Below, piece by piece: positions 1 through 64,000 of a stretch of 64,000 nucleotides of DNA. Position numbers and translations under genes: made by a program. The notes under the pieces were generated by a model. The model was not told the origin of the DNA, made no database searches, and worked only from the letters and a program-made list of their open reading frames with translations. The DNA is taken from contig VCJN01001836.1 in NCBI GenBank assembly GCA_006384855.1, forward strand, positions 96,893-160,892. Direction: 5' to 3'. Numbering within the stretch: position 1 is the first letter of the stretch; every line of letters starts with the position of its first letter. Source of the stretch: Tetraselmis striata (taxonomy: Eukaryota; Chlorophyta; Chlorodendrophyceae; Chlorodendrales; Chlorodendraceae).

Positions 1-1295
1 CTTCAAGGAGGTCAAGAGTAATTATGGTCCAAGCATGGCGGGGTAAGCGGCCCCCGACCCTGAGCATGACAGGGCTGTTTTTGGGGGGGAAGGGGGGGGG
101 GGGGGGGGGGGGGCACCGGCGTGGCCACCACAATCTCGGGCGCCGAGCGCAGCGTGGCGGCCTGCACCGCGAGCGAGAGGCCGCCGACGACGAGCGCGAC
201 GCGCGTGTCGGTGAACTGGCCGAGGCGCTCAACCATGGAGTGCACCTGCACCGCCAGCTCGCGCGTGGGCGCCAGCACCAGCACGTACGTGGCGGCCAGC
301 CGGCGGGAGCGGTGCATGAGGCGCTCCAGCAGCGGCAGCCCGAAGGCCGCGGTCTTGCCGCTGCCGGTCATGGCGCTGCCGCAGACGTCGCGGCCGGCGA
401 GCGCGATGGGGATGCACGCCGCCTGGATGGGCGTGGGCGCGCGGTAGCCCAGCGCCTCGCACGCCTTCACCAGTGGCCGGCTGAGGTTGAGGTCGGCGAA
501 GGAGCGGCAGGAGAAGGACGTCGCGGAGGGCGGGGCGGAGAAGAAGGGCGCGCGCCGGCCCCTCGCTGCCCGCGCGCCGCCGCCGCCCGCCCCCTCTCCC
601 TTCTCCCCTTCCGAGGACGCCCCGCCGCCATCCTCGCCTCTGCCCGCCTCCTCCTGCTCCTCCTCCTCGACATCATCATCGCCGTCGCTGCTGTCCACCT
701 CTCCCGGCAGCGGCTCGTCCTCCTCCTCCTCCTCACTGTCGTCCTCGGCGTCGCTGATTTCCAGCCCCCCCGGCAGCCCCGCTTCCTCCTCCTCGCCCCG
801 GTCGCTCTCCTCCTCGCCGTCGCTGCTGTCCAACTCCCCCGGCAGCGGCGCGCCGCCATCCTCCGACGAGGCCAAGTCGCCGTCGTCACTGTCGTCGCTG
901 TCCATGCCCTCAGCACCCCCGCCGTCGCTTTCCTCCTCCTCATCCCCGCCCTCCCCATCCTCCTCCCCACTGCTACTGCTGGCTTCCGCCTCCGCCTCCG
1001 CCTGCAGGATGGCGCAATCCGTGAGGCGTGCCATGCATCGCACTCCTGCACTTCCCTCAGGGGCTAGCAGAGTTGCAATGGGGTGAGGATGGGAGAAAGG
1101 GGGGGTACCTGAGGGCCGCTGCCGTATTTGCGGCCGAGCAGGCGGCGCTGGATCTTGTGGTCGATGCTGGTGGCCGCGCTTGCGGAATGCTCCTCGGTTG
1201 CGGCTGCGATGGCGCCTGCGCGTGAATAGAACGCCGCACGTGAGACGGGTAAAGTTGCGGGTTGTACTGACGCTGCTGTGAAGTGGAAGGGAGAG

Positions 1296-1327
<32 letters not shown>

Positions 1328-1771
1328 GGTGGTTCCAAGGTCCCTGCCTCGGGTTGAACGAGTGGGGAAGGCACAAGTGGCGAAAGGGTTTCGGAACTGC
1401 GGCGACTGTTCTTATGGATTGCCTGCCAGCCCAATTTGAGGATTGTTATTAGGGCTCTTACAGGTGAGTTGGCACCCGCAGAAGGAAGAGGGAGGAAGGT
1501 TGGGGGCGGGGGGGGGGGGGGGGGGGATGGCGGCTTCTATCGGAGGAGGGGGGGCGAGGGTTTAACGCGGGGGCGGGGCGGGAAGGGGGGGGGAGGGCAA
1601 GCGATGACAGAGGACTACCATGCAGGGCAAGAGATGATGGGGATACGGAAAGCAATAGGAGGGGGGCATGCCTCGGAACTCCCACGGTGACTGCGCCGCC
1701 GCGCCGCCGCCGCCGCTGCCGCCGACGTCGAAGGAGAAGTCGGCGCTGAAGTCGCCCTTGGAGGGAGCCAT
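1..1771 (-). CDS. DDX27: DEAD-box RNA helicase, DDX27/DRS1/RH28 type (5' exons; 3' end outside window)
   Basis: Nucleolar ATP-dependent RNA helicase; in yeast and animals this group acts in large-subunit rRNA maturation (family knowledge). Three exons fit in phase: 1672-1771 (start ATG at 1771), 1109-1275 and 117-1001. Exon 1 ends with QSPWEF and exon 2 carries TSIDHKI, both matching blocks of plant RH28 proteins. Exon 3 begins with a very acidic Ser/Glu/Asp tract (about 120 residues), then the Q-motif region (SFADLNLSRPL...PTPIQAACIP), motif I AMTGSGKTAAF, motif Ia PTRELAVQ, a GG motif and the start of motif Ib (EIVVATP). The next residues, expected GR, lie beyond an intron that runs to position 1. 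DEAD and C-terminal motifs are off-window. The intron after exon 1 uses a GC donor (CCGAG|GCATGC); the others are GT-AG. All three introns carry poly(C) on the sense strand. Confidence 0.9.
91..113. repeat. Intronic poly(G)/poly(C) tract
   Basis: Nearly pure run of G on the plus strand. On the helicase sense strand it is a poly(C) run starting directly after the 5' splice site (GTGCCCC). Further runs lie at 1,297-1,324 and 1,508-1,526 in the first helicase intron. Confidence 0.95.
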
Positions 1772-2640
1772 GCCGTGCTCCGCCCAGGGGCGTCAACGGA
1801 TGCCCGTGTATCTGTGGGTGTGGGCCTGGAGAATCTAGTGCGAGACTACCTTTGCTGCTCAGTCTTGACTCGCGGGAGGGGTACTTGGCACTGGCCGTCG
1901 GCGTCGTCGGCGGCGTCGTCGCTGGAAGTGCATTGGACGACGACGTCGTCGGCGGCGGCGGCGGCGCGGCGGCGCAGCGCAGCAGCAGCTATGATAGTTT
2001 CTATTATTGTGTACCGGTACTGTAGCAGCAAATGAGCGCGCGCGCATCAACAGTACGGGGGCTACATCGGATCTCCTGCAGTATACAAATAAATCCTTAA
2101 GGTTAAACATATGTCAATAAGAATACGGGGTATTATTCAGGAGCGTAGAGACGCTGACATGGTTTCACTGTTATTTGCCAATCCTGTTCCGGGGGCGGAA
2201 TAAGGAGCGTTCGTTTCTCGACATTATTTCTCTGTACTCTATTTTTGGCCAGATTCTATACGGCCATCTGGCATATTTCGACGACTCCCCTGTTCTGGCC
2301 ACAGGGGAGAGCCAGAATTGCAGGCCTCCTTAATCGCTGGTAAGGCTGTTTTGAATGAATGTTCTGTTCAATGTGCATGTCCCCTTCCGATTTTTCTGAT
2401 CCCGCAGTTCTTTGTTTCGTCTGGTTCAGGAATGCGTTAAGTACTAAGATGCACTTATTCCATGTTAACCATCCAGAATACTTAGTTCTAGGTGCATGCA
2501 AGTGTTGGAGCAGTGCAAGGCACGCATGCAAGTGATGATTGCAATCACCGGCAATGATTGTAGGCAATAACAATGAAAGCAGTACGGACAAATGAATATG
2601 TAACCACAATTACATGTTGTTGTGGCGGCTACGCCCCTTA
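1772..2640. other. Helicase upstream region; no gene recognised
   Basis: The first ~250 bases are rich in GNC trinucleotides (gcggcg, gacgac) and give spurious reading frames on both strands. A minus-strand frame at 2256-2609 starts with a hydrophobic stretch but has no recognisable domain, and I would not call it a gene. The helicase promoter should lie here; I see no convincing TATA box. Confidence 0.5.
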
Positions 2641-3640
2641 CCCTACTCCCGGCCTCACGGCCTTCCGTCTATTTGTTGTCATGCTTCTCCAACCTCATCT
2701 TATGCAACTCCTCTAAATAATGCTCTTGTCATTGAGCCACCCGCCGCTCCTCCGACCTCGTCAATCTCAAGGACGATCTCCGATTGATGTTTTGTTGGTT
2801 GTTGTCATGTTGGCAGATGCTGCTGCTGCCGCGCCGTGGCTCCTGATCTTACCCAACTTCTCAAATGCTGCAGCGCCGTTGCGTAAACGCTTCTTCAAGT
2901 CGGAACGCGTGTGTGTGGGGGGGGGGGGGGGGGGGGGGGGGGGGCTAGGGTCCTTACCCACGGAATGCTCGCCGGGAACAACGCAGCTCCAAAAATGCTC
3001 CGAAACCAGTGATGAAACCGTCGCCGAAACGCCCGGATGCTGCCCAATATGGTGGCTATTCCAGCTCAAGTCATGGTGGCATAGTGGACTATACATAGCC
3101 AGCACATGGCATGATTTGCAGCTCGAAACGTGGCGATTGCTATCCGAGTATATATTTGCTGCCGTTCCGTATAGCAAACGACATCGCAGTGTTTGCCGCA
3201 CAATATGGCAGTGCATGTATACCACCAACCCAAAAGTGCGCAGAATATATTCTTGCGATGGGGATCGCTAGAATATGTATATATGACTGCATATCGGCAC
3301 ATACAAACAAGTTGTGGGGGGGGGGGGGGAGGGGGGCTAGGGCCCTTACACACGGAATGGTAGATACTCGCCGGGAACAACGCAGCTCCAAAAAATGCTC
3401 CGAAACCAGTGCTGAAACCGTCGCCGCAGAGCACCGCACGGCCGTTGCGTCGCCGGGACATCACCAGGTGGGTATGCTGTCGGCATGTGCAAAGGGCTGG
3501 CGGGGCAACAGCTCGGTGGCAGCAAGCGGCGATGCGTGATGCACACTGAATTTGCTGCGAAATAATCAAGAATTCATTACACGGAATGATGGAACCGCCA
3601 CCGCGCACCGCACGGCTGCTCATGCGTTTCCGGGACGACT
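2641..3640. repeat. Locally duplicated ~90-bp exon-like segment beside poly(G) tracts
   Basis: Segments 2945-3032 and 3331-3425 are near copies (shared string GCTCCAAAAATGCTCCGAAA and flanks). Each abuts a poly(G) run (2,917-2,944 and 3,316-3,330). On the minus strand each copy ends in a good splice-donor sequence (GTAAGG) followed by poly(C), as in the helicase introns, so these may be remnants of a duplicated exon. Near 2,680-2,770 the minus strand reads as a short charged helix (EELHKMRLEKHDNK) reminiscent of the C-terminus of transposon Myb/SANT proteins, with an in-frame stop. No function assigned. Confidence 0.35.
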
Positions 3641-4860
3641 CTTAACATAGTTAGTATCCAAAACCAGCACTACAACAGCAGCCGCCGGCACCAAGCCCGC
3701 GGCACCGACCGGTGCCTTTTGCTGATGGGTCGCCCGGGCACTATTTAACGCTTGTTCTCTCAAAATTTTCCCACCCCTTCCGCATGTTAGTGGCTTACCA
3801 TAGGCAGCTGGGGTGGGGGGGAGGCATGGTACATAACGTTGTTGTTGAAAGTGCATACCACATGTCACAATGAATTACACAGTATGCCATAGTACATAAA
3901 GTACTAGAAAATCATTACAAACAAACCGGAGGGGGGCTCAAAATGGAGGAGGGTTGTGACCTAAACCAGGTCATTTGATCGGAATGGCCTTATGTACCGT
4001 ATAATAGTCACAATGTCAACATAACCTCCGAGCATGTCGCCGTCGGGCCGAACTCCGTCGCTTTCCTCCACGACGGCGGGCTTGCTTGAACTGACGCACG
4101 TTGTGGATGCTGACGCATACTGGCGGAGCGCCACCAATCATTTCCATGGGCATGGTGGGGTGGCTGCGGTGAGAGTGGGTGTTGTGATGCCCAATGGCGG
4201 CCCGCGGCTAGGGTTCTGCGGCGGTTGATGTCGAATAGAGCCTCTAAAACCGACGTGGCATCGCCAAGGATAGCGCCCATGCAAACATGGGGCCAGGCGC
4301 GGCCGTACGCGTCCCAACGGCTTCTCCAGTACATTACTGTTTGGGATTCAGCATCTTGTTTCGCCAATATCCGCCCCCCCCCCCCCCCCCCCCTTTTCTG
4401 AGGGAGAAAAAGGCAGCTAAAACAACAAATATAGTTGTGATGGCCTTAACCCGCAGGAAGATTCCTACTTCATTCCCGTATCCCTTTCTGTTGAGTGGCC
4501 GAAATTGGTCACCGGTGCGATCAACTACACGTTAAGTACTGGAAATTTAGTTTAAATTGGGTTTAAATTAGGCGGGAAGCTGTGACCACACTTGACCGCA
4601 GAAATGCAGTCACGGAACGGTCCGCGGGATTGTTTATACGGGTACCGGTAACGTTTTTGTAACCCGGTGTTGTAACGGGTTTTCGTAACGCGGTATTGTA
4701 CGGTCACGGGTCGCCCTGCGGCGATGCCGCGCCCCACGCGAAGGCATCACAGCATATCCCTATACAGTATATATGATCTCGATGAGTGGTCGATGCACAT
4801 ACGCGTAGCGTGTATGGGGGTACACAGCCAGGGGTGCCTGCTCGGCAGGTGAGCAGTACA
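3641..4860. other. No gene recognised
   Basis: Contains a poly(C) run at 4,373-4,393 and a 119-residue minus-strand frame (4008-4367) with no recognisable motif. Nothing else can be supported. Confidence 0.4.
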
Positions 4861-4864
4861 TGTA

Positions 4865-5110
4865 CGATTTCAAACATGCAATCGAGTCTGACTTTGCCAA
4901 AAAGAGTACGGAGGCATTTTACGTGAAAGAAGCGCCATTTTATGGCTAACAAGGCTCAGCGAAAGGGATGAGGGGGGGGGGGGGGGGGGGGGGCGCAGGA
5001 GGAGCCTGCAAGGCGGAAGCGGGAAACGGGATGGCGCTGCCGAAGGCAACGAGCTGGAAGATGGCAGGCGAGATGGCGGTGGCTGTCCTAAGTAGCTCCC
5101 CGGCCGGGAA
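4865..5110 (-). repeat. Dispersed repeat, copy 1 (second copy at 35,540-35,745, plus strand)
   Basis: The minus strand here and the plus strand at 35,540-35,745 share an ordered set of strings. Both encode a leader-like stretch (ATFQL/AIFQL-AFGSA-PF-ASAL), then a C-rich stretch, then a block containing GGCGCTT, TTTTTGGCAAA and CTCGATTGCA. In this copy the C-rich stretch is a poly(C) run (4,971-4,993 as G on plus); in the other it is only mixed C/T. It is a mobile or duplicated sequence of unknown family. Confidence 0.55.
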
Positions 5111-7510
5111 CGCAGGACTCACGGGCGATGGGGCAGCTCGCGGACTGAAACCCGATGGTACCAATAACTAAACCGCAGTTGAAACAAGTAGCTAGTATAC
5201 CGTACGGACTGCACACTAGGACAGTTGACATTGTAGGGAAACCCCATAAACAGGTTTAAAACTTTTGAAAATACAATCGAGTCTCGTTTTTCCACTTACA
5301 TGCGGTTTGTTTACGACCCGCCGCAAGCGTAGTGCGCAGTCGGCGTGCCGACTGTACGAAGGCGGAAGATGTCTTGGTAAGTAGAAAGGGTTTTGCGCCG
5401 GGAGGCTGTACATGAACCTTGACCGAGGCGAAGGCGTAGAGTATATGCGGGCAAGAGATGTTGTCGCCGGCGAACGCAGGAGCGACATAAGACCGGACGG
5501 GTTGCGAAATCCAGGCGCGCCGTCCGCCGACGGCCCCAAGTAATCGTGGTGGTGGTGGCGACAAGAACCGGAGGTGCATGTCAGCATGAGTGGGCATGAT
5601 GGCGACGAGTGCCCAACAGAGCGGTACAGGTAGGACGCGTACGGGTTGCGCGCGCGGGCGCGCGAGCGTGCCAAGTACAGCTAGGTGAAGTACGGTACAT
5701 TGTACGCAACGCTGTGGTAACTCTGCACCCGTGATTATACCGACGGTGTTCATTACGAGGGGTGGGCACGTGACGATGCGCGGTGACGGCACCGCACGGC
5801 CGCTGCCATCACTAACGGCGCTTGTCTTGTTGTTTCGCACGAGGGGCGGCACTTGAAACGCATCACGCATCATTGGGAAACGGGAATAAGGGGCCCATTG
5901 ATGCGGTCGTGCCGTACCGGACTTGGTGTGTGTCGGGGTAGGTTGCATGCGATGTCGTAGGAGATACGCCGACGCAGGAAGTCATCCTCGCGGGCCTCGC
6001 TTCGCGGAGTGTGACGAGGCTAATGCCGTTGTTACACTAGGGACGGCCGCCGACGACGAGTTTGCACGTCGTAGGCCCACATCGCGCCACGAAACGCACA
6101 GCAGATCCCGCAAAGTAGCAGAGCTGCGCCCCGGTGGGCAGCTCGTGATGTCGAATGTGAAAAGCCAGGAAGTCGGACACTGGTTGGCTGGCGTAGAGGC
6201 TCTGGCAACCCACGCCGGCCCGTAACGGTGCTAGCGACGGCCGCCGAGGTTCCAAACCCGGCGTTGGAAAGGGGTAGTCACGGGTATACCACGAGTCGTC
6301 GAGCACGCCAGGTGGTGGAGCTGCCCCCCCCCCCCCCCCCACCCCCCCTTTCCGGCGGGCAGCTGCACGTTGCGGTAGGAAGCGTCGGACACGCGACGAA
6401 GCGACCCGCGCAGACGCTTCCCAATGCAACCATATCAAACGCACGTTGCTGAGGAACGATTAAGGCGAGGGCAACGAGCCCTCTCAAAACACGGGCGCAT
6501 GAGCGGCGCCATCCCCATAACGGACCAATTATGCGGGTAATTCCGAAAAACCACCACGCACAACGACCGTCGATGCCACGATACTCTGTTGCGAGGACCC
6601 GCGGACCGGGTTGAAGTGTCTTGCACGACGGCAAACGGCTACTGTCTTGACGACACGGGCGTCCTCCTTCGTCCGCGCCGATTTGTTGCGGTAGGCGTAG
6701 TTGTCGTCGCTACAGTGACGAGCAACGGCCATGGTGCCGACGCCGAGCGCTTCCGCCCCAACTAATATCAAGAGTCAACTACTGCGACATGGTACTTCAC
6801 TGCGGCTGGCTGTACATGCCCCGCGAACAAGCATTACCAAACAAAGCTCCTCCCCCCCCCCCCCCCCCCCCCCCCCCCACATTTTCTGGGATTTAGGAAC
6901 CTAAAACATAACATTCAATCGCAATGGCTTAGCAAGTCGCATTACTCCCATTTGCCTACGCCCCCGCTGATCGAAACATGGTGCACATGTCCCGGACAAC
7001 CTCCCCCCGCCCAACACTCTTGACACCCGAAGTTAACCCTAGTTGGTAGGATGCGATGCCGGGGTGGCCATCAGGCCCAAGAATCATTAGGGTGCCCAGA
7101 AGACAAATGCTCGACACCCCTACTGTGCGCTGTTTTAACGTAAAATTCAGAGGTAACGTGGCCTGTCTGTCCGCACGTGGCTCCCTCGTAATATAAATCT
7201 CGGACTGACGGGCATGGACGACGGCGGTATGAGAGGTACGGGTACCAGCAGTATAAATTACCGGTGAATATCTTATATCTTATTGTATGGAGATATGGGG
7301 ATACGGGTACCGACGCACCTGTAGAAAGACACGGTTTGAGACCTTTGCAGGTCGGTAACCGCACTCTCTAATTATCGCAGTGTATTCGTGATATCGTATC
7401 TAAACGAGCCGGAAAGCGACCCCTTTCTTACGTGGTTTATTCTTGTAGCCACGTCGGCACCCATACTAGTACAGACTCGTATACTGACTGTACTCTACCG
7501 GCGGCATGCT
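5111..7510. other. No gene recognised; poly(C) tracts
   Basis: Long overlapping frames on the minus strand (5256-5948; 6037-6634) show no known motifs and have Arg/Pro/Ala-rich composition typical of chance frames in GC-rich DNA. Poly(C) runs lie at 6,325-6,341 and 6,851-6,878. Part of 5,260-5,300 resembles the CTCGATTG block of the dispersed repeat just upstream. Confidence 0.4.
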
Positions 7511-7513
7511 GTG

Positions 7514-7646
7514 TATTGAGATATCAAGCTCGAAAAGGGTGCCGATCGGACTTGGATGTCATCATCCGATATTGTAGAGCTTGAATACCCGTCTGAACCG
7601 GGCCGAGGACCACACCACAGTACTGTACGAGGTACTGTCCCAACAC
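7514..7646. repeat. Dispersed 133-bp repeat, copy 1
   Basis: Same length as, and about 95% similar by eye to, 22,164-22,296, in the same orientation, including GGGTGCCGATCGG and AACCGGGCCGAGGACC. Here it ends about 50 bp left of the TIR array; in the other copy it lies next to a tRNA-like sequence. Confidence 0.8.
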
Positions 7647-7697
7647 CCCTCCTGGTTCCGAGGAGAGGGAGACAGGGAAGTCTGGGTAGAGATCCTA

Positions 7698-9042
7698 CAC
7701 CCCTCCACATAAGTCCGGGTTTTGCATTTTCGATCGCAAAGCGCATGCATGGGCGAGGATAACGCCGGCCGCATGTGCATACATGCTAACTACAGTGGGA
7801 ATAGTTCGGGCGAACGCCTATTGTGCGCTTTATAGCCACCCGCGCGACAACACGACCATTTGTGGGCGCCCTTTCAAAAACGCGAAATCATTGCATGGTG
7901 CGTTGGCGCCAGAAAGTTGTGGGTTGCGCCAACCGTCCAAACCTATGGAAATAGCGGCACTCGTCGCACCAAACTCGGTGGATACGGCCCTTGGCATAAG
8001 TTGCACACACCGTGCGTGTAGGCCACTGAAAGCATGTCGCTATAGGCACGACGTGACACCCCAGCGTCAAGTTGGCCACTGTGGGGAGCAGTTTTGGGGT
8101 GAAAATGCTGCTGTTTCTGTGGCGAACGCACGTAGGAGAGGCGCTCGATGCCCCCCTTGGCGTAGGGCAATGCTCTACTATGGGGGCGCGTGGTGGAATG
8201 CCAGTTGCGCCGTTTCGTGGGCGGGGTGGCGCGGTAGGGTCGTGGATTGTGATTAATATGAAATTCCTTGAACAATGCTGTGGAAAATGGCATTTTGGCT
8301 GGTAGATGTGTGTATCGCTAGGAGGTGGCACATGCCAAGTGTTGGTGGTCCGTGGTCATCCACATACATACCGCTCTCGCGCAACTGAGTATGGGGCTTA
8401 GACACGCACTTGGCGCAAAGCCACGCGCCCGATATGGGTGGGCACATGAGGCAGTGAGGGGCAACTTGGATGATCATCTTTGGGGATTTTTTCCGGAGAC
8501 CCAAAAAATCGATTTTGTGATTATGGAAGAGTGTTCCCGACGCAGAATTGAACGAGGAATGGCGTGATATTTTTAAAAAGTTTTTCTGAGCAAACCCTGA
8601 GAAGTTATAGCGTTTTGAAGCCAAGGGGGTGTTGCCGCGCGTGGCCGACACTGATGCCATGCCAGTATCGCAACGCGACATGCACTGGCCGCCGCCCACA
8701 CGGCTGCACCCCAACCAAATGCACCCGAGCCCCTCGCCAATGTGTTTCCTCACGCGTTCATGGCCATCCCGCCGTTTGGTTGCCTATGCACGCGTGTCGG
8801 CGTGTGCGTGATACCGACCCCGGTTTTGGTGCAGTTGCAGGCGACGCCCATCCACGCACCAAGTGCAGCGTGATTCCCTAGTCAAAGGTCATTAAGCTTC
8901 GGTTTGAGCCACTCGTCATGCAGGTTTTATAAAGCCCTCTGAGATTCCAGGGTTTCATCTCATATACCCTACGTTCAGGTACCCTAGACTTGTGAAGTCT
9001 TGAGACTGCCGAAAAGGGACCCCAAACTTATGTGCAGGGGTG
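7698..9042. mobile_element. 1,345-bp TIR element, copy 1
   Basis: Probably non-autonomous. A short hairpin (AGACTTGTGAAGTCT) lies about 70 bp inside the right TIR. The longest frames are 157 aa on plus (7783-8256) and 166 aa on minus (8253-8753), without recognisable motifs. Confidence 0.8.
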
Positions 9043-9218
9043 TGTTGGCCATATGTCATTCGGCCATATACGGCCGACGCGGCATGTTTGAATCACCCCA
9101 ATGCTCCTACTGGCTGCATATGCCGATGACGCATCCACATGCGAGCCACAGGCTCGAAAGGGCTCACTGTCCCAAGACGCCTTATTGCGACCTCGTCGAG
9201 CGCGCTTGGTGCGGCGCA

Positions 9219-10563
9219 CACCCCTCCACATAAGTCCGGGTTTTGCATTTTCGATCGCAAAGCGCATGCATGGGCGAGGATAACGCCGGCCGCATGTGCA
9301 TACATGCTAACTACAGTGGGAATAGTTCGGGCGAACGCCTATTGTGCGCTTTATACCCACCCGCGCGACAACACGACCATTTGTGGGCGCCCTTTCAAAA
9401 ACGCGAAATCATTGCATGGTGCGTTGGCGCCAGAAAGTTGTGGGTTGCGCCAACCGTCCAAACCTATGGAAATAGCGGCACTCGTCGCACCAAACTCGGT
9501 GGATACGGCCCTTGGCATAAGTTGCACACACCGTGCGTGTAGGCCACTGAAAGCATGTCGCTATAGGCACGACGTGACACCCCAGCGTCAAGTTGGCCAC
9601 TGTGGGGAGCAGTTTTGGGGTGAAAATGCTGCTGTTTCTGTGGCGAACGCACGTAGGAGAGGCACTCGATGCCCCCCTTGGCGTAGGGCAATGCTCTACT
9701 ATGGGGGCGCGTGGTGGAATGCCAGTTGCGCCGTTTCGTGGGCGGGGTGGCGCGGTAGGGTCGTGGATTGTGATTAATATGAAATTCCTTGAACAATGCT
9801 GTGGAAAATGGCATTTTGGCTGGTAGATGTGTGTATCGCTAGGAGGTGGCACATGCCAAGTGTTGGTGGTCCGTGGTCATCCACATACATACCGCTCTCG
9901 CGCAACTGAGTATGGGGCTTAGACACGCACTTGGCGCAAAGCCACGCGCCCGATATGGGTGGGCACATGAGGCAGTGAGGGGCAACTTGGATGATCATCT
10001 TTGGGGATTTTTTCCGGAGACCCAAAAAATCGATTTTGTGATTATGGAAGAGTGTTCCCGACGCAGAATTGAACGAGGAATGGCGTGATATTTTTAAAAA
10101 GTTTTTCTGAGCAAACCCTGAGAAGTTATAGCGTTTTGAAGCCAAGGGGGTGTTGCCGCGCGTGGCCGACACTGATGCCATGCCAGTATCGCAACGCGAC
10201 ATGCACTGGCCGCCGCCCACACGGCTGCACCCCAACCAAATGCACCCGAGCCCCTCGCCAATGTGTTTCCTCACGCGTTCATGGCCATCCCGCCGTTTGG
10301 TTGCCTATGCACGCGTGTCGGCGTGTGCGTGATACCGACCCCGGTTTTGGTGCAGTTGCAGGCGACGCCCATCCACGCACCAAGTGCAGCGTGATTCCCT
10401 AGTCAAAGGTCATTAAGCTTCGGTTTGAGCCACTCGTCATGCAGGTTTTATAAAGCCCTCTGAGATTCCAGGGTTTCATCTCATATACCCTACGTTCAGG
10501 TACCCTAGACTTGTGAAGTCTTGAGACTGCCGAAAAGGGACCCCAAACTTATGTGCAGGGGTG
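9219..10563. mobile_element. 1,345-bp TIR element, copy 2
   Basis: Almost identical to copy 1, with period 1,521 bp. It ends exactly at its right TIR and is followed by TA and unrelated sequence, so the array has elements at both edges and the spacer only inside. Confidence 0.8.
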
Positions 10564-10605
10564 TAGGACCTGAGCCATAGAAGCCGGAAACGGGAATGGG
10601 ACAAG

Positions 10606-10676
10606 ATTATAGCGTAAACGGTAGAGGCCACTATACTTCACTTATGACTCACTGAAAATGGGACAATTTACTAGCT
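10606..10676 (+). repeat. Left arm of 71-bp inverted repeat bounding 10.6-18.0 kb
   Basis: The reverse complement of 17,921-17,991 matches over 71 bp with only a few differences (for example GGTAGAGGCCACTATACTTC). Together the arms enclose 7.4 kb containing satellite DNA and coding-like pieces. No target duplication was found. Confidence 0.8.
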
Positions 10677-10892
10677 TTAAACCCTGTGCAGGTTTTTAGG
10701 GTTCGCGTGTACTGGCACAAAGTACATGATCACTTGGTGGCGGCGGAACGAGGCAAAGGCGGCGGGTCGAGGCAGGTTCTCCGAAGGTAGGTAGGTAGGT
10801 AGGTTGCCGCGAAGTCGAGGCAGTTCTCCGCCTCCCACACTTGTCTAACAGTTCTCGCTGAAACAAGTAGGAAGTAGGGCTGCGGGGTTAGT

Positions 10893-11437
10893 ATGGGTTC
10901 CCCCTTGCGTGCTATACACGAACTTCGCGCTGCACTTGGGGAGGTGCGGGAACTCATTCAAGATCATGAGGGAATGTTGAGTAGGGAAGTTCTCGAGATG
11001 GCAACAAGTTGTATCGGGTCTGCCGTCGGGTATGCCCGTCTCCTCGCGTGGGGCAGCCTTGCGTGATGTTGCGACCTTGGAAGAGTCGTCAAGGGGGGGG
11101 TGGCCAGCGCCCCCCTGCGTCTTTGGCCGAAGTAGTGGCGTCTGAAGAGGGTGCCGCAGGCAGCCCCGGTATGCAAGGCAGCGCTAAGCGTTCCGACACG
11201 GCAGTCGCAGGGGCCACACGGCCCACCCCGGCTGGGGCTGAGGTACAACCACACCATATCGGTCACTGGCTTCCTGCCGAAGACGGCCACACTGAATATG
11301 CCGACTACAAAGCGGTCAAGTCGGTAATCTCAGGCCTCTCTACTAATTGGCGGTTCTTGTATGCCTCGGCGGCTACAAAAGTATGCTGCCCCTCCTCAAA
11401 CAATTTCCGCGTGCAGGTAGCAGTCATCTGCGGTTGA
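10893..11437 (+). pseudogene. Coding-like fragment of unrecognised protein
   Basis: From the ATG at 10,893 a 57-residue frame encodes a charged amphipathic helix (ELRAALGEVRELIQDHEGML). In a second frame, about 11,110-11,420, a coding-like stretch follows (HTEYADYKAVKSVISGLST). It ends at a possible splice donor (GTGCAG|GTAGCA) directly before the satellite array. The two parts are not in one frame, so this is either spliced or decayed. No family recognised; the helical N-terminus would suit a gag-like or coiled-coil protein. Confidence 0.35.
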
Positions 11438-11439
11438 AC

Positions 11440-14400
11440 CAACGGATACATTGCAGCAAGGCCGCCCACCTTGCGACTGGTGTCGCTTCTTTTGAGGGCG
11501 GCTGCGACTCGTTGGCGGCGGGCGAGGAGATGCGTCGCTTGTGCCAGCTTTTGCACTCGGGGGCTGTGGGTCGAACGTGCGATGGCGACATTATAATTAG
11601 CAAGCCGAAAACTGAAACAGCCCAGCATAGCCTTACCTCGCAGAAAGGCCGCCCACCTTGGCGACTCGCGGCGCCTCTTGCAAGCCGGTTGCGACTCGTC
11701 GGTAGCAAGGCGAGGTGGTGCGTCGCTCGTGCCAGCTTTTGCACTCGGGGGCTGTCGGACGAACGTGCGATGGCGACATAATTAGCAAGTCGGAAACTAA
11801 CTAAAACAACCTAGCATAGCCTTACAACATCGCAGTAAGGTCACCCACCTTGGCGACTCCCGGCGCCTCTTGCGAGCCGGCTGCGACTCGTCGGCAGCAA
11901 GGCGAGGTGGTGCGTCGCTCGGGGGCTGTGGGTGGAACGTGCGATGGCGACAAAATTAGCAAGCCGGAAACTACAGGAGCCTATATCCCATAGCCTCACA
12001 TCACAGCAAGGCCGTCCACCTTGGCGACTCCCGGCGCCTCTTGCGAGCCGGCTGCGACTCGTCGGCAGCAAGGCGAGGGGGTGCGTCGCTCGGGGGCTGT
12101 GGGTCGAACGTGCGATGGCGACATAATTAGCAAGCCATAAAAATTGCAAAGGTGGACAACAACATTATGTCGCAGCAAGGCCGACCACCTTGGCGACGTG
12201 CGTCGCTTCTTTTGAGGGCGGCTGCGACTCGTTGGCGGGGGCGAGGAGATGCGTCGCTTGTGCAAGCTTTTGCACTCGGGGCTGTGGGTCGAATGTGCGA
12301 TGGCGACATTATCATTAGCAAGCCGAAAACTGAAACAGCCCAGCATAGCCTTACCTCGCAGAAAGGCCGCCCTCCTTGGCGACTCGCGGCGCCTCTTGCA
12401 AGCCGGCTGCGACTCGTCGGTAGCAAGGCGAGGTGGTGCGTCGCTCGTGCCAGCTTTTGCACTCGGGGGCTGTCGGACGAACGTGCGATGGCGACATAAT
12501 TAGCAAGTCGGAAACTAACGAAACAACCTAGCATAGCCTTACAGCATCGCAGTAAGGTCACCCACCTTGGCGACTCCCGGCGCCTCTTGCGAGCCGGCTG
12601 CGACTCGTCGGCAGCAAGGCGAGGGGGTGCGTCGCTCGGGGGCTGTGGGTGGAACGTGCGATGTCGACAAAATTAGCAAGCCGGAAACTACAGGAGCCTA
12701 TATCCCATAGCCTCACATCACAGCAAGGCCGTCCACCTTGGCGACTCCCGGCGCCTCTTGCGAGCCGGCTGCGACTCGTCGGCAGCAAGGCGAGGGGGTG
12801 CGTCGCTCGGAGGCTGTGGGTCGAACGTGCGATGGCGACATAATTAGCAAGCCATAAAAATTGCAAAGGTGGACAACAACATTATGTCGCAGCAAGGCCG
12901 ACCACCTTGGCGACGTGCGTCGCTTCTTTTGAGGGCGGCTGCGACTCGTTGGCGGGGGCGAGGAGATGCGTCGCTTGTGCAAGCTTTTGCACTCGGGGCT
13001 GTGGGTCGAATGTGCGATGGCGACATTATCATTAGCAAGCCGAAAACTGAAACAGCCCAGCATAGCCTTACCTCGCAGAAAGGCCGCCCACCTTGGCGAC
13101 TCGCGGCGCCTCTTGCAAGCCGGCTGCGACTCGTCGGTAGCAAGGCGAGGTGGTGCGTCGCTCGTGCCAGCTTTTGCACTCGGGGGCTGTCGGACGAACG
13201 TGCGATGGCGACATAATTAGCAAGTCGGAAATTAACTAAAACAACCTAGCATAGCCTTACAGCATCGCAGTAAGGTCACCCACCTTGGCGACTCCCGGCG
13301 CCTCTTGCGAGCCGGCTGCGACTCGTCGGCAGCAAGGCGAGGGGGTGCGTCGCTCGGGGGCTGTGGGTGGAACGTGCGATGGCGACAAATTAGCAAGCCG
13401 GAAACTACAGGAGCCTATATCCCATAGCCTCACATCACAGCAAGGCCGTCCACCTTGGCGACTCCCGGCGCCTCTTGCGAGCCGGCTGCGACTCGTCGGC
13501 AGCAAGGCGAGGGGGTGCGTCGCTCGGGGGCTGTGGGTCGAACGTGCGATGGCGACATAATTAGCAAGCCATAAAAATTGCAAAGGTGGACAACAACATT
13601 ATGTCGCAGCAAGGCCGACCACCTTGGCGACGTGCGTCGCTTCTTTTGAGGGCGGCTGCGACTTGTTGGCGGGGGCGAGGAGATGCGTCGCTTGTGCAAG
13701 CTTTTGCACTCGGGGCTGTGGGTCGAATGTGCGATGGCGACATTATCATTAGCAAGCCGAAAACTGAAACAGCCCAGCATAGCCTTACCTCGCAGAAAGG
13801 CCGCCCACCTTGGCGACTCGCGGCGCCTCTTGCAAGCCGGCTGCGACTCGTCGGTAGCAAGGCGAGGTGGTGCGTCGCTCGTGCCAGCTTTTGCACTCGG
13901 GGGCTGTCGGACGAACGTGCGATGGCGACATAATTAGCAAGTCGGAAACTAACGAAACAACCTAGCATAGCCTTACAGCATCGCAGTAAGGTCACCCACC
14001 TTGGCGACTCCCGGCGCCTCTTGCGAGCCGGCTGCGACTCGTCGGCAGCAAGGCGAGGGGGTGCGTCGCTCGGGGGCTGTGGGTGGAACGTGCGATGTCG
14101 ACAAAATTAGCAAGCCGGAAACTACAGGAGCCTATATCCCATAGCCTCACATCACAGCAAGGCCGTCCACCTTGGCGACTTGCGTCGCTTCATTTGAGGG
14201 CGGCTGCGACTCGTCGGCAGCAAGGCAAGGGGGTGCGTCGCTCGTGCCAGCTTTTGCAATTGGGGGCTGTTGGGTCGAACGTGCGATGGCGACATAATTA
14301 GCAAGCCGAAAACATTAGAAGCCCAGAATAACCTTACATCGCAGCACGGCCGCCCACCTTGGCGACTGGCGTTGCTTCTATTAAGGCCGGCTGCAACTCG

Positions 14401-14540
14401 TCGGCAGCGGGGGCAGGGAGTGCGTTGCTCGTGCTAGTTTTTGGAGTCGGGGGCTGTCAGTCGAACGTGTAATGGCGACATAATTAGCAAGCCGTATAAA
14501 AATACAAAGGTGCACCACAACATTATATCGCAGCACGGCC
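11440..14540 (+). repeat. Satellite array with 717-bp higher-order repeat
   Basis: Monomers of about 165-190 bp share CACCTTGGCGACT, GGCTGCGACTCGTCGG, GTGCGTCGCTC, CGAACGTGCGATGGCGACA and TTAGCAAGCC. From about 11,638 to 14,160 the array repeats with a 717-bp period made of four monomers (starts near 11,638, 12,357, 13,074 and 13,791); those units are nearly identical. Edge monomers are more diverged, as expected of homogenised satellite. Open frames here repeat with the same period and are by-products. Confidence 0.9.
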
Positions 14541-14880
14541 AACCCCCCCCCCCCCCCCTCTCCACCCTGCCCTCCATCCCGCCTTTTCCGCATCTCTTAC
14601 AATGGGCATGGTGGTTGTCGCGCCTTTAGCCTCCGAGCCGCTGGCATCCGGCACGCCCTCACCACCGCCTAATGCTAGCGCCAGTCCAGAGAGTGTGGCT
14701 GCCGACGCGCCGGCTCCCTGCCCGCCGCTCTCCCCCGCGTGGCTATCACTAGGCGTAGGCAAGCCCTCTGCCGCATCGCCAGCGGCAGCCGCCAAACTCG
14801 GCGACATGTCTGCCGCTGGCGGGCCCTGCCCCTGACCCGCCACTTACTGCGTATCGGCCCAGCTAGGTCCAATGGCCGCC
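14541..14880 (+). other. Poly(C) plus Pro/Ala-rich exon-like module, copy 1
   Basis: A poly(C) run (14,544-14,558) is followed by CTCTCCACC, a possible splice acceptor (CGCGCCTTTAG) and a 77-residue Pro/Ala/Ser-rich frame (14,602-14,835; EPLASGTPSPPPNASASP). The same module, diverged, recurs at 17,008-17,340. Function unknown. Confidence 0.4.
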
Positions 14881-15310
14881 AGGGCCGCCACGCGACGAGA
14901 GCATTTGGCATGCGGGTTAGGAGCAGCGCCGCGAGGGGGTTCGTCGCTCGGGCCAGCTTTTGCGCTTGGGGTCTGCGGGGGCCAACGTGCGATGGCGACT
15001 CAATTAGCATGCCGTAAAAGTAACAAGTGCGCAACGGCAACAAAGGTGCAGCGGGTCCAACCCACCTTGGCGACATGAGGCGCCCCTGTCGAGGCCGGCT
15101 GCGACTCGGGAGCAGCGCTTCGAGGGGGTGCGTCGCTCGGGCAAGCCTCTGCGCTCGGGGTATGCGGGGCCAACGTGCGATTTCGACTCTATTAGCGAGC
15201 CGTAAAAGTAATAGGTGCGCAATGGCAACACGTGCAACGGGGCCAACCCACCTTGACGACTCGCGTCGCCCTTGTCGAGGCCGGCTGCGGCTCGGCAACA
15301 GGCACGCGAG
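14881..15310 (+). repeat. Diverged satellite monomers
   Basis: About three degenerate monomers (GTGCGTCGCTCGGGC, CCAACGTGCGAT, ATTAGC..GCCGTAAAAGTAA) belong to the same family as the main array but have drifted. Confidence 0.75.
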
Positions 15311-15900
15311 GGGGTGCCACGACTGCCATACAACACGACTGCCACTCCGAGTACCAGGTCACCCAGGCGCGCATTGTCGTGTATAGTAGGCGAGGATTGC
15401 TGCCCCAACCTTGTCGCTTCTTGCAAGCCGTCCACAGAGTTTGTTGTCGACTGAAGTGCGTTTCTGCGGGCGACAATGGGGTTTCCTGCGACTGCGACGA
15501 GTCCAGAAGGTGCCGGCAGTGCAGCCACCTTTATCTATGGCGGGCACTTTTGCATACATCACCAGGGTCTTAGGCTCCGCTGCGCCCGGCACCACTTCAG
15601 CGGTGCCCACCCCATAGTAGAGCTGGCGATCATGCGCTCCGCCCTCTTCCTCACGTCCTGGGGAACGATGGACCAGGACCGCGGCGGCTTGACTGCAGCG
15701 GATGGGACGGACTTGTGCGGTGCTCCGGGGGAGGTGGGTGAAGAGGAAGTGACGGGAGTGGCAATAATCGGCGGCAGGATCGCTCCTCACGGCCGCGCTT
15801 GGAGCCAGCACCACCCTGCCCGCGTTTGCCCTTGCCTTTTCCCCCTTTCTGCTTCTCCCGGCCTGCACATGCGTCACCAAAGGATTGCCGCAACTGTGAG
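15311..15900 (-). pseudogene. Unrecognised coding-like block within satellite
   Basis: Unlike the flanking satellite, this stretch is unique. The minus strand carries a 173-residue frame (15,359-15,880) and an overlapping frame with a Gly/Lys/Arg-rich basic tract (GGKGKGKRGQGGAGSKRG) near 15,800-15,850, like nucleic-acid-binding tails. No domain recognised. Its position inside the satellite suggests an insert or part of the element bounded by the 71-bp inverted repeat. Confidence 0.3.
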
Positions 15901-17000
15901 CAAACTGTGAGGGTCGTTCGGGCCTTTTGCAGCGGGGGCAGCGGGTGCGTCGCTGGTGCCAGATTTTGCAGTCGGGAGGTATGGGTCGAATGTGCGATGG
16001 CGTCTACATAATCAGCAAGTCGGAAACTAAAAAAACCCAACATAGCCTTATATCGCAGCAAGGCCGCCCACCTTGAGACTGGCGTCGCTTCTTTTGAGGC
16101 TGGTTGCGACTCGCCGACAGCAAGGCGAGGGGGGGCGTCGCTCGTGCAGCTTGCAGTCGGGGGGGGGGGGGGTCGAACGCGCGATGGCGACATATTTAGC
16201 AAGCCATAAAAATGCAAAGGTGGATAACATCATTATGTCGCAGCAAAGCCGCCCGCCTTGGCGACGTGCGTCGCCTCGGTTGAAGGCGGCTGCGACTCGT
16301 CAGCATCGGGCGAGGGGATGCGTCGCTCGTGCGAGGTTTGGGACTCGGGGGCTATCGGTGGAACGTGCGATGGCGGCATAATAATTAGCAAGCCGGAAAC
16401 TGCAAAAGCCTAGCTTAACCTTACATCGCAGCAAAGCCGCCCACCCTTGCGACTGGTGGCGCATGCGAGCCGGCGGCGACTCGTCGGCAGCAAGGCGAAG
16501 GGGGTGCGTCGCTTGTGCCACGTTTTGCACTCGGGGGCTGTGGGTGGAACGTGCGATGGCGACATAATTAGCCAGTCAAAAACTAAAACAGCCTAGCATA
16601 GCCTTACATCGAAGCAAGGCCGCCCACCGTGGCGACTGGCGTCGCTTCATTTGAGGCCGGCTGCGACTCGTCGGCAGCAAGGCAAGGGGGTGCGTCGCTC
16701 GTGCTTTGCAATCGGGGGCTGTGGGTCGAACGCGCGATGGCGACATAATTAGCAAGCCGAAAACAACAGAAGCCCAGGACAGCAACTTTACATCGCAGCA
16801 AGGCCGCCCACCTTGGCGACTGGCGTTGCTTCTTTTGAGGCCGGCTGCAACTCGTCGGCAGCGGGGGCAGGGAGTGCGTTGCTCGTGCTAGTTTTTGGAG
16901 TCGGGGGCTGTCAGTCGAACGTGTAATGGCGACATAATTAGCAAGCCGTATAAAAATGCACAGGTGCACCACACTACCACAGCATTACATCACAGCACGG
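15901..17000 (+). repeat. Satellite monomers, second block
   Basis: About six monomers of the same family, more diverged than the 717-bp array and without a clear higher-order period. A poly(G) run interrupts one monomer near 16,158-16,171. Confidence 0.8.
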
Positions 17001-17400
17001 CCACAACCTCCCCCCCCCCCCCCCCCCCTCTCCACCCCGCCCTCCATCCCGCCTATTCCACAGCTCTTACCGTGAGCATGGTGGTTGTCGCGCCTTTACC
17101 AGCCTCCGAGCCGCTGGCATCCGGCACGCCCCCACCCCCGCCTAATGCGAGCGCAAGTCCACAGGGTGTCGACGACGACGACGACGCTGGCTGCCGACGC
17201 GCCGGCTCCCTGCCCGCCGCTCTCCCCAGCCTGGCTATCGCTATGCGTAGGCCAGCCCTCGCCCGCATCGCCAGCGACAGCCAAGCTCGGCAACATGTCT
17301 GCCGCTGGCGGGCCCTGCCCCCGACCCGCCACTGACTGCGTATCGGCCCGGCTAGATCCAACGGCAAGGGCCGCCACGCGACGAGAGCGTTGGATGGGGG
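17001..17400 (+). other. Poly(C) plus Pro/Ala-rich exon-like module, copy 2
   Basis: Repeats the module at 14,541-14,880: poly(C) (17,010-17,028), then a Pro/Ala-rich frame from about 17,077 (EPLASGTPPPPPNASASP). It carries a GAC-repeat insertion near 17,171-17,184 not seen in copy 1. Both copies end a satellite block. Confidence 0.4.
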
Positions 17401-17920
17401 CACGTCGAGCAGACGCAGCCCTTGGTCGAGCGGGTCGGGCGGACCGGCTGGCAGACTCTCGAGAGGGTGGCCGCGTGCGGGGGGGAAGCGGGGGGGGGGG
17501 GGGGGTGCTAGGCACCTCCATCGCGATGGGACCTACCCCAGCCTGCATGGCAGTAACCGATAGCGTGAGCTGCAAGTCTCTATAGATGCCTACTCACCAG
17601 CCGTGCAGACCTACGCCGAAGGTAGGCGGAGTCCATTCATGTCACGGATCCGGGCGTTCGCGCCTTTTTGTGTAAGTTAAGACCCTGCATGCCTGTGTCG
17701 CGTGGGATCCTTTCCTATGAATAGTCGCTAACTGTCTGCCACGGCCCGGTTTGGGTTCTGGGCAGCCTTGGCGGTGGTGGAAAGGTATACTAGTAGCGAC
17801 TAGTAGTACTGCGCAGCCCCCCCTCCACTCGAGTGGGCGGGATAAGGGATGGCGGCGGCGACGGCGAGTACAGTACTTTGCGCTGTATATGTATGTCTGT
17901 AGTACATTGTTTGGCGCGTG
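17401..17920. other. No gene recognised
   Basis: Contains a poly(G) run (about 17,490-17,505). The palindromic word ACTAGTAGCGACTAGTAGT near 17,788 resembles the TAGTCGCTA words near 31,045 and 59,520. Nothing else supported. Confidence 0.35.
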
Positions 17921-17991
17921 AGCTAGAAAATTGTCCCATTTTCAGTGAGTCAAAAGTGAAGTATAGTGGCCTCTACCGTTTACGCTATAAT
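17921..17991 (-). repeat. Right arm of 71-bp inverted repeat
   Basis: Inverted partner of 10,606-10,676. It ends at CGCTATAAT, about 120 bp before the Harbinger left terminus. Confidence 0.8.
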
Positions 17992-18469
17992 ATTGCGCTT
18001 TTCTCGCCGGAAACATCCGCGCTTGAGCCTTGATGTAGGAGAATTTCTGGGATTTGATGATCGCGTCACCGGAAGCTGCGAATCGGTCTTACACCGGATA
18101 TAGCGGAAGGATAACCCCCTTTTTAGGATGAGAAATACCTGAGCCGTAGCGGTAGCGGTAGCCGTGCACTGTACTTTCCGCTACACCGCACTATACCGAT
18201 TAACACCTGAGCGGTTACTGTTCAACCCGCGAAATGTTACAGAAACATGGCCCCATTTGTCCGAAGCTGACGTGGCACAAAGCGGACGTCCGTGGGGGTC
18301 GCACGGCCATTTATCTACAAGCCCCCCCCCCCCCCCTTGTTGGAGCCCCGTAGGTCGTCGGTCGATTGCGCGCGCCTCACGCGCGTCTCGCTCGCCGAGT
18401 CATACCGACCTGCTCTCGCTCGTCGCTAGAGCTGTGGTTTTCAAACCAGCTTCGACGGGAAACATCACC

Positions 18470-19920
18470 ATGTCACACCGCGCAGCTCGCCACCTCGTCG
18501 CACTCACTCAGCCTCGAATCGACTATCGTCATCACATATCCGCAATTATGGGGGACACACCCACCGCCGATGAGGCTCGAGCTGCCACGCTCGAGCGAGA
18601 GAAGCTGAGTGCTCTCGCTTTCCTGGGAGTCATCCCCTTCCACGCAAACGACTCAGGCGGTCGCGCTGCTCCGCCAGTTTTAAACCAAGCGGTGGCAGCG
18701 CGCCAAGAACGCGCCAACGCCGAAGAAGAGCACGGGCTGTAGTCCTTCCGCGCTGTTGGCACCAACCTGCAAGTCGGCTTTGTCGGAGGAAGCGACGTCG
18801 ACCAAGAACGTTACGAGCCTTGGGGGAAGGACGACGACGACCAAGACGCACCGCCATCTGGAGAGGCCGGCCCTTCCGCTCCCAAGCGCTCGACCAAGAA
18901 GGCCACCAAGGCGAGTGGTGGCAGCTCGACCAAGAAGGCCACCAAGGCGACTGGTGGCAGCTCGACCAAGAAGGTTGACAAGGCAGCAGCACCTGAGGAG
19001 CCGCCCAAGGACAGTGCCGAGGGGGAGCGCTACACACAGGCAGACTGCGCTTTACTGATTCGGCTCGTGAATGACGCCGACGCAGCGATGGCACGCATCC
19101 TGAACCGCACCGAGAAGATTGACAAAGTGTGGACGTTCGTGCGCGAGAACTTCAACGAGCAGTGCGAGGGCAGCGCGCGCTCACGCCAATCTCTGCGTGA
19201 CAAGTACGACAACATGCTGCGCGCAGCGCGCAAGCACCGCCTCGCCCTCGCCCGTGTCGACGGAACCCATGGAGGCTCAGGGAATGGCAGAGACACGGTG
19301 GACCGTCTGACGGCAAGAGCTCCCCAATTCTTCGACGAGTTGCTTCAATCCGGAGCGTTGGAGGGACCGCTTGGCGAAGGTGGATTCGTGCTTCACGGTG
19401 GCGTCAGAAACGTTGGCGCTGTGGTGAACGCCCGCCGTCGCCCTGACCAGTTGGACAAGGATCCGGTGCCTGAAGCTGGCCATGAGGAGGCGGTGGCTGT
19501 GGCTGCGGCTCAGATGAGTGGGGTGGCAATGACCCTGCGGAGACCAACGAACCAATTGCAGGGAGATTGGAGTCGCGCAAGTTGGCGGCTAAGATAAAGC
19601 GGCGGGTTCCCCAAGCAGAAGCAGCCGATAGCGATGAGGCAGGCGAGGAGCCAGAGAAGAAGAGGGGACGGCCTAAGAAGGTGAACGAGATGAAGGAGAT
19701 CGCACACCAACAGATGAAGTCCATGAAGGAGAGTTCCATTCACGCCGCTGAGGTGACGGCATGTTCAGTTCGCAGTATGGTTGAGAGTCAGGCTGCCCTC
19801 GCTCGCGAGGCGATGGTACATGATAGAGCTGAGAAAGAAAGAGATAGACAAGCATTTGCCACAATAATGACCCAGCTGATTGCAGGACTAGCTGCTAAAA
19901 AGATGGACGAAAGTGGCTAA
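18470..19920 (+). pseudogene. Harbinger Myb/SANT-like DNA-binding protein (ORF2), broken
   Basis: From the ATG at 18,470 one frame runs to 19,597, interrupted by a TAG at 18,740-18,742. It has an acidic/low-complexity linker with a repeated KRSTKKATKA-type motif, then a SANT/Myb-like region about 19,030-19,330 (YTQADCALLIRLV ... RILNRTEKIDKVW ... SRQSLRDKYDNML). A second frame, about 19,562-19,920, supplies an AT-hook-like KKRGRPKKV and a C-terminal coiled coil. A CAG acceptor at 19,559-19,561 could mean a tiny intron rather than a frameshift. In this family the partner protein binds the TIRs and aids nuclear import of the transposase. A poly(C) run at 18,322-18,336 lies upstream. Confidence 0.75.
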
Positions 19921-19953
19921 AAAGTTCGGCCCATCCAGATACAGTTCAAGAGG

Positions 19954-20165
19954 CATCATGCGGCGGCAATGCAGCAATGTTTCTTTGGCCGCGGCGCTGC
20001 GCAGGATATGTAATAGCATGAGGCTGACAAGCAATTGGATGCTTGCCCCGCTGCCCTGCGCCTGCCGCGCACCATCATGCGGCGGCAATGCAGCAATGTT
20101 TCTTTGGCGGCGGCGGCGGCGCAGGATATGCAACAGCATGAGGCTGGCAAGCAATTGGGTGGCTG
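19954..20165. repeat. 119-bp direct duplication between the two Harbinger genes
   Basis: Segments starting at 19,954 and 20,073 share GCGGCGGCAATGCAGCAATG, GCGCAGGATATG and AGCATGAGGCTG. This is the convergent 3' region of both transposon genes. Confidence 0.8.
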
Positions 20166-20262
20166 GCTAACAGTGTGCAGACACGTGCTGAGGATGGTGT
20201 GACATCATGCTATGATACGCAACAGTATTTCTTGTTTCATGAAAGGGAAGTGAGTTACAAAA

Positions 20263-21758
20263 TTACTGATTCGCAATGTTGTGAGAACCAAATGCAGTCT
20301 CAACGGGCAAACCGCGTTGGATCCTGTCTTGAACGTAATTAACCCAGAGTTTATCAGCGATGATGTCGCGCCTTTTCAGCATGTTTGGATTTGCACTAGC
20401 CACTCGAGATGGTGGCTGATTGTGCACACAATGAATCACGTTCTCAGATTGGCACGCTTTGCAGCGTGGCAGTGGATGTTTCTCCATAAATGTGACAATG
20501 TCCGCAGGGTCTGCTGTGAACTCACCGGTGCACCTGTGGAATACGCAAATGTTGTGCAAAATCATGGTAGCATACGTCATTAGGGACATCATGCCATGGG
20601 AGCATTGCTGCTCACGAATGCAGACTCGCCAACGGGACTTCCACATGCCAAAGACTTGCTCCACATACATCCTTGTTGAGGAGAAACAGAAATTGAAGTA
20701 TTGTTCCTTTGCAGACAAGTTGACCCCAGGGTAAGGCGAGAGGATGTAGTCCGCTCCTCCGAATGCTCCATCACTGATGAGGACGCCAGAAGGTCCCAGC
20801 CATTTCTCTCTGTCAAGGGAGATTTGATGGTGGAAATTTGACAACTAGCACGCCGTCGAGTCCGACATGCGGCCGGGGCGTCCGACATCAGCGTCCACAA
20901 ACATGTAGAAACTGTTTACGACAACCACCACCAGGATGGAGTACCAACCCTTGTAGTTATGAAAATGCTCTATGAATAGCTCTGTGTCAGGCTGCCACGG
21001 GACGTGAGTCCCATCCACAGCTCCTCCAATGTGCGCGATGCCACGCCGCTCCTCGAAACCTTTCTGAACAAGCAGCGCCTCCTCCTTTGATGAAGGCGGG
21101 CGCATGTACTCGGGGCCAAGCACCTCAGCTATTCCGGTACATACTTCCTTGGTGTACATTGAAGCTAACGAGTCGCTGATTCCGGCCACAAAGCCAGTAG
21201 TAAACCATGTCCCGCCGTGCGCACAATGATACTGCGCACAATGAATACTGCGACTGCCACCTTGAAAGACGCTGGCACTCTATGGAACGAGTTCTGGCAC
21301 GCGTTGCTCCGAATAGCTCCGGCTGCCACAAGCTTTGTAACCATGCCGTCGAAGACGACGCGCTTGAGGCGCAAGCGTTTCTCAAACTCGCTGTCTGGCC
21401 AGCTTACCAACGCATGCCACAACGGCGACTTCTCCCAACCAACAGTAGGGATGAGCACGCCCCTCTCGCGCCAAGGCAACTTCATAGCCCAATCGTACAT
21501 TACTGGGTTTTTCCCTAGGCAGCCATAAACCGCGATAGACTCACCGTCACCCAACTGGGCGATAAGCGAGGGAATTATCACCACTTGTGGGATGGGCGCG
21601 ACCTTGCCTTCGTCCCTGCTTTGTTGGACGAGAGCAGCACCGCCGAAAACCGAGCAGCAAGGCAAAAGCCCCACGCGGGAAGCCACGAGCAGCGTCACGA
21701 GGCACATCGCCAGGTTCATGCGACGTTCTGTGTCTGGATCTTTCGCCGAGGGCGCCAT
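20263..21758 (-). pseudogene. Harbinger DDE transposase, broken
   Basis: Read from ATG at 21,758 to TAA at 20,263. DDE landmarks are visible in order: GGAVDGTHVP (first Asp), FVDADVGRPGRMSDS (second Asp), LISDGAFGG, and MYVEQVFGMWKSRW carrying the catalytic Glu, all typical of HARBI1/PIF DDE_Tnp_4 proteins. The N-terminal ~180 residues are in a different frame from the catalytic part. The switch lies near 21,200-21,260, at a short duplication of ATTGTGCGCA. A TAG (20,845-20,847) interrupts the frame just after the second Asp block. The protein should cut and rejoin the element at its TIRs; this copy looks inactive. Confidence 0.85.
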
Positions 21759-22097
21759 GGCGACTCGAATTCTGGGGAGAGGCAGTGCAAGCGTTGGGGT
21801 GCCTTGTTGGCGGTGGTCGAGTGGGCGCATCAGGCGGAGCGGTTGGCTTATTAGCTTTGAGTTTGAAATGGCTGCCACTCACGCGCGCTGGGACGCGCCG
21901 GCGACGCGCGGGGGTCCACGTGCGCACGGACACCGGGAGTGGCGAAATATTCCGTACTTCTGAAATACGGGGAACTCCCGCTGGGGCAGCTCCTGCCGAA
22001 TGCTGACGTGGAGCGGCAACGCGGGCTTTAACCGGGCGGCAACCGAGAACAAGGTATTTCTCATCCTTAAAAGGGGGTAACCCATGAAATCTTGAAA

Positions 22098-22163
22098 TGC
22101 TTCAAGCGGGAGTCGAACCCGGGTCTGTTGTCATACAAGCTCGCCACCTAAGCTCCGAAACCA
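22098..22163 (-). tRNA. tRNA-like sequence (pseudo-tRNA or SINE head)
   Basis: The minus strand shows a perfect B box (GGTTCGACTCC) with a T-stem/loop (CGGG TTCGACT CCCG), an A-box-like GAGCTTAGGTGG and a plausible D stem. The anticodon arm is too short and the acceptor stem mispairs. It starts 14 bp from the Harbinger right end, and a TTTT lies just inside that TIR on the minus strand. More likely tRNA-derived than a working tRNA. Confidence 0.5.
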
Positions 22164-22296
22164 TATTGAGGTATCAAGCTCGAAAAGGGTGCCGATCGGT
22201 CTTGGATGTCGTCATCCGATATTGCAGAGCTTCAATACCCGTCTGAACCGGGCCGAGGACCACACCACAGGACTGTACGAGATACTGTCCCAACAC
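22164..22296. repeat. Dispersed 133-bp repeat, copy 2
   Basis: Partner of 7,514-7,646. It directly abuts the tRNA-like sequence, so the two might together be one SINE-like unit here; the other copy lacks the tRNA-like part. Confidence 0.8.
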
Positions 22297-22458
22297 TGTG
22301 GATATAATGATACTGTGGATATTGTACAGTCCCCCTTGTGAGTCTTGACCTGTCTGTCCATGTCGCCACGTCAGCACTGGCGGCGCGACCGCCGAGTGGT
22401 ACAGTGGCGCATTTTAATGTCGATATAATTAAATTAGAATATTCATCAACGGTTTGAG
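22297..22458. other. No feature recognised
   Basis: AT-richer spacer with a short direct repeat (ATACTGTGGATAT). Nothing else seen. Confidence 0.4.
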
Positions 22459-25400
22459 ACTAAGCGGCGCTTCGCGCCGGGGATTTGTGGAGGTGCCCCT
22501 ACCTCTTGGGTTGAGCCTGGTGCGGGATGCGGGCCGCTTTTAGCCGGCTTGTAGTGTTGATCTTGTAATACTGTTGTTTCCGGGTAATACTGCTTTTAGC
22601 GTTAGATTTGTCAGTAATTTATTTTTTAAAAGAGACGTACTAACTACACGCTGTAAAATGATGCTGTAAAAAGGGGTCGCCGCGGTGCGGGGGCAGTCCG
22701 CCGACCCGGGGCCCGGCGTCCGTCGACGGACGGGCGACGGTCGAACGACGGCGTCCGGCGTCCGGTGCCGGTACAGGCGGCGGGCATGGCGATTCGCGCC
22801 GTGCCCGCCCCGTAGACCTGACGACCGGCCCGACCTGCGCGGCCTCGTGCGGGATGCGGGCGGCATGTAGGCGGCTTGTACTGTATTGCTGATCTTGTAG
22901 TGCTGCTTTTTTTTGGGGGGGGGGGGGGGTAATACAACTTTTAGCGGTGGGTTGGGTACCGGCCTTTTTGTAATGCACACCAGTAGTCAGCGGCCCGCTT
23001 TTACGCGGCTTGCAGATTTAATCTGTTTTACAAATTAGACAGAGTGCGAGTCACGTTGCCAGAAGCGAGTGTCTTGTCTTACAAGCCCCTCGCCACACCA
23101 AACAAGATGGGTGGGACGGGTGGGTGCGTGAAGCGCAACAACAAAAGGGATGAGCGCTATGGTCTAGACAGTTGGCTAAGTAGTAGCTGCAGGCAGGCAG
23201 GGAAACATGTCGGGAGCTGGTGCGGTCGCGAGTCCGCTGCTCACTGTCCCATCCTGGAAGATTCTAGACAGACCCGATGACTGGCTATTGTGCTATATTT
23301 TCCAGGTGGTAGTCGTTTGACCGCACAACTCGGTCCGTCGTCTGACTAAACTCAGTTAAGTACTTAACAACGATTAGACAGAGTGCGAGTCACGTTGCCA
23401 GGCAAAACCGGAAGGCCACAGTTACCGGTGAAAACCAGTCACTGTGAAAGATTAGCAGCGGAACGCTGCGGTGCCAGGGAGCCGAAGAAATAGCGGGCCC
23501 CAGCGGAGTCCACGATGCCTGGCACGATGTAATTGAGGACCACGCCGCTGCCCACTTTCCAGCCGCCAAGCCAGCGAATCGTAGGCATAGGGACGCCCGT
23601 GGCCGAGGCCGCGGACGCCCCGCCACTGCGAAGGCTGTGCGACGACCAGCAGAAACCAGTAGGCGGGGTAGCGTCAACTGCCAAGGCAGCGGCAGTAACC
23701 CATTCGGAGACAGTAGCCGCGGTCCACGTGCCGGGATCATCATCATGGAGCTGCCAAAACCGAGTAGCACCCGGCAGCACGTGATCGCGGCAGGTTACGA
23801 AGAACTCCAAAAGCTCCGCGATTTCGGGGTGCGCCTCGCGGGAAATTTGCAGCGTAGTAGCCGTCCTGCAGGTCGAAGGAAAACGCCCAGTCGCCGCGTT
23901 TCGCCAGGTACCGCAGGCGACGCAGAGTTTCGAATCGCATGGAATAGACCGCGCAGTAAGAGTTCAGATGGCGCAGGTCTATTACAAGGCGCCACTGGTT
24001 GCAGCCCGGCTTTGGTACTAGGAAGACTCGCGACACGTAGTGCTCGCGCACGCCAGGTTCTAGCGCGCCGACTGTTACTAGTCGCTGGCTCTCCCGCTCC
24101 CACCATTCGAGCTGCTGAGGCGTAGCGTCCTGTAGAGAGACGCCCCGGTGGAAAGGCGTGGGCGCCGCGCCAGAGAAAGGTAGCGGCACTCCCTCGCGAA
24201 CCCACCGGAGCACGCGCCCGCTCGCTCCGATTCGCCGCCACTCCCGCCAGTTCTGCCGCACGCGATGGCGCAGAAACGTGGAGGGGCGTGGTAACGAAGC
24301 GGAACGGCGGGCCGCACCGTCAGGCCTTGCCCTTGCCCTTGCCTTTGTCGGCGTCGTCGGCTGCGGGGCGGAAGTCTGGGCGTGGGCGGCGTCCGGATGG
24401 CCGGCGCCGTCGCGCTCTGGATGGTGGCTCGTCGTCGTTGTCCTCCTCCTCGGTGGGGTCTGGTCCCACGCCGAAGCGCTGTTGTACGGCTGCCTTTGCC
24501 GCCGCCGTGACGCTGTACTCGGCCTCGCGGCGCAAAAGCTCGTCGCTGAGCTGCGCCACTGCTTCCGAACCATAGTCCGCGAAACCGGGCTTGAGGAGGC
24601 TGCGGCGAACCACCTGTGCGACTGTCTTGGTCCGCGCATCCGCATCGTTCGACGCGTTGAGGCGTATAAACGCCAGGAAGTCGCGCCGGTGTTTATTTGA
24701 GGCGTCGTAGGCCGCCACGCCCGCTTCAAGGAGGCGAAGGTCCTCCTCCTAGGGGGCTGCGCCGCGCTTGCCGCTCTCTTAATCGACGCGAGCGCCTCGC
24801 AGAGAGCCGCGTGGGCCACCGCATCGTAGAAGCCAAAGCAGTACAGAGAGTGGTACTGATCCAAAGTGGCCCAGTGCCGACGCGCGATGAGCTGGCGGTG
24901 CGTCTCGTCAGATGAGATGTCGTACAGCTGGGGAATCGGAGAGAGGCCGGGGCTGGGCTGGACGGAAAAGCCGGGGCCAATTAAATGAGCCCACTCTTCC
25001 CAGACTAAGGAAGGGGCAGCGGCACTAGGGCCACCGCGCTGGGGCTGCCTGGGGCACGGAAACCTGCTCTGCGCGAGCCGGTGCGTCGTGCTGGGAGCTC
25101 GCCGCGGCAGCGCTACTAGCGGGCGCGCGGGGCTCGGTAGGAGTAGAACCACTAGGCCGCTGCATGTCACTTCGTAGGGCTTCCAGAAGCTCCGTAAGCC
25201 CCGCGAAACCGGCCTCCAGCGCGGCGATGCGGTTTTCGGCTAGGCCACCAGGGGCGTCACCGGAGTTGTCAGGCATACTGAGTCCTGACAATGCCGTGCG
25301 CAGGGCGTCGTGCTAGCGCAGGCGGATAATATCGACAAGGATCGCTTCCCCTCGCGGCACAGGTGCCGCGCGATTGCTGGCGCGTGAAGCGCAACAGCAA

Positions 25401-25814
25401 AAGGGATGAGCGCTATGGTCTAGACAATTGGCTAAGTAGTAGCTGCAGGCAGGCAGGGAAACAGGTCGGGAGCTGGTGCGGTCGCGAGTCCGCTGCTCAC
25501 TGTCCCATCCTGGAAGATTCTAGACAGACCCGATGACTAGCTACTGTGCTATATTTTCCAGGTGGTAGTCGTTTGACCGCACAACTCGGTCCGTCGTCTG
25601 ATTAAACTCAGTTAAGTACTTAACAACGAATAATACGTCTCTTTTGAAAAATAAATTACTGACAAATCTAACGCTAAAAGCATTATTACCCGGAAACAAC
25701 AGTAATACAAGATCAACACTACAAGCCGGCTAAAAGCGGCCCGCATCCCGCACCACGCTCAACCCAAGAGGTAGGGGCACCTCCACAAATCCCCGGCGCG
25801 AAGTGCCGCTTAGT
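22459..25814. mobile_element. Non-autonomous element bounded by inverted ~181-bp module S1, interrupted by a PAT-like element
   Basis: Module S1 lies at 22,459-22,639 (plus) and inverted at 25,634-25,814. Its outer edge is ACTAAGCGGCRCTTCGCGCC, itself a hairpin. Between them is module S2 (22,652-23,033) with a poly(G) run (22,917-22,930), then the retroelement insertion. A partial copy (S1 at 25,887-26,067 plus inverted S2 at 26,068-26,457) follows, showing the same S1/S2 junction without the retroelement. Confidence 0.7.
23034..25628 (-). mobile_element. PAT/TOC-like (DIRS order) retroelement with split direct repeats; fossil, broken
   Basis: Minus-strand orientation. Repeats are in the order A1 (25,382-25,628), internal region, B1 (23,373-23,400), A2 (23,126-23,372), B2 (23,034-23,061). 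The A copies are 247 bp each and nearly identical; the B copies share GAGTGCGAGTCACGTTGCCA. This is the split-direct-repeat layout of PAT/TOC-like elements. Internal parts are a short gag-like start with a helix near 25,290, a reverse-transcriptase portion and a tyrosine-recombinase C-terminal portion. At about 2.6 kb it is short for the family and broken in several places. Near-identical A repeats suggest a recent insertion. Confidence 0.8.
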
Positions 25815-25886
25815 TAAACTGTTTTACAGCATATATTCTGCTGCTAGCTCATGTAATTATATACTCGGACCACCGTATATATATAG

Positions 25887-28290
25887 ACTAAGCGGCGCTT
25901 CGCGCCGGGGATTTGTGGTGGTGCCCCTACCTCTTGGGTTGAGCGTGGTGCGGGATGCGGGCCGCTTTTAGCCGGCTTGTAGTGTTGATCTTGTAATACT
26001 GTTGTTTCCGGGTATTAATGCTTTTAGCGTTAGATTTGTCAGTAATTTATTTTTCAAAAGAGACGTATCATTTTGTAAAACAGATTAAATCTGCAAGCCG
26101 CGTAAAAGCGGGCCGCTGACTACTGGTGTACAAAAAGGCCAGTTCCCAACCCACCGCTAAAAGTTGTATTCCCCCCCCCCCCCCCCCCCCCAAAAGCAGC
26201 ACTACAAGATCAGCAATACAGTACAAGCCGCCTACAGGCGGCCCGCATCCCGCACGAGGCCGCGCAGGTCGGTCCGCCGGTCGTCAGGTCTACGGGGCGG
26301 GCACGGCGCGAATCGCCATGCCCGCCGCCTGTACCGGCACCGGACGCCGGACGCCGTCGTTCGACCGTCGCCCGTCCGTCGACGGACGCCGGGCCCCGGG
26401 TCGGCGGACTGCCCCCGCACCGCGGCGACCCCTTTTTACAGCATCATTTTACAGCACATACTTGGACTACCGTATGGTCGCTGTATACATAAAGAGGGCG
26501 AGTCTCGCTTGCTGATTCAGCAGTAAAAACGCGCTGCGGTACCGCGTTATTTTGGCGTATCAGACGAATATATGACGTGCCTGGGCTAGAATACACGCGC
26601 ATCCATTCAGAACCTTACCGTCCTCGTACCTGTACCGTGAAATCAAACGACCGAACACGTATGACGGTTCATACACGAAGCGCGTATGACGGAGGACGGG
26701 CGGAGGACATTCGTGATTTTTGCAGTATGTTTCCGGTGTAATTCACGATAGATCCGTCTTAGTCGCAGGATTTTTACGGACTGTGGTAGGAGTGCCTAGA
26801 AATCAAACGAGCAAAGATCGAACGTATGACGGTTCATTCACGAAGACGCAACACACGAGGACGGAGGATGGACGGAGGACGGAGGACGCCTAAAAATCCG
26901 TGATAAAACCGTATTGCAACCGGTATCGATTCTCTCGTATTCCAGGCGATTTCGGACGCGGCTCTCCTTTTCCTCAGCTCAACCCAAGAGGTAGGGGAAT
27001 AGTCGCTGTATACATAAAGAGGGCGAGTCTCGCTTGCTGATTCAGCAGTAAAAACGCGCTGCGGTTCCGCGTTATTTTGGCGTTTCAGACGAATATATGA
27101 CGTGCCTGGGCTAGAATACACGCGCATCCATTCAGAACCTTACCGTCCTCGTACCTGTACCGTGAAATCAAACGACCGAACACCGAACGTGTGACGGTTC
27201 ATACACGAAGCGTGTATGACGGAGGACGGACGGAGGACATTCGTGATTTTTGCAGTATGTTTCCGGTGTAATTCACGATAGATTCGTCTTAGTCGCAGGG
27301 ATTTTACGGACTGTGGTAGGAGTGCCTAGAAATCAAACGAGCAAAGATCGAACGTATGACGGTTCATTCACGAAGACGCAACACACGAGGACGGAGGACG
27401 GACGGAGGACGGAGGACGCCTAAAAATCCGTGATAAAACCGTATTGCAACCGGTATCGATTCTCTCGTATTCCAGGCGATTTCGGACGCGGCTCTCCTTT
27501 TCCTCCGCTCAACCCAAGAGGTAGGGGAATCTGCAAGCCGCGTAAAAGCGGGCCGCTGACTACTGGTGTGCATTACAAAAAGGCCAGTACCCAACCCACC
27601 GCTAAAAGTTGTATTACACCCCCCCCCCCCCCCCCCCCAAAACAGCACTACAAGATCAGCAATACAGTACAAGCCGCCTACAGGCGGCACGCATCCCGCA
27701 CGAGGCCGCGCAGGTCGGGCCGGTCGTCAGGTCTACGGGGCGGGCACGGCGCGAATCGCCATGCATGCCCGCCGCCTGTACCGGCACCGGACGCCGGACG
27801 CCGTCGTTCGACCGTCGCCCGTCCGTCGACGGACGCCGGGCCCCGGGTCGGCGGACTGCCCCCGCACCGCGGCGACCCCTTTTCACAGCATCATTTTACA
27901 GCATATACTTGGACAACCGTATAGTCGCTGTATCAATAAAGAGGGCGAGTCTCGCTTGCTGATTCAGCAGTAAAAACGCGCTGCGGTACCGCGTTATTTT
28001 GGCGTATCAGACAGATATATGACGTGCCTGGGCTAGAATACACACGCATCCATTCAGAACATTACCGTACTCGTACCAGTACCGTGAAATCAAACGGACT
28101 AAAACCGAACGTATGACGGTTCATACACGAAGCGCGTATGACGGAGGACGGACGGATGGACGGATGGACGGACGGACGGAGGACGCCTAAAATTCCGTGA
28201 TAAAACCGTATTGTAACCGGTATCGATTCTCTCATATTCCAGGCGATTTCGGACGCGGCTCTCCTTTTCCTCCGCTCAACCCAAGAGGTA
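25887..28290. repeat. Mosaic of modules S1, S2 (inverted) and S3
   Basis: S1 at 25,887-26,067; S2 inverted at 26,068-26,457 and again at 27,531-27,903; S3 at about 26,473-26,999, 27,000-27,529 and 27,921-28,290. S3 holds GAGGGCGAGTCTCGCTTGCT, a CGCGCTGCGGTACCGCGTT hairpin and a GGACGGAGGAC minisatellite. It ends in CTCAACCCAAGAGGTAGGGG, which is also part of S1. The poly(C) run inside S2 differs in length among copies. Frames here are by-products. Confidence 0.75.
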
Positions 28291-28376
28291 GGGGAGTGTG
28301 ATAGGTGGCGGAGGGGGGGCCTGCCTGTTAATCTCGTGAATCCGCTCTGCGCAGGTTCGAACCCTGCCGGGCCCCT
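28291..28376 (+). tRNA. tRNA-Ser-like sequence (probably pseudo or SINE-derived)
   Basis: B box GGTTCGAACCC sits in a perfect 5-bp T stem (GCAGG TTCGAAC CCTGC), with an A-box-like TGGCGGAGG upstream. The central part (CTGTTAATC ... GCTCTGC) resembles plant tRNA-Ser(GCU) with a long variable arm. The loop would read GUU, and only about four acceptor pairs form. It begins exactly where S3 ends. Confidence 0.4.
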
Positions 28377-29400
28377 CGGTGGAAATATAACCGAGAGGGG
28401 GTAAGGGGGCGCCCGATGCAAATATTTTTAGGTTCCCCTGCAAACCCTAGTACTGTGGCTTACCGCGCGACCCGCATCCCGATAAAAAGGCGATGTACTC
28501 GCCCCGCGCGGGCGGATTTTCCCCGATTAGGGGCCCGCTAGGCGCAGCCCAACAGCAAAATATGGGAGCGTATTGATGGCCAGCCCTACCACATACCCTG
28601 GACGATTCCCTAGCAGGTGACCATATGTACCCAACCGCTCACTCGGGGGCTGCACCCCTGCGCAGTATGGGCTGAAGCCCGGCTCTACCAAGGGCGAATT
28701 GAATGCGGACAATAGTTGTAGGTGGGCTGGCTTTTGAGCAACCCTTGTCGCAGTATTTGCCGTTTTGCGGGAACTGCTCACTTGCTTGCATGCCGACGGT
28801 GGGGAGAGCGCGCCTTTGTGAATGTGCTCTACGATGTTAGAGTTAACTCTTGGCGTGCATCCGTACAAATAGAACGCATATACGTGCGATATAAAAATTC
28901 GCGCCCTCGTGACATTGGGTTATCAAATTCATTACTAACCTTGAACAATGACACGCACACGTATGGCTTTTACAACGAGAGCCCAACAAACGCCACTTCG
29001 TGCTCCCCCCACGCGTGATGTCGTGTTAACGTATGACACATGGAATAAGAGCGCGGCCGGAAACGAAGGTGAGGGCTCATAATGGGCCAATATACAATTG
29101 ATGCTTGACAAGGCGGGGGCAAGACTGTTGTGGGAAGGTGTAATTACATGAGGTAGCTGCAGAAGACGATATCAGGAAATCACCAAAAAAGGACCATCGA
29201 AAAGGTCCTCTGTAGTAGATCGTTACGGTACGATGTGACGATTTGTCGTTGCGCGCGTTCCGATGCTTTCAGCGCGGTGGATGATTGCGAGAATTTATTT
29301 CTGCTCGTATTCCGTCTTACTACTGGTATACCGCATAGCGCGCTCCTCGTGTGGCGCACGCGTGGCGTCTGATTACTATAGATTAAGGCCATGACATTTT
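28377..29400. other. No gene recognised
   Basis: Frames of up to 113 aa (28,527-28,868 minus; 28,722-29,018 plus) have no recognisable motifs. No repeat shared with the rest of the window was noticed. Confidence 0.4.
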
Positions 29401-29401
29401 A

Positions 29402-29690
29402 GTGTTTTAGGTGCCCCCTTTTTTTTGAGCGCCCCATTCATGCAAGTTGATGGTGTGCATTTACGCTATAAAGAACTGCCATGTGGGCATGTCAAGATGG
29501 GCAAGCCAGGATGGCACTGACAACTGTCATGTGGGCATGTCATGTGTTTTAGGTGCCCCCATTTTTTGAGCGCCCCATTCCTGAAAGTTGAAGGAGTGAG
29601 TTAAGCTATAAAGAACTGTCGTGTGTGCATGTCAAGATGGGCATAGCCAGGATAGCACTGTCATGCGGGCAAGCCAGGATAGCACTGAGG
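29402..29690 (+). repeat. 142-bp tandem duplication
   Basis: Copies start at 29,402 and 29,544 (GTGTTTTAGGTGCCCCC, TTTTTTGAGCGCCCCATTC, GCTATAAAGAACTG, GTCAAGATGGGC). The end of the second copy carries an extra AAGCCAGGATAGCACTG duplication. Confidence 0.85.
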
Positions 29691-29991
29691 ATTGTTTGTG
29701 AGGATGCTATCCCGATTCAATATTTGGTATACTACCCCCCCTCCCCCACAATATCCTAGCTTCCGCACTTAGTCGTTCAACACTGTGCAAAGTAAGGTGA
29801 GGGATAGGTCACATGTTATTCCAATAGTGTCTTTTAGCTGCGTTGCTACGTCCGATGCATTCATGCAAGTCCTAGCTAGGGTAGTGCAAGATATTGGCAA
29901 GATGGCATATAGAGTGAAAACATGTGGGTGATCTCACTCATTAAGGATTACAGATTGCTAGTAGCCGATGTGATTGCTTAGTGATCTGAGT

Positions 29992-30022
<31 letters not shown>

Positions 30023-31139
30023 GGCACGATGCGTGGGATGTGCGCCGCAATGGAGTTGCCCTTCCATGAGGCGATGACGTTGTGGGCGGAGGGTCCCAAG
30101 CCGTACGAGTTTACTTAGGCTGCGAGTCGACCCCACTCGAGGTATAATTCTTATAAAAACTAGCGGGCTATTTGCTGTCCCCATTTTCCATCTTCGCCCC
30201 CCGCCTACCATGTGGCGGGCCGCGTCACCCCCCCCCCCCCCCCCCCCGAGCACTTCGTGCTTTCCGTTCTTGCAGGTTGCCGACAGGCTCCTGCCTTAGA
30301 ATTCTAACATGGTAACACAAGCCAAGGCATCTTTTCGGCATACCACATAGCCCCCTCCCTTTGAAACCCTTTATCATCAGTACCTCGTATCCGTTCCCCA
30401 TCATCTGCCAAAAAGGTGTCAGATCTATTACAATGTTTGGCGCCGGGGCTCATGCCCCAAAGCACGCATGAAAGGGTTGGGAAGGGTGGGTTGTGCTAGG
30501 TGGAAGCGGGCGCAAAGGCAGAAAGTGGAGACACCGCTGCGTCGCGGGGCGTCACATAGCGAGGGGTTAGGGATGGACGGCACACGGCAGTAGCGTCCTA
30601 GCCGCGTACGGCGGACTTTGTAACGTCGGGTACCACCCGTCGTACTTAGCCCCGTGCAATTCAAACGTCTCCCTATAATTCTCAATATATGACGAAAAGC
30701 CACACTGACAGGCCTGCTCGAAACACCAAACGCCAAGCCAAGGATATCCCTATCAGGGATACGTCGGATATTTCGTATCCTCGTAGGCAAGGATACGTGC
30801 GTATGTGGATACGCCGTATACGGCACGTATACACGACCCCGGCGTTTGGTCACACGTGATACGACGTATCTAGAAATGCTGGTGGATACTCCGAACCCTG
30901 ACGATCGGGACCGGTACCGTACCTGTAGGGCTTTTGTTTGCGGGCGAGAGAGAGGCGGGATGGGCACCGGGGCAGGCAGGTATACGGGCATTTCGGTACG
31001 CGCCGAGCGTGCATCGTTAGCAGGAACAACGCGTGGCGACGTCGATGTAGCGACTAATAGTCGCTAGTGGATTAATAATACTTTGCAAAGTCCTGGTAGC
31101 GGTTCCGACTTCTTGCGACTATTTGGGTTTTCTACTCAT

Positions 31140-31170
<31 letters not shown>

Positions 31171-31650
31171 GCGAATTTCCTTGGGAGCGTTCAGATGACA
31201 CTTAAAAAACCGGTAATTGAAGTGATGATGGCCTGAAGTGCTGATATGGCGGTTATATATGTTGTAAAAAAATGTGCTGGCCATACATAAAAAATGCGCT
31301 GGCCGTGCTACTATCTACATGCTGGGACTTAATTAATTAACTGATATTTAGAGCTATATCGTACGGACATGGCGTCATCAGATAATCCTTGTCATCATCT
31401 ACCGTTCGCGCACCGTGGGCTGCCACGTAGACAGTGCTAATGCATGACAAGAGACATGATTCATACGGACATTGCATCGAATTCCTTGGTCTGTCATCAG
31501 AAAGCGATCGCTATCGCACGCCGCTTCTACTTCCGCCGCCGCCATCAGGCATGCAAACACAATCTTTTCTACCACACACAGGCATGCCTGGTGTCTCCAC
31601 CCCGTCCCTCCCACCCATCCGGACCGGAACGTCATGGAGTGTCCCAGCTT
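29691..31650. other. Gene-poor; (GT)n and facing poly(G)/poly(C) tracts
   Basis: (GT)n with poly(G) at about 29,990-30,024 and poly(C) at 30,230-30,247 face each other about 200 bp apart; another poly(C) is at 31,140-31,168. A 187-residue minus frame (30,428-30,991) is Arg-rich with no known motif. From about 31,470 to 31,650 the plus strand has a weakly coding-like stretch that may belong with 32,690-33,190. Confidence 0.4.
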
Positions 31651-32650
31651 GGGCATGTATGACACGGGACGTGCCCTACCGGTAGACCGCTCTACCGCCG
31701 CAATTTCTACACGCACAGCGCGCCACGTCGCAAAAAGTGCAATTCGGCCGTAGAGCGGTCACCCCTACCTAGAGCGGTAGACCGGTCTAGCATTTCGGCG
31801 GCGGTAGGGTTGCATCGGTAGCTACCGATGCCAACCCCGCTCTACCGCTATACCGCTCTATTTCGAACGCGGCACCCCGTCGTTGGCGAATCCATCTTCA
31901 TCGTGCTACCCCTCGCCCGCCGCTTCCTGTAGTCCCACCGAAACTTCGCGCGGGCGGTACACGGATTCCACACCTCACGTCCACGGTTGCGCGCCCGGAA
32001 TCGCCCCGCAAGGAGCCACGGGCGGCCGGTCAAGCGGCCAGTCAAGCGTGTCCTATGTCTCCACCAAGCCGATCTCGCATTGCAAGCGTTTGAATCCTGC
32101 CTATCCCCTTGGCATGTTCGCATCCGGAGGGCCACTGCCCGTTCGCCCGCAGACAGTGCGCCTTGCTTGGCAACGGCGCCACCTAGGCGTTTTGGGCGCC
32201 GATGGCGCCGGGCGCCGAGGGCGCCGGGCGCCATGCCGTGGTCCCAGCGGCACCTCGCCATCCGGTGCGCCCAGCGGGGCGCTGTCTCCTAGCGTGTTTC
32301 GACCGGAAGGGCATCGCCCCGCTGGCCTTGCTGACCCGTCTCCCTCCGGATCTCATGTCGCGGGCGGACAGCGCTCAACCAACTTGAGCCCAGGAGACCG
32401 AGCAGCAAGTGCGGTTGGTCATGCGATGCTCGGTAGGGCGGTAGGGCGGTAATATACTACTACTTTGACCGGTATAGTTGGTCCCGTGTCATACCGTTAT
32501 GAGGGCTCAAAAAGGAACAGAAAAAGTGAAAATACTACATGGTGATTGGCTAGTCGCCATTTGCTTTTTGCGACGTAGCGCGCTGTGCGTGTAGAAATCA
32601 CGGCGGTAGAGCGGTCTACCGGTGGAGCATGTCCCGTGTCATACATGCCC
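31651..32650. mobile_element. 1,000-bp non-autonomous TIR element
   Basis: Termini are inverted over about 85 bp: GGGCATGTATGACACGGGAC at both ends (inverted), then CCGGTAGACCGCTCTACCG and TTTCTACACGCACAGCGCG. The interior (31,860-32,420) is GC-rich with no recognisable coding domain. The GG-start could suit PIF/Harbinger, but no 3-bp target duplication is evident. Short palindromes (GGTAGCTACC; CTAGAGCGGTAGACCGGTCTAG) cluster in the left arm. Confidence 0.75.
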
Positions 32651-32689
32651 TATCCATGATATTACTTGTGTGTGGGCCGGCGTGCGATT

Positions 32690-33190
32690 ACATGATCAAC
32701 TTCGCGTGCGTGTCCTCCACGACCCCCAGTTGGAGCAACGACCCCCGTTGGTGCACCCCGGGAATCGCGGCGACCGGCGGAGCATGGTAAGTTGGCAGCG
32801 GACCGGGCGTCTTGCGCCCATGTGCAGGGTGTTCACCGGTACTACCCTTTTGTGGTTGAGGACCGCGATCGTCTCGGGAACTCCGCTTTGACGGTGGTCT
32901 ACATCTTCGCGGTGCTGTTGGCTGTGCGCAACTTCCCTGGCGGTCCTTCCGCCCCAACCTCATGCTTCCTTCGTGGTCAATATCCGTTCGGGCACTCCGG
33001 AACTTAATCGCCAGCCAACCTGCTGAGTTCCGCCGTCACCTGTCGCGCACACGGCGGGGGCTTGCGTGCATGGTACCCTGGGCGGCATTCTCTCTGCCGG
33101 TGTGCAGATGGCCAAGCCTGATGCGTGGGCTCGTGCCCATTCTGCGTCTTCTCATGTTACTGCTTCCACCTCGCAGTCGCTGTAGATGAC
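32690..33190 (+). pseudogene. Coding-like remnant, possibly the C-terminal tail of a LINE-type polyprotein
   Basis: In one plus frame about 32,780-33,005 encodes HRYYPFVVEDRDRLGNSAL followed by a hydrophobic helix. In a neighbouring frame 32,961-33,080 encodes SVRALRNLIASQPAEFRRHL. The pattern Cys-x-x-x-Gly ... PFVVE-x-x-x-RLG resembles the tail after the RT of some algal non-LTR polyproteins, from memory only. It is frameshifted and truncated. The 1,000-bp TIR element ends just upstream and may have inserted into it. Confidence 0.3.
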
Positions 33191-35029
33191 CTTTCTGATT
33201 GTCCTTTTCTTTTGGTGATTTCCTGATATCGCCTTCTGCTGCTAGCTCATGTAATTATGATATTATTTGTGTGCTCACAGCCCCTGCTCACACACAAGTA
33301 CTACAGGCGTCAAAATTAATGAAGGAGTTTAAACAACTCAAGAACTTCAATAAATCATCGGCCCCGCGCGCGCGCGCGTGCGGTACAGCGAGCCGTTCGG
33401 TACAGGTACTGAGCCGACTACGAGTAGCGACCACATAAATAATATGAAACAAACCACCCTCACTAGGCCCATGTCGGAATGAAGGGAGAAAGGGAGAAAG
33501 CAGAGAAATAGTCATATTTCTGCGCCTCCGTGTACTAATCCTTACCTCAGGGAGAAATACTGTGCAAATACTGCATTCGTGCCGGAGATGTAGCACCCAT
33601 GTTGCTGGCATTACAATTATTCGCGATTCCTTCCGGTTCCCGGGAGAAACCGAGAAACGGAGCCGCTTGAGTCGGACAGTGCCATCCAGTATTAGGGGGG
33701 TTGGCTATGGATGGAAACGACTAACTCCGCCCAACCAAATTGATCATATGTGGCCGGTCTCCGCCCCGCCTCACGCTACGTCCGACTATATATGCATATG
33801 ACCCCTTGACTGGAGGGCTAGGACTGTGCGGGCAGAGTTGGGGCAAGGAGGGGAAGCGGTGGAAGGTAGTTAATCCTGGTAGAGAGGAGTCGCGATGACC
33901 CACGACCAGGACAGCCGCGACTCGCCAAGTTCACGACCTTACCCGTAGGATAGCTATACGAGACGAAACTAGTAGGTGACGGTTCCGGTCGACGAGGGGG
34001 GCAAGAGAGGAAGGCTGCGGGTGACAGCGGCTACGCATCCTCCGTCGCGCCGTCGTGGGGGCGTGGGGCTGGCATCGTCCCGTCGGATGCTTGTGCTTGG
34101 CGCCTCAACGACAAGCCGATGCATGACAACGGGATGCGTACGGCGCGCCCGTGGGAAGGAAAGCACGATGTGCTAGGTCGCTATTTCTCCGGCAGGAGAA
34201 ACACTTCATCATCGGGAGAAATAGGCTCCTATAATATTTCTCCCGATCTAGCGGCCTTTCTCCCGCATGAGAAGGGGCGAATTCTTCTTTTGGCATTTTC
34301 CCGCTATTAGAACATGTGCAGTACAAGCAATATTCGTACGGGAGAAGTACCGGTACGAGGCTGGGGGGCTGATCATGCGACTTGCAGTTTTCAGCCCGTT
34401 GCTTAGTCATTTTCAACCGTTTTATATTATACGGCGGAAATGGGACAATAAATGGGACATTTTATTGTGCTCTATTAGGGCATATAGAAGGCAGGAAAAC
34501 CAACTCGGCCGTTTGAGAAATTGGGGATTGTAGGTGTATAAGTTTACATGGAATGTGTAGCAGGAAACACCACGAAATATCGCGAAGACGCGATATCACG
34601 GTTTTGTATTATATGTGATAAGCGAGGCTATAGGGGTTATGGGGGTATGCAATTTCCCACATATAGTTGTATGACTAGGGGCTTCCCACCCAGACAGTCC
34701 GATGCGGTTGTTGAAGACGAACATGATGGCGTTGGGCCACCGTTTTGAGAAACCCTAGAAACCCAGCCAGCCCCAGCTTCAACCTAGACGTTTTAGGGTG
34801 AAGCTCAAAAAGGTTGTCCGGCCATCTTTTGCAGCAAACCCTAAAAATGGACATTTCATGTCGAAAACATGCAAGCCTAGGAAAAAACGCGGGAAATTGA
34901 AAACCTTAGTCACCCCCCGATCATCCTCCCATCCCCGTATTTCTGTTCTAAACGTGCGTGTTTATGGGGTTTACTACCGACTTTAACTGTCCTAGTGCGA
35001 CCCGCCCGTACGGTCTGTTATTGGTTTTA
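33191..35029. other. No gene recognised; GGGAGAAA-rich patches
   Basis: The word GGGAGAAA or its inverse recurs at about 33,483-33,660 and 34,190-34,350. A (CG)n patch lies at 33,366-33,380. The string CTGCTGCTAGCTCATGTAATTA at about 33,236 also occurs at about 25,844. No gene supported. Confidence 0.4.
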
Positions 35030-35300
35030 ACTAGGGTTGGGCTGAAGGCCACTTTCCAGTACTGCAGGCTGCAGTGCAGTATTGCAGGCTGCAGGCAGGT
35101 TGTAGTGCAGGCTGTAGTAACACGGAAACTATTGAATATAGGGAAGGTTGGGACAGTGAAGGGCATATATTTGGGGCACTTTGGGTAGCTGCACTGCAGC
35201 CCCTTTTCGGGAAGTACTGCAGGCTGCAGTGCAATAGCTTAACTGCAGGCTGCAGTTTCTGCAGTCTGCAGTGCAGTAGATACTGCAGTCCAACCCTGGT
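35030..35300. mobile_element. 271-bp MITE with TTTA target duplication
   Basis: Termini ACTAGGGTTGG and CCAACCCTGGT are inverted with one mismatch. They are flanked by TTTA on both sides (35,026-35,029 and 35,301-35,304). Both arms are packed with CTGCAGGCTGCAGTGCAG-type palindromic words, so the element would fold into a long hairpin. No coding capacity. Confidence 0.65.
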
Positions 35301-35375
35301 TTTAAGTAGTTAGGAACTGGTACCATCGGGTTTTTAGTACGGGCTGCCCCATCGTCGCCCGCGAGCCCTGCGTTT

Positions 35376-35440
35376 ATATATGTATATATGTACATATATG
35401 TATATATGTCCACATATATGTGTATAGATAGATAGATATG
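35376..35440. repeat. TATATG/TAGA microsatellite
   Basis: Runs of TATATATGTATATATG and GATAGATAGATA. Confidence 0.9.
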
Positions 35441-35539
35441 CCGTATCGTGCATCATGTTGTCTAGGCAGCGAGTTTGGAGCACTCCACTAGGCTTCCAAC
35501 GATGACTGTATATGTACCGTATACGGCCGTATAAGCTTT

Positions 35540-35745
35540 TAAGGACAGCTACCAGCAGCTCGTCTGCCATCTTCCAGCTCGCTGCCTTCGGCAGCGCCCT
35601 CCCGTTTTCCGCCTCCGCCCTGCGAGCTCCTCCTCCGACATTCCCTCCCCTTTCCCCGAACCTTCGTGCTGGCCATACGACGGCGCTTTTCGGTGTAAAG
35701 CAGCATCCGCACCTTTTTTGGCAAAATCACTCGATTGCACGTTGA
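35540..35745 (+). repeat. Dispersed repeat, copy 2
   Basis: Partner of 4,865-5,110 (minus). It ends at CTCGATTGCACGTTGA, immediately before the first base of the DIRS-like element, so that element inserted at its edge. Confidence 0.55.
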
Positions 35746-35992
35746 CGAAAACTGTAGGGTTTCCTTGGGATGAACGACCTAGGAAACCCTGGTTTTCGCA
35801 GCGCCATCAGGGTGAAGTGACGACCCTGCCGGCCCGGTACGCCAGTACCGGCCGGCGCCGCCGGGCCCTTTAACCGAGTATAAAGGGCGGCCGCGGACCG
35901 GGGGCGCCTTCAGTTGTTGGAAGGCACCCGACTATATTGTCTTCTACGACTGGTACATTTTCGTTTCGTCTTCGACTACAAAAATTCAAATT

Positions 35993-37078
35993 TTGCTGCT
36001 TTTTGTAGTGTGTTTGATCCCGGCACTCACCATGGCTCGCTCCGCGAGTATGTCTTGGGCGTGGCTCTTTGTCTCGCTCGTAGTGCTGTCACCGTGCTTT
36101 CTCGTCTCTGTTTTAGCGGTGGACAGGTTTGAACTCGTTTGGAACGAGTTACTTGAGTCTCGCAAAGCTCTTCGTGAGCAACTCGTTACGCGCGAAAATC
36201 ATCTCACTGTCCTAGGTGGCGACACTCTACCTGCAGACGGGGTAGCTGAATCTCCCCCTCTTGTCGCCGCTAGACAAGCAGTTGCTGATACTTCTGCTGC
36301 TCTACTCCGTATCGAACGAGAGGTTGCTGAGCTTAGGCAGGCAGTCGCGTCGTCGAGCGGTCCGTCCAATTCAGCTTCAGCTTCGAAACGCGTTGCGGAG
36401 GGGGACGCCGACTACGACCGCAAGGGCAAGAGACCAGCTCAACCTGCTGCTGTGGAAGCTCCGTCTCGCACCATCCACGCACCTGAGGATGGCTGGCTAG
36501 ACAAAGATGGTAAGGTTCACCGCCGCCATACCGCTGATGCTCGTATTCTTCAACGCAACCTAGACGACGTCTTCCAGATCTATGATCTTTTGGCACCGGC
36601 GGAGGAGCCTTTGCATGACTTGGTAGAGGACGGCACCGATCTTCCTGCTTCCTCTCCAGCTTCGTCTGCGGAGCTGTTCAAGACGATTACCGCGGCGCTG
36701 GCTTTGTGTACCACTGTGGCTCTTCGGATTAACAAGCGTGGCAAGAAGCTGCATGTGGAGCACGAGTATGGCGCGGAAGTCGCTAAGAAGTTCGATGCAG
36801 TGGATCCTCTCGGCGAGAAGGGCTCGGCGGACAACAAGGAGCTGAAGAAGGCGCTTGAGAAGGTCAAGGCCAAGAAACCTTCCTCTTCTTCTTCGCGCGA
36901 AGCCTTCTTCCTCTTCTCGCAAGCCCGAGTCTTCTCGCCGTGGGAGCGACAACCGGAGGGAGGGCGGCCGTCGCGAGGAGAAGTCTCCTCCTGGTCGGTC
37001 TTCTGCTGCGGACATCACCCGCTATCGCTGCCAGAGGAAAGGACATTTCAGTAGGGACTGCCCGAGTGCTCGTCGCTG
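35993..37078 (+). CDS. Gag-like protein of the DIRS-like element (fossil)
   Basis: A long frame from 35,993 with helical Glu/Arg-rich N-terminal half and Ser/Arg-rich C-terminus. A zinc-knuckle-like CQRKGHFSRDC lies near 37,040-37,065. In this order of elements the first gene encodes a nucleic-acid-binding gag-like protein. Assigned by position, helix content and the knuckle-like motif. Confidence 0.6.
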
Positions 37079-37534
37079 AAGCCGTGGAGTCTGCAATCCT
37101 CCTGGCCTGGCCAGTGATGGTGTTCGTGTAGCTGCAGTTAGGCCTCCGGGCAGCTGTTAGCTCTCCTCCGGGAGCTGAGCTCAGGCTCGTGTCATGGCAG
37201 CTCTGATCTCCTCAGGGAGAGTCACCTGTTAGGTAGCGTTTCTCCGAGAGATTCCGCATATGTAATGTATATGATGTCCCCTGCGACTCTGTGCTGCCCC
37301 TGGCAGTTGCCTCTGCAACTTTCCTTAAGTTGGCCGGCGATGCATTCGTGTCAAGAGCGGCACACCCTGTGTGACGATTCATATCTCCCGTTGTGTCGGA
37401 GCGATATTTAATTTGAAAATACTGTTATTTTCAGTTTCAGACGATTTTGAGTTCAAACTCACTGTTTGTTTCATGCAGCAGTCATCCAGGCTGCTTGCTG
37501 ACCACTATGGTGCTGTCTGTGGCGTTGGCATTTT

Positions 37535-38920
37535 GTGACAGTTTTAACGTCAGCTAATTTTGAGCTTCCTCATGAGCCGGCTATGGACGTCAATTCTCCT
37601 GTGGAATCGGCCGGTGTTATGCGTAAAGGCTGGCAATTTTGGGACAGCATCACTGACTCAGTCAGAGACAGTCAGGTCAGATATTGGGTCAGGCATGGCT
37701 ACCGTTTGAACTGGGCTGATGGTCCTGCGCCACCCAGCCATCTACCAAATCACCCGTCCGCGCTGCAGCACCCCGATTTCATTGATGGGCAGATCGCTAT
37801 GCTATTGCCGCTGGGCCATATCAGAGAGGAAGCTTTGCGCCCTGTGGTGCTGAACCCTTTGGGTGTGGTCCCCAAACCCCATGGTGGACTCAGGCTGATC
37901 TGCGATCGGCGTCATGTCAACAAACACTTGGTTTACACTCCCTTCAAGATGGAGTCGTTATCTAAACTGTCAGACCTGGTGAATCCCAGCGACATGCTGA
38001 CCAGCATGGATCTGACTCAGGGCTATTACCATGTCCGCCTCCATGATTCAGCTGCTCCTTACAGCGGGTTTGAGTGGAGAGGTAGATTCTACACCTAGCG
38101 GGTTCTATGCTTTGGGCTGTCTGATGCCCCCCGCTGCTTTTCTAAAGTCATGGGAGTTCTGGTGCGACACTGGCGCAGTAGGGGCATCAGGATGCTCTGC
38201 TACCTGGATGACTGGTTGTTTATCTCTGGCTGTGTCAGAAAGGCACATTCAACTACTCAGCAGGTGCTGGCCGATGTTGAGCGCGCTCATGTCAACATCA
38301 ACTTCAAAAAATCCAGTCTGAACCCCAGCCCCACTATCACCCACCTCGGGTTTGATCTGGACACTGTGGCCGGTACCTTCTCTGTTCCTCAGAAGCGATG
38401 GGATGCTCTTCAGCTCGACATCCAGTCCCTGCTGCATGGCCACCGCAAGCGCCACAAAGTCAAGTTCTTAGCCAGCTGTACTGGGAAATTGATTTCCATG
38501 GGGCTAGCGTTGGGCCCAGTTTCTCGTCTCTTTTGCAGAGGTCTGTATGCCAACATTGCGCAAGCAGAACGGTGGGGTCACCACGTTGCCCTCTCTGAGG
38601 AGTCCCGTGAGGAGCTACGGTTCTGGGCCCCAGTGTCTAGGCGGCAGTTTACTGGGCGCATCGTTCCTGACTTGGACAGCAAACTGTCCGTTTTTCTGGA
38701 GTGTGATGCCTCAGGCATCGGCTGGGGCGGTTTGGCCAGACCGACCGATGGCAGCTCGGACCCCGTCGCGAAAGCTCACGGCTTCTTCCTTCCGTGGGAA
38801 CGTGTTGAGTCCTCGACACACCGTGAGACTCGTGGTCTGCTCTTCGTCTTGAAGTCCCTGTCACACCTGATCGCAGCTCGACGAGTGCAGGTCCAGGTAG
38901 ATAATAAGAGTATGCTGCCA
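37535..38920 (+). CDS. Reverse transcriptase / RNase H region of the DIRS-like element (fossil)
   Basis: RT landmarks: VVPKPHGGLRLICDRRHVNK, MDLTQGYYHV, CFGLSDAPRCFSKVMG and CYLDDW. These are followed by a connection domain and the start of RNase H (VFLECDASGIGWGG; VQVDNKSM). The region stops at the left TI repeat of the inserted transposon. Typical of Ngaro/DIRS-type RT-RH. Confidence 0.85.
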
Positions 38921-38999
38921 ACAGTAATCCAACCTATTTTGCCCCGAGGCACGCGGTGCATTGTGGTTAGGTCTAAATTAGGGTTTGGGGGCAGCAGTG

Positions 39000-39240
39000 G
39001 GATTGCAAGCTTATATGAATGCCGGTTGGTTCATTTTGTGCCAAGTCGGGGAAACCAATTCCGTCCAAGCAGGGACAAATCAAAAGAGTGAAGGAAACGG
39101 GATGGTTACAAGAAGTTTGCGCCATCGGGGGCTGAAACTCTGTCCAAACTGGGACAAAAAGAAGTGCGTGGGCCGTGATGGCTACAAGTAGTTTGTGCCG
39201 TCCGGGGCTGAAACTCTGTCAAAGCCGGGACAAAACATAT
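39000..39240 (+). repeat. Three ~77-bp subterminal repeats with GTCC...GGGACA palindromes
   Basis: Copies begin about 39,020, 39,102 and 39,179. Each ends in an imperfect palindrome: CCGTCCAAGCAGGGACAAAT, CTGTCCAAACTGGGACAAAA, CTGTCAAAGCCGGGACAAAA. Matching motifs lie near the right end (TTGTCCCATTTTGGACAAAA at 51,252) and in an intron (50,528-50,597). Candidate transposase-binding sites. Confidence 0.65.
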
Positions 39241-39265
39241 GAGCGGCTAATTTTGCGGAATTGTA

Positions 39266-42200
39266 CTACATATCATCATCTTCGATCACATAATCCCCTC
39301 GGCGCTCTGCCGCCTCTTGCCTCCTCTTCTCCGCCGCTGCACGCTCTTCCCGCTCCTCTAACTCGGTCATTGGAAGGCGTAGACCCGGCCACTTCTCGAA
39401 GTCATTTGGACGCAGTCTTTGAGTCTCGTCCCATGGTTTCTCTTTGAACCATGAGGTCATCCTGGACTTCATCCCAGCGATTTGCGTCTTCTGGTTGTCA
39501 ATGAGGATCGTCTTCAAGTTCCTGTGTGTGAACGAGCAGCTCGGATGCATATGGTCCCACCACACGGAAAAGGCCGCAGCGACATGGAAAAGGCGTGGCA
39601 AACCGCACAAGGCGTTAATTTTTTTATGCTGACCCCATTAAGACACTCACCCGGGTTGCACCCCTCACGCACCGCGGTTGTCCCGGTTCCGGCTGAGACG
39701 TCGACGATTGTTGTCCCGTCTGTTGCTGCCATCTTAAGGTGCTTGGCGAAGAGAGCGATAGGCTTTTGGTACTTGTTCACCGTCTGTCTGTTCTCGTCCT
39801 TCAATTTCGAACTGTCTTTGAAGTGACCCAACATGATGGATGTAGAGAATCTGGAAAGGCACAACCGGCTTAGCGAGTAAATAAGTACAAGCCGGCTATT
39901 TTCCACGGATCAAATCTCACCTTCGGAGATCATCGAAACGGATGCTGTCAGCTATGATGCTTGGCGGGGGCTTCCTGACGTAGAGGTAGTACTCAGCGTC
40001 GTGACGCAGAGAGCTGCCCATCTTCATCCCGCAATCCTTGGCCCAAGTCAGGACGTGATAGATGAGGTCCTCAGCTTGTTTTTGAACGGCTGTGATTGCG
40101 GATCCAAGTTGCTGGTCCGAGAGGTGAATGAAGAAATGGCACCCATCGAGAGCAGTGTGGACGTCAGAAGATCCAGTCAGGATATTCAACTGCCTGCGCG
40201 GGGGAAAAATCGGGAATGAGATAAATGAAAGCATAGTCATCTACGCACCGGGGTTGTGGGGGTTGTCCTGCCTGGCGAAAGCAAACACGTCGTTGAAGTC
40301 GTCCGTACCCCACGCAGCATCCTTCGAGTCCCATGTGTGCGAACCAGCTCCGAAAAGCGCGTCGGCAATGAAGACTGTTGCCTTTCTGGCACGAACTGCC
40401 GACATGGCGTCCGCGACGATGTGTTTTGTCGCGGGAGCCTTGAAGTTCCCCTCCACAATGCAAGTCTTGCAAAGCTCCGTGTCTAACCAGATCTCCTCAT
40501 CCTTGTCGACCTTTTCGCCCTTGGGCATCACCGGAAGTGCCCCGGCATGTGTGTATTAGAAAACAGATTCGGGTTAATAGCTCACAACGAAAATTCAGAA
40601 GAGCATTTGTGGTTGCACAAGATCTTAGTTACCTTCATCGATATCCACAGCTCATTAGAAACATTCGGAGCGGAAACCGCGATAAGCTCCGGCGCACATG
40701 CCAGAAGAGCAAACTCTGTGAAGAAGGAGATGACCAAGTCCGGCATCTGATTCTTGATGCGATACGCCTCACTCCTGATGGTGGTGTTGGTGGCCGCGAT
40801 ATGCTCTCGAACCGGTAGTGGTGTGAGACAATCGGCGGATTTCATGTCCCCCCATCTGGCAGGAGGGGTCAGCAAGACCATCAACGGACCGGAGCGATGA
40901 GCACCTTTGAACAAATCCTGGAACTTTCTAGGGAAGCCTGTTGGGCCGAGGTCATCAACCTTGGCTCGGAACTTGGTGATGGCGTCAAGGCGAGCGGCCG
41001 CTTGCTCTTCCGACACATCGTCATCCACATCCATTTCGATGATGTGGTCCGAGAGATATTTCCCCCAGTTCCTGGCCGGTTCGTCCGGCGTCACCAGTTG
41101 GAGTTCCTGTCCGTGTCCCTTTGCCGTGCCAATGGCATTCATGAGCTTGATGCTTGCTCGACGCAAGAGATCGCGAAACCTCCAGGTCTCAATCATCGCG
41201 AGCCACTCCGCGTTGGTGTGCGTAACAGCCATGGGGCCATTGTCGCCGGCATGCTTAATGTCATCCACCAGCTCGTAGAGGCTCGGGGTCACACTGTGCT
41301 CGCCTTGGATGAGCAGTCCAACCACCAGGTACATCTGGCCCACAGGGAGATCCGCGCTGTCGCTCTGCTTGGCAAGAGACGGCTCGTCTAGCCAGGGCGC
41401 ATGGGGTCCAAAGCCGACATCCTTGGTCGAAAAACAAACTTCAGTACGGAGAAAGGAATCAATGATAGTATTCCATGTGATTAAGACACTGGGGTCGGTC
41501 ACAACTTACCTCCATGAGGGCGACTCGGAAGTGAGCTCTGTCTTTGCCGAAGCCGTACTTCTTGTTATCGAGGATTGCATTGATAGGCTTCCGAATTGCT
41601 TCGTAAACCTTGCTCACTTCCTTCTGGGTGAGTTGCCTGCCGCTATTGAGGCGCTTGACTCTATCGAGTTCTTGCTGGTAGTACACAAACATGTCTCCGA
41701 GTTTGGTTCTGGCTTCGTCCCATCCTCGAACCCCGAGGTCCACATGCCGGTAGGCTTCAGAAATCTGCTCAAGGGGCTCAAAAACACTGCGCAAATCATT
41801 TGTCAGAATCTAGCAGCATTAACAACACGATAAATTTTCATCATGTACGCAGCTCACCGTTATGGGCGCGAGCAGAGGTCAATCAAATTTGAGAACTCGC
41901 TGCTCTTCTCATCTTTGATGCCGATCTTCTCAAGTTCAACTTGAAGAACTTCAGACTTCTTGAACTCCTTCACTACCCTGATTTGCGGAAGTGCCCTAAA
42001 GCCGGGGCGATTTGCATCCTGTTCTGCATACCAGCTCTCGAAACATCTGCGAAGGTTTTGCAGAAACAATTGCACCGATTTCAAAACTCCGAACGATTGT
42101 ACATCGATGACAAACCGTTTCGTCCCGCTGATGACAGAACGTTTCGTCCCACTAATGACAGAACGTTTCGCCCCACTAATGACAGACCGTTTCGTCCCAC

Positions 42201-45200
42201 TGATGACAGACCGTTTCGTCCCACTGATGACAAACCGTTTCGTCCCGCTAATGACAGAACGTTTCGTCCCACTGATGACAGACCGTTTCGTCCCACTGAT
42301 GACAAACCGTTTCGTCCCGCTAATGACATAACGTTTCGTCCCACTGATGATGACAGAACGTTTCGTCCCGCTGATGACAGAACGTTTCGTCCCACTGTCA
42401 CATATTTTTAACCCGCTAACGACAGAACGACTTTTGTCACACTTTACGCCTATTTGTTGCCACGGTCAGCTTAATAACAATTTGGGAGAATGGGCCACTC
42501 ACCAGGAGTTTGTGCATCGACGTGTCTCCCACGACGGTGTGACCCGCCTCGTTGAGCTTCATAGACATGTAGCGGCAGACTTCCGGCGAGAGGCCGATGT
42601 ACATCTTAGCCGACGTGAGGTGGATGCCTTTGTTGGCTTTGTAGATTTCCGGGTAGTTTTTTTTCACCATGCGCTTCGCCTCCCGTCTGTGGCTGCCGTC
42701 GATGTTGGCTTGAAGCGCGCCGTAGGCGCTAAGAAACTCGATGATGACGTCGATCTCTGGCTTGTAGGAACTTGAATCCGCCAACCTCGGGTTCTCCCCG
42801 CCTTCGTGTGCTGCGACTAGCTCCTTGAAGTTGGCCATGGTCTGAGCGAGGGGCTCGTACTCTTTGCGGAACGTTAAGCCTATATTCTTGGCAACCACTG
42901 GAAAGGACACTGAGAAATTCTCGGCGGACAAGGAAGGATTCCTCTGAATAACAAATGCAAGAAATGGATGTCTGTAAGTTGCATTGTGTATTGATTTATA
43001 TTTGTCTACACATATTTGATCCGGTACAACAGGTCGCGATAGGCTTTTACCTTGTAGCTTTGCGCCACCATATTGCAGTCTTGCAGCTTTGGGGAACGGA
43101 ATTCAAAATTCCGGCGGCGGAGCGACGAACTTATCGGATATGAAGCTGAAAATGTGAGGCAGCCCCGTATCCTTGTCGACGACGAGGTTGACTATGTCGG
43201 CGTATAACGTGTTGATGTCGCCACCGTGAGATGTCTTCACCTCTGGATCAGCAATCTCGACTCTGAGGTGGCCGTAAGAGATCGAGTCGACGGCACCGGT
43301 GTTGTGGAAGCCATTCAAGGCCGGCGGGACGGCCAACGTGTTGACGTATGGAAGCGCGTTCTTAAAATCCTTGTCAATGTTGGCCAAGTCATTGATGTCA
43401 ATCTGACCAGACGCGAAACCTGTCAGCGCCTGCGCCAGCACATTGCGCTCGACCAAAGTCCATGCGTAGTAAGACTGGAACCGCGGTTGGAAGCAGAGTG
43501 GCGGCTGGATCGCGTGGAGTAGCAACCTCTCAAAGCTGACATCGATCCTGAACTCCTTGTGCACTGTCAAGCGATAAGGTTCAAGACAGATCTGCGGTAA
43601 CAAGCATAAGAATATTAATACTTATTGAAACACGACATTGACACGAATTCAGACATCATATAAGCTTTACTCACCCCGTAGTTTCCGGCCGAGTCCAGCT
43701 CGACGTCCTTGATCTTTCCGATACACGCGAGAAGTGGCCCCTTCGGATCATCGAAAAAGTCCTTGCCAGTCAGCAGGCTCGCCTTGTGCAATTCGATGTA
43801 CAAATAGATATGTACCTCAGCACTTGCGTTCTTGAACCAGTGGATAGTCCAGCTCCTTGAGGTAAAGTCGCTGTAGGAGTCATGTTCTTGGGACCCGTCC
43901 CTCTCGTCAAAGAAGTCGTCGTAAGAGGCGACCGTCATCAGCTTTGTCTTCCTCTCGGGTCCGGGAGTGCCGGTGATGTCGAGAGCTTGCTTACGCTTCT
44001 CTGCCGCCCGTTGCCTCTGTTCTTCCTCTGTGCCGAAGACCTCTTCATCCGTGCACATACTGAGGAATTCAGGAACCCTTCTCGGAGCCTCGGCAATAGG
44101 GGCTCGAGAACAAGAGGCTCCAGAACCGGACGCTTGCCCGGTAGTCGGCGCTGGAGTCTCGAGCTCGGCCTCTGGCTCCGGGTCAAGCCGAGTGGGCTCG
44201 GGCTCCGGCTCGGGCTCCATCTGAGTTGGCTCAGTTTCATGCTCATGTCGAGGCTCTGGCTCGGGCTCATTGGGCTCTGTTTCAGGCTCCGGCTCGGGCT
44301 CCGGCTCCGGCTCAGTGTGCTCTATTTCAGGCTCAGGCTATGTTTCCGGTACTTGAGATGGGCCTTTAGACAAAGAAGAGTCTTGATTCGGGGAACCTGT
44401 AAAGAATGAGTAGAGAGTACTCAACACACCTGCGGTGGGCGTCACGATTAACTACTGAACGGTATCGTCATACATACACCATCAAAGCCAAGCGTGATTT
44501 TTCTTACCTGGGGATCCCGATTTACCAGCTGCTTCCGACGCGGTTGCCTGCGCCAATTTACATGTTGGAACGTCAGATAACTCATTGACGAGAAAGTAAT
44601 CGATGTAAGGGTGAGAAGGCAGGGAGTGATACTTTCAGTCACAATTACCTGGAGTCACAATCGTCTCTGAAACCTTTTCTTTTCCCTTGGATTCCTTTGA
44701 AGCTTGAGTCGCTACTGGCTCATTTGCGCGTCCTTTCGAACCTGTCAACACACATGATTTCAAACAATGTAAATATGACACAGTGCACTCACAAAGGCAG
44801 GGATTGATACTTTCAGTCACAATTACCTGGAGTCACAATCGTTTCTGAAACTTTTTCTTTTCCCTTTGATTCCTTTGAAGCTTTAGTCGCTACTGGCTCA
44901 TGTGCGCGTCCTTTCGAACCTGTCAACACACATGATTTCAAACAATGTCAATATGACACAGTGCACTCACAAAAATCATATGATTGGAGAGGCAAGGACC
45001 TGATTGATAGTAAGCTTGCATGAGCTTTTCGTAATCGATTAGCCTTCGCGCTGTCTGCATTTGAGCATCTGAGAGGACTTGGCCGCTCTTGATTCGGGCC
45101 CTCAAAAGCAAGGCGGCCGATCTTTCTCCTTGCGAGTGCGTGCCGTAAGCCGGCACCCTACCTCCTAAAAGGCTCGGTTTCCAGGGGTTACCTGATGCCT

Positions 45201-46695
45201 CAGCGCCGGCTCTAGCTGCAGAAGCTGAGGCTGCACGGCTCTTCTTCGCAGCCGGCTGCTCGGGCACAGAAGATGACGCCTTGTGTTTTCTCCCGACTAG
45301 CGCTCCGAGCGCATCGAATTCTTTTGCTTTCTCGGTAGGTTTTGATGTCCGCTTGGACCTTCGACCTATAAATATCATATCCTGTCAGACCGTTTCGTCC
45401 CGCTGATGACAGACCGTTTCGTCCCACTGATGACAAACCGTTTCGTCCCACTGATGACAGACCGTTTCGTCCTACTGATGACAGACCGTTTCGTCCCACT
45501 GATGACAGACCGTTTCGTCCCACTGATGACAGACCGTTTCGTCCCACTGATGACAAACCGTTTCGTCCCACTGATGACAAACCGTTTCGTCCCACTGATG
45601 ACAAACCGTTTCGTCCCACTGATGACAGAACGTTTCGTCCCACTGATGACAGAACGGTTCGTCCCACTAATGACAAACCGTTTCGTCCCACTGATGACAT
45701 ACCGATTCGTCCTACTGATGACAGACCGTTTCGTCCCGCTGATGACAGAACGTTTCGTCCCACTAATGACAAACCGTTTCGTCCCACTGATGACAGACCG
45801 TTTCGTCCCGCTGATGACAAACCGTTTCGTCCCACTGATGACAAACCGTTTCGTCCCACTGATGACAAACCGTTTCGTCCCGCTTAAGACAAACCGTTTC
45901 GTCCCACTGATGACAAACCGTTTTGTCCCACTGATGACAGACCGTTTCGTCCCACTGATGACAAACCGTTTCGTCCCACTGATGACAAACCGTTTCGTGC
46001 GTCCCACTGATGACAGAACGTTTCGTCCCGCTGATGACAAACCGTTTCGTCCCGCTGATGACAAACCGTTTCGTCCTACTGATGACATACCGTTTTGTCC
46101 CACTGATGATAGACCGTTTCGTCCCACTGATGACAAAACTATTTTCAATACATTATGTACTGCGGTTTAATAATGTAATGTCTTTAAGTACTGCGCTTCA
46201 CACTAATATTAAACCACTCCTTACGGCGGAGTACAGGCAGAGGTTCCCCCTGGCCGCTCTTCACCCCCACCCCCTCCCACCACCAATTAGCATCCTTACT
46301 GACTTGCCGCAGCTGCCTCGACGGGACGTAATACTACCCTGCAGGACCCTGATGCCGCTCGTCTCGTTTGGGTTTCTATTCCCACTCGTCTGCCTACACC
46401 TCGAGCGGTCCTAGATTACACCGCTTCTACAGGGAACCCTAACCGAACTCGCTAGATCTGGCCGCATCACGCGTCGAGCAGGCAGGCGGCTACTGTACGC
46501 TGCCACTCGTCTGCCTACACCTCGAGTGGTCCTAGATTACACCGCTTCTACAGGGAACCCTAACCGAACTCGCTAGATCTGGCCGTATCACGCGTCGAGC
46601 AGGCAGGCAGCTACTGTACGCGCGCGCAACTCACCTGGGGTGGCGTCGTCCTTGTCTTCCTTGTCCTTGGCAGGCTCGTTCTTCTTCGGCGCCAT
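39266..46695 (-). CDS. Many-exon gene ending in a beta-class DNA amino-methyltransferase domain
   Basis: Probable exons: 46,635-46,695 (MAPKKNEPAKDKEDK), 45,000-45,365, 44,827-44,919, 44,649-44,741, one or more unresolved near 44,500-44,590, 43,675-44,396, 43,103-43,591, 42,503-42,943, a piece near 41,860-42,060, 41,510-41,809, 40,633-41,421, 40,245-40,519, 39,921-40,193, about 39,651-39,850, and 39,266-39,521. The last four carry the methyltransferase: ATVFIADALFGAGSHTWD (motif IV position, where D/N/S-P-P-Y/F/W is usual), YHVLTWAKDC and AEYYLYVRK (central strands), QKPIALFAKHL, then motif I TIVDVSAGTGTTAV. Motif IV before motif I marks beta-class m6A/m4C enzymes. Upstream exons are unrecognised. 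In-frame stops fall at 44,338-44,340 (TAG), 43,103-43,105 (TGA) and 41,860-41,862 (TAA), so the gene is decaying, is two genes, or my exon model is incomplete. Confidence 0.6.
42104..42410 (+). repeat. 24-bp tandem repeat array A (~12 copies)
   Basis: Unit contains GTTTCGTCCCACTGATGACA, with A/G variation (CCCACTGATG / CCCGCTAATG). It lies between coding blocks of the minus-strand gene, that is in an intron. All plus-strand frames stay open because the period is eight codons. Confidence 0.95.
44649..44919 (-). repeat. Duplicated 93-nt phase-1 cassette exons
   Basis: Exons 44,827-44,919 and 44,649-44,741 plus flanking introns are near copies with a 178-bp period. Both are phase 1 at each side and encode the same 31-residue Lys/Glu/Ser-rich segment (ASKESKGKEKVSETIVTP). 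They can be skipped or multiplied without changing frame. Confidence 0.8.
45386..46137 (+). repeat. 24-bp tandem repeat array B (~31 copies)
   Basis: Same unit and orientation as array A. Lies in the first intron of the minus-strand gene (45,366-46,634), beginning about 20 bp before the acceptor of exon 2. A few units have small indels. Confidence 0.95.
46383..46625. repeat. 121-bp direct duplication in intron 1 of the minus-strand gene
   Basis: Copies start at 46,383 and 46,504 (CACTCGTCTGCCTACACCTC, AGGGAACCCTAACCGAACTC). Only a few differences, so recent. Confidence 0.9.
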
Positions 46696-47234
46696 TCTGG
46701 CGGTAGGTAGGTTGACGCGGTAGATGAGCGGGTTTCTTGGTGGGAAGCGGTGAGGGAGAGGTGGAAATGACGTGGTTTCTGTCTGCCGCCGCTCTGACCC
46801 CTGCTGGACCAACGGCGCGCGTGCGCACACTATAGTGTACCTCGTCGTCGTCATCAGGTTCATGTATTTTGCACCGCGACGAATATACAAGGCTAACTAC
46901 TGCGACTATATATTACTATTACTGGAAGATAAAATATTCCCTACTCGAGAGTCATAACGGTACGAGAGTACAGTGGCGTGGCAATAATATTCCTTCATGG
47001 GATGATATATTCCTTGGATTGGATTCGGGTGTACTTACTAGTATAGAACTATTTCCGACATACGAAAGAAACACGAAATAATACGGTATTTGAGTCCTCA
47101 ATTATTTTGACCCGTAGCTGGATATTATGCCCCCCGGTCAACGGCCCGTCCGAGAACGGTCATCGGCCGTCACTCTTCCTCACCACAGATCACAGTCCTT
47201 CACCCCCCCCCCCCCCCCACTCGCCCCGCGCTGC
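46696..47234. promoter_or_regulatory. Divergent promoter region of the transposon's two genes
   Basis: 540 bp between the two head-to-head start codons (46,695 minus; 47,235 plus). AT-rich patch at 46,880-47,080 (TATATATTACTATTACTGG; ATAATATTCC) and a poly(C) run at 47,205-47,218 just before the plus-strand ATG. No 24-bp repeat here. Exact promoters not identified. Confidence 0.45.
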
Positions 47235-50200
47235 ATGGCGGCGGTCGAAAGCATGGCCTCTTCTCCAGGATCCGGCGCGTCGGACACTACACTTACATTA
47301 CCGACGTGTTCGTGCCGCAGCGGGTACTCGTGTGATTGCGACGCGCGTGCGAGTGATCGTAAGGAGCCTGAGAAAAGGAAGTACACGTGGGGCAAGGGCT
47401 CCGATGAGGTCGCCGAAAGCGATAATGGCAAGGTCTCGTCTCTGATCAGCAAGCGCACCTCTCGCGATTGTATCCGCCTCATGCTCGCCAAGGAGGCTAG
47501 CGAGCAGTCGCCATGCTGTTCGCGCAAGTGCGTGCACAAGCTATACACACAGTGCGGAGAGGCCCTCGTTGATGCCGTGTTGGACCGTGCGTTGACCGTA
47601 TACTCTGGCAATCAGAACCGCTCCTTTGACCGGCTCGCTCAGGTTCTCAGGGGTGGCTACGAGTCGGCATCCGACAAGTTCGATTACATGTTTGATCACG
47701 GTGGCTACTTGCGATCTTTCGATCATCGCGGCCCCATCTACACGTGTGGGCGTGCGTGGGAGGTCTTGCATCAGGTCTCGAAACACAGACGTCTCGTGAT
47801 CCAGCGGTCGGTGGTGGATAACGAACCCACGTACATCAGGCAGCGCAAGCAATACGAGAGCAGACAAACCGGACCGAGGGAGCATGTGCGCATGTTTCTC
47901 GAGCACTTCTTCTCGGATGACCTCGGTCACGTCGAGATCATGCCTTTTCATGACGGAAACAGCGAGACCTTCAAGAAGCACCTACCTCCCTGGATGACCA
48001 AGATTTGCGTCTACTACTACTACAAGTCGTGGGCCGAGGACGACAACGCCATTCTCCGTGGTGAGGCCCATTTTGTCCCACTGATGACATACCGTTTCGT
48101 CCCGCTGACGACAGACCGTTTCGTCCCGCTGATGACAAACCGTTTCGTCCCACTGAGGACAAACCGTTTTGTCCCGCTGATGACAGACCGTTTTGTCCCG
48201 CTGATGACAGACCGTTTCGTCCCGCTAATTACATACCGTTTTTGTCCCGCTGATGACAAACCGTTTCGTCCCACTGATGACAGACCGTTTCGTCCCGCTG
48301 ATGACAAACCGTTTCGTCCCACTGATGACAAACCGTTTCGTCCCACTGATGACAAACCGTTTCGTCCCACTGATGACAGACCGTTTCGTCCCGCTGATGA
48401 CAAACCGTTTCGTCCCGCTGATGACAAATCGTTTTGTCCCACTGATGACAAACCGTTTCGTCCCACTGATGACATGCCGTTTTGTCCCACTGATGACAAA
48501 CCGTTTTGTCCCGCTGATGACAAACCGTTTCGTCCCGCTATCGCCAGAACGTTTAATCCCACCGACGCCGGACCGATTTCGTCCCACTGATGACAGAACG
48601 TTTCGCACCGCTCATGGCATACCGTTTCGTCCCACCGACCACAAAAGTATTTGTCCCACATAATTAGCCGATATCGTCCCACTGCAGAGAGAACGTCTTG
48701 TCCCACTGCTGAGAGACGGTTTTGTCCCACTACTGACATACCGTTTCGTCACACTGATGACAGATTGTTTCGCCATGCTGATTACAGAATTATTCACCCA
48801 CTACCGATATAATTATTTCGACCCACTTTAGACCGAACTTTTCTGTCTCGCATTATGAGACCTTATTTGTATACCGACCTATCATGCCCCTGCCCCTTTG
48901 TAGATTTGGCTACCGAGAGCGAAGTGAAGCTCGCATCGTTCGACACTTTCCGCCGGACTTGGAAGGAAGACTTCCCGGATGTCACCACGCCGAAGGTGAA
49001 GCGATTCAGCCACTGTCCCATATGCGCGGCGGGCAAAGCACTCAGAGACCAAGCTCGCGAGATTTGCACAAAGGACATGACGCCAGAGGAACGTCAAGTG
49101 CACCGTCAACATCATCAGCTGGTGAGGCGTCAGGTCAGAGCTGAGCAGAAGGTACACCTCGAGAGAGTGCGCCAGGAACGAAGGGATCTGAACAACGCCG
49201 TCTTCCAGTCGCGCCTTGGCCATGGAAACTTCTTCTTCTTCGAAATTGATAGCATGGACTCCGCGAAGACCCTGCTGCCTCACTGGGTTCGCATCCCCAA
49301 GACTGTGAAGCCCGACATGCTCCTCAAGTACCACCTCACCTGTGTGAAGTACGACGGATACCGCCCGGACGACATCTACTACTACACCAACACCATCCCC
49401 CACGATTCGTCCACGACGTGCACTCTGATATGGATCACGATCATGAAGGTGAGCTCGTTAGCCTCCCGATAGGTTCGCCGTGGTTGTCCGGTAGCCATGG
49501 ACTGATGAAATCTTGTCTGCGATGCAGGAAATTCAACACCGTGGTAGAAAGATTCCGTACATCAGAATCCAGATGGACAACACCGTCAGGGAGAACAAGA
49601 ATAGGAACGTGGCGGCCCTCTGCAATTGGCTTGTGTCTATCGGCATCTGCGACGTCATTCATTTGGTCTTCTTGCCTGTCGGGCACACTCACGAACGGGT
49701 TGACCAGATCTTCAGCCGCATCAGTCTTGCGCTATCTCGCAGCTCCGCCTACACAATCGAGGCCTTTCTTGACTTGGTGGCGAAGGCATTCTCGCCCACT
49801 CCGGAGATTGCTGAGCTCTCATTCTCCCTCGACTTCTCTGAGTGGTTAAGGCCCCATTTCCAAGACCACATTCAGGACATCAGTAAGCCGCACAAATTCG
49901 AGTTCACCCGTGACGACGCCGCCGCGTCTGGCGGCTCGTTGCGCACCGCCTTGTGGTCCAACACACCGCTTTCTGAGCCCGTGCAGATCTTGAAGAGCGC
50001 GCCAACTGGGACGCCCGAGATTCGTGCGGGCCGGCCCCTTTTGTACGCTCTCTGCGACAAAAAGAAGCCCGACGCGGTGAAGGTCCAGAGGTACTTGGAT
50101 GATTTCAAGAAGGTCAGGTCGTACATCACGGACCTGGCGGTCCAGTGGCACTTCTCCCCAGTCGAGCGCGAGAGCTGGAAGAATCTGCTCGACGACTTGG

Positions 50201-51175
50201 ATGAGATGCAAACTGCTCCTTCGGCAGCTTTCTCCGGGTTCTGGCCGCAACGGAAAGAGGAAGTTGACGACTTCTTGCGCGAGCACGGGCAGACCGCGCC
50301 TGCTGAGGCACGTCACACGATGGCTACCAACGCAGACCTCAACAATGCCGAAGCCGCTCGCGTTGAAGCCGAGGTTCGTGCTCAAGTGCTTCAAGATGAC
50401 AGCGCCTTCCGGGGAGTTCACGCCGGCGCCAAGGAGAGGCTTCATGACAACACATCGCCCAGCGATGCAAAGGGCTCGAACCTCGTTGTCATCGACGTCT
50501 CCGATGTGAGTCCCATTGTTTGTCATTTTTGTCCTTTACGGGACAAAACAATTTGGTTCTTCTACCTTGCTTGTTATTTTGTCCCAACTGGGACAAAAAT
50601 GGCGTGGCGTCTCGCTCGGGACTAACATAGCTCGCGGTCTTGGTCATCGTTAGGTGCATGAGGAAGACAAGTGTCCTGAAACTCTTGGTGATTGGGAGTC
50701 GAGATTCGTCATCGGGCTTGTGAAGTCGCGCGAGACTACCGAAGACACGTTGACCGTGGCCGTATACGAGCCCTTCCATGCCGATGCAAAGGGCAAACCC
50801 CTCATGCCCCTATGGTTGTACGCGCAGACAAAAGGAGGGAAGAAGCCAGTTGACACAAGCTGGGAGAAGTGCCTGACGCTTCCTTGGAAGCTTGTTGAAG
50901 CCGTCCCCCTATCGTACGCGAAGGCCATCCACGACGCGTCGGGAAGTCGAGAGGTGTTCAACGAGGACGGCACCATGGTCAGAAAGAAGTGGTACGGTAA
51001 AAGCGTCCAAGTCGTGAAGACATATGCGCAAACTGGGTGGCAAATCAGCCAGCCACGAAACAACTGCGTCCACGTCATGTCAACCACCCCAGCGCAACGC
51101 AAACCCGGCGGAGTCGTCAAGTTTAACGCAGCCACGAAGAAGGACTTGCTTGAGTTGGGGATGCTCAACGAATAA
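47235..51175 (+). CDS. DUF7869-like transposase-like protein, four exons, 956 aa, intact
   Basis: Exons 47,235-48,060, 48,904-49,448, 49,528-50,505 and 50,654-51,175 (stop TAA). All introns are GT-AG and every phase agrees, giving 957 codons including the stop. Start chosen at MAAVESMASS, after the poly(C) run; an ATG at 47,127 would read through that run. Features: Cys-rich CSCRSGYSCDC (residues ~25-35) and CCSRKC (~94-99), HCPIC (~312-316), then a probable DDE-like catalytic fold: FFFFEIDSMDSAKT (Asp ~391/394), IQMDNTVRENKN (Asp ~474) and VGHTHERVDQIFSRI (Glu ~513, Asp ~516). The last two blocks are the signature I associate with DUF7869 proteins, common in repeat-rich eukaryote genomes. 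Presumed to move this element. Confidence 0.75.
48063..48790 (+). repeat. 24-bp tandem repeat array C (~30 copies) inside intron 1 of the transposase gene
   Basis: Same unit as arrays A and B. It fills the 843-bp intron 48,061-48,903, starting 2 bp or so after the donor region (G|GTGAGG) and decaying toward the acceptor (CCCCTTTGTAG). Frames read straight into it from exon 1 are misleading. Confidence 0.95.
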
Positions 51176-51448
51176 ACTATCAGCAACGTCTTGTGGCTAG
51201 CTAGCCGCTGGATGTAATAATCATAATAAATATTGATTTCATTGCCTCATCTTGTCCCATTTTGGACAAAATGCTCCAAAACCAACATTGGATATGCGTC
51301 GCGGCTGGCCTTCATGCTGTTGAATGCTGCACTGCACCCAAGGTCTACAAACCCAAGCTACATCACCAGTGAGTCTTAAGTACTGACAGTAAACCCGGGA
51401 ACTAGGGTATAAACAAACCCTACGGTGCAAAATAGGTTAAATTACTGT

Positions 51449-53262
51449 TTACCGGTTTGCCGACACGGCTCTCGCTCGAGCATGTCGCTGAACTCTGTAG
51501 CTCAACAAGTCTACCTCCTGTGTCTCTCCTTGGGAGCGTCACTCTCTATTGTGTGGGGGTCCCGTGATGAGAATCCGGACTCCGACGAGATTTCTAAGAT
51601 GCTCGACAAAGATGACTGGCAACTGCTGCCCAAGTTTTTCCGGCGCCTCAGCTTGAAGTGGGGCATTCACCATATCGACCGGTTCGCATCCGATCTGAAC
51701 CATCAAGTACCGAGATTCTACTCACGTTTCTGGTGCCCTGGATGCGAGGGCGTCGATGCTTTCAGTCACTTCTGGGCGCGGTAGTGTGAACAATTGGATT
51801 AATGCTCCATTTAGCTGCATTGGCAGGGTTATGCGCAAGCTGAAAGCTGACCACGCGGTCGCTACAGTTATAGTGCCCCTATGGCCTAGTCAGTCCTGGT
51901 GGACTTTGGTAGCTCCTGACGGTAGACACCTGGCTGACTGTGTGGTCGATTGGGTCATGCTCGACAGCGGCGAGGAGCTATTCAGTTCTGGCGAGGGCAG
52001 TGGTAACAGCCGCCCGAGCTGCTCCAGGAACTGGCGCGTCCTTGCTCTGCGTATCGACTGCCTGCCTGGCGCGCGGCGCACCCCAGCGCACCACCGCTGC
52101 CTCCACCCGGAGTGGTGTGACAGTCATGGCTGATGAGTCAGCCATCACCCGTGGGTGTACCTCCGCTTGGCCGAGTAACCCGGTGGCTCCCGCCGATGTC
52201 GCCGGCACATCTTTGTTTAATGCTTTGATCTCTTCAGCCCCACAGCAGTGGGCTGCTGGCTCTAATCGTGGCTATGCCTACATATGGAATCGCTTCGTGA
52301 TGTTCTGCGAGGCTCGGACACCCCCCATGTGCCCAATGCCAGCAGCCCCGATTGTGGTGGCTATGTTTTTTCAAGCTCGGTTGGACGCCCGTTCTACCAA
52401 CAGCTATTCAGTGATCAGGTCTGCGTCTGCGGCTATATCGCAGATGCACCGGCTGAATATGCACCCCAGTCCTACCTTGTCCCCGTGTTGCACCTCTGTC
52501 CGAGCGGCAGCCAAGCGCACCCTGGGGCTCGCCGTGAAGAACGCCAAGGAACCCTTCGCATGGTCTGACATCGCGAAGCTAGTCTGCCTTCGCTGCAAGG
52601 ACGACTCAATCATGTATTTGATCCTGGATAGTGGCAGTCGCCGCAGCCGTCAGTTTTGCCGGCTTCTGCCGCTACAACGACCTCCGGGTCCTGCGGTGGG
52701 AGGACGTCTCCTTCCTCCCGACTTATCTAGAATTCCGCTTCGTGAAGCGCAAGAACGACCAGCACCGCCAGTGTGGCAAGGTGCGGGTCGCTAAGATGCA
52801 CGGCGCCGTGGTGTGCGTCTATGGACTCTTGCGCCGGTACCAAGGCGCTGGGCAACACCCACCCTGCCAGTGTTCCCGGGGTTCAGCGGCACAGTCCTAC
52901 GGCACAAGGGCGAGCTAGGGATAGTTCCTTCCTCCTCCCCTATTGAGTACCCCACGTTCAGACGCTACCTTGCGCGGTGGTTGGGTCCGCTACTCACTCC
53001 TGCGATGACTGAGTCCGCTTTCCTGACCCGGTTCGGCACGCAATCCAGCCGAAGTGGCGGCGCTTCCGCCGCCGCTAACGCAGACATCCAGTTCGCAACA
53101 TGGGGCTTGCACGGTGGCTGGAAGTCAACCTCTGCTCAGCTCCGCTATATGGGGCTGGACGAGGAGCACGTTCTGTCCGTGTCGCGTGCGATCCTGTCAC
53201 TTGCCGAAGAGGACGAGCTGGACGATGGCGACGGTGACGTACGGTTCACCATCCGACAATGA
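51449..53262 (+). CDS. RNase H end and tyrosine recombinase of the DIRS-like element (fossil)
   Basis: After the transposon the frame resumes with SLNSVAQQVYLLCLSLGASL and WGIHHIDRFAS (RNase H / connection). A tyrosine recombinase domain covers about 52,126-53,262: N-terminal helices, RYNDLRVLRWEDV (first Arg block) and SSRSGGASAAANAD ... GGWKSTSAQLRYMG (second Arg, Trp and the Tyr nucleophile). YR-based integration explains the lack of target duplications for this order. Confidence 0.8.
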
Positions 53263-54127
53263 CTCGGATCCCTCCCGGGATGCAACTTAGGTCCCGTTCT
53301 AGTGGAATTTTTTATACTGTACTGGTGATGCCCCAGCCATTCCCGTGTCTGTTCCTGATTGAATGTAATTCCCTGTATAATTTGGCTCACATATGTCCGT
53401 GTACGGGCCCCGCCAGACCGGCCACTGTTCTTTCATCTGTTGGATCTTTCGGTCCCAGCCGACCCCGTACATTTTGATGCAAAATCTACGCTGTCTAGCT
53501 GCGAAAACTGTAGGGTTTCCTTGGGAGGAACGACCTAGGAAACCCTGGTTTTCGCAGCGCCTATTAAGTGACGACCCTGCCGGCCCGGTACGCCAGTACC
53601 GGCCGGCGCCGGTCCGGCGGCGCCCTTTAACCGAGTATAAAGGGCGGCCGCGGAGCGGGGGCGCCTTCAGTTGTTGGAAGGCACCCGACTATATTGTCTC
53701 CCACCCACCCGCCCGGAGACAATTATTCGCTTGTGTAGTACGTTTCCGGATGCTGCTCGATTTAGATTAGGGATAGTCTGGTTAGTTGTGAAAGCGCCTG
53801 AGGTGAGGAGTGAATATCATTTGATATACGCCATCCCACAGGTGTTGGCGTGTCCGATAAGCCCAGGTGCGGCAGCAACTAGTCAAGCTTTCCCGGCATC
53901 TTAGCCGTGATGAGAGGCCGAGAGCAGCATAGCGGAATGTACTGTCCTGATGAGCCACGTGATCGCTGGTGGCATGTAATTTACAAACACCGGCGGGGGC
54001 GCGGGACGTGCGGCGCCTTTCCGGACACCATCCGGTCTGGCGGCCCCGTAGCAGTCGTGGATCTTTCGGTCCCAGCCGACCCCGTACATTTTGATGCAAA
54101 ATCTACGCGCTGTCTAGCTGCGAAAAC

Positions 54128-55236
54128 CTGAATTGTCCCGCCGTATGGTCGAAAATGAACTTTATTTTCGGGATGCGGCCTAAACGGTTGAGCGGCGCTC
54201 CCCATATACGCGCGCATTCGATTCTCTCCATCGGCACATTTCCTCGGAGTGAGGCGCGCACGCCGCGCGCGAACCGGCGTCTTATGTGCTGATCCTGTCA
54301 GCTCCCCGATCGCTGCTCATTGAGCACTCCCTCCCTTCCTGTCATGTCGGCGCCTTAACATCACACTCGGCCTAGTGCCGCTATTGCAGCGGCCCGGGAT
54401 GTTGTGATGGGGAGGGAGCTCTGCGTTCGGTGGAAGGGGACGCGACCGAGCTGGCAGCGGAATTGGCGCTGGGAGGCGCCCGTCGGTTACCCACCCGTGG
54501 CGCCCAGTCATGGGTTGAACCCCCCCACTTCCGCTCTTTGCTGCGAGACCTCTTCGAAGCTCCTTTCCTGTCGGCGCCTCCACCTCACATTCGGGCTAGT
54601 GCCGCTATTGGAGTGTCCCGGAACTATGTGCTGGGGAGAGCGTCCCTACTGCGTGGAGCGGCGGCCTGGTGGGTGGCGATGCCTGGTCGGTGGCCGCCTT
54701 GGCGGTTCCCGCCTCTGGCCCGTAGGTGGATTTCCTTCTGGATTTCTGTATATGGAATTCTTTGATGTTGCAGGTAGCACATTTAAATACCTATACATTT
54801 AAACACCTATACAGGGATGTAGTTTTCATGGCCTTAGTAATGTACAGTACCAGGCCCCGGATTTGTTCCTGGCCTTTTTGTAATCCACACCAATACCAGC
54901 AGGGGAAGGAAACGGGTACCAGGTACCAGGTACAGGTTTGAATTACAAAGCGCAAGCACCAAGAGGTACGGACGGGTATGGATTAAAGATCGCTATTTAT
55001 TTATTTTTATATTAGGGCGCGACCCTATGTTTCAAAATAAATACGGACTCCTCATCTTGCGATTACGAGGTGCGCCACGGCGCATAACTCATTTCCACGC
55101 CCCTGCCAGGATCCTGTCTCGCGCCACTTCTCCGTCGCGTGTCACACGCGCCAGCACCCTTCCAAACTTAGCGTCGCCCGTCACACACGCCAGCACCCTT
55201 CCAATCTTGTTATCCTCTGGCTATCCGCATTGAACT
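54128..55236. repeat. Intergenic; diverged ~225-bp tandem duplication and a 48-bp duplication
   Basis: 54,340-54,560 and 54,567-54,770 share CCTGTCGGCGCCT-like starts, CTAGTGCCGCTATTG, GGGAGAGC and a poor-quality remainder. At 55,130-55,210 a 48-bp unit (GCGTGTCACACGCGCCAGCA, CCCTTCCAA) is repeated just upstream of the kinase. No gene seen. Confidence 0.5.
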
Positions 55237-56193
55237 ATGGTGGGTTCCTTTGGACGGTGGCCATGGGAGCTCCGCCGTCGCTGCGTATCTACGAGTAACG
55301 GTACCACCCCAGCACGGGCCGAAGGCGGCGCCGCAGCAAATGACGTGCTAGCCGCCCAGCGTCGTGCGGCTAGCTGCAGCACCGTGGAGAGAAATCGCAG
55401 ATGCCTGCACGAGTGCTACTATCTAGAGGAGATAGTCGGCTGCGGCGCCTTCGCAGTTGTTCAGCGAGCAGTCTGCAAGGAGACCGGGACTGCCTGGGCC
55501 GTCAAGAAGTTTAACGCGGGCACCAGCCGCGACGCGATACTAAAAGAAATACACATTCTGAGCCAACTAGACCATGCCAACGTGCTTCGCCCCAGGGAGT
55601 ACTTCGACGACGACGCGGGTGTTGCCTTGATCACCGAGCTCCTGGTCGGCGAACATCTTCTCGAGTGCGTGGCAGACCGCGGGAGCTACGCGGAGGACGA
55701 CTGCCGTCAGATAGCAAGGAACGTTCTGTCGGCGCTCGCACACTGCCACGCAAAGGGCGTGGTTCACCGCGACCTCAAGTTAGAGAACTTGGTCCTGTCG
55801 TGCAACCTGGACCCCTGCTCTATCAAAATTGTCGACTTCGGGCTGTCCGGACAGCTATTGGAGAGTGAGCCCTTCCTGACCGAGAGCTGCGGCACGCCTG
55901 CGTGCACAGCACCGGAGGTGCTGCAGCGGAACGCGTCATACGGTTCGAGCCCAGACGTGTGGTCCGTCGGCTGCCTTATATTCACGCTCCTCAGTGGCGC
56001 CCCGCCCTTTCAAGCGCGCGTCCTAAAGAGTCTCGTGCGAGACATCAGACAAGGCGCCTTTAGCATGCAAGACCCTGCCTGGGAACTCGTCAGCGACAGC
56101 GCCAAGGAATTCGTGAAGCTGCTGCTGCAGGTGGAACCAAAAAAGCGGCCCACGGCCCTCGCTGCGCTGGAGCACTCCTGGCTTCAGGAGTGA
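55237..56193 (+). CDS. Serine/threonine protein kinase, CAMK-like, single exon, 318 aa
   Basis: Complete kinase domain, residues ~62-316: glycine loop VGCGAFAVV (68-75), catalytic Lys in WAVKKF (Lys90), alpha-C Glu104, HRD motif VVHRDLKLEN (Asp179, Asn184), VDFGLSG (Asp200), TAPE (225-227), DVWSVGCLIFTLLSGAPPF (subdomain IX) and KRPTALAALEHSWL (Arg of XI). The HRDLKLEN and GxPPF style match CAMK/CDPK kinases. No EF hands or autoinhibitory segment follow, so it is not a full CDPK. The ~60-residue N-terminus is Arg/Ala/Ser-rich and could be a targeting peptide. Intronless, all catalytic residues present, ends TGA. Nothing indicates its substrate. Confidence 0.92.
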   Translation: MVGSFGRWPWELRRRCVSTSNGTTPARAEGGAAANDVLAAQRRAASCSTVERNRRCLHECYYLEEIVGCGAFAVVQRAVCKETGTAWAVKKFNAGTSRDAILKEIHILSQLDHANVLRPREYFDDDAGVALITELLVGEHLLECVADRGSYAEDDCRQIARNVLSALAHCHAKGVVHRDLKLENLVLSCNLDPCSIKIVDFGLSGQLLESEPFLTESCGTPACTAPEVLQRNASYGSSPDVWSVGCLIFTLLSGAPPFQARVLKSLVRDIRQGAFSMQDPAWELVSDSAKEFVKLLLQVEPKKRPTALAALEHSWLQE

Positions 56194-56999
56194 GCTAGAT
56201 CTGTCACTATCTCTGCTCTGCTCAGGCCGATTACTTGTCGTCTCGCAATGTACACCCATGTATTGTAATATAACCTGTCGCTGTTGTCCAGGCATCTCCC
56301 TGCCCTGAAAACCCGAATTCGCTTTCGGTAATAATCTCACGTACACCAGGCGCTTTCAGCCTTCAGATTTGCAGATACACCGCCACCGAATCTGGCGCGT
56401 CATCTGTAAGATGTAGCGCCCGTCCTCATTCCGAGCTCCTGGAAGGGCATTCTGGCCTCCTGGCACGGTCCTTAATACGTATGTGGAGCCTTTGATAAAA
56501 TGTAAAAGCATTCTGGAACATGACATCCACAGCTGCTTCTGCACCAGTTCTCACCAGCATATGATTCACATCATCGCGTCAGGCTCTCTCAGAAGTTGTT
56601 AATGTTGTGGCTTTAGAAGCAGGCAGGCGACACCGTGCAGTGATGTAGCTTGCCTGGTATCTTGGTCAAGAAGTGAAACATAACCACAGTAGGCCAATGC
56701 GAACAGTTGTCTGAGAATGCAAGGGTTAGAAACGTGTCGATTTCAGAAGAGAAGGACGGCGCCTTCATTTGAATTACGAGGGCAAAGAATGGCATGGTCT
56801 CAGGTACATGTACCGCCATGGCATATTGCATTGTCGCAGTAGACCGGGACTGGATGCCACTGATAATGGCGGGTAGGCGGTACTACATATGGATAACTAG
56901 CTACAGCGCAATGTACTTGTTTCAGACACGGGACACTAGTTGCACAAAGTCATAAGTCGACTCGCCAGGCTTGACACAGAAAAAATTATGCACTATTCA
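56194..56999. other. Kinase 3' region; nothing recognised
   Basis: Short frames only. AATATAA-like words near 56,265 could serve as a poly(A) signal, but this is weak. Confidence 0.35.
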
Positions 57000-57003
57000 A
57001 GTT

Positions 57004-58992
57004 CTACAATGGTGAACTGATAGCAGAAATCCTCGAGGCAGCTGAGGACAGCGGGTCTTGGCAGTCAGATATGTAGGGCGGGGCGGTGAAGAATTGTTGT
57101 GCTTGGCGGACAGCGTGCTCAAGGACATGGGTCAATGAGGGCGACTTGGCCAAGCCGGGTACCGGCGTGCAGTCCAGTGTCACAGATTGGGGCTTGTTGC
57201 TTGCCAGAAGAGGCAGCATCACCCCCTGGGCGACCTTGTCCTGGCCCTGAGCTCGGGAGCTGGCGGCTTCCACGGAGGTCCAGACGCTCCAAGGTAGTCA
57301 TGCCTGAATTCCACGATGGCTGTAGCAGGAAAAAATGAGAGGTGAGAAAAAGGTTTGTCAGAGATTAACTCTTCTTTCAAGTATGTTTACGTTGGATAGC
57401 GTTGCACAGCACCGCACAGCACGCATCATGGCATAAGCAAGACAGGGCCCAATGCCCGCCGATATTCAATGCAGGCGCCGATGTGAATGTGCTGCCTTCC
57501 GCCAGGCACACACCGGCAGTGTCCCTGTGATGGAGGAGCCCTGTATGTCAAGCCACAGCAGCGACTCCATGCTGGACCTGCGCCGAGATTGCAGCAGCCA
57601 TACACACTCAGCTTCAGTCGCACCGCCAGAATCATCATGATTTTGTCGCGGAGTAGTAATGTCTACGGCAGCAAATCAGACCTGCGGACGTGCATTCACG
57701 TATGTCAATGGGGGCAACCACGGGGTGTTGCTCTACACAATGTTATCGGCAAGCAGCAACGATCATCAGTGATTGATACACTGTGGCTGCTCAAGGTGAG
57801 CCAATGTGCCAGGTAGGTTGCGCCCAGCGATAGCACAGCCAGGATGACTGAGCATACTGTGAAAGTCGTGAAGGGGCAGGGGGGGAGGGGGGGGGGGCTT
57901 GCCAGAGGTTGGGCAGCCGTCCTGTTACTTGGGCGTTCTGGCTCAAGTCCAGGAAGTATAGATTCTGCATGCTTGACCAGGACGCGGGCAGCGTCGTGAC
58001 CAGCTGGTTGTTGCGAAGCTGCAGCGATTCCAGGCGATCGAGGTGCCGCCACACGCCTGGCAGGGACCCTGTTATCTGGTTCCGGTTCAAATCGAAACTC
58101 AGCATGTTGGTCAGAACGCTCCACTGCGGTGGAAGAGACCCTGCACGGCCACGAGGCAGCACCATGATACTCAGCAGCAGCTGGTTTGAATCCCGCAGCA
58201 TGCAGCAAGCATCACTGTAGATTATATCCACGCTTGTCCTTGGTGGATGTCCGGCAAAATAGCGCATCGTTGCACGTGTATCATTCCATCGGAGCAGGTC
58301 CTACTACATCAGCTCAGAGAAGTTGGGGCAAGCCACGAGGGGGGAGGGTTGCAGCCAGGCAGATGGCGTAGCCAGCTGCCTCTGGCAGCAGCCTTGGGAG
58401 CGCACCGTGAAATGAATTTTCCTTGAGTAGTATTCCTGTCAGGCCCGTTGCGACCGATAGTTGCGCTGGCAAGGTACCCCGGAGGTCCTCGCCGATGGCA
58501 ATCAGTATGTCGAGGTCTCCAGCGAGATTGCAGTAGATGCCCACCCAGTCCCTGCACATGGAGCCGTTATTCGTCCACGAGTGGAATCTGCTGTCGTTCG
58601 AAAAGATGCTGCCTTGCGACGCCAGGTGGTCCTTCCAGTCCAGCAGGGCGGTCTTCGTCTGATCCGCGACGCTGGCTCCTATGTGATTATATGCGCACGC
58701 GCAAGGATAGTGGTCCATCAGACAGGGCTTGGACAGCGAACAAGTCCGCCTCTCCCTGCAGAGACCCTCGGACACTCCAAGAATTATACCCCCCCCCCCC
58801 CCCTTCCCGACTGGCAGCACCCGCACCAAAATCTCTCACCCGGGCACAAATCCATACTCTGCAGATAGCGACTAGCGGAGGGGGAGACCGCGGACGCAGA
58901 AAACTACCTTGGTACGAGTGATCCTGGGCGAAGCAGGAGGAGAGTTGCAGTAGCGCGAGGGTGAGAAGAAACAGAGCGCTAGTGGGCGCCAT
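57004..58992 (-). CDS. Secreted leucine-rich-repeat protein, plant-type LRRNT (multi-exon)
   Basis: Exon 1 (58,908-58,992) encodes a signal peptide: MAPTSALFLLTLALLQLSSC then FAQ, with donor CAAG|GTAG. Around 58,400-58,740 is an LRRNT_2 cap (TALLDWKDHLA ... SWTNNGSMCRDWVGIYCN) followed by LRRs (LRGTLPAQLS). At 57,903-58,160 lie three plant-specific LRRs (FDLNRNQITGSLPGVW; LQLRNNQLVTTLPASW; LDLSQNAQVTGRLPNLW). Further LRR pieces: LWLDIQGSSITGTLP (about 57,540) and TLERLDLRG (about 57,280, after acceptor CTGCTACAG). Intron borders are partly unresolved. The intron after 57,903 appears to use a GC donor (CTCTG|GCAAGC) followed by poly(C). No kinase domain. Likely extracellular recognition or wall-associated; function unknown. 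Confidence 0.7.
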
Positions 58993-59536
58993 TACTCGCG
59001 CGCAGGGCCCAGCCGGCGGGCAACGGAACCAAGGCATTTATCTGCAGCCAGCACGGCGGGTCGACTCAGCCGTCCAGGGCAGAATATCAAAGGGCATACA
59101 GGTATCAGAGTCACAAGGGCATTCGCAGGGGCGTTCTGTTGTGCCAAAGCCGTGATAGCGCCAACCTGGGCGCTCTCCCATTCGCGCTATGGGCGGCTGA
59201 ATCAGTCCGATGCTGAGGCCCGGCTCGCGCCTGTTCGCTTCTCCCGGCTGCCGCTTTGCTGCCAGCTCGAGAGCGAGCGGTGCCTTTTAGCGACTATAAT
59301 ATAGGTACCAGTTGAAGTTAGTTCTGTTTGTGGTGCGCTTTTGTGAAAGCCCTTATGTAATTAAGTAAGTAAATATAGGTACCTTTTTTGCCCTTAGTAG
59401 TTAGTATACAGCTTCCGCGGTGGATTTTTGAGTAGTGGCCTTTTTACTGTAATGGACACCGCTTACCTCCCCTTCTCCCCCAGATCCCCCAACATCGATG
59501 CCTGTAAGGATTACAGGTAGTCGTCGCTAGCGACTA
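58993..59536. other. LRR gene upstream region
   Basis: No second gene seen. Contains a perfect inverted word GTAGTCG-TCGCTAGCGACTAC at 59,517-59,537 overlapping the left edge of array 2. Confidence 0.4.
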
Positions 59537-62500
59537 CACCCCTCCACATAAGTCCGGGTTTTGCATTTTCGATCGCAAAGCGCATGCATGGGCGAGGATC
59601 ACGCCGGCTGCATGTGCATACATGCTAACTACAGTGGGAATAGTTCGGGCGAACGCCTATTGTGCGCTTTATACCCACCCGCGCGACAACACGACCATTT
59701 GTGGGCACCCTTTCAAAAACGCGAAATCATTGCATGGTGCGTTGGCGCCAGAAAGTTGTGGGTTGCGCCAACCGTCCAAACCTATGGAAATAGCGGCACT
59801 CGTCGCACCAAACTCGGTGGATACGGCCCTTGGCATAAGTTGCACACACCGTGCGTGTAGGCCACTGAAAGCATGTCGCTATAGGCACGACGTGACACCC
59901 CAACGTCAAGTTGGCCACTGTGGGGAGCAGTTTTGGGGTGAAAATGCTGCTGTTTCTGTGGCGAACGCACGTAGGAGAGGCGCTCGATGGCCCCCTTGGC
60001 GTAGGGCAATGCTCTACCATGGGGGCGCGTGGTGGAATGCCAGTTGCACCCTTTCGTGGGCGGGGTGGCGCGGTAGGGGCGTGGATTTTGATTAATATGA
60101 AATTCCTTGAAAACTGCTGTGGAAAATGGCATTTTGGCTGGTAGATGTGTGTATCGCTAGGAGGTGGCACATGCCAAGTGTTGGTGGTCCGTGGTCATCC
60201 ACATACATAACGCTCTCACGCAACTGAGTATGGGGCTTAGACACGCACTTGGCGCAAAGCCACGCGCCCGATATGGGTGGGCACATGAGGCAGTGAGGGG
60301 CAACTTGGATGATCATCTTTGGGGATTTTTTCCAGAGACCCAAAAAATCGATTTTGTGGTTATGGAAGAGTGTTCCCGACGCAGAATTGAACGAGGAATC
60401 GCGTGATATTTTTAAAAAGTTTTTCTGAGCAAACCCTGAGAAGTTATAGCGTTTTGAAGCCAAGGGGGTGTTGCTGCGCGTGGCCGACACTGATGCCATG
60501 CCAGTATCGCAACGCGACATGCACTGGCCGCCGCCCACACGGCTGCACCCCAACCAAATGCACCCGAGCCCCTCGCCAATGTGTTTCCTCACGCGTTCAT
60601 GGCCATCCCGCCGTTTGGTTGTCTATTCACGCGCGTCGGCGTGTGCGTGATACCGACCCCGGTTTTGGTGCAGTTGCAGGCGACGCCCATCCACGCACCA
60701 GGTGCAGCGTGATTCCCTAGTCAAAGGTCATTAAGTTTCGGTTTGAGCCACTCGTCATGCAGGTTTTATAAAGCCCTCTGAGATTCCAGGGTTTCATCTC
60801 ATATACCCTACGTTCAGGTACCCTAGACTTGTGAAGTCTTGAGACTGCCGAAAAGGGACCCCAAACTTATGTGGAGGGGTGTGTTGGCCATGTGTCATTC
60901 GGCCATATACGGCCGACGCGGCATGTTTGAATCACCCCAATGCTCCTACTGGCTGCATATGCCCATGATGCATCCACATGCGAGCCACGGGCTCGAAAGG
61001 GCTCACTGTCCCAAGACGCCTTATTGCGACCTCGTCGAGCGCGCTTGGTGCGGCGCACACCCCTCCACATAAGTCCGGGTTTTGCATTTTCGATCGCAAA
61101 GCGCATGCATGGGCGAGGATCACGCCGGCTGCATGTGCATACATGCTAACTACAGTGGGAATAGTTCGGGCGAACGCCTATTGTGCGCTTTATACCCACC
61201 CGCGCGACAACACGACCATTTGTGGGCACCCTTTCAAAAACGCGAAATCATTGCATGGTGCGTTGGCGCCAGAAAGTTGTGGGTTGCGCCAACCGTCCAA
61301 ACCTATGGAAATAGCGGCACTCGTCGCACCAAACTCGGTGGATACGGCCCTTGGCATAAGTTGCACACACCGTGCGTGTAGGCCACTGAAAGCATGTCGC
61401 TATAGGCACGACGTGACACCCCAACGTCAAGTTGGCCACTGTGGGGGAGCAGTTTTGGGGTGAAAATGCTGCTGTTTCTGTGGCGAACGCACGTAGGAGA
61501 GGCGCTCGATGGCCCCCTTGGCGTAGGGCAATGCTCTACCATGGGGGCGCGTGGTGGAATGCCAGTTGCACCCTTTCGTGGGCGGGGTGGCGCGGTAGGG
61601 GCGTGGATTTTGATTAATATGAAATTCCTTGAAAACTGCTGTGGAAAATGGCATTTTGGCTGGTAGATGTGTGTATCGCTAGGAGGTGGCACATGCCAAG
61701 TGTTGGTGGTCCGTGGTCATCCACATACATAACGCTCTCACGCAACTGAGTATGGGGCTTAGACACGCACTTGGCGCAAAGCCACGCGCCCGATATGGGT
61801 GGGCACATGAGGCAGTGAGGGGCAACTTGGATGATCATCTTTGGGGATTTTTTCCAGAGACCCAAAAAATCGATTTTGTGGTTATGGAAGAGTGTTCCCG
61901 ACGCAGAATTGAACGAGGAATCGCGTGATATTTTTAAAAAGTTTTTCTGAGCAAACCCTGAGAAGTTATAGCGTTTTGAAGCCAAGGGGGTGTTGCTGCG
62001 CGTGGCCGACACTGATGCCATGCCAGTATCGCAACGCGACATGCACTGGCCGCCGCCCACACGGCTGCACCCCAACCAAATGCACCCGAGCCCCTCGCCA
62101 ATGTGTTTCCTCACGCGTTCATGGCCATCCCGCCGTTTGGTTGTCTATTCACGCGCGTCGGCGTGTGCGTGATACCGACCCCGGTTTTGGTGCAGTTGCA
62201 GGCGACGCCCATCCACGCACCAGGTGCAGCGTGATTCCCTAGTCAAAGGTCATTAAGTTTCGGTTTGAGCCACTCGTCATGCAGGTTTTATAAAGCCCTC
62301 TGAGATTCCAGGGTTTCATCTCATATACCCTACGTTCAGGTACCCTAGACTTGTGAAGTCTTGAGACTGCCGAAAAGGGACCCCAAACTTATGTGGAGGG
62401 GTGTGTTGGCCATGTGTCATTCGGCCATATACGGCCGACGCGGCATGTTTGAATCACCCCAATGCTCCTACTGGCTGCATATGCCCATGATGCATCCACA

Positions 62501-64000
62501 TGCGAGCCACGGGCTCGAAAGGGCTCACTGTCCCAAGACGCCTTATTGCGACCTCGTCGAGCGCGCTTGGTGCGGCGCACACCCCTCCACATAAGTCCGG
62601 GTTTTGCATTTTCGATCGCAAAGCGCATGCATGGGCGAGGATCACGCCGGCTGCATGTGCATACATGCTAACTACAGTGGGAATAGTTCGGGCGAACGCC
62701 TATTGCTGTCTCTTATACACACCCGCGCGACAACACGACCATTTGTGGGCACCCTTTCAAAAACGCGAAATCATTGCATGGTGCGTTGGCGCCAGAAAGT
62801 TGTGGGTTGCGCCAACCGTCCAAACCTATGGAAATAGCGGCACTCGTCGCACCAAACTCGGTGGATACGGCCCTTGGCATAAGTTGCACACACCGTGCGT
62901 GTAGGCCACTGAAAGCATGTCGCTATAGGCACGACGTGACACCCCAACGTCAAGTTGGCCACTGTGGGGAGCAGTTTTGGGGGTGAAAATGCTGCTGTTT
63001 CTGTGGCGAACGCACGTAGGAGAGGCGCTCGATGGCCCCCTTGGCGTAGGGCAATGCTCTACCATGGGGGCGCGTGGTGGAATGCCAGTTGCACCCTTTC
63101 GTGGGCGGGGTGGCGCGGTAGGGGCGTGGATTTTGATTAATATGAAATTCCTTGAAAACTGCTGTGGAAAATGGCATTTTGGCTGGTAGATGTGTGTATC
63201 GCTAGGAGGTGGCACATGCCAAGTGTTTGGTGGTCCGTGGTCATCCACATACATAACGCTCTCACGCAACTGAGTATGGGGCTTAGACACGCACTTGGCG
63301 CAAAGCCACGCGCCCGATATGGGTGGGCACATGAGGCAGTGAGGGGCAACTTGGATGATCATCTTTTGGATTTTTTCCAGGAGACCCAAAAAATCGATTT
63401 TGTGGTTATGGAAGAGTGTTCCCGACGCAGAATTGAACGAGGAATCGCGTGATATTTTTAAAAAGTTTTTCTGAGCAAACCCTGAGAAGTTATAGCGTTT
63501 TGAAGCCAAGGGGGTGTTGCTGCGCGTGGCCGACACTGATGCCATGCCAGTATCGCAACGCGACATGCACTGGCCGCCGCCCACACGGCTGCACCCCAAC
63601 CAAATGCACCCGAGCCCTCGCCAATGTGTTTCCTCACGCGTTCATGGCCATCCCGCCGTTTGGTTGTCTATTCACGCGCGTCGGCGTGTGCGTGATACCG
63701 ACCCCGGTTTTGGTGCAGTTGCAGGCGACGCCCATCCACGCACCAGGTGCAGCGTGATTCCCTAGTCAAAGGTCATTAAGTTTCGGTTTGAGCCACTCGT
63801 CATGCAGGTTTTATAAAGCCCTCTGAGATTCCAGGGTTTCATCTCATATACCCTACGTTCAGGTACCCTAGACTTGTGAAGTCTTGAGACTGCCGAAAAG
63901 GGACCCCAAACTTATGTGGAGGGGTGTGTTGGCCATGTGTCATTCGGCCATATACGGCCGACGCGGCATGTTTGAATCACCCCAATGCTCCTACTGGCTG
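59537..64000. mobile_element. Array 2: at least three tandem copies of the 1,345-bp TIR element (continues beyond window)
   Basis: Copies 59,537-60,881, 61,058-62,403 and 62,580-63,926, with 176-bp spacers between and after. Left edge flanked by TA (59,535-59,536) as in array 1. Copies within this array are nearly identical to each other and differ from array 1 by roughly 1-2%. The spacer is the same as in array 1. The last copy has several extra indels and an adapter-like string (62,706-62,721). Confidence 0.85.
60882..61057. repeat. Conserved 176-bp inter-element spacer
   Basis: Same sequence as 9,043-9,218, 62,404-62,579 and the start of 63,927-64,000. Contains GGCCATATACGGCC (palindrome) and ATGCATCCACATGC. 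Present only between elements, never at the outer left edges. Confidence 0.85.

Follow-up and report, generated by a model that had tools for sequence, protein, structure and literature searches.

The alga Tetraselmis striata harbours a 12.5-kb DNA transposon with terminal inverted repeats (TIRs) which carries two genes, one encoding a protein with a DUF7869 domain and the other, in divergent orientation, a methyltransferase-like protein. One copy of this transposon occupies positions 38920–51449 of the window, the stretch of 64,000 nucleotides analysed here. With a probability of about 0.7, the element is autonomous and recently active, the DUF7869 protein being its transposase and the second protein a DNA-binding accessory factor or regulator derived from a methyltransferase. 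The initial annotation had already proposed a TIR transposon coding for these two kinds of protein, which is borne out by ends that recur and genes that co-occur. The borders of the window copy are as follows:

38916–38919, no strand: left copy of the target site duplication (TSD), TGCC, from an original target TACC (TSD survey of the copies, empty-site relatives)
38920–38946, + strand: left TIR (comparison of the arms, genome-wide motif matches)
51423–51449, - strand: right TIR (comparison of the arms, right-end matches among the copies)
51450–51453, no strand: right copy of the TSD, TACC (TSD survey of the copies, empty-site relatives)

The inverted ends, first described as near-perfect, are real and recurrent; their arms of 27 nt each are 89% complementary, and each terminus, best read as A-ACAGTAAT, lies one base farther out than originally placed. 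A 22-nt end motif finds 633 matches with up to two mismatches in the 224-Mb assembly, and is thus not confined to a single pair, as compared to 0 matches for the reversed control; within the window it occurs twice, against a mean of 0.00 in 100 shuffles. Terminal inverted repeats common to many dispersed copies, which characterize class II TIR transposons, are accordingly present. Both genes occur in all ten copies fetched whole (12.0–12.8 kb), and the halves of the element are collinear in each of them, with 87–99% identity per aligned stretch, the tandem arrays excluded. Similarly, at least 74 of the 150 listed places of methyltransferase exons have a listed DUF7869 place in divergent orientation at a distance of 3–14 kb. 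Over 256 bp, 30 of the 39 other right ends scored are 100% identical to that of the window copy, which suggests a recent burst and an element open to assay in an alga.

The insertions are flanked by a 4-bp TSD, which is exact in 13 of 21 copies (control, 1 in 420) and inexact in the remaining eight, five of them with 2–4 mismatches. The duplicated sequences, including GCCA, CGAC, ACGC and GCAG, show no fixed sequence. Copies of 7.3 kb also exist, among which C70 is flanked by an exact TSD. The empty site of the window copy is seen in all three inspected uninterrupted relatives of the DIRS-like element in which it is inserted, so that the fixed-length duplication and the empty site of a class II element are both found. 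The interruption of a DIRS-like element noticed at first is consequently confirmed, with the reverse transcriptase and RNase H domains of the host element identified by a Pfam scan at the left of the insertion. Host domains had first been described on both sides; the four ORFs scanned at the right (51413–53262) gave no Pfam match at E ≤ 0.01, yet the DNA immediately to the right continues in the uninterrupted relatives.

It is rather doubtful that the transposon is a member of a superfamily already named, be it Sola or a different one with a 4-bp TSD, of which DUF7869 would simply be the transposase renamed. Sola2 resembles it by a 4-bp TSD, short TIRs, a large transposase (888 aa in one case) and possible accessory genes such as Fanzor1 (PMC3627910). 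However, the Sola2 duplications listed in the sections cited are AT-rich (AWWT, ATAT, AAAT, ATTT; PMC3627910), so that, as far as the TSD is concerned, their length fits but their composition does not. Kolobok elements share the 4-bp TSD, the 5'-RR termini and, in several lineages, accessory genes, but the superfamily description gives a TTAA-specific TSD, of 3–5 bp in KolobokP (PMC9587614, sections cited), and none of the 13 exact TSDs reads TTAA. In addition, the term DUF7869 was not found in the literature searched, nor was any printed transposon with this domain.

The candidate transposase gene of the window copy consists of four exons:

47235–48060, + strand: exon 1, the ORF being also open from ATG 47127 in the window copy (ORF model, homologues)
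48904–49448, + strand: exon 2, with the EIDSMD block and the first candidate catalytic Asp (gene model, Pfam, block search)
49528–50505, + strand: exon 3, with the QMDN and HTHERVD blocks (gene model, Pfam, block search)
50654–51177, + strand: exon 4, with the stop codon (gene model)

The gene is open throughout in the window copy, in agreement with the intact gene first annotated, and encodes 956 aa, or 992 aa from the alternative ATG. Its product belongs to the DUF7869 family (PF25273), with 149.4 bits for a cut-off of 26 (E=1.2e-43). A candidate D-D-E triad at residues 385, 468 and 507 of the protein (P0007) lies in three blocks arranged in order with a DDE-like spacing; all three are found again in a family of 37% identity, and the last two also in a metagenome protein (P0108). 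Among 66 DUF7869 proteins, the D, D and E blocks are present in 44, 43 and 44, respectively, and the remaining proteins are presumed to be partial gene models. Shared variants between copies comprise 20 synonymous and 7 non-synonymous changes (pN/pS 0.10), a pattern by which the gene is under purifying selection, and a stop or a frameshift occurs in exons 2–4 of six of the ten other copies.

The DDE-like character proposed at the outset stands as regards the conserved residues and their spacing, on which the label rests because the AlphaFold2 model of the protein (22 rows) is too weak, with a mean pLDDT of 32.9; searches of PDB sequences gave no relevant match. Residues ~379–521 of this model display a strand and helix order RNase H-like in look, of low confidence and not counted as evidence. 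The weak structure model and the lack of an assigned function for the family would speak for the idea that the DUF7869 protein is not the transposase and that the element is mobilised by its other protein or by a factor of the host. This idea is most improbable in view of the ordered D, D and E blocks found again in a divergent family, of the presence of the domain in another repeated family of the same genome, and of the far stronger constraint on this gene than on its neighbour. Cut-and-paste transposition by a DDE-type enzyme is the probable mode of movement.

The second gene lies on the opposite strand:

39266–46695, - strand: methyltransferase-like gene of ~10 exons, approximate model, ORF start MAPKKNEPAKDKEDKD at 46695 (gene model, homologue mapping, profile matches)
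39269–39583, - strand: last exon, whose acceptor AG (39584–39585) is lost in the window copy (homologue mapping, copy comparison)
39673–39850, - strand: exon with the SAM-binding motif I, VDVSAGTGTTA (VDVTAGTGTTA in homologues; homologue alignment)
40249–40546, - strand: exon with the presumed position of motif IV, IADALFG (assigned by position and resemblance, no profile match there)

The divergent multi-exon gene of the initial annotation is indeed present, and its SAM-binding half is recognisable as beta-class in four libraries (Pfam, PHROGs, PADLOC and NCBIfam; best E 2.6e-7). The beta-class motif I, VDV(S/T)AGTGTTA, occurs in the C-terminal half within the matched stretches, and its exon is stop-free in 146 of the best 150 places among 408 candidates. 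The match to N6_N4_Mtase (PF01555) stays below the cut-off of 26.7 bits in the window copy (21.3 bits) and in four of the seven homologues scanned (23.0–26.2 bits), with no match in the other three. A Pfam scan of both element proteins revealed no endonuclease, and the AlphaFold2 model of the methyltransferase-like P0050 (22 rows) has a mean pLDDT of 34.5.

The label of DNA methyltransferase fits this SAM-binding half but not the presumed catalytic segment. Beta-class enzymes usually possess the catalytic motif (D/N/S)PP(Y/F/W). At the presumed position of this motif IV, set by eye in a segment outside every profile match, 33 of the 36 homologues with the exon read DALF and two read DALL, the motif missing in one, and six of the 42 proteins have no match to the exon; DALF also occurs in 20 of 20 genome loci, which were retrieved by means of a DALF-containing query. 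DALF retains the Asp and the Phe of the usual pattern, whose two prolines are absent at this position from each of the 36 proteins and each of the 20 loci inspected. Another motif IV might be offered by a stretch near 40.8 kb, omitted from several gene models, which lies ~130 residues upstream and reads DPPARWG in P0052 and TPPARWG in two other homologues.

In this respect, an active adenine-N6 or cytosine-N4 methyltransferase acting on the DNA of the element itself, which the initial annotation had invoked as a means of self-regulation, is possible but unlikely. Transposon-encoded methyltransferases have been reported (PMC3627910), and the reading keeps some weight because the position of motif IV is our own assignment and P0052 has DPPARWG upstream; together with the intact motif I and the four-library similarity, these points speak for catalysis. 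Self-methylation is nevertheless not favoured, given the altered sequence at the presumed catalytic position and the much weaker constraint on this gene than on that of the transposase; the sub-threshold PF01555 scores also argue against an active enzyme.

The variation between copies indicates a far looser constraint on the second gene than on that of the transposase: dN/dS ranges from 0.49 to 0.82 in seven comparisons, and for shared variants its three parts give pN/pS values of 0.36, 0.51 and 0.71, the last being that of the methyltransferase part. A conserved role is weakly supported given these ratios, and they would be expected of a passenger gene, captured and exposed to weak selection at most, as would the lost splice acceptor of the window copy and the existence of a second DUF7869 family with no methyltransferase homologue in the single copy tested. 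Such a passenger is nonetheless a somewhat unlikely explanation for a gene present in every whole copy, whose DALF is almost invariant, whose motif I exon, compared once between the window copy and a divergent one, has a dN/dS of 0.33, and whose motif IV exon is stop-free in 139 of the 150 places listed out of 338 candidates, a list ordered by score and hence biased to intact ones. The acceptor AG itself is kept in the ten other whole copies.

Repeated sites are distributed over the element as follows:

39140–39236, no strand: left subterminal GGGACAAAA sites, at ~39152 and ~39228 (repeat search, motif count)
42106–42397, no strand: 24-bp tandem array of ~12 units, intron of the methyltransferase-like gene (repeat search, copy comparison)
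45389–46137, no strand: 24-bp tandem array of ~31 units, upstream intron of the methyltransferase-like gene (repeat search, copy comparison)
48071–48788, no strand: 24-bp tandem array of ~23–30 units, intron 1 of the transposase gene (repeat search, copy comparison)
50527–50600, no strand: two palindromic sites TTTTGTCC..GGGACAAAA, intron 3 of the transposase gene (repeat search, motif count)
51252–51272, no strand: right subterminal palindromic site TTGTCCCATTTTGGACAAAAT (repeat search, motif count)

The arrays occupy the three intron positions in a single orientation in 11 of 11 copies. A general genomic satellite was considered and dropped, as the arrays occur neither in the short sequences flanking these 11 copies nor elsewhere in the window; a 28-nt array word has 6428 matches in the genome, all locations counted together. 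Outside the arrays, the subterminal motif occurs seven times in the whole element, as compared to 0.36 expected, and the intronic arrays and subterminal sites have sequence in common.

According to the preferred reading of a DUF7869 transposase with a methyltransferase-derived partner, the DUF7869 protein would recognise the AACAGTAATNNAACCTATTTTGC ends together with the subterminal TTTTGTCCC/GGGACAAAA sites, cut the DNA, and insert the element with a 4-bp stagger at targets of no fixed sequence. The product of the divergent gene would retain the SAM-binding end, with the presumed catalytic segment altered to DALF, and act as a DNA-binding accessory factor or regulator. Binding to both the intronic 24-bp arrays and the subterminal sites is plausible, and, since the usual catalytic motif appears altered, the protein may steer the movement of the element as a DNA binder and not as a DNA-modifying enzyme.

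Relatives were found by protein searches in T. striata only, plus one JGI metagenome protein; one of these searches scored the 7990 candidates with most words in common. Viral contigs gave no match to the alignments of either protein or to the DUF7869 DNA pattern, and genome contigs none to the transposase alignment. In the second DUF7869 family of T. striata, in which the pairing had been expected to recur, copy C2184 has no methyltransferase homologue (best E 0.098), its 400-bp ends gave no matching TIR on comparison, and one of 13 proteins of this family lies within five annotated genes of a methyltransferase-like protein. The pairing is therefore not general for DUF7869 elements.

KDZ (Kyakuja-Dileera-Zisupton) transposons pair a transposase with a TET/JBP gene. 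They resemble the T. striata element as DNA transposons associating a transposase with a gene of a DNA-modification family, and differ from it by the family of both the transposase and the modification enzyme. Mariner-2_PGv and Mariner-1_OLpv of algal giant viruses are TIR DNA transposons with a methyltransferase gene adjoining the transposase, but they display a TA TSD, a Mariner transposase, and a Methyltransf_26 or C5 methylase plus an endonuclease, as opposed to the 4-bp TSD, DUF7869 and beta-class similarity found here (PMC3627910, sections cited). DIRS, LINE and Gypsy retrotransposons have likewise acquired methyltransferases, Dam-like enzymes in the case of DIRS; these selfish elements possess a reverse transcriptase, and the Dnmt3 domains of Gypsy elements, unlike the T. 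striata gene, show Ka/Ks < 0.2 and conserved key residues (PMC5890265, sections cited). The first impression that no described transposon has this pairing holds for DUF7869, none being found in print, but methyltransferases in DNA transposons are known (PMC3627910).

A more far-reaching proposal, to be taken as tentative and unlikely to hold in full, is that DUF7869 marks out a superfamily of eukaryotic DNA transposons, not described so far, with a 4-bp TSD. In its Tetraselmis branch, a methyltransferase of bacterial type would have become a DNA-recognition partner, SAM-binding but catalytically altered, which reads the tandem arrays in the introns of the element itself and thereby controls the expression of the transposase or the pairing of the ends. 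As of 2013, the potential role of transposon-borne methyltransferases in transposition was largely unknown (PMC3627910), and the T. striata element makes it testable. If the preferred reading is true, the functionally uncharacterised Pfam family DUF7869 would be assigned the role of transposase, and a further two-gene architecture would associate a methyltransferase-like protein of apparently changed catalytic motif with a high-copy DNA transposon.

The window element belongs to a multicopy TIR family which generates 4-bp TSDs and keeps together two divergent genes, with a constrained DUF7869 gene. The inverted ends claimed in the initial annotation were borne out as two arms of 27 nt (38920-38946 and 51423-51449), 89% complementary. 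In the 224-Mb assembly holding the window contig (C1481), the end motif ACAGTAATNNAACCTATTTTGC yielded 325 forward and 308 reverse matches with up to 2 mismatches, and its reversed control none in the genome at the same tolerance. The left 350 bp share 98-100% identity among the 40 scored (window included) of 403 first-look candidates, and the right end, over 256 bp and apart from the window, is represented by 30 matches at 100% and 9 at 99% (40 scored of 397 candidates). Such near-identical ends point to a recent burst of the element. Among the end-motif matches listed, a part of the 633, twelve facing pairs lie 12.0-12.8 kb apart; ten of these were retrieved whole, a sample thus selected by size. 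All ten possess the TIR at both termini and carry the two gene halves in the order seen in the window; array regions apart, each aligned stretch is 87-99% identical. Facing ends just 7.3-7.4 kb apart occur in two pairs, G000:C70:47942-55283 (exact TSD) and G000:C200:44626-51991 (2 TSD mismatches), which are probably internal-deletion derivatives.

For ten more pairs, 7.3-28 kb apart and including the remaining two of the twelve, only the ends were retrieved, so that TSDs were scored in 21 copies including the window, the terminus being taken as A-ACAGTAAT. An exact 4-bp TSD flanks 13 of the 21 copies, three others show one mismatch (C488, C455 and the window), and the remaining five show 2-4 mismatches (C200, C58, C1441, C226, C436). 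Of 420 control comparisons across copies, 1 gave a match; exact duplications with a length of 5-10 bp were absent from the 21 copies. The window pair reads TGCC/TACC. The empty site reads ATGC-TACC-GGTTTGCC in two uninterrupted DIRS relatives and ATGC-TACC-AGTTTGCC in a third, so TACC was the original target and the left copy of the window changed later. The DIRS-like host element is split by the transposon into 37502-38919, with RT and RNase H, and 51450-53262; its left flank was matched at 39 other places (40 scored of 87 candidates). Other features of the window are the following:

12-1445, minus strand: ORF whose motifs resemble, by eye, those of DEAD-box helicases, probably a host gene
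8253-8783, 9774-10304, 60092-60622, 61614-62144 and 62826-63641, minus strand: five ORFs that by eye are nearly the same for most of their length, arranged as blocks of a repeated unit close to both window ends
12127-12672 and 13561-14106: a tandem repeat of two near-identical ORFs (181 aa each) at a distance of 1.4 kb
23439-25239, minus strand: ORFs that look by eye like a further reverse transcriptase and recombinase of DIRS type
55234-56193, plus strand: ORF of 319 aa, protein-kinase motifs recognized by eye

The pairing of the two genes, first noticed in the window, holds beyond it, since the TIRs recur genome-wide and both genes are repeatedly found together. KDZ elements with TET/JBP genes offer an analogue. 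Among annotated representatives, 15 of 42 methyltransferase-like proteins lie no more than 2 gene numbers away from a DUF7869 protein, of which 52 were considered (13 family-2 proteins of the second, 37%-identical DUF7869 family of the same genome and the metagenome protein P0108 being left out), compared to 0.25 expected for random numbers, an assumed 45,000 genes and a numbering following genome order. By coordinates, at least 74 of the 150 methyltransferase-exon places listed are accompanied by a divergent opposite-strand DUF7869 place 3-14 kb away (median 9.2 kb); counting every arrangement, a DUF7869 place lies no more than 14 kb from at least 77, for 4 of them in an arrangement other than this one; these are lower bounds, as the best 150 of 338 methyltransferase-exon candidates were compared to the best 150 of 548 DUF7869 candidates. 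A single gene model, P0091 (TSEL_005106), joins DUF7869 to a methyltransferase-like C-terminus, perhaps through internal deletion.

The DUF7869 gene consists of four exons encoding 956 aa from 47235, or 992 aa from an upstream ATG at 47127. The later start is preferred because exon 1 is open from it in 7 of the 11 copies, the window counted among them, whereas from 47127 it contains stops in nine of the ten other copies. The protein matches Pfam DUF7869 (E=1.2e-43; 149.4 bits vs a cut-off of 26) and no other Pfam model up to E=10; in the region searched it shows 100% identity to a prediction from Tetraselmis striata (Tetstr1), a chlorophyte, from which all 48 matches of the search derive. Candidate acidic residues D385, D468 and E507 (P0007 numbering), separated by 82 and 38 residues, occur within the blocks EIDSMD, QMDN and HTHERVD, which text search found in 44, 43 and 44 of 66 DUF7869 proteins, respectively. 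All three recur in the 37%-identical family, where part of the last D-E spacing is missing from the gene models, and the last two recur in P0108. The protein would thus be a putative DDE-type transposase cutting with a 4-bp stagger; an attempted structure prediction gave no demonstration of an RNase H fold. Variants common to at least two of 11 copies (20 synonymous, 7 non-synonymous) give a pN/pS of 0.10, compared to 0.37 for singletons (54 and 70), so the gene was under constraint during the spread of the element and decays afterwards. A stop or frameshift occurs in exons 2-4 of six of the ten other copies.

The second gene was modelled as follows:

46695 to 39266, minus strand: methyltransferase-like (METHYLTRANSFERASE-like) gene of about ten exons, from a simple dynamic-programme model

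Most of its exons are backed by annotated homologues. PF01555 matches four of seven scanned homologues, up to 8.9e-6 and below the cut-off, and gives no match in the other three; PHROG 67 (4.8e-7), a PADLOC type II methyltransferase (2.6e-7) and CcrM (1.4e-3) match as well. The strongest matches cover residues ~760-877 of the homologue P0050, with motif I at their end, and several reach motif I alone; no profile match covers the segment expected to hold motif IV. By position and resemblance, motif IV would be IADALFG (residues 718-724 of P0050), in which the Asp and Phe of the usual motif are retained but both prolines are absent, a change predicted to abolish catalysis. The corresponding exon is present in 36 of 42 homologues (33 DALF, 2 DALL, 1 without the motif), and DALF occurs in 20 of 20 genomic loci, retrieved with a DALF-containing query. 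Against this placement and the loss of catalysis, however, P0052 possesses DPPARWG and two other homologues TPPARWG, ~130 residues upstream. Active methylation of the element by its own second protein is unlikely, the presumed motif IV being altered.

Constraint on this gene is, as judged from variants, weak. Shared variants give a pN/pS of 0.36 in the N-terminal part (9 synonymous, 11 non-synonymous), 0.51 in the middle (17 and 30) and 0.71 in the methyltransferase part (9 and 24). The divergent locus L063 gives dN/dS values of 0.49-0.82 towards the window and six of the other 19 loci, and towards the window alone 0.33 in the motif I exon and 0.66-0.77 in the other three. Such weak constraint would fit a mere passenger, a reading that is doubtful, though somewhat less so than self-methylation. 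The frames are largely intact: stops are absent from the motif IV exon in 139 of the best-scoring 150 of 338 candidates and from the motif I exon in 146 of the best-scoring 150 of 408. The last splice acceptor, AG in all ten other copies, is AT in the window, whose gene is thus damaged at a site kept elsewhere. We favour a putative DNA-binding accessory protein of methyltransferase origin.

In all 11 copies, arrays of a 24-bp repeat lie in one intron of the transposase gene and in two introns of the methyltransferase-like gene, with a single constant orientation and a variable number of units; none was found in the short flanks of the 11 copies nor elsewhere in the window. Near the termini, up to 0.31 kb from the left end and up to 0.93 kb from the right, their core TTTTGTCCC reappears in TTTTGTCC/GGACAAAA sites; outside the arrays there are 7 occurrences, compared to 0.36 expected and a maximum of 3 among 500 simulated sequences. 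Arrays and subterminal sites are predicted to be bound by one of the two element proteins.

The second DUF7869 family (L050-L058; contigs C2184, C2618 and C586), 37% identical, yielded 73 matches when 53 of 1371 candidates were scored. Two copies have a common unit of ~11.8-12.9 kb, delimited by loss of similarity; in the one copy scanned, 25- and 28-bp arrays occur, and neither a matching TIR in the ends nor a methyltransferase homologue was found.

The literature search retrieved no publication with the term DUF7869 and no element of this kind, most subscription papers, Repbase and Dfam lying outside its reach. Methyltransferases are reported to be carried by virus-borne Mariner DNA transposons (PMC3627910) and by DIRS, LINE and Gypsy elements (PMC5890265), and the superfamily list of PMC4455052 names no DUF7869 group. 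The TSD sequences of the T. striata element fit neither the AT-rich 4-bp TSDs of Sola2 (PMC3627910) nor the TTAA of Kolobok, though 3-5 bp in KolobokP (PMC9587614). The element possibly represents a new superfamily.
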